From Dickeya chrysanthemi NCPPB 402 (GTDB taxonomy: Bacteria > Pseudomonadota > Gammaproteobacteria > Enterobacterales > Enterobacteriaceae), in assembly GCF_000406105.1 (NCBI RefSeq), contig NZ_CM001974.1, positions 2,221,385 to 2,260,417 of the forward strand: a DNA stretch of 39,033 nt. The letters are read 5' to 3'. Numbering within the stretch: the first letter of the stretch is position 1; each line of letters starts with the position of its first letter. Positions 1 through 39,033 of the stretch are shown here, in pieces. The translations under genes and the position numbers were made by a program. The notes under the pieces are model-generated. The model saw only the letters and a list, made by a program, of their open reading frames with translations. It was not told where the DNA came from and did no database searches.

Positions 1-309
1 GCAATAGCGGCTTTGCGCGGGTCGATTTGTTCGTTCTGAGGTGCCTCATGCGGTGCGGCAGAGGGGCTGCTTTGCGGCGGCTCGACCACTGTCGTCGAGG
101 CTGTTGTTTCCGGTGACGCCGTCACGTTTTCATCGTCGCTATGCTGTGCTGCCTTACGCGCTTTGACCCGGGCGATAGCGGCGGCAATAGCGGCTTTGCG
201 TGGATCTGCGGTGTCGTTGGACGGCGTTTCGGCAACCACGGACAGCTGCTGAGCCTCGGCCTGTTTGGCCTGAGCGCGGGCAATTGCGGCCGCGACGGCC
301 GCTTTCGGT
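1..309 (-). repeat. Imperfect in-frame repeats in the RsxC C-terminal tail
   Basis: Three related coding units are seen near 1-28, 171-206 and 277-309. They encode variants of an Ala-Ile-Ala-Ala-Ala-Ile-Ala-Arg-x-Lys-Ala module, read on the minus strand. The units are separated by Ser/Thr/Glu/Pro-rich linkers. Such repeats are usual in enterobacterial RsxC and make its length vary between strains. More units may lie beyond the left edge. Confidence 0.75.
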
Positions 310-1967
310 CCATCATTTTCCGGTGCGTTCAACGCTTTTTCAGCCTGAAGCAGGCGGGCCTGCGCTTTGCGGGCCTCGCGGGCGGCGATTACCGCGCTGT
401 TATCCGGCTGCTGGCCGGGTTCAATGCGAATATCGAGCTGAACGGCCGAGGTTTGTTTATTCCGCACCCTTTCCAGCGCCGCCATGACCGCATTTTTATC
501 GGTGACTGCGACGCTGGCGGCAGCCTGTTTGTGACGTTGTTCTCGCGCCTGTTTTTCTTTTGCCAACCGTGCCTGACGGGCATCGAAACGCGCCTTGGCT
601 TCCGCCGCTTTGCGAGATTCCAGATCCAGCGCCTGGATCTCCGCTTTTTCCTGACGGTAATACTGCACCAGTGGAATATTGCTGGGGCACACGTACGCAC
701 AAGCGCCGCACTCGATGCAATCAAACAGATGATGCTGACGTGCTTTCTCGTGCTCTTGCCCCCGGCTAAACCAATAGAGTTGTTGCGGTAACAGCCCGGC
801 TGGACAGGCGTCGGCGCATTTCCCGCAACGAATACAGCCTTGTTCTTCTCCCTGCGCCTGAATCTCATCACGGGCGGGAGCCAGAATGCAGTTACTGGTT
901 TTAATGATGGGAACGTCCAGTGCCGGCAGGGTGAACCCCATCAATGGCCCGCCCATGATCACCATCGGTTGTGTGTTCGTGACGTGATAACCGGCATGAC
1001 GTAACAGGTGACGTACGGACGTCCCCAGCCGTGCCCAGACGTTGCCCGGCTGGCGTAACGCATCACCGGTGAGGGTGACGACGCGTTCAGTCAGTGGTTC
1101 GCCGTCAATAACGGCGCGTTTGATGGCGTACGCGGTACCGACGTTTTGCATGAGTACGCCGATAGCCGATGAGTGTTTGCCGAACGGCACCTCTTTGCCG
1201 GTCAAAATACGGGTGAGCTGCTTGGCGCCGCCAGACGGGTACTTGGTGGGGATGACACGCATTTGAATGCGCGGATAATCCACCAGCGCCACACGCAGCG
1301 CGGCAATGGCTTCCGGTTTATTGTCTTCGATACCCAGCAGAATGCGTTGCGGCTGTAGCAGGTAATCAAGGATATCAATCCCTTGGGCGATTTCCCGGGC
1401 GCACTCCTGCATCAGCCTGTCGTCGGCGGTGATATAAGGTTCACACTCGGCGGCGTTGATGATCAGGGTTTCGATGCCGCGTAAACCGCCCTGCAGTTTG
1501 GCGGCGGTGGGAAAACCGGCGCCGCCCAATCCGGCGATGCCGGCCTGATGCAACTTGTCAACTAATTCGGCGGGCGTTGCTTGCCGGTAGTCGACAAGAG
1601 GATGGCGTTCGCACCAACGGTCCTGGCCGTCGGGAATGATGATGACGCTAAGCTCGGTCAGTCCGGAAGGGTGGTTACTCATGTGCTGACGAATGGCATG
1701 GACGGTGCCGGATGTCGGTGCGTGCACCGGCAACATTCTGCCGAAACCCCGCGTCAGCGGCTGCCCGCGTAACACCCGGTCGCCGACGTTGACGCACAAA
1801 TCGCCTTCCGGCCCGAGATGCTGCTTAAGCGGGATAATCAAATAGTCAGGCATAGGTGCCTGACGCAGCGGCACCTGACTGGATTGGGTTTTCATTTCCG
1901 GGGGATGAATTCCACCCGAAAAATCCCAGATTCTGTCTTTTCTGAAGGCGGCGAACAGCTTAAACAT
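1..1967 (-). CDS. rsxC: Electron transport complex subunit RsxC (RnfC), C-terminus cut by window edge
   Basis: The reading frame stays open from an ATG at 1967 to the left edge, about 655 codons, so the C-terminus lies outside. RsxC is the peripheral NADH/FMN- and Fe-S-binding subunit of the Rsx/Rnf membrane complex, which in E. coli keeps SoxR reduced; the family role is established knowledge. The N-terminus begins [20 protein letters not shown], typical of RsxC. Two ferredoxin-type motifs are visible, [12 protein letters not shown] (around 810-840) and [12 protein letters not shown] (around 690-720), each able to hold a [4Fe-4S] cluster. After them comes a long Ala/Lys/Arg/Gln-rich tail with imperfect repeats. 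The start codon overlaps the end of rsxB by 8 nt, which suggests translational coupling in an rsxABC operon. Confidence 0.95.
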
Positions 1968-2550
1968 GATTTTCGATCACACGATTTTCCGCCTGGATGA
2001 CGCGTACCGGAATGGCATCAAGGTTCCATTTCCAGTTGGTGGTCGTCGGGGCTAAAGGTCTTAATTCAATACAATCCGTCGGGCAGGGCGCCACGCACAG
2101 GTTGCAGCCGGTGCACAGATCGCGGATGACGGTATGAACGGCGCGGGTGGAGCCGATAATCGCGTCTACCGGGCAGGCCTGAATGCATTTGGTACAACCG
2201 ATGCAATTTTCCTCGTCAATCCAGGCGACTTGCGGTTCCGGTTTTTGCGGTGTTCCGGCGTCAAGCGGTTGCGGTTCGATATTCAGGCGTTCCGCCAGCT
2301 TGATCATCAGCGGTTCGCCGCCCGGTACGCATTTATTGATTTGCTCGCCATTGAGCGCAATCGCTTCGGCATAAGGCCGACAACCGGGGTAGCCGCACTG
2401 ACCGCATTGGCTTTGCGGCAGCATGGCTTCCAACTGTTCCACGACGGGGTCCGCCTCTACCCTGAAGCGCCGGGAGGCAAACCCCAATACCAGGCCGGAG
2501 ACTAAGGCCAGAGCGCTGAGCGCTGCAATGGCTATCCAGATGGTGGTCAT
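1960..2550 (-). CDS. rsxB: Electron transport complex subunit RsxB (RnfB)
   Basis: A 196-aa membrane-anchored Fe-S protein of the Rsx/Rnf complex. It has an N-terminal hydrophobic helix (about residues 4-25), then the CxxCxxxxC...C cluster motif with C49, C52, C57 and C74. Two ferredoxin-type [4Fe-4S] motifs follow: [12 protein letters not shown] and [12 protein letters not shown]. Length and layout match E. coli RsxB (192 aa). The ATG at 2550 is preferred because it forms TGATG with the rsxA stop, a typical coupled junction; a GTG one codon upstream is possible. The 3' end overlaps rsxC by 8 nt. Confidence 0.95.
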
Positions 2551-3131
2551 CACAGTTTCACCAAACCGGTAAAGCCCATAAAGGCCAGCGACATCAGCCC
2601 GGCCGTCACCAGGGCGATAGACGACCCCCGAAATGGTGCCGGTACATCAGCCACCGCAAGACGCTCACGCAATGCGGCAAACAATACCAGCACCAGCGAA
2701 AAACCGACGGCGGCGCTGAAACCATACAGGGTCGATTGCAGAAAATTGTGCGATTGATTCACGCTCAGCAAGGCTACGCCAAGCACGGCACAGTTGGTGG
2801 TGATTAGCGGCAGGAAGATACCCAATAAGCGGTAGAGCGCCGGGCTGGTTTTGCGCACCGCCAGTTCAGTGAACTGTACCACGACGGCAAAAACCAGAAT
2901 GAAGGCCAGCGTACGCAGGTAGAGCAGGTTTAACGGCAGCAGCACATAGGTGTTGACCAGCCAGGAGAATACCGACCCCAGCGTCATCACAAATGTGGTG
3001 GCAAACCCCATGCCGATGGCGGCTTCCAGCTTTTTGGACACGCCCATAAACGGGCATAGCCCCAGGAATTTTACCAGTACAAAGTTGTTGACCAGAATCG
3101 TGCCAACAAACAGTAAGACATATTCGCTCAT
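2550..3131 (-). CDS. rsxA: Electron transport complex subunit RsxA (RnfA)
   Basis: A 193-aa, very hydrophobic integral membrane subunit of the Rsx/Rnf complex, with about six transmembrane segments. The start [20 protein letters not shown] is the conserved RsxA N-terminus. The frame extends 52 codons upstream to 3287, but that part is polar, Arg/Pro-rich and unlike the family, so it was excluded. It is the first gene of rsxABC here; rsxD, rsxG and rsxE would lie beyond the left edge after rsxC. Family role is the membrane module of NADH-linked electron transfer. Confidence 0.95.
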
Positions 3132-3234
3132 TACAGTGCCTACATAACAAAACCGGCGTATTATCGGGCATTGTCCGGCATTCGGCAACTTACCCTCTGT
3201 GGGGTTATTAGGCGATTGCGCGCAGGGTGGGTGA

Positions 3235-3446
3235 TATACCCGCCGTACTGCACGTTGCCGGTGCGTTGGTTTTTTTACCCGGCTCATTTCTGGGCGCCGC
3301 CCCTTCAGTGCCGCAGCAAGCGGGGTTCAACGCTGCTCCCGGCAGCGTTGTCGCTCACCCAGTCACTGATTTGAGTTAAACTTCTGGGGATTCCGTATTG
3401 CCCGAAAGAACGCATGCGCGGTGCCGCTCAAATTATTCGGGGTATA
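3235..3446 (-). repeat. ERIC element with an internal insertion of about 75-80 bp
   Basis: The element runs from TATACC at 3235 to GGTATA at 3446. Compared with the full-length ERIC at 3979-4105 it is in the opposite orientation. Its left end (TGCGTTGG near 3262), its core (CTCACCCAGTCACTGA near 3353-3368, CTGGGGATTC near 3383) and its right end (CAAATTATTCGGGGTATA) all align. Extra DNA sits between the left end and the core, about 3273-3350, and includes a perfect 8-bp hairpin (AACGCTGC at 3329-3336, GCAGCGTT at 3342-3349). From general knowledge, ERICs with roughly 70-bp internal insertions have been described in Yersinia and relatives. Confidence 0.8.
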
Positions 3447-3530
3447 TAACGATAATCTGAGGCGGTAAAAGGTAAGCAAATATGAAGACGGACATGGCGT
3501 AAAACGGTGTGAAACAGACATGAAGGCTAC

Positions 3531-3551
3531 ACGGGTATATACTATACCCGT
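3531..3551. repeat. Perfect 9-bp palindrome made of ERIC-like ends, 16 bp downstream of cnu
   Basis: ACGGGTATA and TATACCCGT form a perfect inverted repeat with a 3-nt centre. The right half continues as TATACCCGTCATACTGCACG, which matches the outer end of ERIC elements. It may be a solo ERIC end or a transcription-stop hairpin for cnu. No U-tract is present. Confidence 0.5.
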
Positions 3552-3567
3552 CATACTGCACGTTTCA

Positions 3568-3783
3568 TCAGACAACAAAATGCCAGACTGATTTCGGGAC
3601 TTGCCCAATATCGAACAATTTTCCACCGGACGCTAATTCAGCGCGGCGATGATCGGCTGCACGATACATATTGATAATATCGTGATCGTCAGTCAGAGAA
3701 TAATTAAGGTGATCAAATAATTTCTCAAGACTTTCTAGTGAATTAACTTTTCTGAATTTTAACAAATATTCGTAAACGCTCAT
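3568..3783 (-). CDS. cnu: Hha/YmoA-family nucleoid-associated protein Cnu (YdgT)
   Basis: A 71-aa protein nearly identical in pattern to E. coli Cnu/YdgT, with the family core [23 protein letters not shown], the [12 protein letters not shown] segment and the ending [11 protein letters not shown]. Cnu is a small partner of H-NS and StpA that helps silence horizontally acquired genes and was also reported to bind oriC. E. coli likewise has it next to rsxA (with ydgK between), but ydgK is missing here. No good ribosome-binding site precedes the ATG. It is expected to be monocistronic, flanked by ERIC elements on both sides. Confidence 0.96.
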
Positions 3784-3821
3784 TTGCGCAAATTTATCAA
3801 TGATGTGATTTTAGAAGATTT

Positions 3822-3849
3822 AGTATATTCCCCGTGATGATTCTGTCCA
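3822..3849 (-). promoter_or_regulatory. Predicted sigma70 promoter of cnu
   Basis: Read on the minus strand, TGGACA (3844-3849) and TATACT (3822-3827) are separated by 16 bp. The -10 lies 38 nt before the cnu ATG. This is a good match to -35/-10 hexamers but is prediction only. Confidence 0.5.
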
Positions 3850-3978
3850 GTATTGTATTCAAAAATATATCCGTCATACGTCAAATTGTCGGCTTTTCCC
3901 GCTGGTCCTGACCCCTTACCCCTTACCAGAGTCAGTAACCGGGAATTCTCGATGTCGACGTCTTCCTGAAACTTGATT

Positions 3979-4105
3979 TATACCCAAAATAATTCGAGTT
4001 GCAGGAAGACGGCGACGCAGCGAATCCCCAGGAGCTTACTCAAGTAAGTGACTGGGGTGAGCGAGGAAAGCCAACGCACCTGCAACTTGAAGTATGACGG
4101 GTATA
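3979..4105 (+). repeat. Full-length ERIC (IRU) element, 127 bp
   Basis: The element starts TATACCCAAAATAATTCGAG and ends GACGGGTATA, and is exactly 127 bp, the canonical ERIC length. It contains the diagnostic core GAATCCCCAGGAGCTTACTC followed by AAGTAAGTGACTGGGGTGAG, the regions targeted by the classical ERIC1R and ERIC2 primers. It lies in the spacer between cnu and rhiE. As RNA it would fold into a long hairpin. A short tandem copy of its end (ATGACGGGCATACC) follows at about 4106. Confidence 0.97.
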
Positions 4106-4525
4106 TGACGGGCATACCCTAATTACCCGCTAAGTTGGCTGTATTGTGACCATGTTGGATAATAAAAAGTACATTATATTGAAGGACGACGCGGTATCGA
4201 TATTGGGTTGATGGTTTAATTGGCGAGGTATTTCACAAACTGTGAGTAAAACGCTGCACGTCTCGCGTGGCGGCAGAAAAGGGTATGGCTGGAAAATGAG
4301 AAAGCCGACAGGTGTTTCTTTGTTTTTCTGCCACAATCCTGGCTGGCTGGGCAATGGTAAAAAGGTGTGAATAGCGTCGGTTGCACAGAATGGAATTCCG
4401 CTCAGGTAGCGGAAGGGCGAGTGTCTTCGTCCTTTAACGAAGGAAAGGCCGGTAATGACATCCAATCGGTTTCTTCCAGTTGGGTTCGGGTCGTGTCGAT
4501 GACGTGGATAAAAGGGAAAACGTAT
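4106..4525 (+). promoter_or_regulatory. Long upstream/leader region of rhiE with stable hairpins
   Basis: No gene is seen here. The region has a 9-bp inverted repeat around about 43 nt (GGCAGAAAA at 4272-4280, TTTTCTGCC at 4324-4332). Two compact hairpins lie close to the gene: TTCCGCT(CAGGT)AGCGGAA at 4396-4414 and CTTCGT(CCTTTA)ACGAAG at 4425-4442. The rhiE frame is open upstream to 4367, but no ribosome-binding site supports an earlier start. From the literature, Dickeya rhiE responds to rhamnose and to pectinolysis regulators. I could not identify a convincing KdgR or RhaS site by eye. Confidence 0.5.
4230..4257. repeat. Short dispersed repeat, copy 1 (upstream of rhiE)
   Basis: TTTCACAAACTGTGAGTAAA followed by ACGCTG closely matches a sequence at 34684-34709 (TTTCGCAAACTGTGGGTAAG then ACGCTG). 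Copy 1 contains a perfect TCACA-AAC-TGTGA inverted repeat. The copies are 30 kb apart, both in non-coding DNA. Origin unknown. Confidence 0.5.
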
Positions 4526-6238
4526 ATGCAAGGTAGAACATATCTTATTGCAGCCAGCATACTCTGTTCTTCGCTGGCGCAGGCGGCATCATCGTCTGAC
4601 GTCAGTATGGCGCTCTCAGGCATGAAAGCGCAAATTGATAATGGGTTGGTTTCTGTTGCTATCGGCAGTGATGGCAGCATTGGTACGCTGTCAAACGGTA
4701 GCCAGAATCTGATCGATAAAGCCAATAGCCAGGTTAATGCGCTCGGCAAAAGCAGTACCGGCTATCTGGATTATTATTCAGGCTCATTTTTGAAGTTTAA
4801 ACCACAGCAGATTTCTGTTATCGAGAACAGTAAAGATATTGTGCATGTTGCTTATATCGATAATGAAACCAGCACACTGAGCCTGGAATATCATTTCATT
4901 GTGCGGCGTGGCGTCAGTGGGATTTACAGCTACGCGGTAGCGCGTAATGATACCTCATCTAATCTCACGGTCAGTGAATTACGTGGCGTATACCGGTTTA
5001 ACCCCTTCCTGCTCGATCATATCTCCAACGGTATTCGCACCACGAAACCCTATCTTTATTCCCAGCTCAATAACTTTGAAAAAATCCAGGATGAGACCTG
5101 GAAATTGCCGGACGGCAGCTATTACTCCAAATACGATTTCGCCGGTTATATGCGTAAAACACCGGTGTGGGGCGTATACGGCAATAATATCGGTGCGTGG
5201 ATTATTCCAGGCAGTACCGAGTATATGTCCGGCGATGACACCAAACAGGATTTGATGGTGCATCAGGATGGCCTGGCGATCATGTATATGACCGGTTCGC
5301 ATTTCGGTACACCGGATCTGATAGCGCCTCCGGGCTGGCAGAAACTGTATGGCCCCTGGTTGTTGTATGTCAATACGGGCTCGGATGACCAGATGTATCG
5401 CGATGCGCTGACGCGTAGCCAGCAGGAAATCGCCGACTGGCCTTATAAGTGGGTCAATGACAGCCGCTTCCCGCTGGATCGCGCCAGTGTTTCCGGCAGT
5501 ATCAATACGACGCAACCACTAAACGTGACGCTATCGTCCCCGTTGAATGAAGCGTCGGATGTACAGACGTTGGGTTATGCCTTTACCACCAATACCGATA
5601 ATCAGGGTAATTTCCGCTTTGATAAAGTGCGCAAAGGCAAATATACCCTGACGGTTTACGCCAACGGCGGTAACCGACCGGGTGTGCTCTACAGCGACGT
5701 AGTGAATGTAACCGGCGCAACGCAGATACCGGCGATTCAACTGTCTGAGGCCGCTCCGGTGGTGTGGTCTATTGGTAAGAGCGACCGGTTGGCGTCCGAA
5801 TTCCGTTTTGGCGATCAATTGCGTAATTATCACTGGCAGAATGATGTACCGGCCAATCTGACGTATACCGTTGGTCAGTCGAGCCCGGCGCAAGACTGGT
5901 ATTACGCCCAGACCAACCCCGGCAGTTGGAATGTGAACTATGTCGACCGTGCCGACGGCAGCGGCAGGGTGCTGAACGTGGCGTTTGCCGCCGCCAGCAA
6001 CCGCGGGATGACCAATCCGACGACGCCTTCGTTGTCGGTGTCGGTGAACGGCACCAAAGTGAAAGACATTCAGTATGACAATGACAAGGCGTTATACCGT
6101 GGGGCAATGAACAGCGGTAAATATCACTACGAGCGAATGACTATCGATGGTGGTTTGCTGCGCGATGGCAATAACACCATTACCTTCACGCTCAATGGCG
6201 GTACTTTCATGTACGATGCCGTGACATTAACGAAATAG
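4526..6238 (+). CDS. rhiE: Secreted rhamnogalacturonan lyase RhiE (polysaccharide lyase family 4)
   Basis: A 570-aa exported enzyme predicted to cleave the rhamnose-galacturonate backbone of rhamnogalacturonan I by beta-elimination. The start at 4526 gives a signal peptide (MQGRTYLIAASILCSSLAQA, cleavage near Ala-Ala) and has AAGGGA about 9 nt upstream. The order fits PL4: catalytic beta-sandwich domain to about residue 340, a small fibronectin-III/carboxypeptidase-regulatory-like domain (about 345-440, with the NQGNFRFDKVRKGKYTLTVY pattern), and a C-terminal carbohydrate-binding-like jelly-roll (about 450-570). In Dickeya RhiE is reported to leave the cell through the Out type II system; that is prior knowledge. 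It stands alone, between cnu and the ara genes, with a hairpin terminator behind it. Confidence 0.92.
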   Translation: MQGRTYLIAASILCSSLAQAASSSDVSMALSGMKAQIDNGLVSVAIGSDGSIGTLSNGSQNLIDKANSQVNALGKSSTGYLDYYSGSFLKFKPQQISVIENSKDIVHVAYIDNETSTLSLEYHFIVRRGVSGIYSYAVARNDTSSNLTVSELRGVYRFNPFLLDHISNGIRTTKPYLYSQLNNFEKIQDETWKLPDGSYYSKYDFAGYMRKTPVWGVYGNNIGAWIIPGSTEYMSGDDTKQDLMVHQDGLAIMYMTGSHFGTPDLIAPPGWQKLYGPWLLYVNTGSDDQMYRDALTRSQQEIADWPYKWVNDSRFPLDRASVSGSINTTQPLNVTLSSPLNEASDVQTLGYAFTTNTDNQGNFRFDKVRKGKYTLTVYANGGNRPGVLYSDVVNVTGATQIPAIQLSEAAPVVWSIGKSDRLASEFRFGDQLRNYHWQNDVPANLTYTVGQSSPAQDWYYAQTNPGSWNVNYVDRADGSGRVLNVAFAAASNRGMTNPTTPSLSVSVNGTKVKDIQYDNDKALYRGAMNSGKYHYERMTIDGGLLRDGNNTITFTLNGGTFMYDAVTLTK

Positions 6239-6248
6239 CGATGTGAAC

Positions 6249-6276
6249 GGCCATGTTTGGGATGCTGAACATGGCC
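6249..6276 (+). terminator. Perfect 9-bp hairpin just after rhiE
   Basis: GGCCATGTT (6249-6257) pairs with AACATGGCC (6268-6276) around a 10-nt loop, starting 10 nt after the rhiE stop. It lacks a U-tract, so it may protect the mRNA end rather than terminate by itself. Confidence 0.5.
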
Positions 6277-6285
6277 GACAAGATA

Positions 6286-6319
6286 ACAAAGCCGGCACAA
6301 CGTGTCGGCTTTGTCTTTT
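6286..6319. terminator. Rho-independent terminator between convergent rhiE and araA
   Basis: ACAAAGCCGGCA (6286-6297) pairs with TGTCGGCTTTGT (6303-6314) around a 5-nt loop, with one G-U pair, followed by CTTTTA on the plus strand. The minus strand also gives a T-rich run after the stem, so it can serve both rhiE and araBA. Confidence 0.8.
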
Positions 6320-6337
6320 ACCGACGGAGCGTCGGCG

Positions 6338-7849
6338 TTATGCCCGGTGTCCGCACAGCTTGTAATACAGATCGTTCCAGCGCAGCCCATCTTTGAAGGC
6401 CGGTAGGGTGGTGTGCTGATCAATTACCGTCAACTCGATGTTGTGCAAGTCGGCGTACAACCGCAGGTAATCGAGATCCAGCGACTGCGTAAACACGGTA
6501 TGGTGGGCACCGCCGGCCAGAATCCAGGCTTCGGCGGCGGTTTCCAGCGACGGCTGCGCTTGCCAGAGCGCGCGGGCGACCGGCAGCTTCGGCAACGGAT
6601 GCGGCTGAGCGACGGCATCGACCTGATTGACCAGTAGACGGAAACGATCGCCCAGATCGATCATGCTGACGTTCAGCGCCGATCCGGCCGGGGCGGAGAA
6701 GATCAACCGTACCGGATCCGCTTTGCCGCCGATCCCAAGGTATTGCGCATCCAGCAGCGGTTTGGCCTCGCTGGCGATACTCGGGCACACTTCCAGCATG
6801 TGCGCGCCCAATACCAGATTGTTGCCGGGTGCGAAATGGTAGGTGTAATCCTCCATAAAGGAGGTGCCGCCGGGCAATCCCTGCGCCATCACTTTCATCA
6901 CGCGCAACAGCGCGGCGGTTTTCCAGTCGCCTTCGGCGCCAAAGCCATACCCTTGTTGCATCAGTCGTTGTACCGCGATGCCGGGCAGTTGCTTGAGGCC
7001 GTAGAGGTTTTCAAAATTGGTGGTGAAGGCTCTAAAACCGCCCTGATCGAGAAAGCGTTTCAGGCCGATTTCGATGCGCGCCGCATCCAGCAGATTCTGC
7101 CGTTTAGGGCCGTGCAGTTTGACGGCATCGCTTAAGGTGTAGGTCGCTTCATATTCTTCAATCAGCGCGTCAATGTCGCCCTGACCGACATCATCCACCA
7201 CGCCGACCAGATCGCCCAGCCCCCAGGCGCTGACGGCGTAACCAAACTGGATTTGCGCACCGACTTTATCGCCTTCGGTGACCGCCACTTCCCGCATATT
7301 ATCGCCAAAACGCGCCACTTTAAGCTGGCGGCTTTCCTGCAACGCCGCTGCGACCCGCATCCATTTGGCGATGCGTTCATGGGCGTTGCGATCCTGCCAG
7401 TGACCGACCACCACTTGGTGCGCCTGACGCATACGCGCGCCGATAAAACCGAACTCGCGTCCGCCGTGGGCGGTTTGGTTCAGGTTCATAAAATCCATAT
7501 CCATGCTGTCCCACGGGATATCGGCGTTGAACTGGGTATGGAACTGCAACAGCGGTTTATTCAGGATACTCAGGCCACCAATCCACATTTTGGCCGGTGA
7601 GAAGGTATGCAGCCAGGCCAGCAGCCCGATGCAGTTATCCTGATAGTTGGCGTCGCGGCACAACGCGGTAATTTCATCCGGCGTTTTGACCAGCGGTTTG
7701 AGTACCAGCCGCACTGGCAGGTTGGCGTCGCGGTTCAGGCCATTCACGACTTTTTCGGCGTTCTCTTTTACCTGACGCAGCGCTTCCGGGCCATACAGAT
7801 GCTGACTGCCAATCACAAACCAGACTTCGAGCGGCTTAAATTGTTCCAT
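6338..7849 (-). CDS. araA: L-arabinose isomerase
   Basis: A 503-aa cytoplasmic enzyme converting L-arabinose to L-ribulose, the first intracellular step. It starts [20 protein letters not shown] and ends near CGHRA, both typical of enterobacterial AraA (500 aa in E. coli). Conserved stretches include [28 protein letters not shown] and the [11 protein letters not shown] segment near the metal site. AGGAG stands 7 nt before the ATG. It lies 53 bp behind araB in an araB-araA operon. The usual third gene, araD, is not present; the operon ends at a terminator shared with rhiE. Confidence 0.98.
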
Positions 7850-7902
7850 GATGACTCCTGTTTAGGTTCCCAGCGGGATATAAAATGATGTTCGGCAAAT
7901 AC

Positions 7903-9588
7903 TTAATCGTTTGCCCCAGCGTGAGGGGCGTAAGCAGGTTCCGCCAGCCGACACCATTGCTGATAACGTTCGTAAAGCTGTTGATAACGGGCGACCCGTT
8001 GCGGATCCGGCATCAGGGTGCGTTCGATACCGCAGGCCATATGCCGTTGTGCAGAGGGAATATCCGGATGCGATCCGGCCGCGACGGCGGCGAAGATGGC
8101 CGCACCCAGCGCGCAGCATTGATCCGAGGCGACGATCTGCATCGGGCGATTCATCACGTCGGTACAGACTTGCATAATGGTGGCGGATTTGCGGGCAATC
8201 CCTCCCAGCGCGAGCACGTTTTCTACCGGAATGTGCTGAGATTCAAAGCAAGCCATGATGGCGCGCGCGCCAAAAGCGGTGGCGGCGATCAACCCGCCGA
8301 ACAGGGCCGGGGCATCGGTGCCGAGGTTAAGATCGGTGATCACGCCTTTGAGGCGCTGATTGGCGAACGGCGTACGGCGGCCATTAAACCAGTCGAGCAC
8401 CACCGGCAGGTGGTCGAGCGACGGGGAAGCAGCCCAGGCTTGCGTCAACTGGGCCAGCAGGCTGGATTGCAGTTGATCGAGTTGCGGCTGCCATTCCGGG
8501 TGTTCACTGGCGGCCAGTTGCAGTGGCCAGCCCAGTACGCGGCCAAACCAGGCGTACATATCGCCGAAGGCGGATTGTCCGGCTTCCAGACCGATGTAGC
8601 CGGGCACCACGCTGCCATCGACCTGACCACAGATCCCGGCGATCGTCTTGTCGCCGACGCGATCCGCGTCGGCTATCAGAATGTCGCAGGTCGAAGTACC
8701 GATAACTTTGACCAGCGTATAAGGCTGCGCTCCGGCACCGACCGCGCCCATGTGACAATCAAAGGCACCGCCGGCGATAACGACGTGTTCAGGTAATCCT
8801 AAGCGCTGCGCCCATTGCGGCGTCAGCGTGCCGACCGGATGATCGGCGGTCCAGGTTTCGGTAAACAGCGGGTAGTGCAGTTTTTCCGTCAGGCAGGGAT
8901 CCAGCGCCTGTAAAAAATCTTTTGGCGGCAATCCACCCCAGTCGGGGTGCCACAAGGATTTGTGTCCGGCGCTGCAACGACCACGACGAATGGCATCCGG
9001 TGCCGTGGTGCCGGAGAGCAGGGCCGGTACCCAGTCGCACAGTTCTATCCAGGAGACCGCCGCCTGACGCACCGCCGGGTCCTGCCGGGTGATATGGAGA
9101 ATTTTGGCCCAGAACCATTCCGATGAATACACCCCGCCGATGTAGCGGGTGTAATCCGGAAACTGGCCGCTGCGGCATAGCTGGTTGATGGCTTCGGCTT
9201 CATCAATGGCGGTGTGATCTTTCCATAGCACAAACATGGCGTTGGGGTTATCCGCAAACTCCGGACGTAGCGCCAGAACGTTACCTTGTTCATCTATTGG
9301 CGCCGGCGTTGAACCGGTGGAGTCGACGCCAATGCCGGTTATCTGCTGACGCTGTTCGGGAGTCAATCGTGCGACCACGGTACGAATCGCCAGTTCCAGT
9401 GATTCGATGTAATCCAACGGATGGTGGCGAAACTGGTTGCTGGCGGGGTGACAATATTGTCCCTGACGCCAGCGCGGATAATAGACCACTTCTGTTTCCA
9501 ATTCCTGCCCGCTGCGGCAATCCACCGCCAGCGCACGGACAGAATCGCTGCCAAAATCAAGACCGAGAGTAATGGCGCCCGCACTCAT
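7903..9588 (-). CDS. araB: Ribulokinase
   Basis: A 561-aa FGGY-family kinase phosphorylating L-ribulose to L-ribulose 5-phosphate with ATP. The N-terminal [16 protein letters not shown] phosphate-binding segment and [15 protein letters not shown] are diagnostic of AraB, and [19 protein letters not shown] also fits the family. The C-terminal ATPase lobe carries [10 protein letters not shown]. Length matches E. coli AraB (566 aa). GGAG lies 8 nt upstream of the ATG. It is the first gene of araBA and diverges from araF across a 382-bp control region. Its product would need an AraD epimerase encoded elsewhere. Confidence 0.98.
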
Positions 9589-9703
9589 CGTTGCTGCTCC
9601 TGTTAATCGTAGGGATCACGCTGTTTACGATAGACAGGCCGTACCGGCGCCGTGAGGAGCGGTTAGCTGGAAGTATGTATTTTTCTGTCGCGCGCAGGGG
9701 TTT

Positions 9704-9719
9704 TGTGATGGCGGTCATA
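9704..9719. promoter_or_regulatory. Candidate CRP-cAMP site
   Basis: TGTGATGGCGGTCATA matches TGTGA-N6-TCACA at 9 of 10 defined positions. Its place in the shared ara control region fits catabolite control of arabinose genes. Confidence 0.6.
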
Positions 9720-9748
9720 AGTTAATGGCAGGTTAAATTTGCTGAATC

Positions 9749-9765
9749 TATGTACAAATCAGCTG
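9749..9765. promoter_or_regulatory. Candidate AraC half-site
   Basis: TATGTACAAATCAGCTG resembles the E. coli AraC half-site pattern TATGGA-N7-GCTA at 8 of 10 positions, read in one orientation. It lies 30 bp from the CRP candidate. A second half-site was not identified with confidence. Confidence 0.35.
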
Positions 9766-9970
9766 TAGTTTCTGAATGTGATTGTGCTCTCTCTTCGTGG
9801 TGAAAATACCCGCTACAAATTACGCGTCTAAAGGAAAACGGAGAAGAGAATCAAAATAACCCTTTGTTTTTTCATTGTTCCAGAAAACAACATCTTACTG
9901 AGAGCGTTTACACGCGTGATGGCACCTCCGGTTGCCATCGTGTTAAAGATAACAATGAGCGGAGAAGACC

Positions 9971-10954
9971 ATGCATAAATTCACTAAGGTTTTGGCGGCG
10001 ATTGGGCTGGCTGCGGTTATGTCACAATCGGCTATCGCGGAAAATATGAAGCTGGGCTTTCTGGTCAAACAGCCGGAAGAGCCCTGGTTCCAGACCGAAT
10101 GGCGGTTTGCCGACAAAGCCGGTAAAGACCTGGGATTTGACGTTATCAAGATAGCCGTACCCGACGGCGAGAAAACCCTCAATGCTATCGACAGCCTGGC
10201 GGCCAGCGGCGCCAAAGGGTTTGTCATCTGTACCCCCGACCCGAAGCTGGGGTCGGCCATCGTTGCCAAGGCGCGCAGTTATAACCTGAAAGTGATCGCC
10301 GTGGATGACCAGTTCGTCAATGCTAAAGGGCAGCCGATGGACAGCGTGCCGCTGGTGATGATGGCCGCCACCAAAATTGGCGAGCGTCAGGGACAGGAAT
10401 TATGGAAAGAAATGCAGAAGCGCGGCTGGAAACTTCAGGAAACGGCGGTCATGGCGATCACCGCTAATGAGTTGGACACCGCTCGCCGTCGTACCTCCGG
10501 ATCGATAGATGCGCTGAAAGCCGCCGGATTCCCGGAAAAACAGATCTATCAGGTGCCGACCAAATCCAACGACATCCCCGGCGCATTTGATGCCGCCAAC
10601 TCGCTGCTGGTGCAGCACCCCAACGTGAAAAACTGGCTGGTGGTCGGCATGAACGACAATACCGTGCTGGGCGGCGTGCGTGCGACAGAAGGGCAAGGAT
10701 TCAAAGCGGCCAACGTGATCGGCATTGGCATCAACGGGGTGGATGCGGTCAGCGAATTGTCTAAAGCGCAGCCAACCGGCTTCTACGGTTCATTGCTACC
10801 CAGCCCAGACGTACACGGCTACAAGAGCATCCAGATGTTGCATGACTGGGTAACCAAAGGGGTAGAACCGCAGAAATTCACCGAAGTGACCGATGTGGTG
10901 CTGATTACCCGCGATAACTTTAAAACCGAACTGCAGAAGAAAGGCCTGATGTAA
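9971..10954 (+). CDS. araF: L-arabinose-binding periplasmic protein
   Basis: A 327-aa exported substrate-binding protein that delivers L-arabinose to the AraGH ABC importer. It has a signal peptide (residues 1-23, [20 protein letters not shown] then AIA|EN) and the type I periplasmic-binding fold. Conserved binding-site and hinge segments include [33 protein letters not shown] and [20 protein letters not shown]. The close resemblance to E. coli AraF excludes other sugar specificities with fair certainty. It is the first gene of araFGH-araC, and a hairpin separates it from araG. Confidence 0.98.
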
Positions 10955-10962
10955 TGACCCTG

Positions 10963-10987
10963 GTCCGCCTGAGAGTGTCGGGCGGGC
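10963..10987 (+). other. Intercistronic hairpin between araF and araG
   Basis: GTCCGCC (10963-10969) pairs with GGCGGGC (10981-10987), one G-U pair, 11-nt loop, beginning 8 nt after the araF stop. No U-tract follows. Such hairpins behind binding-protein genes commonly stabilise the upstream mRNA so that binding protein exceeds transporter; that role is inferred here. Confidence 0.5.
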
Positions 10988-11039
10988 AGGACACTGGCGC
11001 GCCGTCACGCCGACGGTGCCGCCCATTGAGGATGCTGAA

Positions 11040-12563
11040 ATGACCGTACAGTCACCTTATTTATCTTTCCGGGGGATCGGCAAGGTTTTTCCCGGCGTCA
11101 AAGCCCTGGACGACATCAGTTTTGACTGCCATGCCGGACAAATCCATGCATTGATGGGGGAAAACGGCGCGGGCAAATCCACCTTGCTGAAAATTTTGAG
11201 CGGCAATTACACGCCGTCGCAGGGAGAAATTCAGATCAAAGGCCAGCCGGTGCGCTTCGCCAATACGATGGACGCGCTGAATGCCGGTGTGGCGATCATC
11301 TATCAGGAATTGCATCTGGTGCCGGAAATGACGGTAGCGGAAAACATCTATCTGGGACAACTGCCGCACAAGGGCGGGCTGGTAAACCGGTCGCTGCTGC
11401 GTTATGAAGCCGGTTTGCAATTACAGCATCTCGGGCTGGATATCGACCCGGACACCCCGCTGAAATATCTGTCCATCGGGCAGTGGCAGATGGTGGAAAT
11501 CGCCAAGGCGCTGGCGCGTAACGCCAAGATTATCGCCTTTGACGAGCCGACCAGCTCGCTGTCGGCGCGGGAAATCGAACAGCTGTTTCGGGTGATTCGC
11601 GAGTTGCGCAGCGAAGGTCGGGTGATTTTGTATGTGTCGCACCGTATGGAGGAAATCTTTGCGCTGAGCGATGCCATCACCGTGTTCAAAGACGGGCGCT
11701 ACGTGAAAACCTTTAGCGACATGCAGCAGGTTGACCACGCTCAGTTGGTTCAGGCGATGGTGGGGCGCAATCTGGGCGATATTTACGGCTATCAGCCACG
11801 CCCTCACGGCGAGCCGCGGCTGGAACTGCATGAGGTGAAAGCGGTGGGCGTGAAATCGCCGATTTCATTATCCGTACGCAGCGGTGAAATCGTCGGCCTG
11901 TTTGGGCTGGTGGGCGCCGGACGCAGTGAGCTGATGAAAGCGCTGTTCGGCGCTACCGGGATTACCGGCGGCGAGGTGCGGCTGGACGGTCAGCCATTAC
12001 ACGCCAGAACGCCTGGCGATGCTATCCGCCGCGGCTTGATGTTGTGCCCGGAAGATCGCAAAGCCGACGGCATCATTCCGGTGCATTCGGTGCGGGACAA
12101 CATCAACATCAGCGCCCGTCGCAAGCATATTAAAAACGGTTTCATCATCAATGACGCCTGGGAGGAGGAAAATGCCGATCATCACATTCAGGCGCTGAAT
12201 ATCAAAACGCCGTCGCCGACGCAGCTGATCATGAACCTGTCCGGCGGTAATCAACAGAAGGCGATCCTTGGCCGTTGGCTGTCGGAGGACATGAAAGTGA
12301 TCATGCTGGATGAACCGACCCGCGGCATTGACGTCGGCGCCAAGCATGAAATCTATCACGTGATCTACGAACTGGCCCGTCAGGGCATTGCCGTGCTATT
12401 TGCCTCCAGCGACTTGCCTGAAGTGCTGGGACTGGCGGATCGCATCGTGGTGATGCGCGAGGGCGCCATTTCCGGCGAACTGCTGCACGATGAAGCCAGT
12501 GAACAGCACGTCCTGAGTCTGGCGATGTTGAAAACGACTGCTACTGAACCCGCGGTTGCCTGA
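11040..12563 (+). CDS. araG: L-arabinose ABC transporter, duplicated ATPase
   Basis: A 507-aa cytoplasmic ATPase with two fused ABC domains, powering arabinose import with AraH. Domain 1 has Walker [10 protein letters not shown] (residues 40-48), signature LSIGQWQ and Walker [12 protein letters not shown]. Domain 2 has the degenerate P-loop GLVGAGRSE, a canonical signature LSGGNQQK and Walker [13 protein letters not shown]. This asymmetry is normal for the sugar (CUT2) class. The ATG at 11040 was chosen because it gives [20 protein letters not shown], aligning with AraG; the frame is open slightly further upstream. araH follows after 17 bp. Confidence 0.97.
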
Positions 12564-12580
12564 CCGCCAAGGAGTTGATG

Positions 12581-13567
12581 ATGTCTACGGTTAGTTCCCC
12601 TTCCCACGCCGGCAAATCTCATGGCTTTAGCCTGTCCCGCATTTGGGATAATTACGGCATGTTGGTGGTGTTTGCCGCCCTGTTTCTGGCTTGTGCGTTG
12701 TTCGTGCCGAATTTCGCTACCTTCGTCAACATGAAAGGGTTGGGCCTGGCAATCTCCATGTCGGGCATGGTGGCGTGCGGCATGCTGTTTTGCCTTGCTT
12801 CCGGCGATTTTGACTTGTCGGTCGCGTCGGTGATTGCCTGCGCCGGTGTCACCACCGCGGTAGTGATCAACCTCAGTGAAAGTTTGTGGTTGGGCGTCGG
12901 CGCCGGGCTGTTGCTGGGGGTGGCGTTCGGTTTGCTCAACGGGTTTGTCATCGCGCAACTGAAAATCAACGCGCTGATCACCACACTGGCGACCATGCAG
13001 ATTGTGCGTGGGCTGGCGTACATCATCTCCGACGGCAAGGCGGTGGGTATCGAAGATGAGCGTTTCTTCACGTTGGGGTACGCCAACTGGCTGGGGTTGC
13101 CGGCGCCGATCTGGCTGACGGTCATTTGCATGGTGCTGTTCGGTTTACTGCTCAATAAAACCACCTTTGGGCGTAATACGCTGGCGATTGGCGGCAATGA
13201 AGAAGCGGCCCGGCTGGCCGGGGTACCGGTGGTTCGCACCAAAATCATTATTTTCGGCCTGTCCGGGCTGGTTTCCGCCGCCGCCGGCATCATTCTGGCG
13301 TCGCGTATGACCAGTGGCCAGCCGATGACGTCGATCGGCTATGAATTGATTGTGATTTCGGCGTGCGTACTGGGCGGTGTGTCACTGAAAGGCGGCATCG
13401 GCAAGATATCCTATGTCGTGGCTGGGGTGTTGATTCTGGGAACGGTGGAAAACGCCATGAACTTGCTGAATATTTCGCCCTTTGCTCAATATGTGGTGCG
13501 TGGTTTGATTCTGCTGGCGGCGGTGATTTTTGACCGCTACAAGCAACTGTCGAAGAAAACGGTGTGA
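12581..13567 (+). CDS. araH: L-arabinose ABC transporter permease
   Basis: A 328-aa CUT2-family inner-membrane permease with about 8-10 hydrophobic segments, forming the channel for AraF-delivered arabinose. It matches E. coli AraH (328 aa) closely, including GMVACGMLFCLASGDFDLSV, ALITTLATMQIVRGLAYIIS, the cytoplasmic coupling loop GGNEEAARLAGVPVVRTKI and the end VIFDRYKQ. Two tandem ATGs (12578, 12581) follow the SD AAGGA; 12581 has the better spacing and reproduces the E. coli length. The next gene, araC, begins 69 bp downstream on the same strand. Confidence 0.97.
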   Translation: MSTVSSPSHAGKSHGFSLSRIWDNYGMLVVFAALFLACALFVPNFATFVNMKGLGLAISMSGMVACGMLFCLASGDFDLSVASVIACAGVTTAVVINLSESLWLGVGAGLLLGVAFGLLNGFVIAQLKINALITTLATMQIVRGLAYIISDGKAVGIEDERFFTLGYANWLGLPAPIWLTVICMVLFGLLLNKTTFGRNTLAIGGNEEAARLAGVPVVRTKIIIFGLSGLVSAAAGIILASRMTSGQPMTSIGYELIVISACVLGGVSLKGGIGKISYVVAGVLILGTVENAMNLLNISPFAQYVVRGLILLAAVIFDRYKQLSKKTV

Positions 13568-13636
13568 TAACCGATGAGCGCCGGCCCTGAGCCGGCGCTA
13601 CCCATAACAGACGAGAATCTCTTTTCAGGAGGCCGC

Positions 13637-14587
13637 ATGTATCACCGTATGGCGCATGAGTCACAACCCAACCCGTTGCTGCCCGGTTATGCGTTTAACG
13701 CCTATCTGGTGGCCGGGTTGACGCCGATTCTGGCAGGTGGGCCGCTGGATTTCTTTATCGACCGTCCGGACGGCATGAAGGGGTACATCATCAACCTGAC
13801 CATCAAAGGCCAGGGCAAAGTGCTGGATGGCGACGATACGTTTTTCTGCAATCCCGGCGACCTGCTGCTATTTCCCCCCCGTTCGCGGCACTACTATGGA
13901 CGCGCTCCCAGCAGCGACTGTTGGTATCACCGCTGGGTCTATTTCCGGCCGCGGGCCTACTGGGCCGACTGGCTGGAATGGCACAGCAAAGGGTGCGACG
14001 TCGGGCGGCTGACGCTGTCCAGCACCGGGTTGTTGCAGGAGTTCGATAAACTGTTCGCCAATATTGAACAGACCCACCGTTCCGGCCGGCGTTTTGCCGA
14101 AGAGCTGGCGATGAACCTGCTGGAGCGCCTGCTGTTGCGCGCAATGGAGGAAGACCCGCAGAGCCCGCAACGGATTATGGACCCGCGGGTGATCGAAGCC
14201 TGTCAGTTTATTACCGGCAATCTGGCCGGTGAGCTGCGAATTGATGAGGTGGCGCGCCATGTGTGTTTGTCGCCGTCGCGGCTGGCGCATTTGTTTCGTG
14301 AGCAGGTAGGGGTGAATATCCTGCGCTGGCGCGAAGATCAACGGGTGATTCGCGCCAAATTGTTGTTGCAGACGACCCAGGAGTCGATCGCCGCCGTCGG
14401 GCGGGTGGTGGGCTATGACGATCAACTCTATTTTTCCCGCGTGTTCCGTAAACGGGTCGGCGTGAGCCCCAGCGATTTCCGCCGTCGCAACAGCGAAATC
14501 CATCATCCGGCGTTGGAAAGATCACTGGATGCCTCGGCCTGGCGGGGGGAACTGCTTGCATCACATCCGTGGATGGCAACGCCGTAA
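13637..14587 (+). CDS. araC: Arabinose operon regulatory protein AraC
   Basis: A 316-aa AraC-family regulator expected to repress and activate the ara promoters according to L-arabinose. The N-terminal cupin domain (about residues 15-180) has the arabinose-arm region and [18 protein letters not shown]. The C-terminal DNA-binding domain has two helix-turn-helix units ([20 protein letters not shown] and [20 protein letters not shown]) and ends with the family pattern [20 protein letters not shown] lies 4 nt before the chosen ATG. It is longer than E. coli AraC (292 aa) but near the reported size for Erwinia chrysanthemi AraC. It stands at the end of araFGH, not divergent from araB as in E. coli. 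Confidence 0.95.
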
Positions 14588-14602
14588 CGTTTCGTGACCA
14601 GT

Positions 14603-14625
14603 CGTGAGCGCCGTTGGCGTTCACG
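14603..14625 (+). terminator. Hairpin after araC
   Basis: CGTGAGCGCC (14603-14612) pairs with GGCGTTCACG (14616-14625), a 10-bp stem with one G-U pair and a 3-nt loop. It starts 16 nt after the araC stop. There is no U-tract, so termination strength is uncertain. Confidence 0.5.
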
Positions 14626-14650
14626 GCCGATATTGAACACGGAACCGTCC

Positions 14651-14680
14651 GATAATTATCATTTTCCCCAGTGCTATACT
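14651..14680 (+). promoter_or_regulatory. Predicted extended -10 promoter upstream of ydgJ
   Basis: TGCTATACT (14672-14680) is a TGn-extended -10. The palindrome GATAATTATC (14651-14660) sits where the -35 would be. The promoter lies about 98 nt before the ydgJ start, giving a moderate leader. Confidence 0.45.
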
Positions 14681-14777
14681 AGGCTGTGTTCCGCCAGCGG
14701 TATGTTGGTGCGGGATGCGGCCTAATTGCAACAGGACTACGGGTCTGATCTTCAGGTCCGCCAATGAGGGGAAATAT

Positions 14778-15827
14778 ATGACGGATACCATCCGTGTTGG
14801 TCTATTGGGTTATGGCTATGCCAGTAAGACGTTTCATGCGCCGTTAATTGCCGCCACGTCAGGCATGAAGCTGGCGGCCGTGTCCAGCAGTGATGCCGGG
14901 AAGGTTCAGGCGGACTGGCCCTCGATGCGAGTCGAACAGGAGCCGCAGGCATTATTCAATGATCCCGATATCGATTTGATTGTTATTCCCACGCCCAATG
15001 ACACCCATTTCCCGCTGGCCCGTCAGGCATTGATGGCGGGTAAACATGTGGTGGTGGATAAACCGTTCACCGTGACACTGTCACAGGCGCGTGAGTTGCG
15101 TCAACAGGCGGAGCACGTGGGTAAGCTGCTTTCCGTATTTCACAACCGGCGCTGGGACAGCGATTTTTTGACGTTGAAACATTTGCTGAAAACCGGGGCG
15201 CTGGGCGATGTGGTGTACATGGAGTCGCACTTTGATCGCTATCGGCCGGCAATCCGTCAGCGCTGGCGCGAAGACGGCGGCGAAGGGAGCGGTATTTGGT
15301 ACGATCTGGCGCCGCATTTGATTGATCAGGTGCTGCAACTGTTTGGTTTGCCGGTGGCGATTCAGGCCGATCTGGCGCAATTGCGCCCCGGGAGTAAAGC
15401 CACGGATTATTTCCATGCCACTTTGATTTATCCCCAACGGCGTATTGTGGTGCATGGCACTATGCTGGCGGCAGCGGAAAGCGCTCGTTATATCATTCAT
15501 GGTACTCAAGGCAGCTACGTGAAATTCGGCCTCGACCCGCAGGAAGATCAGTTAAAAGCAGGTGAAAAACCCGAGGATCACGACGACTGGGGGCAGGACA
15601 ACCGCGATGGCGTGCTGACATTGCATCGCGATGGCGTACTGGCGGCGCAAACGGTGCCGACGATTCCCGGCCACTATCCTGCTTACTATGCCGGTATTCG
15701 AGATGCCTTACTAGGAAAAGGCGATAACCCGGTTCCCGTTGAGCAGGCCATCAATGTCATGGAACTGGTTGAACTGGGACTGACCTCACATGAACAGAAA
15801 AAAGCGATGACGTTGAGAAACAGTTAG
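14778..15827 (+). CDS. ydgJ: Gfo/Idh/MocA-family oxidoreductase YdgJ
   Basis: A 349-aa NAD(P)-dependent dehydrogenase of unknown physiological substrate. The N-terminal Rossmann fold has RVGLLGYGYASKTFHAPLIA. Next come LIVIPTPNDTHFPLA and the family motif GKHVVVDKPFTVT, whose Lys is the usual catalytic residue. The C-terminal alpha/beta domain has SVFHNRRWDSDFLTLK and WYDLAPHLIDQ. Sequence and length follow E. coli YdgJ along the whole protein. The ATG at 14778 has AGGGG about 8 nt upstream and aligns with the E. coli N-terminus. In E. coli ydgJ also neighbours add, so this is conserved context. Confidence 0.95.
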   Translation: MTDTIRVGLLGYGYASKTFHAPLIAATSGMKLAAVSSSDAGKVQADWPSMRVEQEPQALFNDPDIDLIVIPTPNDTHFPLARQALMAGKHVVVDKPFTVTLSQARELRQQAEHVGKLLSVFHNRRWDSDFLTLKHLLKTGALGDVVYMESHFDRYRPAIRQRWREDGGEGSGIWYDLAPHLIDQVLQLFGLPVAIQADLAQLRPGSKATDYFHATLIYPQRRIVVHGTMLAAAESARYIIHGTQGSYVKFGLDPQEDQLKAGEKPEDHDDWGQDNRDGVLTLHRDGVLAAQTVPTIPGHYPAYYAGIRDALLGKGDNPVPVEQAINVMELVELGLTSHEQKKAMTLRNS

Positions 15828-15858
15828 CCTGCCAGGTATTCATGATTTGTGACGGAAA

Positions 15859-15898
15859 ACCCATAATGCGAGACAGGTTTCAGCCTTGCATTATGGGT
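15859..15898 (+). terminator. Perfect 11-bp hairpin after ydgJ
   Basis: ACCCATAATGC (15859-15869) pairs exactly with GCATTATGGGT (15888-15898) around an 18-nt loop, followed by GTTTATT. It probably ends or protects the ydgJ transcript. Confidence 0.6.
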
Positions 15899-15929
15899 GT
15901 TTATTGCTGATAGTAGGGCATTGTTTAAG

Positions 15930-15959
15930 CAGGCGATCTTAGGATCGCCTGTATTTTTT
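15930..15959 (+). terminator. Strong rho-independent terminator immediately before yfeH
   Basis: CAGGCGATC (15930-15938) and GATCGCCTG (15943-15951) form a perfect 9-bp stem with a 4-nt loop, then TATTTTTT. It ends only 23 nt before the yfeH start codon. It may simply terminate ydgJ, or act as an attenuator in the yfeH leader. Confidence 0.85.
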
Positions 15960-15982
15960 ATGTCTGAGGATGCAAACACGCT

Positions 15983-16984
15983 ATGGCATGGTTACAACGC
16001 TTGAAAATTGACAAATTTTTGCTGGTTTTGATTGCGGTCGTTATCACCGCGTCTATTTTCCCGTGTGAGGGCGCGACCAAGGTTTTCTTCGAAAATCTGA
16101 CCAATGCGGCCATCGCACTGCTGTTTTTCATGCATGGCGCCAAATTATCCCGTGAAGCCATTACCGCCGGGATGGGCCACTGGCGGCTGCATCTGGTGGT
16201 GTTTGCCAGTACCTTTATTCTGTTCCCGTTACTGGGGCTCGGCATGGCGTTCCTCTCTCCGCAGATATTAACACCGGGGTTGTACCTCGGTTTCCTGTAT
16301 TTGTGCGCGCTGCCGGCCACCGTACAATCGGCGATTGCGTTTACGTCGATGGCGCGCGGCAACGTCGCGGCGGCTATCTGTAGCGCATCGGCCTCCAGCA
16401 TTTTGGGGGTATTCCTGTCGCCGGTACTGGTCGGATTGCTAATGCATACCCAGGGAGGGCAAACTGATACGCTGCATGCAATCGGTTCGATTATCATGCA
16501 GTTGATGGTGCCGTTCGTTATCGGTCATCTGTCTCGTCCACTGATTGGTGGTTGGGTTGACCGCCATCGTAAACTGATCAATATCACTGACCGGTCATCA
16601 ATTCTTTTAGTGGTGTATGTGGCGTTTAGTGAGGCGGTGGTACAGGGCATCTGGCACCAGATTAATGGCTGGTCGCTGTTGGCGGTGGTGGTGTGTTCGT
16701 TGGTGCTGCTGGGAATTGTGCTGGTGTGCACCACGCTGGCGGCGCGTAAACTGGGATTCAGTACCCCGGATGAAATCACCATCGTTTTCTGTGGATCAAA
16801 AAAGAGTCTGGCGAACGGTATACCAATGGCTAATGTGCTGTTTCCTGCGGCGGCCGTCGGTGCAATGGTGTTACCGCTGATGATTTTCCACCAGATTCAG
16901 TTGATGGTATGCGCGACGCTGGCACAGCGGTATGCGAAGCGCACCGCACCGTTGGGCGATTCAGCAACGGCGACCGAAAAGTAA
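15983..16984 (+). CDS. yfeH: Bile acid:sodium symporter-family transporter YfeH
   Basis: A 333-aa inner-membrane protein of the SBF-like family (YfeH type), with about nine or ten hydrophobic segments. Substrate unknown; in this family sodium-coupled uptake of organic anions is typical. It aligns with E. coli YfeH along its length: NLTNAAIALLFFMHGAKLSREAI, ALPATVQSAIAFTSMARGNVAAAICSASASS and DEITIVFCGSKKSLANGIPM. The ATG has GAGGA about 13 nt upstream, a long spacing. A terminator ends 23 nt upstream, so its promoter must overlap the hairpins, or the gene depends on read-through. Confidence 0.93.
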   Translation: MAWLQRLKIDKFLLVLIAVVITASIFPCEGATKVFFENLTNAAIALLFFMHGAKLSREAITAGMGHWRLHLVVFASTFILFPLLGLGMAFLSPQILTPGLYLGFLYLCALPATVQSAIAFTSMARGNVAAAICSASASSILGVFLSPVLVGLLMHTQGGQTDTLHAIGSIIMQLMVPFVIGHLSRPLIGGWVDRHRKLINITDRSSILLVVYVAFSEAVVQGIWHQINGWSLLAVVVCSLVLLGIVLVCTTLAARKLGFSTPDEITIVFCGSKKSLANGIPMANVLFPAAAVGAMVLPLMIFHQIQLMVCATLAQRYAKRTAPLGDSATATEK

Positions 16985-17020
16985 TTGATAAGTCACGTAA
17001 TTAAGTGGTCATTCCATTGA

Positions 17021-17047
17021 AAGTAACTATTGAATGGATAGTTACTT
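17021..17047 (+). terminator. Inverted repeat after yfeH
   Basis: AAGTAACTAT (17021-17030) pairs perfectly with ATAGTTACTT (17038-17047) around a 7-nt loop. The stem is A/T-rich and no clear U-tract follows. It could be a weak terminator or an operator for the next gene. Confidence 0.45.
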
Positions 17048-17160
17048 TATGGGATAGTCAACAAAGTAAATCTTTATTATAGTGGACGCCTGTGAGGCGG
17101 GTTTGTGCGGCTCACAGATACAAGGATATTTAAATTAATCGTTATTTATGAGGGACATAC

Positions 17161-17619
17161 ATGTATAAAAAAGTTTTGCTTTCGCTGAGTTTGCTCAGTG
17201 CTGTCGCCACCTCCCAGGCTTATGCCGCCAATACCGAAACCTGTGTCAAGACTGACGAGAAAGCTATCGCCAGTTTGTTTGATCGCTGGAATGCATCGCT
17301 GCAGACCGGTGATGCCAAGAAAGTTAACGCCAATTATGCCGCCGATGCAGTATTACTGCCGACACTGTCTGGAAAAATTCGAACAACAGATGCTGAGCGT
17401 ATTGATTACTTTGAGCATTTCTTACCGAAAAAACCTGTTGGTAAAATTGATAACCGCGTTATCAAAATTGGTTGTAACGAAGCATTGGATATCGGTAACT
17501 ACACCTTTACCTTCGGCGATAAGTCACAGGCTAAAGCGCGTTACACCTATACCTATGGCTACAAAGATGGCAAATGGTTGATTACCAGCCATCACTCGTC
17601 TGTACAGCCGCAGGACTGA
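17161..17619 (+). CDS. Exported NTF2-like (SgcJ/EcaC, SnoaL-type) small protein
   Basis: A 152-aa protein with a clear signal peptide (MYKKVLLSLSLLSAVATSQA, cleavage after AYA), so periplasmic or secreted. The mature part has the SgcJ/EcaC-type NTF2-like layout: an N-terminal helix (AIASLFDRWNASLQTGD), NANYAADAVLLPTLSGKIRTT, then beta-strands ending YGYKDGKWLITSHHSS. The fold is shared by enzymes and binding proteins, so no reaction can be assigned. Two Cys (C27 and C104, precursor numbering) could form a disulfide. It appears monocistronic, with a strong terminator behind it. Function is not known to me. Confidence 0.85.
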   Translation: MYKKVLLSLSLLSAVATSQAYAANTETCVKTDEKAIASLFDRWNASLQTGDAKKVNANYAADAVLLPTLSGKIRTTDAERIDYFEHFLPKKPVGKIDNRVIKIGCNEALDIGNYTFTFGDKSQAKARYTYTYGYKDGKWLITSHHSSVQPQD

Positions 17620-17660
17620 TTATACCGGGATAGCGTACGATAACGCTGTCTGTGTGTGAA

Positions 17661-17691
17661 AAAGCGGATACCTCAGGTATCCGCTTTTTTT
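17661..17691 (+). terminator. Strong rho-independent terminator
   Basis: AAAGCGGATACC (17661-17672) pairs with GGTATCCGCTTT (17676-17687) around a 3-nt TCA loop, then more T residues. It lies between the convergent NTF2-like gene and add. On the minus strand the A run becomes a T-tract too, so it can serve both. Confidence 0.92.
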
Positions 17692-17725
17692 ATCGGCAAA
17701 CCGTGAACCGATTCGCCGCTATGAA

Positions 17726-18739
17726 TCAGGCTTGCCGTTGCAGGGCGCGTTGACGCAATCTCTGTTTTTCCTGCTCGGAGATAAATGCAATACGCAGTCC
17801 GTTCTCCTGTGCCTGGCGGATATCCTCCGGCGACAAGCCGGCTTCTGGTGCGGCGATTTCATATTCATGACGGATGTCGATGCCCTGAACCGCCGGATCA
17901 TCGGTATTGATCGTGGCCGGAATGCCGTGGTGCAGAAAATGTACCAGCGGGTGTTCGTTCATCGCTTTTACCGTGCTGGTTTGCAGGTTAGACGTCAGGC
18001 AGGATTCAATACCAATCTGGTGCTCGGCCATATATTCCATCAGCGCGCTGTCGACGATGGCGGCGACGCCATGACCGATACGCTCGGCTCCCAGTTGTTG
18101 TATTGCCTGCCAGATGCTTTCCGGCCCGGCGGCTTCGCCGGCATGGACGGTGATACGCCAACCAGCATCGCGAGCGCGGGTAAAATGGGGCGAGAATAAC
18201 TCACCGGGAAACCCGAGTTCATCACCGGCCAGATCGATGGCGACAATGCCGTCTTTGTGCGCCAGCAGCGCTTCCAGTTCTTGCTCGCAGGCATGGCTGC
18301 CGAAGGTGCGGCTCATGATGCCAATCAGACGCACCATGACGCGGTGGTCATAATCACGGCAAGCCGTAGTGATACCGTCGATCACCGCGTCTACCACACC
18401 TTCCAGCGGCAATTGATGGCAACGGGCCATGTAGTAGGGAGAAAAGCGCAGTTCGGTGTAATCAAGACCGGCACGGATAGCATCCTCCACATTTTCGTAA
18501 GCGACTCGACGGCAGGCGTCCAGCGATCCTAATACAGCGACACCCCAGTCCAGTTTTTGCAGGAAGCTGATCAAATCGGGTTCGCTATCGACTATCTGAA
18601 CGTGAGGAAGCAGGGAGGCCAGGTCATGGCCGGGCAACTCGATATTGAACTGACGGCCCAAATCAAGGATGGTCTGTGGGCGGATATTACCATCAAGATG
18701 GCGATGGATATCCGTCAATGGAATGTACGGATCAATCAT
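17726..18739 (-). CDS. add: Adenosine deaminase
   Basis: A 337-aa zinc enzyme deaminating adenosine and deoxyadenosine to inosine and deoxyinosine in purine salvage. Metal and catalytic residues are in place: H12 and H14 in [10 protein letters not shown]199 and E202 in TVHAGEA, D280-D281 in TINTDDP, plus [12 protein letters not shown]. Full-length identity pattern and size match E. coli Add (333 aa). It is convergent with the preceding gene, and starts 202 bp from the eamA-type gene behind it. No Shine-Dalgarno of note precedes the ATG. Synteny with ydgJ is as in E. coli. Confidence 0.98.
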
Positions 18740-18941
18740 GTTTTAGTTTTACTCGTTTTTTATAAAAAAATCCATCAGCAGGCGATATTCCTCATGACAC
18801 TGGCGTTAGCGGCTCCGCACCATGAGGGACAGGGTCTGATAATTCGGTATGCAGTATAAGAATAAAGGTACGTATATTTCTATTGATAAAAAGAAATTTT
18901 CGCATATCGACGAGGCGCTGGCGTCAGCCTATTTCGGGCGG

Positions 18942-19886
18942 TCAACCTTTGGCATAAGGGGTAAATGGCGCATTGGCAAGAATAACACCCAACGTAATGA
19001 CGACGACGCCAATGACATTAGGCAAAGAAAAATGCTCGCCCAGTAACGGGACGGCGAGTAAATAAGCCAGCGCCGGACATAATGACCCTATCAGCGCACT
19101 GCGGCTTGGCCCGAGTTTCTGCACGGCAACGGTATAACTCAAGCTGGAAATAATTCCCGTACCCAATCCTTGTATCAGCAGGAACGGCAGCATCTCGTGC
19201 AGCGTGACGCTACGGAGATGTGATTCGACAACGCCTGTCGTCATTAAACCAAGCAACAGTAAGGCGGATGGAAGACTGAGCAACAAGACGCACCCGATCG
19301 TATCAAGTCCACTGCGGCGGATTGCCAGCGTATAGCCACCCCACAAAAGACTGGCCAGCAGCAGCATGGCACTACCGTGCATCATGGTTGTACTGAATCC
19401 CGGTAACACCATGGAGACGACTCCCACCAAAATAAGCAGAATGGCGCGCAATTGTGTCGTGCCGACGCGATGCCGAAACAGGACGAAAGCTAACAAGGCG
19501 ACTGAGAGGGGGGACGTGCCAGCGATCAAGGCGGCGACATGCGCGGCCGTCGTTAAGTGGCCGCCTAGCGACGCGATGAAGAAATAGGGGACGCCGCCGC
19601 CAACAAGTATGGCGATGATTTCACGTAGGCGAAGGTTTGATAGTTGATGCAGGCGTGCGGGGAGCCAGGGTAACAACAGCAAGGCAGGGATACCGAACCG
19701 GAACAACGCAACGTCGGCAATCGACAGTGGTGAAGCGCTAATGGCTCTGATGGAAACGGCAAACAGCGACCACGCTATCACGGCAATGGCCATCGCCACA
19801 TAGCCCAGCAACAGGCCGGCAGGTTGAGGTTGTACCGGCTGATACGACTGAGCCGTCCGTGGGTTTTTTACGTTTTCAACTTGCAT
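18942..19886 (-). CDS. EamA-family (DMT superfamily) transporter
   Basis: A 314-aa inner-membrane protein with about ten hydrophobic helices arranged as two EamA repeats (about residues 28-155 and 170-305). Conserved EamA features include AWSLFAVSIRAIS at the start of repeat 1 and SLLWGGYTLAIRRSG at the start of repeat 2. EamA/RhaT-family members mostly export amino acids or other metabolites; the substrate here is not known. It diverges from an Lrp/AsnC-family regulator 112 bp away, a common arrangement where the regulator controls an amino acid exporter, so an amino acid is a reasonable guess. Confidence 0.9.
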   Translation of the reverse strand: MQVENVKNPRTAQSYQPVQPQPAGLLLGYVAMAIAVIAWSLFAVSIRAISASPLSIADVALFRFGIPALLLLPWLPARLHQLSNLRLREIIAILVGGGVPYFFIASLGGHLTTAAHVAALIAGTSPLSVALLAFVLFRHRVGTTQLRAILLILVGVVSMVLPGFSTTMMHGSAMLLLASLLWGGYTLAIRRSGLDTIGCVLLLSLPSALLLLGLMTTGVVESHLRSVTLHEMLPFLLIQGLGTGIISSLSYTVAVQKLGPSRSALIGSLCPALAYLLAVPLLGEHFSLPNVIGVVVITLGVILANAPFTPYAKG

Positions 19887-19998
19887 GTCACATCCTTACG
19901 GGAATAGTCTTGATTTTGACCATAATACGTAGTTACCCGTGGTGATTTACTGCTATATCTTCTATTTATTCATTCCGTATTGGTGGATTCATCTAATT

Positions 19999-20463
19999 AT
20001 GAGCAAACTCGATGCAACGGATCGACAAATCATCACGCTCTTGCAGCAAGACGGACGGCTGACGATCCAGGACTTGTCGGAGAAAATTAATCTCTCGCCA
20101 ACGCCATGCCTGCGGCGGGTGCGGCAGTTGGAGAAAGCCGGCATTCTTACCGGCTACACCGCTATCGTAAATGAAGAGGCCTACGGCTTGCCGATTACCG
20201 CCCTGGTGCGTATTCGTCTGGAGCATCATTCTGAAGCATCGGTCCGGACGTTTGAGCAATCGGTAGGCAACATTGACGACATTATGGACTGCTATGTCAT
20301 GGCGGGTGATGCAGACTACTTATTACGTGTGTTGGTGAGTAGCTTTCGTGATTATGAACGCTTCGTGCGGGATAAATTACAGAAAATTGGCGGTATTGCT
20401 TCAATCGAAACGAGTTTTGCGTATGGAATGGTTAAACGGTCGAAGGTTTTTCCTCGTCTCTGA
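19999..20463 (+). CDS. Lrp/AsnC-family transcriptional regulator
   Basis: A 154-aa feast/famine regulator. It has an N-terminal helix-turn-helix (LDATDRQIITLLQQDGRLTI, then DLSEKINLSPTPCLRRVRQL) and a C-terminal RAM ligand domain (about residues 65-150, with YVMAGDADYLLRVLV and the ending SFAYGMVKRSKVFPRL). Members respond to amino acids. The ATG at 19999 gives the standard N-terminus; a hydrophobic in-frame extension upstream (from 19939) is not family-like and was excluded. It is divergent to the EamA gene and probably controls it. Terminating hairpin at 20571. Confidence 0.93.
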   Translation: MSKLDATDRQIITLLQQDGRLTIQDLSEKINLSPTPCLRRVRQLEKAGILTGYTAIVNEEAYGLPITALVRIRLEHHSEASVRTFEQSVGNIDDIMDCYVMAGDADYLLRVLVSSFRDYERFVRDKLQKIGGIASIETSFAYGMVKRSKVFPRL

Positions 20464-20570
20464 TCGTGGTGTTGCTACCACTGATAGTCGTGTTGCTACC
20501 AGGAATGCCGGGGAGAGCGCGAATCGGAAAAGGGAGCCGATGTTGAACCTGATGCTCGGCCCGAATGAAG

Positions 20571-20591
20571 CCGGCACCGTGTCGGTGCCGG
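20571..20591. terminator. GC-rich hairpin between convergent lrp-type gene and ydgA
   Basis: CCGGCACCG (20571-20579) pairs perfectly with CGGTGCCGG (20583-20591), loop TGT. It lies between converging genes and can act on both, but U-tracts are weak on either side. Confidence 0.65.
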
Positions 20592-20613
20592 TTACTATGA
20601 CAGTAAGAGGGAA

Positions 20614-22167
20614 TTACGGGCTGACGGAGGCGTCCGGTTGCGGCGCTTCCGGGGCGTCATCGCCTTGTTCAGGCACGTTTTCCGCCGGTTGAGTGATAAA
20701 TGGAGCGATAAACTCCGCCAACGGCGTCTTGCGTCCGTTAAAGGTTACCGTCCCGTCGGTGTATTGCAGTGAACTGGTGATCGTGTTGTCTTTGGTGACG
20801 GTGATCTGGCTCATCTGACCGATATTCGCCATCAATTGCGCCTGCTGGCGCGCCATCTGCTCGAGTTGTTTTTTCTCTGCATCGGAACCGGGTTTGGCGG
20901 CGGTCTGCACCATCAGCTCGGTCACCATATCCAGCGGCACATTGAGCCGGGCCTCGAGGTTTTTGACCGACTGACGAATAATGGCTTCTTCGTCGGAGAG
21001 TTGTCCGGTCGGTGCGGCGCTCTTCTGCAGTGGATCGGTTAAATCCAGCGCCAGCGTGAAGGTACTTTCACCTTTGGCGTTTTTCCAACTGAATGGTGCG
21101 ATCTTGATGCTAGGGTTGCCTTTCAGCAACTGCGGCAGATTATGCAGCACTAAGGCCGCCAGTTGCTGGTTGTAGACTTCCGGGGGAACATGATCGATAT
21201 TTTGCAGCATCGATTGTAGGTTTTTCTGGTATTCGGTCATAAACTGGCGAGTGCCTTTGCCGTCCAACCCAGAGAAGTTGAAATTCAGGTTCCACGAGCC
21301 CAGATTTTGGTCGCGGAATAATGCCGATCCCAGTGACAGCGCCAGCTGTCCGGCCAGGTTCGCGTCATCTTCCGTGGTGTGATTGATCAACGAAAAGTCA
21401 TTCAATACCAGGCTATCGCCGCTTTGCACGTTCAATGCCAGTTTTTTCAGCGTCAGCCTGGCGTCGCCGATTTCGAGATCGAATTTGCCTTTACGGGTAT
21501 CGCTGTTAAGCGCCAGATCCTGCAACGTCAGTTTTTCGTTCTGCCCTTGCAGATTCGTTTTCTCCATCGTCAGACTGGCGACATTGCCGGCGACTTTACC
21601 GGCGCGCAGATCGCCTGCCAGGTCGACCAACAGCGTTGTACCGCTGAAATTGACCTTCATGTCCTGGTCCGTCACGTCCAGTGCTTCCAGCGTCACGGCG
21701 GAGTGGGTATCGCCGTTATAATCGATACGGCTATTCGCCGTGATAAACGGCTTGTTTTTGGTGAGTTCAAACAGCGCTTTTACGGATTCCGTGTTGGCTA
21801 GCTCACTGTGTACGGCGGCCATTGCCGGTTTCAGGCTGAACTGATTGCCGGTGAGCGGGAAAGGGCCGTGGAATACGGTTGTGTTGAATACCACTTCCTC
21901 ATTGGTACCCAACAGGTGTTCGTTGGCATTGCTGCCGTCTGACTGTAAAACCAGTGCGACCTGGCTTTTGAACAGGCCACGCTGATAATCGCGGAATGCC
22001 ACCTTGACGCCAGCCTGAGGGTAGGCATTTTTCAATTCGCCATTCAGATTATTGGTGACTTCGCCCATATGCTGTTCAATTTGCTTACCGGTAAACCAGG
22101 AGGCTCCCCCCCAGGCTGCGGCGAGCGCAATAACGACGCCGGCGGCTACAACTGTTTTTTTTGCCAC
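20614..22167 (-). CDS. ydgA: YdgA-family protein (DUF945), cell-envelope
   Basis: A 517-aa protein of the DUF945/YdgA family. It has an N-terminal membrane anchor (about residues 5-24, VVAAGVVIALAAAWGGASWF) followed by a large, mostly beta-rich periplasmic domain (about 30-490) and a Pro/Glu-rich tail. The start GGASWFTGKQIEQ and the LQYTDGTVTFNGRKTPLAEF segment near the C-terminus are family hallmarks. Function unknown; family members have no known catalytic motif. E. coli ydgA (502 aa) also lies beside manA, so the context is conserved. Start codon follows AAGGA about 7 nt upstream. Confidence 0.9.
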   Translation of the reverse strand: MAKKTVVAAGVVIALAAAWGGASWFTGKQIEQHMGEVTNNLNGELKNAYPQAGVKVAFRDYQRGLFKSQVALVLQSDGSNANEHLLGTNEEVVFNTTVFHGPFPLTGNQFSLKPAMAAVHSELANTESVKALFELTKNKPFITANSRIDYNGDTHSAVTLEALDVTDQDMKVNFSGTTLLVDLAGDLRAGKVAGNVASLTMEKTNLQGQNEKLTLQDLALNSDTRKGKFDLEIGDARLTLKKLALNVQSGDSLVLNDFSLINHTTEDDANLAGQLALSLGSALFRDQNLGSWNLNFNFSGLDGKGTRQFMTEYQKNLQSMLQNIDHVPPEVYNQQLAALVLHNLPQLLKGNPSIKIAPFSWKNAKGESTFTLALDLTDPLQKSAAPTGQLSDEEAIIRQSVKNLEARLNVPLDMVTELMVQTAAKPGSDAEKKQLEQMARQQAQLMANIGQMSQITVTKDNTITSSLQYTDGTVTFNGRKTPLAEFIAPFITQPAENVPEQGDDAPEAPQPDASVSP

Positions 22168-22204
22168 GTTATATTTCCTTGTTAATTCAAATTTTTATAT
22201 CCCT

Positions 22205-22326
22205 TATACCCATTACTCTTCACGCGGCCGGTGTGGTAGCGTTCGCAGTCCGGCTCTACAGAACCGGTGCGGTGCGCTGTTCTAAACGCAACGCACGTCG
22301 TCCTGCCACTCGAATAACTTGGGTAT
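22205..22326. repeat. Degenerate ERIC-like element between manA and ydgA
   Basis: About 122 bp bounded by TATACC at 22205 and GGGTAT at 22326. The right end CCTGCCACTCGAATAACTTG matches the ERIC end in inverse orientation, and the left end resembles the other ERIC end, but the conserved ERIC core (the CCCAGTCACTTACTT region) is not recognisable. It could be an ERIC with a replaced core or a related family with shared ends. Confidence 0.55.
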
Positions 22327-22345
22327 CGCAGGGAAATAGATGGCG

Positions 22346-23530
22346 TTAGGCCATTAAAGGCTGGTTATAGACGCGGGCTATCTGGCCTTGTCCCAGAACC
22401 TGTACCGGTGATTCGTTAGCAGGGATAAAGCACGATTCGCCAGGTTGCAACGTCACCTGCTGCGATCCGCGTTCCAGCACTGCCTGACCTTCGACGCAAA
22501 AGATAATCGCTGCGCTTTGTTGGTTTAGCGTCTGCGGTACATCAGTAAGATAGTGCAGAGAAAAGGCAAAGTCATCGACCGGGATAGGGAAACTCAGTTC
22601 GTTGGCTGTTTTTATCGGCGATGTCAGTAATGAATCGGCCGATATGGATTCAAAACGGACGTTGGCGAGCAATTCCGGAATATCGATGTACTTTGGCGTC
22701 AGACCGGCGCGCAAAACGTTATCCGAATTGGCCATCACTTCCAGCGCCACGCCATGAAGGTAGGCATGTGGGGTTTGTGCATACAAAAACATCGCTTCGC
22801 CTGGTTGCAGTGTGACGACATTGAGCAGTAACGGAGAGAACAAACCGCCATCATCAGGATAAAACTGCGCAATAAAGCGAATGGTATCCCACGGTTCGCC
22901 TTGCCTGCTGTCCAGTACGCGTTTCAGCTCGGCAATGGCGGCGGCTTTCTGCTCGCCGTTCATGCTGAGCAGGCTGGAAAACAGAGCGCTCAGCGTCTGG
23001 CTGTCCGGGTGTGATAAATAGGCGGCAATCGCCGGGTGGGCGCCGGCCAGCGGCTGAAGTAACTCAGCTATCTCCGCCAGCGCGCGAAAGCCATTCATCG
23101 CCAGATAAGGGGTGAGGGCAAAGACCAGTTCCGGTTTATGGTTCGCGTCTTTGTAGTTGCGTTGGGGCGAATCAAGCGCAATGCTGGCTGCATTTTCCCG
23201 GGCGAACCCTTTCCCGGCGGCGGATTTGCTGGGGTGAACCTGAATCGACAACGGTTGTTCGGCGCATAATACCTTGAACAGGAACGGCAACTCGCCAAAG
23301 CGTTTCGCCACCGCTTCACCCAATATGCCCGGTTGGTCGTTATCAATTATCTGCCGCAGATTATGCGCTTGCCCTTGCTCGTCAATCAGCACAGAGCTGC
23401 TTTTCGGGTGAGCGCCCATCCACAATTCCGCCATTGGCAGGTTGCCTGGATTCTCAATTCCATACAGTTCTGTTAACGCATGTTTACTGCCCCAGGCATA
23501 ATTCTGCACACTGTTGCGCATTTTTTGCAT
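22346..23530 (-). CDS. manA: Mannose-6-phosphate isomerase, class I
   Basis: A 394-aa zinc enzyme interconverting fructose 6-phosphate and mannose 6-phosphate, supplying mannose units for polysaccharides and permitting mannose growth. Zinc ligands are at the standard places: Q97, H99 (SIQVHP), E134 (HKPELVF) and H255 (TPHAYLHG). SVQNYAWGSK, FLFKVLCAEQPLSIQVHP and VALEVMANSDNVLRAGLTPK are diagnostic. Length equals the E. coli enzyme (391 aa) within three residues. It is divergent from fumC and followed after 178 bp by ydgA on the same strand. Confidence 0.98.
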   Translation of the reverse strand: MQKMRNSVQNYAWGSKHALTELYGIENPGNLPMAELWMGAHPKSSSVLIDEQGQAHNLRQIIDNDQPGILGEAVAKRFGELPFLFKVLCAEQPLSIQVHPSKSAAGKGFARENAASIALDSPQRNYKDANHKPELVFALTPYLAMNGFRALAEIAELLQPLAGAHPAIAAYLSHPDSQTLSALFSSLLSMNGEQKAAAIAELKRVLDSRQGEPWDTIRFIAQFYPDDGGLFSPLLLNVVTLQPGEAMFLYAQTPHAYLHGVALEVMANSDNVLRAGLTPKYIDIPELLANVRFESISADSLLTSPIKTANELSFPIPVDDFAFSLHYLTDVPQTLNQQSAAIIFCVEGQAVLERGSQQVTLQPGESCFIPANESPVQVLGQGQIARVYNQPLMA

Positions 23531-23707
23531 AATATTTTCCTGCCATTAAACAGATTGTTAATTTATGTGGTGATAACGGCGGATAGTCAGACCAGAAAGG
23601 TTGCTCCGTCTTTGTGCCCGCTATGCTAATGCTTTATATGCCATGATTCCAGAAGGGTAAAAATTCGCACTCCTCTGAAAGTGACTTGTCTCGTAAAGGA
23701 GAAAACC

Positions 23708-25105
23708 ATGTCAGACACGCGCATTGAGAAAGATTCGATGGGGCCGATCGCCGTACCGGCGGCGCATCTGTGGGGGGCGCAAACCCAGCGTTCACTGGAA
23801 CATTTTCGTATCTCGGAAGAGAAAATGCCCCGTGCGTTGATTATGGCGCTGGCTCAGACTAAACGTGCGGCGGCGCGCGTCAATATGGATCTGGGGCTAT
23901 TAGCTGCCGCGACAGGCGATGCCATCATTCAGGCGGCGGATGAAGTGCTTGTCGGTCAGCATGTCGGTGAATTCCCGTTGGCTATCTGGCAGACGGGCTC
24001 GGGTACGCAAACCAATATGAATATGAATGAGGTGCTGGCGAATCGGGCGAGTGAACTGTTGGGGGGCGTGCGGGGTAATGAACGGCTAGTGCACCCGAAT
24101 GACGATGTCAACAAAAGCCAGAGTTCTAACGATGTTTTCCCCACGGCGATGCATGTGGCGGCGGTGACCGTGGTGCGGGAGCAACTGATTCCGGAACTGA
24201 ACGCATTGCAGCACACACTGGCGGATAAGGCGGCACAATTTGCCGATATCGTCAAGATTGGGCGAACCCATTTGCAGGATGCGACGCCGTTGACCCTGGG
24301 GCAGGAGATTTCAGGTTGGGCGGCGATGTTGTCGCATAATCTGCGTCATCTTGAAACCAGTATGCCACACCTGAGTGAACTGGCATTAGGGGGAACCGCG
24401 GTCGGAACCGGCTTGAACACCCATCCTGAATACGCTGTGCGGGTGGCGGCGGAATTAGCAACCTTAACGGGACACCCGTTCGTCACCGCGCCGAATAAAT
24501 TTGAAGCACTGGCTACCTGTGATGCGCTGGTTCACGCCCATGGCGCGTTAAAAGGGCTGGCGGCGTCATTGATGAAGATTGCCAACGATGTTCGCTGGCT
24601 GGCTTCCGGGCCGCGTTGCGGGATTGGTGAAATCGCCATTCCTGAAAATGAGCCGGGCAGTTCAATTATGCCGGGGAAGGTGAATCCCACACAGTGCGAA
24701 GCGCTGACCATGCTGTGTTGTCAGGTGATGGGTAACGATGTGGCGGTCAACATGGGCGGTGCCTCCGGTAATTTTGAGCTGAATGTGTTTCGGCCGATGG
24801 TGATCCACAATTTCCTGCAATCCGTGAGGCTACTGGCCGATGGCATGAGGAGTTTTAATGAACATTGCGCCATGGGTATCGAGCCTAATCGCGAACGGAT
24901 CAATCAGTTGTTGAATGAGTCGTTGATGCTGGTGACGGCGCTGAATCCACATATTGGCTATGACAAAGCGGCGGAAATCGCCAAAAAAGCGCATAAAGAA
25001 GGGCTGACGTTGAAAGCGGCGGCGTTGAAATTGGGTTATCTCACCGACGTGCAATTTAGCCAGTGGGTTCGCCCGGAGGATATGGTCGGCAGCATGAAAT
25101 CATGA
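23708..25105 (+). CDS. fumC: Class II fumarate hydratase
   Basis: A 465-aa oxygen-stable, iron-free fumarase interconverting fumarate and malate in the TCA cycle. Catalytic residues sit at the same numbers as in E. coli FumC: H188 ([11 protein letters not shown]) and S318 in the signature [11 protein letters not shown] (317-327). The ATG at 23708 follows AAAGGA and matches the family start; nine upstream codons were dropped. In E. coli the iron-dependent fumA sits between fumC and manA; here fumA is absent and fumC is directly divergent to manA. The stop lies 3 bp from the end of the convergent tus gene. Confidence 0.98.
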
Positions 25106-25108
25106 CGC

Positions 25109-26035
25109 TCAGGCACCGTCATCGGTATACAGATGCAGCCGGGGGATCAACAATCTTAACGGCTTGGCTTTAGGGCGATGGCGGTGCTGAATGTTGTCGG
25201 CATCGTAGTCGTTCAGTGCGCCCATAATGGGGATGGCATCTTGCTGGCACAGCACTAACAGCGGCGAGGGGCAGGGGTACTGTATTTGCTTCTGCTCCTC
25301 CTGGTACCAGACTCTGGCGATCGGTTGTACTTTCACCGGTCGCTTTATTTTCAGCGATGCCTGTTCCGGCAGGCGTTTCACATCGCTGATTTCCTGCTCC
25401 AGCAACGACGCCCATTGTTCCTTACTGTATGGCGCCTGACTGCGTCCCGCTCGCAGGCTTTTCTCCAGCTTTTCCAGCAGGGCATCGCGGGTAATGTTGT
25501 TGATAATATTCTTGTTCGCCCAGCCAAATCGTGCCGAAGTCGGATCAACCAGCAGCGTAATCGCACGATAAGCACTCAGCGTAATTAATCCTTTGAGGTG
25601 TGAATGCACAAAATCGAAGCGCTGCTCCGGCTCCAGTCCGGATTCGACGGTGACTATCTGTTCCAGCTCTTTTTTCCTGGCGTTTATTTCGGTGACGAGC
25701 TGACGTGCCAGCTGCGATTCTTGTTGGTCAACCTGAAAACATAATACGCCCGGCAGGCGGATAGCCGCTTTACTGCTGACGGTTTCTGGATGGTGATGAA
25801 TAAACAAATGGCGAAAATGCTGTAAACCGAGCTCACGGGCCTCCTCGCCAGAAACAGGGGTGACGTGAATACGTGTTATCGGGTCATGCTCGCTGCCTTT
25901 TTCTACCGGCGGCAACCTGAATATGTGCCCGCCGGCGAAGCGGAAATCGCGAAAAAGCTGATGCATTTCAGCTAAATGTGCTTCAAGCGTGGTGAAGCAA
26001 TGGTTCATGCGTTCAATTAAATCGTAGGCGGGCAT
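25109..26035 (-). CDS. tus: DNA replication terminus site-binding protein Tus
   Basis: A 308-aa monomeric protein that binds Ter sites and blocks replication forks from one side. Strong Tus hallmarks: LRHFRHLFI-like HFRHLFIHHHPETVSSKAA, AIRLPGVLCFQVD, FGWANKNIINNITRD, the DNA-contacting SLKIKRPVKVQPIARVWY and the C-terminal NYDADNIQHRHRP...PLRLLIPRLHLY. Size equals E. coli Tus (309 aa). A Ter site lies directly upstream in the promoter, so autoregulation is expected as in E. coli. It converges on fumC with only 3 bp between stops, with no terminator in between. Confidence 0.97.
   Translation of the reverse strand: MPAYDLIERMNHCFTTLEAHLAEMHQLFRDFRFAGGHIFRLPPVEKGSEHDPITRIHVTPVSGEEARELGLQHFRHLFIHHHPETVSSKAAIRLPGVLCFQVDQQESQLARQLVTEINARKKELEQIVTVESGLEPEQRFDFVHSHLKGLITLSAYRAITLLVDPTSARFGWANKNIINNITRDALLEKLEKSLRAGRSQAPYSKEQWASLLEQEISDVKRLPEQASLKIKRPVKVQPIARVWYQEEQKQIQYPCPSPLLVLCQQDAIPIMGALNDYDADNIQHRHRPKAKPLRLLIPRLHLYTDDGA
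25269..25276 (+). other. KOPS-like octamer pointing towards dif
   Basis: GGGCAGGG matches the FtsK-orienting consensus GGGNAGGG. It is on the plus strand left of dif, the expected polarity. Confidence 0.5.
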
Positions 26036-26046
26036 AATTAACGGTG

Positions 26047-26070
26047 CTTTAGTTACAACATACTTTTATT
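26047..26070 (-). promoter_or_regulatory. Ter replication fork-arrest site in the tus promoter
   Basis: Read on the minus strand, the core GTATGTTGTAACTAAAG is identical to the core of E. coli TerB, including the conserved G-C pair at the blocking end; only the A-rich outer edge differs (two extra A). It starts 12 bp upstream of the tus ATG. The orientation predicts that forks arriving from higher coordinates are stopped, and that Tus bound here represses its own gene. Confidence 0.92.
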
Positions 26071-26149
26071 CTATCGCAAACGCTCAGATTAACAACCTCT
26101 ATTTATTCATGCTTAACAGTGGGAAAACGGCAGTAAAAGCAGAAAATTT

Positions 26150-26173
26150 ACCGGCCTGACTATTCAGGCCGGT
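26150..26173 (-). terminator. Rho-independent terminator of ynfM
   Basis: ACCGGCCTGA (26150-26159) and TCAGGCCGGT (26164-26173) form a perfect 10-bp stem with a 4-nt loop. On the minus strand the stem is followed by AAATTTTCTG. It lies 28 bp after the ynfM stop. Confidence 0.8.
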
Positions 26174-26201
26174 GGGGGAAAGTGCCGAAGGTAAATAAAA
26201 T

Positions 26202-27479
26202 TTAGTGTCTATCTTTCAGTGACTTCAGTTTACACCCAATCAACAATGCCAGCATCAGCAGGCACGAAAGAAACAACACCAGACCGCTCCAGCCATAGTG
26301 ATACCAGAAGAATCCCCCCGAGGTGCCGGCCAGGCTAGAACCCATATAATAACAGAATAAATACTGTGACGAGGCCTGTCCTCTGGCGCGCAGCGCACGC
26401 ACGCCAATCCAACTGCTGGCCACCGAATGGGCGGCAAAGAACCCGGCAGCAAACAGCATCATCCCGACAAACATCACCAGTAATGCACTGAACAGGGTTA
26501 GCCACAGGCCGGACAGCATCAGGAGAAGACTACCGACCAGCACCGGCCCTCGGCCAAACCGGGTAATCATTGCCCCGGCACGTGGTGATGCGTAACTGCC
26601 GGTCAGATAGACCACCGACAATAACCCCACGATCGTCTGACTCAGGTTATAAGGCGAGGCCAGCAACCGATAACCAATATAGTTAAATAGCGTGACAAAG
26701 CTTCCCATCAATAGGAAACCTTCGGCGAATAAGAATGGTAAGCCGGCATCGCGCCAGTGCAAACGGGTGTTGATCCACAAGGTTTTCGGGCGCAGCGAAC
26801 CTGCGCGAAAGTGGCGAGAATCCGGCAGGATCCGCCAGAATGTCAACGACGCCAGCAGCGCGACAATGCCAATCGCGGCAATAGAGACTCGCCAGTCGAA
26901 GAAATCGGTAATCACCCCGGTTAATAAACGTCCACTCATGCCGCCAATGGAATTGCCGCTGATATATAGCCCCATGGAGAAAGCGGCCACGCTGGGATGA
27001 ATTTCTTCGCTCAGGTAAGTCATCGCTACGGCTGCCACGCCGCTAAGCGACAAGCCCACCAGCGCCCGCATTGCCAATAGCCCGGCCCAATGAGTCATGG
27101 TGCAACCAATCAAAGTACAGACCGACGCCAACAATAACGACACTACCATGACGTTTTTGCGGCCAACCGTGTCGGACAACGGGCCGGTAAACAAGAGCCC
27201 AACCGCCATGGTAATGGTCGAGACGGAAAGCGACAGGCTGCTGGCCGCTGGCGATACGCCGAATGCTTGCGACAACACCGGCAATATCGGTTGTACGCAG
27301 TACAACAGGGCAAAGGTCGCCAGACCGGCGGAAAACAGCGCCAGCGTGACGCGAATGAATGTCGGCGTCCCTCGGGTGATAAACGGTTTTTTGTAACCGG
27401 GAGAGTGGGTATTGCGTTGAGGTTGGATGTCGTCAGTGACGGAAACAGGCATTCCCTGTGCAGACAGCGGGGTACTCAA
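26202..27479 (-). CDS. ynfM: MFS transporter YnfM
   Basis: A 425-aa major facilitator of the YnfM type with 12 predicted membrane segments; E. coli YnfM has been linked to arabinose/sugar or drug efflux but the substrate is not settled. It follows the E. coli protein closely: FIRVTLALFSAGLATFALLY, LLFTGPLSDTVGRKNVMV (MFS motif A), MTYLSEEIHPSVAAFSMGLY, FFAAHSVASSWIG. The TTG at 27479 is chosen because AAGGAT lies 6 nt upstream and it yields the E. coli-like N-terminus; an ATG at 27452 lacks a spaced ribosome site. Divergent to a LysR regulator, as in E. coli. Confidence 0.92.
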   Translation of the reverse strand: MSTPLSAQGMPVSVTDDIQPQRNTHSPGYKKPFITRGTPTFIRVTLALFSAGLATFALLYCVQPILPVLSQAFGVSPAASSLSLSVSTITMAVGLLFTGPLSDTVGRKNVMVVSLLLASVCTLIGCTMTHWAGLLAMRALVGLSLSGVAAVAMTYLSEEIHPSVAAFSMGLYISGNSIGGMSGRLLTGVITDFFDWRVSIAAIGIVALLASLTFWRILPDSRHFRAGSLRPKTLWINTRLHWRDAGLPFLFAEGFLLMGSFVTLFNYIGYRLLASPYNLSQTIVGLLSVVYLTGSYASPRAGAMITRFGRGPVLVGSLLLMLSGLWLTLFSALLVMFVGMMLFAAGFFAAHSVASSWIGVRALRARGQASSQYLFCYYMGSSLAGTSGGFFWYHYGWSGLVLFLSCLLMLALLIGCKLKSLKDRH

Positions 27480-27552
27480 AATCAATCCTTATCCGGAGAA
27501 AATACGGCAGAAACATCAGTGCGCGAATCATAGAATTAGCCTGATTGTTTTG

Positions 27553-27576
27553 TATAATATATTAATTATTAATAAT
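27553..27576. promoter_or_regulatory. Promoter/operator region between ynfM and ynfL
   Basis: TATAAT (27553-27558) is a good -10 for ynfL, and ATTATTAATAAT (27565-27576) is a perfect 12-bp palindrome just after it. An A/T-rich palindrome between divergent LysR and target genes is a plausible YnfL site. Assignment is inferred. Confidence 0.4.
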
Positions 27577-27590
27577 GATACTTTATAAGT

Positions 27591-28505
27591 ATGAATATCG
27601 AGCTCAGGCATCTTCGTTACTTCATTGCCGTTGCGGAGGAACTGCATTTCGGGCGTGCCGCCGAAAAGCTGCATATCTCCCAGCCACCGCTCAGCCAGCA
27701 GATACAAGCGTTGGAGGAACGGGTTGGCGCTCAGTTATTGGATCGCAACAATCGGAATGTGCGTCTGACGCAGGCGGGGGAACTGTTTCTGAAAGAAGCC
27801 TGGTCGATCATTAATCAGGTCAATCAGGCGGCGGAACGTGCTGCCCGCGTCCAGCGCGGAGAAATCGGGGAACTGAATATCGGTTTCACCTCATCGGCGC
27901 CGTTTGTCAAACAGGTTTCACGCAGCTTACTGCAATTTCGCCAACGTTACCCCGACGTACATATCCAGATGTTGGAGATCAACACCAAGCAACAGATCGC
28001 GCCGTTGCTCGACGGCAAGCTGGATTTGGGCGTAATGCGCAACAATCCGCTGCCGGAAACGCTGCGCCACCAGTTATTGCTGCATGAGCCTATGGTCGCG
28101 GTGGTACATGAAGAGCACCCGCTGGCCGCCTCGCCAGGTGGTCGCATCAGTATCCAGCAATTGGCCAGCGAACCCTTCGTATTTTTCGCTCGTGAAGTGG
28201 GCACCGCGCTATACGACGAAGTGCTGACGCTGCTAAAAAAATACGGCATTACTCCTTACATCACCCAGGAAGTGGGGGAGGCGATGACGATTATCGGCCT
28301 GGTGTCGTCGGGTCTGGGGGTATCTCTGTTGCCCGCATCGTTCCGGCGGATCCGGGTGGATGGCGTCAAGTACTTGTGGTTGCAGGAAAAAGATGCCATC
28401 AGCGAAATGTGGCTGGTCACCCATCAGCATCGGCCGCTTAACACCGCCGCACAAACGTTAATCACGTTGATGCTGGGGAGTACTATCAAAAATATGTGCG
28501 ATTAA
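27591..28505 (+). CDS. ynfL: LysR-family transcriptional regulator YnfL
   Basis: A 304-aa LysR-type regulator. The N-terminal winged helix-turn-helix is textbook (LRHLRYFIAVAEELHFGRAA, KLHISQPPLSQQIQALEERV), then LysR substrate-binding domain from about residue 90 (GELNIGFTSSAPF) to 290. The inducer is unknown. It diverges from ynfM across 111 bp, the same pairing as ynfL-ynfM in E. coli, and most likely controls ynfM and itself. No clear Shine-Dalgarno precedes the ATG. Confidence 0.93.
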   Translation: MNIELRHLRYFIAVAEELHFGRAAEKLHISQPPLSQQIQALEERVGAQLLDRNNRNVRLTQAGELFLKEAWSIINQVNQAAERAARVQRGEIGELNIGFTSSAPFVKQVSRSLLQFRQRYPDVHIQMLEINTKQQIAPLLDGKLDLGVMRNNPLPETLRHQLLLHEPMVAVVHEEHPLAASPGGRISIQQLASEPFVFFAREVGTALYDEVLTLLKKYGITPYITQEVGEAMTIIGLVSSGLGVSLLPASFRRIRVDGVKYLWLQEKDAISEMWLVTHQHRPLNTAAQTLITLMLGSTIKNMCD

Positions 28506-28620
28506 TCACATATCGAATCAAATATTTGACGACTATTTACAAAAGCCCCACCATAGCCGCAGTTTTTTATTTTACAGCGTAAAAAATACCGTTACGCCTA
28601 ATCGCAGGAGCCGTTTCACC

Positions 28621-29838
28621 GTGATTGTCAGTGGTCAGCCGGGACACATCGATCAGATCAAGCAGATGAATGCAGGTGGCGTTTATCGACTGATCGACGA
28701 ACATGGCCCCATTTCTCGTATTGAGTTGTCAAAAAAGGCTCAACTTGCTCCTGCCAGCATTACCAAAATTGTGCGTGAACTGATGGAAGCGCATCTGGTT
28801 CGGGAAACCGAATATCAGGAAATGGGCAGCCGTGGTCGGCCAGCGATTGGGCTGGTGTTGGATACAGAAGCCTGGCATTACCTGTCGGTGCGAATCAGTA
28901 ACCAGGTCATGACGCTGGCGTTGCGTGACCTGAGTGGTCATTTGGTGGTGGAAGAGCAGGTCGATTTACCCAGCGAGCATCATCAGCCGTTGTTGGACCG
29001 GATTCTGACTGAAATCGATCGGTTTTTTATCCGTCACCAGCGAAAACTGGAACGGTTGACCGCCATCGCTATTACGTCCCCCGGTATGGTGGATTCCTCC
29101 ACCGGCGTTATCCATCGTATGCCGTTTTACCATGTGGAAGAAATGGCGATTGGCCCGGCGCTGGAAAAGCGCACAGGCTTACCCGTCTATCTGCAACATG
29201 ATATTTGTGCCTGGACTATGGCGGAAGCGCTGTTTGGCGGGTCACGCGGCTGCCAAAACGTCATTCAGATTGTTATTGATCACAATGTCGGCGCCGGCGT
29301 GATTACCGGCGGCCGCATTCTGCATGCCGGCAGCCGGACGCTGGTGGAAATGGGTCATACCCAGGTTGATCCTTATGGCAAACGCTGTTATTGCGGCAAC
29401 CACGGCTGCCTGGAAACCGTCGCCAGTATTGAAAGTATGCTGGAACTGGCGCAACAGCGCCTGAAAGGTTCGATGAGTTCACTGTTGCACGGCTCGCCGC
29501 TGACGGTCGAGTCTCTGTGCGACGCGGCGTTAAAAGGCGATCAACTGGCAAAGGATATTATTGTTGATGTGGGGAATAACGTGGGCCGGATTGCCGCCAT
29601 CATGGTTAACCTGTTTAATCCGGAAAAAATTCTGATTGGCTCGCCGCTGAATCAGGCGGCCGACATTTTGTATCCCGCTATCCTTGACTGCATTCGCCGT
29701 CAGGCATTACCGGCTTATAGCCATCACCTGCAAGTCACATCGACCCATTTCTATAATCAGGGTACGGTTCCCGGCGCGGCGCTCATCAAAGATGCGCTCT
29801 ATAACGGCTCACTGCTGATTAAGCTGATGCAGGGCTAA
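28621..29838 (+). CDS. mlc: Sugar metabolism global repressor Mlc (ROK family)
   Basis: A 405-aa ROK-family repressor that in enterobacteria controls ptsG, ptsHI, manXYZ and mlc, and is inactivated by capture on PtsG during glucose uptake. It has an N-terminal helix-turn-helix (ISRIELSKKAQLAPASITKI), the ROK sugar-kinase-like core (VIDHNVGAGVITGG) and the zinc site H246, C256, C258 and C263 in GHTQVDPYGKRCYCGNHGC. The GTG start has AGGAG 9 nt upstream, and E. coli mlc also uses GTG. bioD2 follows on the same strand after 145 bp, as in E. coli (mlc-ynfK). Confidence 0.97.
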   Translation: MIVSGQPGHIDQIKQMNAGGVYRLIDEHGPISRIELSKKAQLAPASITKIVRELMEAHLVRETEYQEMGSRGRPAIGLVLDTEAWHYLSVRISNQVMTLALRDLSGHLVVEEQVDLPSEHHQPLLDRILTEIDRFFIRHQRKLERLTAIAITSPGMVDSSTGVIHRMPFYHVEEMAIGPALEKRTGLPVYLQHDICAWTMAEALFGGSRGCQNVIQIVIDHNVGAGVITGGRILHAGSRTLVEMGHTQVDPYGKRCYCGNHGCLETVASIESMLELAQQRLKGSMSSLLHGSPLTVESLCDAALKGDQLAKDIIVDVGNNVGRIAAIMVNLFNPEKILIGSPLNQAADILYPAILDCIRRQALPAYSHHLQVTSTHFYNQGTVPGAALIKDALYNGSLLIKLMQG

Positions 29839-29983
29839 CACACCGCTCAGTCGCGCGTGCTGACCGACAAAACATTGCGCTAACGCAAGCCGTATCGGCG
29901 GCCCATCCCCTAGACTTTAAGCCTCATCAGTAAGTTGTTTTGAGGTTTATTTTTTCAGGTGGGCCTGCCGGAGTGATGTTTTC

Positions 29984-30655
29984 ATGTTAAAGCGTATGTT
30001 TGTTACAGGAACGGATACTGCCGTTGGTAAGACAGTGGTATCGAAGGCGTTATTACAAGCGCTGACGAAAACGGGCAAAACGGTGGTGGGGTATAAACCA
30101 GTCGCCAAAAGCTGTAAAGAAACGGAAGAGGGGCTACGTAACAAAGATGCGCTGGTGTTACAAGAAGCATCGTCAATCTCCTTGTCTTATCAGCAGGTCA
30201 ACCCGGTGTCGCTTGTGGAAGACGAAATCAGCGCGAGCGAGCAACAGATTAACTACTGCGCCATGACCGAAGGATTACACCACCTTGGCGGGTTATCGGA
30301 CATGGTAATTGTCGAAGGCAGCGGCGGCTGGCGTACGTTAATGAATGATATGCGAACCTATTCCGAATGGGTCGTTCAGGAACAATTGCCGGTGGTACTG
30401 GTAGTTGGAATCAAGCTGGGCTGCATCAATCATGCGTTGCTGACGGCACAGGCTGTTATTAACGATGGATTGCCGTTGGTCGGTTGGGTAGCGAACCGCA
30501 TCAATCCCGGCCTGGCCAATTATGCCGAAATCATTCATGCCTTGCGTGAAAAAATCCCCGCGCCTCAATTGGGCGAATTGCCGTATCTCCCGCGTGCCGA
30601 ACAACGGGATTTATCTGCTTACATCGATCTTTCCGCGATTAACCCGTCGATTTAG
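29984..30655 (+). CDS. bioD2: Dethiobiotin synthetase homologue BioD2 (YnfK)
   Basis: A 223-aa P-loop ATPase of the dethiobiotin synthetase family, which closes the ureido ring of biotin precursor with ATP and CO2. P-loop GTDTAVGKT at residues 9-17; GYKPVAK, the acidic EGSGGW segment (EGxGG is the usual family form) and WVANRINPG follow. The position after mlc marks it as the YnfK/BioD2 paralogue rather than the BioD of the bio operon. Here the loop reads GSGGW where many BioD have GAGGW, a small change. GTT-rich leader with no strong ribosome site except GGAG about 10 nt upstream. Confidence 0.93.
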   Translation: MLKRMFVTGTDTAVGKTVVSKALLQALTKTGKTVVGYKPVAKSCKETEEGLRNKDALVLQEASSISLSYQQVNPVSLVEDEISASEQQINYCAMTEGLHHLGGLSDMVIVEGSGGWRTLMNDMRTYSEWVVQEQLPVVLVVGIKLGCINHALLTAQAVINDGLPLVGWVANRINPGLANYAEIIHALREKIPAPQLGELPYLPRAEQRDLSAYIDLSAINPSI

Positions 30656-30725
30656 CCTGAAGGCTCAGGCGTCATTCATCTCAATCATACGTGTTTGTTT
30701 ATCCGTTCTCCGGTGACAAAAAACA

Positions 30726-30745
30726 AAGGGGGATAATTCCCCCTT
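30726..30745 (-). terminator. Rho-independent terminator of ynfB
   Basis: AAGGGGGA (30726-30733) pairs perfectly with TCCCCCTT (30738-30745), loop TAAT. On the minus strand the stem is followed by TGTTTTTTG. It lies 28 bp after the ynfB stop and may also stop bioD2 read-through. Confidence 0.9.
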
Positions 30746-30773
30746 ATGTGATATCGCGGTTTTAGTGCTGAAA

Positions 30774-31130
30774 TTATGGTGTTACAGGGCGGCCGGAGCG
30801 ACGATCGAGACAACGTGATGAATTGGGCTCCCAGTAGGCATTGAAGTTAGCGCTGGCTTTGCATTTCTCTGCAAGCGCTTCCGTCATATCCGCTTTGTCA
30901 AAATCCCGGTCTGCCTTGTCGACACGTTTTTCGAGATGTTTATTCACTTTATTGCGTAATGTGCGGGTTTCATTCCAGTCTTCGCTACTCTGGCGCGCTG
31001 CTTCTTTGGATAAGGCGCTATTGCCATTATCAATCACGATGTGCTGCGCGGCCTGCACGGATGACAAAAGCCCCAGGCTAAGTAGAGAAGATGTGATGAG
31101 AAGGCGTAGACGACGTGTTTTTTTCTGCAT
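30774..31130 (-). CDS. ynfB: Exported DUF1283 protein YnfB
   Basis: A 118-aa small secreted/periplasmic protein of unknown function (UPF0482/DUF1283). The signal peptide covers about residues 1-28 ([19 protein letters not shown]). The mature part has the family core WNxTRxLRxKVNK and the strongly conserved end [22 protein letters not shown], nearly identical to E. coli YnfB. It has two Cys (about 90 and 107) that may pair. Monocistronic, with its own terminator. The name is by homology only; no role is established. Confidence 0.93.
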
Positions 31131-31323
31131 GTTTCACCCAGACAGGATTTTCTATAAATACGATGACGGCGTTGTCATACCAAAAGATATCTTAACGGTG
31201 ACTATAGCATTCGCTGCCATCAACAAACTATAACTGACCCAACATATTCAGGGAAAGCCGCCTCTCACCATGAAATATCTGCATCACCATGATGTCCCTT
31301 GAATACGAACGTTATATTAATGA

Positions 31324-31346
31324 CGCGCTGCGTCGAAAGCAGCGCG
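31324..31346 (-). terminator. Hairpin after ydfG
   Basis: CGCGCTGC (31324-31331) pairs with GCAGCGCG (31339-31346), loop TCGAAAG (7 nt). It begins 12 nt after the ydfG stop on the minus strand. The following bases are TCATTAAT, so the U-tract is poor. Confidence 0.6.
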
Positions 31347-31357
31347 ATGTGAAGGAA

Positions 31358-32107
31358 TTACTCGTCACGGTTGACTTTCAGGCCGCCATAGGTCTGGCTG
31401 ACCGGCATCATTTCCAGCGCGTTGATATTGATATGAGGCGGTAATGTCGCCACCCAGAACACGGCTTCGGTGACATCCTCCGGCGTCAGCGGGTTCGATT
31501 TATCATAGGTCTGACTCACCTTGGCTTCATCCCCCTTAAAGCGGACGGCGGAGAACTCGGTGCCGCCGACCAGACCGGGTTCAATATTGGTAACGCGTAC
31601 CCGAGTCCCGGACAGGTCTGCACGCAGCCCCAGGCTGAACTGACGTACAAATGCCTTGCTGGCACCGTAGACATTCCCGCCCAGATAAGGCCAGTTGCCG
31701 GCAGTGGAACCGATATTAATGATATGGCCGACATTGCGCTTCACCATTTCCGGCAATAGCGCATGGGTCATGAACACCAGACCTTTATTGTTGGTGTCGA
31801 TCATGGTTTCCCAGTCATCGACATTCGCTTTGTGGGCCGGTTCCAGCCCCAGTGCCAGCCCGGCATTGTTGACCAGCACATCAATGGTACGCCATTCGGC
31901 AGGCAGCTCAGCAATAGCGTGCTCGATAGCTTGCCGATCGCGAACATCAAGACGAAGCGTGAAAAGCGCATCGCCAAATTCAGCCTTCAACGCATCAAGA
32001 CGTTCCTGACGACGCCCTGTGGCGATAACCTGATGACCTTCTTTGATAAACCGCCGGGTAATCGCCTCACCAAAGCCTGCCGTCGCACCGGTAACCAAAA
32101 TAATCAT
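31358..32107 (-). CDS. ydfG: Short-chain dehydrogenase YdfG (NADP-dependent 3-hydroxy acid/serine dehydrogenase)
   Basis: A 249-aa cytoplasmic short-chain dehydrogenase. The E. coli homologue oxidises L-allo-threonine, serine and 3-hydroxy acids with NADP and also reduces malonic semialdehyde. NADP-binding GATAGFG (residues 7-13) with GRRQERL after strand 2 indicating NADP preference; catalytic S134, Y147 and K151 (YGASK). NNAG at 80-83 is the usual structural motif. Size equals the E. coli protein (248 aa). It appears to be a single-gene unit with a hairpin downstream. Confidence 0.96.
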   Translation of the reverse strand: MIILVTGATAGFGEAITRRFIKEGHQVIATGRRQERLDALKAEFGDALFTLRLDVRDRQAIEHAIAELPAEWRTIDVLVNNAGLALGLEPAHKANVDDWETMIDTNNKGLVFMTHALLPEMVKRNVGHIINIGSTAGNWPYLGGNVYGASKAFVRQFSLGLRADLSGTRVRVTNIEPGLVGGTEFSAVRFKGDEAKVSQTYDKSNPLTPEDVTEAVFWVATLPPHININALEMMPVSQTYGGLKVNRDE

Positions 32108-32470
32108 GCGTTTTTCCTCTTGTTATTTCTGACTGCACTATCCTGAATTAACTCAATAACCTGCGCAACTTAGTCTGTACTGATTAGTCCGTACTGCTGT
32201 ATCGCAAAGAGACAGCCTCATCGTTTGCAGCAACATCATATAGCCACGAGCATACCTTAACCCTGTCGCTATCTCTATGTCAGTATTGATCTTTTCAGGA
32301 AGCCTCGCAGACGGGATAGAGACTTGCAGTATTTTGCAGACAGAGCCTCGGGGAGGCTCGCAGCCCGGCAAAACAGGTTCGTCATAGGCCGCTTTCCGGC
32401 ACGATGCAACCGAATGGCCGATACCGCCTTACCGGGGTTAGGGGGACCGCCCTCGGTGAGGCGATACGGG
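32108..32470. other. Spacer between ydfG and gpgS, no gene recognised
   Basis: This 363-bp gap lies upstream of ydfG and downstream of the gpgS end, both minus-strand. It holds short GC-rich inverted repeats, for example CGCCCTC/GAGGCG near 32448-32463 that could end the gpgS transcript on the minus strand. The ydfG promoter should be in its left part. I see no convincing coding sequence or RNA gene. Confidence 0.5.
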
Positions 32471-33697
32471 TCATGCGTCGTTCATTTCCTGATTATCTGC
32501 TTCTACGGCGTCGTACAGCCGCTCCAGAATATCCGGAAATGCCGACTGAACCCGGTTCCAACTGGGGACAAACGGTTTATCCCCCGGACTGTCGCTGTAT
32601 ACCTGTCCGGATTGGGTAATGACATCGGCGAACAGCTCTACCGCCGACTCCTCGGTATGTCGATCAAAATGCAGGCCGTTCATGCGGGCATCGTGTTCAA
32701 ATGAGTCGATCATATCCAGCGCGGTCCGATAATACGTGGCCCGCAGCACCCGGAATGAATCAGTAGTGATATTTACGCCCTGGATTGCCAGTTTGCGGTA
32801 TAGCGCTTTGGTGATATCCATTGCCATACGTTGCAATCCGGAACTCGGGTCGTTTTCTGACATCGGTTGATGTTTATGGTCGTAATTATCGGCGATATCC
32901 ACCTGACAGATACGGCTGGTTGCCGTTCCGCGGTGAATTTCCGACAACATGCCGATTTCCAGCCCCCAGTCGCTTGGAATGCGCAAGTTCCGTAGCACAT
33001 GGCTACGCATCGCGAATTCGCCGGATAATGGATAACGGAAACTGCGCATATACTCGAGATAGTCTGAATTACCGTAAACGCTTTGCAACGATTTCAACAG
33101 TGGAAACACCAGCAAACGCCCAACGCGCCCGTTGAGTTTTCCTTCGGCTACCCGCGCATAATAGCCTTTGCAGAAATCGTAGTGAAAATAAGGGTTGGCA
33201 ATGGGGTAGAGCAAGCGAGCCAGCATGGCGCGATCATAAGTGACAATGTCACAATCATGCAAGGCGATGCAGGCAGTACGGCGCGACGCTAAGGTATAGC
33301 CGACGCAAAACCAAACATTACGGCCTTTCCCTTGTTCCATCGGCGCCAATTCTTTGTCGGTCAACTCCTGACTGAGTCGGGTCAGGCGAGGGCCATCGTT
33401 CCACAGAATGCGGTGCCGCTGTGGAAGACGAGAGAAAAATTGCCGGGCAAACAGAAACTGTTCGCGGTCAGCCCGATCAAGCCCGATGACGATTTCAGAC
33501 AGATAGGGGACCTGAGCCAGCATATCGACAATCTTACCCAGCGCCGGGCCTTCCAATTCTGAGAACAGGGAAGGGAGGATCAGCCCCATACTGCTCTGGC
33601 CGGAAAATACCTGTAACTCGTATTCCAACTCTTCGACGCTGCGCCGGGTAAGATTATGAAAATTGGTAATAATGCCATCCTGATAAAACTCGCTCAT
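32471..33697 (-). CDS. gpgS: GT81-type glycosyl-3-phosphoglycerate synthase (probably glucosyl)
   Basis: A 408-aa glycosyltransferase likely joining a nucleotide-activated sugar to 3-phosphoglycerate, the first step of glucosyl- or mannosylglycerate synthesis. The start MSEFYQDGIITNFHNL has AAGGAGG about 11 nt upstream. LILPSLFSELEGPALGKIV resembles the GT-A nucleotide-sugar entry motif; D148-C-D150 in ALHDCDIV is the metal-binding DxD; QGKGRNVWF and SGEFAMRSHV also fit GpgS/MpgS proteins. Choice of glucose is inferred: Dickeya is known to accumulate alpha-glucosylglycerate under osmotic stress. Its partner phosphatase gene lies 19 bp upstream in the same operon. Confidence 0.8.
   Translation of the reverse strand: MSEFYQDGIITNFHNLTRRSVEELEYELQVFSGQSSMGLILPSLFSELEGPALGKIVDMLAQVPYLSEIVIGLDRADREQFLFARQFFSRLPQRHRILWNDGPRLTRLSQELTDKELAPMEQGKGRNVWFCVGYTLASRRTACIALHDCDIVTYDRAMLARLLYPIANPYFHYDFCKGYYARVAEGKLNGRVGRLLVFPLLKSLQSVYGNSDYLEYMRSFRYPLSGEFAMRSHVLRNLRIPSDWGLEIGMLSEIHRGTATSRICQVDIADNYDHKHQPMSENDPSSGLQRMAMDITKALYRKLAIQGVNITTDSFRVLRATYYRTALDMIDSFEHDARMNGLHFDRHTEESAVELFADVITQSGQVYSDSPGDKPFVPSWNRVQSAFPDILERLYDAVEADNQEMNDA
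33568..33575 (+). other. KOPS-like octamer pointing towards dif
   Basis: GGGAAGGG matches GGGNAGGG, plus strand, 1.2 kb left of dif. Confidence 0.55.
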
Positions 33698-33716
33698 GGG
33701 GATTATTCCTCCTTTA

Positions 33717-34538
33717 TTAATCAAGCAGTTCCGCTTCATAACGACCGAGAAAATAGGTGAGTCCTTCGCTCCAGCCGGCCGGTCCGGCGGCTTGGGTACG
33801 GTAAATCTCTTTACAAGAACCAGGTGACAACGTCACATAATGGTTGTGGTTTCCTTTAATGATCACGGCGTAGTCAGTCGCTTCCAGCAATGACGTATCG
33901 TTTGGTCCATCACCGAGCCCGATAGTAGCCAACGTTTGTCTGGTTGCTGCTTGCATCTGTTTTATCAATTGATGCACTGCGATACCTTTGCTGATGCCGT
34001 TATGCATCACGTGAAGAAAACGGCCGCCTTGCGTTAAAGAGAGCTTTTTTTGGGCCAGACAGGCCCTGAATATTTCCAGCGATGCCGTATCGCCCTGCCA
34101 CAGTAGCGGTTCGGAAGCATGGCGTTGGCGGGCCAGCGCTGCTTGCGGCACAGTCAGCCCTGTAACCGCCGCTACCGCAACATCATCCATGTCGGCAAAG
34201 CCACGGAATACAAAACCGTAGCGTTCACGCAACAGCTGTAACTGCCGGCAGATATCAGAGTAGGTAAGAGAGGCGGTTGAAGGCGAAGAAAGCCGGGATG
34301 ACGGCAACAGAATATGCGCGCCGTTTTCTGCTATGGCCGGCATATCACTCAATCCCAATGCCTGCTGTAGCGGCATAATTTCTGCCGCCGTTTTGCTGGT
34401 TGTGATGATGATCGGTACCTGCTGACGTTGCAGCCGGTTCAACCATGGTTTGGCGTCATCCCAGCGGTAGGTATCGTGATCCAGCAGTGAACCATCCAGA
34501 TCGGTAAAAATAACCCAATTCGTAGTCAATTCAGGCAC
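33717..34538 (-). CDS. HAD-family glycosyl-3-phosphoglycerate phosphatase (MpgP/YedP type)
   Basis: A 273-aa HAD phosphatase (Cof/MPGP group) expected to release glycosylglycerate from its phosphate ester. Motif I is D13-L-D15-G in VIFTDLDGSLLDHD; motif II is the ITTSK segment; motif III/IV include K184 (GISKGIAV) and GDGPND (209-214). The GTG at 34538 is chosen because AGGAGG stands 5 nt upstream; an ATG 20 codons earlier has no ribosome site. It is related to E. coli YedP, annotated as mannosyl-3-phosphoglycerate phosphatase. It precedes gpgS by 19 bp, which fixes the pathway; the sugar is not certain. Confidence 0.85.
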   Translation of the reverse strand: MPELTTNWVIFTDLDGSLLDHDTYRWDDAKPWLNRLQRQQVPIIITTSKTAAEIMPLQQALGLSDMPAIAENGAHILLPSSRLSSPSTASLTYSDICRQLQLLRERYGFVFRGFADMDDVAVAAVTGLTVPQAALARQRHASEPLLWQGDTASLEIFRACLAQKKLSLTQGGRFLHVMHNGISKGIAVHQLIKQMQAATRQTLATIGLGDGPNDTSLLEATDYAVIIKGNHNHYVTLSPGSCKEIYRTQAAGPAGWSEGLTYFLGRYEAELLD

Positions 34539-34683
34539 TTTTGCCTCCTGTATAGATACTACAGATTTGCTTAGGGTGCGGTACAAGACAACTGACATGC
34601 GGATTGACGATAAAACGCTATTCGCCAGATTATTGTGATGGAAATGATTTGGGTGCTTTCTAAGCCTAGGCAGAGATCACTAT

Positions 34684-34709
34684 TTTCGCAAACTGTGGGT
34701 AAGACGCTG
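34684..34709. repeat. Short dispersed repeat, copy 2 (upstream of dif)
   Basis: Second copy of the motif at 4230-4257, differing at a few purine positions. It lies 50 bp left of dif in the spacer before the glycosylglycerate operon. Nothing else in this 339-bp spacer (34539-34877) is coding apart from dif. Confidence 0.5.
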
Positions 34710-34759
34710 ACCGCGAATGACTGGCCAGCCGAGTGTCATAACCCGCCTGACCTTACATT

Positions 34760-34787
34760 GGTTCGCATAATGTATATTATGTTAAAT
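34760..34787 (+). other. dif: Chromosomal dif site (XerC/XerD recombination site)
   Basis: The 28-bp sequence has the XerC arm GGTTCGCATAA, the 6-bp centre TGTATA and the XerD arm TTATGTTAAAT. From memory E. coli dif differs at only one position, the fourth base (G there, T here). XerCD resolves chromosome dimers at this site under FtsK control. It lies 8.7 kb from the Ter site and 90 bp before the mobile recombinase module, so it could be either the ancestral dif or a hybrid end made by an insertion. Confidence 0.95.
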
Positions 34788-34877
34788 CTTGTTTAATGCA
34801 CAATTACTTCACTAACCAATCCTCACCACTGAAAATCATGTAGTTAAAGCGTCTCTCACCTTTTCATTGCGGCAGTA

Positions 34878-35672
34878 ATGTTTAAGAGTTATTTTCTTCA
34901 TATCCATGCATTTGATGAGGACTTTATGGTGTTTGTAGTCACTCAGCTCAATGTTGTACCGCATAAGCGCCTGTGGGTGTTGGTCGATTCAGAAACAAGC
35001 CTGCCACTTTTGTTTCCACTTAGATTTCTTGTCGATCGCCTGTCTTTGCGTTCTGCGTCTACTCAAGCAACCACCCTCCAGGCGTTAAAGTTTTTCTATG
35101 AGTTTTGGTTTAATAAACATGGAGTAACTTTTTGCTTCAGTTTTTACCAGTCGGGGCATAATCCTCTGATTGCTATTGAAGAGCTGGAGGCTTTTTCCCA
35201 TTATTTGGAATGCAGGAAACCTAGTGTTCCTGTACTCAGGATCGCAAACCACCAAAAACCGGATGCTCAAAGTTGTACAAATGCAAAGCATGTGCATGCG
35301 GTTATTCGCTTTATCACATATATGATTAATACTTATATTTCGCCACGGTATATGGATGAATCTCCTAAAGAATTGTCTCGTCTTTCCTCTCGATTGACAA
35401 ATCGAGTATCGATGCTCCGGGATGAGTTTCAAATTGGTAAAATAAAAAAATCTCACAAACAATTCCGTAGCTTGACGACCGAGATGGTAAGGGTTCTTTA
35501 CGAGGTTATCAGGCCGAGTTCACGTTCCCGAGCGAACCCTCTGAATCCCTTCCCTATCGGAGAAATTCAGTTTCGTAATTACTTAATTTGTCGTCTTTTG
35601 CTAAATTATGGTTTGCGTGTCAGTGAACTCCTACTTCTGGAAATAAAGTGGTTGGTTGCGGGGGAATGGTAA
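34878..35672 (+). pseudogene. Truncated tyrosine recombinase, TnpA/GmtY-like first gene of the trio
   Basis: A 264-aa product that begins like a tyrosine recombinase: a core-binding-type region (about residues 50-200, with SASTQATTLQALKFFYEFWF and HVHAVIRFITYMINTYISPR) and the first catalytic box LLNYGLRVSELLLLEI, with Arg near residue 250. The protein then stops after ten unrelated residues. The HxxR and Tyr boxes are not found in any frame before the next gene, so about the last third is missing and it should be inactive. An internal deletion joining it to the next gene is the simplest explanation. An ATG at 34926 preceded by GAGG is an alternative start. Base composition is more A/T-rich than the chromosome on the left. 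Confidence 0.75.
35547..35554 (-). other. KOPS-like octamer on the opposite strand, right of dif
   Basis: CCCTTCCC is GGGAAGGG on the minus strand, 0.8 kb right of dif, so it points back to dif. It lies inside the truncated recombinase gene. Confidence 0.5.
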
Positions 35673-37887
35673 AAATTCGTTGCGATTTAATGAAATCAGC
35701 CGTTTCAAAGGTATTGATGGCTCCCATACAATTGACGATGCTTATATCAAATTTATGAAATCCATGCTGGTACTTGTATACCAGGGACGGAACCGAAACA
35801 TATCTCCATCTGTAGCCATAGCAACCTTGATGATTTTAAAACGCCGGTACCATGCGTTGGTGGAAACTACCGGACAAACTCACCCAGTTTACTTAACCAC
35901 AGACGTTATTCTTCGTGCAATGGATGTCCTAAGTGCCGCATCAACACCGGGCGATCCTAACACTGCCAATTATAAAGGCCGCTGTGTAAGTCTTCAGAAA
36001 CTGATAAATCATCAGGCATTTACTCTTGTTACTTTGCAATATGTTTCTGATATTCAGTACACCAACCAAACTAATTTAACCCGCAAGGCTCAGGAAGCCA
36101 TTGCACTAAAACGCCAGGATAAGCTGGCTGATATGACCACCGATGGTGAGGATTCATTGATTACTATTCGTGGTTTCTTGAATATTGTTGCTTTAATCCA
36201 CCGAGTAGAAAGTGATGCCGAGAAGATCGCTCTAAATTGCTTGTTATTACTCGTTATTACTGGTTTTCGTTCTGTTGAAGCGTTTAACCTTAGACAGGAT
36301 GCCCTGGTCAAACGCCATATTGATGACTCAGCAGCACGTAAGCGGCTCCAGGACAAGGGACTTCCTGATTATTTCCTTGGCATACGCTATGTCGGTGTTA
36401 AAGGTGCTGGAGAACGCACGCACTGGGTAGAACCGTTAGCTGTACCGCTGGTTGAGAACATATTCAAAGTGGTAAAAAAACTGACCGCACCGATGCGTCG
36501 CCATCTGATCTATTTGCGGGAAAAAGCGTTTAGCGATTACTTGCCAATAGGCATCAACGCCCTGTCTGATGAATTAATTGAGTTGGATAATGTGGTCGAA
36601 CATATGATTCAAACCACATCAAGTTCTCGAGGCCGTGGTGGGCGGCGGGAGCACGCCTCAAAAGCTTTGGCAAGTCGTGGCATTCTGCCCACAAAAAAAG
36701 TATTGGGACCGCAGCACTCAAAATCCATTTATTTTACAAAAAATCATCTTAATCATTTCATAAAAATCGAATTCGGTATAACCGACGTTAACGTGCCTTG
36801 CACTCACGCCTGGCAAGAGAGTGGAAAAAAATACACAGTCAATTATGAAGATTTACTATTTTTACATGTAAAAGGCTCATTAGCATTACGACGCACTTTA
36901 CTATTAATAGCTGTACCCATACCGCTCGATAACCGGGTAATGAGTAAATTCCTAGGTAATTCTGATCCTGCTGGATCGGTATTCAGCAAATACAAGTTAC
37001 TAGAGGATGATGGTACTCCTACACAAATGCGTACCCATATACCCCGGCATAATATTAATACCTTCCTCGCTATTGCAGAGGTTTCTGATCATTTACAGGC
37101 TATGCTGATGGGACGCGTAGATATTACGCAAAACCGCCATTACCAACATCTGGCACTTGCTGAACGTAGAAAAGCGGCTTCACTGATTGGCTTTCAGTCA
37201 ACATCCACAGCATTAGCCACTGAACCTCATTCCCCCTCAGTTAAAACGCCGCTGAATATCGTAAAACACACGGGACATATGGTGGTCACAGAGAGTACGG
37301 GGCTTGATAACAACATTAAAGCCAATCTACACACCTTTGATGATCGCAATGATGTAGTTGGGTTTATCGAGGCGTCATTTGCTGATGGTTTATTTGAGGA
37401 TATTGCCGCAGCTTTTGAAGAAATCAGTAACAATGAAGGCCTAGAACAAGCAACTGAGATGGTGGAAAGACACGCTGTGCTACATCCCCTGAAATTCGGT
37501 TCCTGTACACGTGCAGTTAATCTCTGGGGGTGTCCCTATCGGTTGAAATGCCAGAGTGTGGCGTTTTGCGAGCATTTCACCCTTACAGGGCGCATTGATG
37601 AGTTGCCCAATCTCTTCGCAAAAAAACAGGCACTACTGCAATCACACGCAAAACTGACTCAGCTTGCTAAACACCAGGCGGATTACCAGTCCAAACTGGC
37701 TCAGATCGAGCAAAGTTTGCAACATCTGGATGCTATCCAATCACAATGGTTGAGTCGCGCTGAAGCACGACGGTTAGTCTCAACAGAATATGTTCTGTCA
37801 GGAAAGATAAAAGTTGAAGGAGAAATCAAGACATTGGCACAGCTTTTTACTTTAGAGCACAAAAAACTGACTAGGGGGAACCTCTGA
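35656..37887 (+). CDS. Large tyrosine recombinase, TnpB/GmtZ-like second gene of the trio
   Basis: A 743-aa protein read from a TTG (residue 34 is the first Met, 35755). It has a recognisable tyrosine-recombinase active site spread over a long core: Arg205 in VITGFRSVEAF, possible Lys249, H461 and R464 in HIPRH, R487 in MGRVDITQ and the likely nucleophile Tyr496 in RHYQH. After it comes a C-terminal region with C617, C626, C632 and C638 (spacing 8, 5, 5), a zinc-finger-like cluster, then a coiled coil (about 655-700). This arrangement resembles Tn554 TnpB and the GmtZ protein of gamma-mobile-trio islands. The N-terminus overlaps the truncated first gene and may have lost residues. Stop overlaps the next start as TGATG. 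Confidence 0.8.
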   Translation: MRGNGKNSLRFNEISRFKGIDGSHTIDDAYIKFMKSMLVLVYQGRNRNISPSVAIATLMILKRRYHALVETTGQTHPVYLTTDVILRAMDVLSAASTPGDPNTANYKGRCVSLQKLINHQAFTLVTLQYVSDIQYTNQTNLTRKAQEAIALKRQDKLADMTTDGEDSLITIRGFLNIVALIHRVESDAEKIALNCLLLLVITGFRSVEAFNLRQDALVKRHIDDSAARKRLQDKGLPDYFLGIRYVGVKGAGERTHWVEPLAVPLVENIFKVVKKLTAPMRRHLIYLREKAFSDYLPIGINALSDELIELDNVVEHMIQTTSSSRGRGGRREHASKALASRGILPTKKVLGPQHSKSIYFTKNHLNHFIKIEFGITDVNVPCTHAWQESGKKYTVNYEDLLFLHVKGSLALRRTLLLIAVPIPLDNRVMSKFLGNSDPAGSVFSKYKLLEDDGTPTQMRTHIPRHNINTFLAIAEVSDHLQAMLMGRVDITQNRHYQHLALAERRKAASLIGFQSTSTALATEPHSPSVKTPLNIVKHTGHMVVTESTGLDNNIKANLHTFDDRNDVVGFIEASFADGLFEDIAAAFEEISNNEGLEQATEMVERHAVLHPLKFGSCTRAVNLWGCPYRLKCQSVAFCEHFTLTGRIDELPNLFAKKQALLQSHAKLTQLAKHQADYQSKLAQIEQSLQHLDAIQSQWLSRAEARRLVSTEYVLSGKIKVEGEIKTLAQLFTLEHKKLTRGNL

Positions 37888-38318
37888 TGCGCGGAAAGGA
37901 ACTGGACACACTGATTGAACACGAACTACAACTGATGATGATTGAAGGCTTTGATAAATCGCCTATTTCTGCCAAAGCTTTGCATACCCGACTTAAGGAA
38001 AAGGGTATTCTCAACGGAGGTTTAAGCACACTGAGCAGCTTGGAGCGAAAACGGCTGATCGCAGCCTATGTTGATCAGCAACTCAATCCACTGAACTTAC
38101 GCCCTAAAGAAAAACAACAATATGTCAACCGAAAAACTCGGCAGGCACTGTTGGCTAGAAATCAGCAGTTGCAGACGGAAATCAGCGAGCTACGCGATCA
38201 ACTGACACAAAATACAGTTGCCTTAATTGCAATTGTTAAAGCGGTAAAAATTAATACGGCAATTCCTGTAGAAAGTTTGCTTGCACCTCATGTGATCAGA
38301 GAGCTACATAAGTCGTAA
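37887..38318 (+). CDS. Small coiled-coil accessory protein, TnpC/GmtX-like third gene of the trio
   Basis: A 143-aa protein with no signal peptide or membrane segment. The N-terminal half is helical and basic-acidic mixed (SAKALHTRLKEKGILNGGLS); residues about 85-125 form a heptad-type coiled coil (RNQQLQTEISELRDQLTQNT). Size, position and coiled coil match TnpC of Tn554 and GmtX, which act with the two recombinases; in Tn554 TnpC affects transposition frequency and orientation. TGATG coupling and AGGGGG before the ATG show co-translation with the large recombinase. Identity is by context and shape, not by a motif. Confidence 0.7.
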   Translation: MRGKELDTLIEHELQLMMIEGFDKSPISAKALHTRLKEKGILNGGLSTLSSLERKRLIAAYVDQQLNPLNLRPKEKQQYVNRKTRQALLARNQQLQTEISELRDQLTQNTVALIAIVKAVKINTAIPVESLLAPHVIRELHKS

Positions 38319-38386
38319 CGAAGCCCCTGTCGATGGCCATTTTCTACATCTGTGTCAATCGGATAGATTCTTACTAGGTGATTTTT

Positions 38387-39033
38387 ATGTGGGATATTTT
38401 TCTTAAAGTGTTGCAGCTGTTGCCAGTTCCCCTAGTCACGCTGATTGTTGCCAATATTATTCCTTATCTGTCTTACAGGCAGAATGCCGATAAAAATAAA
38501 GTAGCGCTGATGGATACAGTGGCCCGAGAGCTGGACAGAGAGCAGCCTTGTGCCTACCTAGTTGAGTCCTGCGTGGCTCGCCTGCACAACATCCGTCCCC
38601 TTTCCTGGGCATTTCTACGGGTGGTGCTGCCGTGCAACCATTCACTGGAAATCATTCGATTGGTTTCATCCGGGCGGCGAGTCCTTGATTTGTTTGAAGT
38701 GTCGGTGTCCAGTGGCCGTCCGGTGGTGCAGTACGCTGCTGCATTAAGCGACTCGTCACGACGTAGGAATACGATGTTTACATGCTTTTTGTTAAGTGTG
38801 TGTTTTCTCGCCCTCCTGACGTATACCGAATGGCAACTGTTGAACCTGTTGTTTGAAAGCAGTTTACGGGATAATGTCAGTGCCGCAGTGTATGGAGAGG
38901 TAATGTATAAGCTGCTGCAGATGCTGTTGTGGGCCTCGGCCGTCTTCGTATTTACCTTTCAGGGGGTGATCCTCAAACGCGCTGATAAACGACTGTCACA
39001 GGTCAGGATACTCATTGCCTCCAATTTCCCTGC
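38387..39033 (+). CDS. Membrane protein of unknown function, cut by the right edge
   Basis: An open frame from an ATG with AGGTGA 6 nt upstream runs to the window end without a stop (215 codons visible). It shows a hydrophobic N-terminal segment (about residues 9-28, LQLLPVPLVTLIVANIIPYL), a soluble part of about 100 residues (cytoplasmic or periplasmic; includes DREQPCAYLVESCVARLHNI), then two further membrane helices (about 130-150 and 178-198). I do not recognise the family. It begins 68 bp after the trio on the same strand, so it may be the first cargo gene of the element. Codon use is more G/C-rich than the trio. Confidence 0.7.
   Translation, partial: MWDIFLKVLQLLPVPLVTLIVANIIPYLSYRQNADKNKVALMDTVARELDREQPCAYLVESCVARLHNIRPLSWAFLRVVLPCNHSLEIIRLVSSGRRVLDLFEVSVSSGRPVVQYAAALSDSSRRRNTMFTCFLLSVCFLALLTYTEWQLLNLLFESSLRDNVSAAVYGEVMYKLLQMLLWASAVFVFTFQGVILKRADKRLSQVRILIASNFP

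Follow-up and report, generated by a model that had tools for sequence, protein, structure and literature searches.

What are the recombinase-like open reading frames (ORFs) beside the dif site of Dickeya chrysanthemi NCPPB 402, and how did they come to lie there? The dif site is best known as the target of elements that borrow the host XerCD recombinases. A preliminary description of the 39,033-nt stretch analyzed here (the window; its coordinates are used throughout, and all features named are on the plus strand) suggested a family that targets dif or its flank with recombinases of its own. Our analysis indicates that the window very probably contains the left end of a decayed GInt (ginABCD island) belonging to a clade that targets Xer sites.

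RESULTS

A dif site at the left edge of the recombinase ORFs

The sequence at 34760 to 34787 matches E. coli dif at 27 of 28 positions. Matches with three or fewer mismatches were absent from all 100 dinucleotide shuffles of the window, and this is the only such match in the 4,700,353-base genome; with the comparison across the genus given below, these results identify the chromosomal dif and confirm that it lies beside recombinase ORFs. We take the XerC arm to be 34760 to 34770, the central six bases to be 34771 to 34776, and the XerD arm to be 34777 to 34787. The changed fourth base of the site had been proposed to be the trace of an insertion. However, T is found at this position in all nine Dickeya genomes and is thus normal for the genus, and seven of the nine lack a close copy of ORF2 (six have no match and one has a distant partial match), so that the proposal does not hold. 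The reported shift to A/T-richer composition at the ORFs was reproduced: G+C content is 51.2% in 33001 to 34759, 43.2% in the ORFs, and 44.2% in the whole island.

Three ORFs as the remnant of a gin operon

Three co-oriented ORFs directly follow dif, as the ORF list had indicated: ORF1 (34878 to 35672), ORF2 (35656 to 37887), and ORF3 (37887 to 38318). They had been described as whole genes. Taking the four-gene operon (genes A to D) of a Raoultella plasmid as the reference for gene completeness, we found that ORF1 corresponds to residues 1 to 243 of the 463 residues of gene A (window, 34929 to 35642; 54% identity), that ORF2 corresponds to gene C from residue 43 of 788 onward (73% identity), and that ORF3 is a complete gene D (90%); no window ORF matched gene B. 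Two of the three ORFs are therefore incomplete, and one gene of the operon is absent. The region 34878 to 35672 is a ginA remnant that has lost the catalytic second half, 35647 to 37887 is ginC minus its first ~42 codons, and 37887 to 38318 is complete ginD. Cargo starts at 38319, with an ORF from 38378 that has no Pfam match, and continues past the window end at 39033. The conserved ginA start lies near 34926, ~138 bp from dif; the distance of 90 bp given previously arose because an in-frame ATG further upstream was taken as the start.

The flanks of a point at ~35647 (35643 to 35650) switch in similarity: the left flank is 93% identical to G122 and L037, and the right flank is 94% identical to P. 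versatile. This is the fusion point of two different GInts, at which the end of ginA, all of ginB, and the start of ginC are missing. The HxxR...W...Y residues, invariant in ten relatives, lie beyond the point at which ORF1 ends, so that, with ginB absent as well, the window copy does not have the working pair of tyrosine recombinases attributed to it.

It could still be argued that the three ORFs, being co-oriented and partly overlapping, form a complete working transposition module of the Tn554 tnpABC or gamma-mobile-trio kind. We consider this hardly conceivable: compared with relatives, ginB is absent and both ginA and ginC are truncated, and every gamma-mobile-trio model stays below its cut-off. 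Window ORF1 scored 11.9 bits with the GmtY model against a cut-off of 340, and the four intact proteins of L036 matched no Gmt model at an E value of ≤0.1. As for Tn554 tnpABC, the intact relatives have four genes rather than three, a distinction made by description and not by sequence. Neither of the two identities first suggested for the trio thus applies.

Relatives of the window copy are GInts

Four adjacent co-oriented genes are present in L003, L004, L036, L063-L064 (B is split in L063), L066, L068, and L069, whereas the window copy does not have the four-gene ginABCD arrangement. Against PF00589 (cut-off, 27.1), gene A scored 30.3 and gene B scored 32.9, and gene C remained below at 14.1. 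GinA residues R249, H375, R378, W430, and Y440 are invariant in 10 aligned rows. In GinC (9 rows), HxxRH and Y are present, R replaces the usual H/W, and the first R is variable. The fourth protein has 143 to 144 aa and only below-cut-off Pfam matches, which are coiled-coil-like. Cargo differs among L003, L036, L063, L066, and L068; some island copies carry defense or heat-resistance genes. Short imperfect direct repeats are found at the ends, as in GInts, for which the published range is 10 to 17 nt. By their operon, recombinase motifs, cargo, and end repeats the relatives are GInts, and the window island is a decayed one, a classification by described features rather than by sequence comparison with the type proteins, GinA to GinD of P. 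stutzeri DSM 4166.

Ends of the island and empty sites

Both junctions were set against a close empty relative for one chromosomal copy, that of E. coli GF66.2 compared with MG1655. The GF66.2 island is flanked by two copies of GTTAAAT, the left one inside the XerD arm of dif, and the full flanking repeats, TTATGTTAAAT and ATAAGTTAAAT, are alike at 9 of 11 positions with GTTAAAT identical. At the left, dif is whole; at the far end there is no dif, and the sequence beyond the right GTTAAAT copy is that found immediately after dif in the MG1655 empty site. Judged from this comparison, the 7-base core common to both ends would be the crossover segment. In D. chrysanthemi, the left copy is at 34781 to 34787 and the right copy is at 48482 to 48488 on the window scale. 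The noncoding left end of the GInt extends from 34788 to 34925, where homology to G122 and L037 begins or runs through and the left ends can be aligned; a motif at 34804 to 34817, TTACTTCACTAACC, is the counterpart of the AGTTCATAA-like motif seen in other left ends. The right end, at 48474 to 48488, reads CAACATAA-GTTAAAT, which gives an island of 13.7 kb, and an inverted AGTTCATAA-like motif is common to both ends. The window copy has kept both ends, but its gin operon is a fusion of parts of two GInts. Since all four gin genes were needed in a GInt studied in PMC5385486, this copy probably cannot move unless helped in trans.

The left position at dif invites another explanation, namely, that host XerCD integrated a circle carrying a dif mimic, as in integrative mobile elements exploiting Xer (IMEX), with the recombinase genes as mere cargo. 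The islands do lie at dif or plasmid Xer sites, and in P. versatile the gene just left of dif is one that we take to be filamentous-phage-like. Against this, the right end contains neither a XerC arm nor the central six bases but CAACATAA-GTTAAAT, and the bases common to the two ends lie in the XerD arm rather than in the central region. A search for a second dif or dif arm beyond 39033 had been suggested; the 40 kb to the right contained no well-formed site at up to 7 mismatches of 22, and on that side the island ends in a half site. A dif-like site is thus present at one end only. Moreover, the four recombinase-operon genes accompany the left end throughout the clade. Integration by host XerCD is accordingly very unlikely.

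Empty-site comparisons were also made for other copies. Two plasmids carry the same xrs without the island; in one, L074, the site is followed by the same seven bases as in the island, and so the junction cannot be placed sharply. Used as queries, the left flanks of L003 and L004 matched mostly a widespread insertion sequence (IS), the left flank of L065 matched the fetched relative only to ~275 bp before the site, and for L071 the one record of 64 that spans most of the query was the source itself. Plasmid CP088523 provided the left junction, and on the right side its next backbone match lies beyond IS26. Two loci compared with MG1655 gave no right host junction: in L079, the 12 kb of MG1655 right of dif was not found, and in L080, similarity to MG1655 resumes only after 3.2 kb. 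In two plasmid copies, a transposase gene lies just left of the site.

Xer sites as targets across the clade

An Xer site just upstream of ginA was found in 19 of 29 scored loci (0 to 3 mismatches of 18) and was absent from 10 (6 to 8 mismatches); the window copy is outside this set, and the 29 loci are not independent, since GinA is identical in L004 and L078 and in L065 and L066. Four loci were left unscored: L067 (no ginA and no site), L070 (site present, ginA lost), L038 (contig starting inside ginC), and L083 (contig containing only the end of ginC). The XerD arm is exact in 18 of the 19 Xer-site loci. In the GinA tree, from which L079, L080, and G122 were omitted (ginA incomplete), a 100/100 branch separates the 16 testable Xer-site rows plus L048 from nine distant rows; branches are long, and the placement of L047, L048, L072, and L088 is unsure. 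L065 and L066, with their identical GinA, differ in XerC arm and central six bases. L048 (G191) falls inside the clade and, at 8 mismatches, has no Xer site; the dif-like site occupied by L047 is not the dif of its genome; and in the Aliivibrio copy L069, the XerC arm is poor (3 of 7 mismatched) and the gap is longer, at 266 bp.

In genome surveys with an E value of ≤1e-20, 6 of 394 genomes were positive in the order survey and 1 of 369, the genome studied here, was positive in the class survey; a contig scan of genomes yielded three loci, ginD was found in 3 of 25 Pectobacterium genomes, and G122 was missing from the first family survey. In nine species genomes, a GinC homologue matches over most of the protein's length. 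The island is at the single dif-like site in six of them (D. chrysanthemi, G122, G316, G870, G421, and G292; the G421 and G292 sites differ from the E. coli-type pattern at 3 positions), at another dif-like site in G145, at none in G191, and on a cut contig that could not be placed in the ninth. All three E. coli chromosomes that we fetched have the island at dif. Among 5,426 E. coli genomes, hipA-dif is joined to one of two left-end types in 105 and 21, respectively, and a ginC match is present in 253 (over at least 80% of the query in 218). Plasmids were sampled at 12 loci from 113 records with a ginC match. The counts for the Xer-site loci, the GinC genomes, and the E. coli chromosomes bear out the suggestion that the family targets dif. 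Occurrence of the trio away from dif, named in the preliminary description as evidence against that suggestion, was seen only in part: plasmid copies are off dif but at dif-like sites, and one copy, L048, is at no such site.

These distributions also bear on whether the position reflects chance or a hotspot, the region right of dif gathering foreign DNA and the island arriving by homologous recombination or with another element. The DNA right of dif is different in each of the seven island-free genus genomes, and the transposase genes beside two plasmid copies would fit such a history. Yet in 19 of the 29 loci, which lie on unrelated replicons, the XerD arm directly adjoins the left end, and an Xer site with up to 4 mismatches occurs 7 times per 400 kb of shuffled sequence, both strands counted. 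Furthermore, a right-end scan places its 15-mers near dif, and we consider a chance or hotspot origin highly improbable. The right-end 15-mer, CAACATAA-GTTAAAT, was found in 6 of 25 stretches, against an expectation of 0.0013, and in none of 20 control loci. It is absent from 19 of the 25, many of which stop before the island end; other right ends are possible among them. In a scan of 118 genomes, the 15-mer was found in two other genomes, 10.7 and 1.4 kb right of dif, in both on the same strand as dif and with a GInt left end at dif; the reversed control pattern gave one match. Similarity queries with the right end returned mostly E. coli host flank or IS66, and the short signature also detects remnants without gin genes.

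DISCUSSION

The preferred reading, a decayed GInt from a clade targeting Xer sites, would work as follows. Intact members carry the four genes ginA to ginD immediately inward of the left end, followed by variable cargo and by the right end CAACATAA-GTTAAAT. The Gin recombinases would join the circular island to GTTAAAT within the XerD arm. The crossover would fall to the right of the central six bases, where XerCD exchanges strands, and dif would therefore be regenerated at the left with no second dif at the right. The host would retain dimer resolution, and XerCD would lack a partner site for excising the island. On plasmids, the Xer sites would give the island the same address.

How the site is recognized is a more tentative matter. 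It is possible, though we would not favor it, that the Gin recombinases read XerD (or XerCD) bound to the arm and not the arm itself. The ends have only GTTAAAT in common, yet the Xer site is complete and includes the XerC arm, and IS elements of the IS1202 family also insert beside Xer sites, for which direct contact with XerC is proposed in PMC10132070. On the other hand, L069 and L047 keep the XerD arm with a weak XerC arm. We offer as a speculative proposal that the clade addresses the Xer dimer-resolution site of chromosomes and plasmids by its own reaction, with the crossover in the XerD arm, and may read bound XerD; the chromosome separation machinery of the host would then mark the landing place, its function being spared.

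GInts are already known. Like the GInts of the Tn6571 family as described in PMC5385486 and PMC10214605, the islands have a four-gene end operon encoding three recombinase-like proteins and a small protein, variable cargo, a short AT-rich far end, site-specific insertion, and short imperfect repeats. The targets described there are an ABC-transporter gene, ssb, and a ribonucleotide-reductase gene; here, in contrast, insertion is at dif or a plasmid Xer site, the whole site is regenerated, and an inverted motif is common to both ends. The terms "dif" and "Xer" do not occur in PMC5385486, and among the papers listed by searches of the open PMC literature, supplements aside, we found none on a GInt with an Xer-site target. 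A survey of E. coli defense islands describes GInts with defense systems at several hotspots (PMC10121019), one of which may be the hipA-dif place; its main text, figures and tables aside, has no occurrence of dif, hipA, or Xer. IMEX such as CTX-type phages and Legionella LME-1 also insert at dif but, as described in PMC9765430, bring a dif mimic and rely on host Xer proteins, whereas the islands have no dif at the far end and have their own recombinases. The IS1202 family shares dif and pdif targets on chromosomes and plasmids but, according to PMC10132070, uses a DDE transposase, inserts 5 bp from the XerC arm, and duplicates its target; here, tyrosine recombinases and the XerD arm are involved. 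SE, RIT elements, and Tn554 likewise have several tyrosine recombinases, and SE and Tn554 have a small auxiliary protein; by their description in PMC10214605, rather than by sequence, they differ in gene order or number.

Thus, an island clade with its own recombinases uses dif yet spares it, the common core being shifted into the XerD arm. This would explain why insertion beside hipA recurs in E. coli and how one kind of island can occur on chromosomes as well as plasmids; it also points to possible competition between Xer and Gin proteins for a single DNA arm.

The module beside dif in Dickeya

The dif site of the window comprises 28 bases at 34760-34787 and, as the preliminary description had it, differs from E. 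coli dif by a single base. No second dif-like site at ≤3 mismatches was found elsewhere in the genome, and at that threshold none of 100 shuffled windows gave a match. Each of the nine genomes of the genus has one dif, with T at the fourth position in all nine (eight copies are identical; the ninth has one additional change). T is therefore the normal form of the genus, and the altered base is not the trace of an insertion that it had been proposed to be. The bases just left of dif could be aligned with those of 6/8 other genus genomes (exceptions, G120 and G097). To the right, each of seven island-free genus genomes has a different sequence, and G122 alone continues as the window does. In G122, the module lies at that genome's dif; transposase-like ORFs interrupt its ginA, and its ginB, ginC, and ginD are open.

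The genes right of dif had been described as a recombinase trio. Three ORFs are indeed present, but they are remnants of the four genes of a gin operon, with ginA cut, ginB absent, ginC lacking its start, and ginD whole. In the reference operon, on a Raoultella plasmid, GinA to GinD measure 463, 517, 788, and 144 aa. ORF1 aligns over 34929-35642 with GinA residues 1 to 243 (54% identity), ORF2 with GinC beginning at residue 43 (73%), and ORF3 with the whole of GinD (90%); ginB of this operon had no match in the window. ORF1 still covers the part of GinA around the first catalytic arginine, but the H, R, W, and Y conserved without exception in ten relatives, residues with catalytic roles, are missing. 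The two parts of the operon have different ancestries. Positions 34788-35640 match G122 and Pectobacterium CFBP8739 at 93% identity and are nearly unmatched in Pectobacterium versatile (71.6% over 81 bp), whereas positions 35660-38318 are 94% identical to P. versatile and 86 to 87% identical to the other two. (P. versatile, taken here to be of a different genus within this family, is represented by locus L036 in G869, with the same coordinates in G316.) A deletion spanning two adjacent islands would yield such a fused operon.

A gamma-mobile-trio, one of the modules to which the trio had been likened, was rejected. Of the features that define GInts, genomic islands with ginABCD at one end, its relatives have the four-gene operon, GinA to GinC that are tyrosine recombinases or share that fold, short imperfect flanking repeats, and variable cargo; the small fourth protein gave only sub-cutoff coiled-coil-like Pfam hits. 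Identity as an IMEX, an element that borrows host XerCD, was also ruled out.

The empty site in E. coli and the island ends

Of 5,426 E. coli genomes, 253 have a match to ginC of an E. coli plasmid (218 with at least 80% of the query covered), at 280 chromosomal places and 16 on plasmids. All three E. coli chromosomes fetched have the module at dif beside hipA. When one of them, GF66.2, was compared with MG1655, homology on the left extended through the last base of dif, and on the right it restarted with TAAGTTAAAT, followed by the MG1655 flank. GTTAAAT is present at both ends of this island, and the core-to-core distance is 11,069 bp. In this chromosomal copy, the only one for which both junctions were compared with a close empty relative, the island parts a whole dif on the left from the DNA following dif on the right, with seven bases in common. 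A query running from the hipA flank through dif into an island left end was matched over at least 80% of its length in 105/5,426 E. coli genomes for the GF66.2 type and in 21/5,426 for the L080 type; these counts may overlap and do not require intact gin genes.

A right-end 15-mer taken from GF66.2, CAACATAAGTTAAAT, was exact in 6 of 25 stretches (GF66.2 and five others; chance expectation, 0.0013 in the 720 kb scanned) and absent from the remaining 19, of which many are too short to reach the island end. All 20 control loci, including L048, which is also among the 25 stretches, lack it. The only copy in the Dickeya genome lies outside the window, at window-scale 48474-48488, giving an island of 13,701 bp core to core. 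Where both ends of an island are available (six cases), a AGTTCATAA-like motif lies ~16 to 18 bases inside the left core and, inverted, 19 bases inside the right core; these motifs are candidate recombinase sites. Right ends directly abut the left end of a next island at plasmid locus L003 (21749-21860) and in G316 (L036 extended, near 23191), and the same tandem arrangement is probable at L080:28302-28420.

As a test, 118 genomes of the family were scanned with CAACATAAGTTAAAT. Three were positive (the window's own, G071, and G087), and a reversed control pattern gave one match. G071 and G087 are not among the ten ginC-match genomes of the family survey; both have a recognizable GInt left end at dif, which lies left of the 15-mer on the same strand, at 10.7 kb in G071 and 1.4 kb in G087. 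G071 keeps a ginA fragment. In G087 (L101:227-1689), 1,435 bp separate the cores from dif to the right-end signature, and no match to a gin gene was found in this island, which is either a remnant or a small nonautonomous element.

Xer sites upstream of ginA

For each of the 29 loci in which ginA could be located, we compared the DNA upstream of it with the Xer consensus at 18 positions (the seven inner XerC-arm and eleven XerD-arm bases). An Xer site (0 to 3 mismatches) is present in 19, with an exact XerD arm in 18: three E. coli chromosomes, G122, two Pectobacterium genomes, three other genomes of the order, and ten plasmids (seven from Raoultella or E. coli and one each from Aliivibrio, Lelliottia, and Pseudomonas). 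The site lies 58 to 146 bp from the estimated ginA start in 18 loci and 266 bp from it in Aliivibrio. The remaining ten loci, with 6 to 8 mismatches, are L048 (from G191, contig C10) and nine distant homologues, one of them directly behind an ssb-like gene. In the GinA tree, in which L047, L048, L072, and L088 sit on long branches, a branch with support of 100/100 splits 16 Xer-site rows plus L048 from the nine distant homologues, and the Xer-site label changes twice (shuffled mean, 8.2). L048 is a clade member by GinA without an Xer site upstream, so the clade does not keep strictly to Xer sites. L047 is located at a dif-like site other than its genome's dif. L065 and L066 have identical GinA proteins and unlike XerC arms and central six bases, which suggests that the latter are part of the target.

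Twelve plasmid loci were examined among 113 records with a match; ten have ginA and an Xer site, L070 has an Xer site without ginA, and L067 has neither. The island of E. coli plasmid CP088523 occupies an Xer site that two other plasmids have without the island: one from Cronobacter, 99.9% identical over a 2,525-bp left flank that takes in the site, and one from E. coli. On this second E. coli plasmid, the next seven bases beyond the site are the same as the island's, and the exact join is thus not sharp there. Heat-resistance locus genes lie right of the left end of the CP088523 island (L077:1-7503), in a stretch absent from the empty relatives. ISNCY-type transposase genes are present left of plasmid Xer sites (L004:5302-6648, L066:409-1815, and L063:3580-4983); these elements may belong to the IS1202 family, which, according to PMC10132070, targets Xer sites.

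Cargo and neighbors

The cargo of the Dickeya island, beyond the window at window-scale 39443-47944, looks like defense genes. On locus L025, it comprises a 125-aa piece matching the end of BovA (5827-6201), an 892-aa AAA ATPase matching Ppl (7584-10262), a 268-aa protein with a CAP12/Pycsar-type TIR domain (PDC-S35; 10827-11633), and a 321-aa protein with a sub-cutoff HEPN match (13363-14328). In P. versatile, what we take to be a Zot-like gene of a filamentous phage (L036:6079-6576) ends ~180 bp to the left of dif, so that one dif there may be shared between a phage-like element and a GInt.

Implications

The targets named for published GInts in PMC5385486 are different: an ABC-transporter gene, ssb, and a ribonucleotide-reductase gene. 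Searches of the open PMC library turned up no paper linking GInts to dif. The nearest report, PMC10121019, places GInts in E. coli hotspots, and its main text, tables aside, does not contain the words dif, hipA, or Xer. For another GInt, PMC5385486 reports that excision and integration need all four gin genes and that a circle forms, and 6- to 7-nt staggered cuts are proposed. At dif, the Gin proteins may read the DNA itself or bound XerD, and we infer that strands would be exchanged within GTTAAAT of the XerD arm. Strand exchange by XerCD takes place where the central six bases meet the arms; the Gin reaction would thus differ from it while using the same site. Integration would regenerate dif on one side only; dimer resolution should therefore be spared, and XerCD should be left without a partner site.
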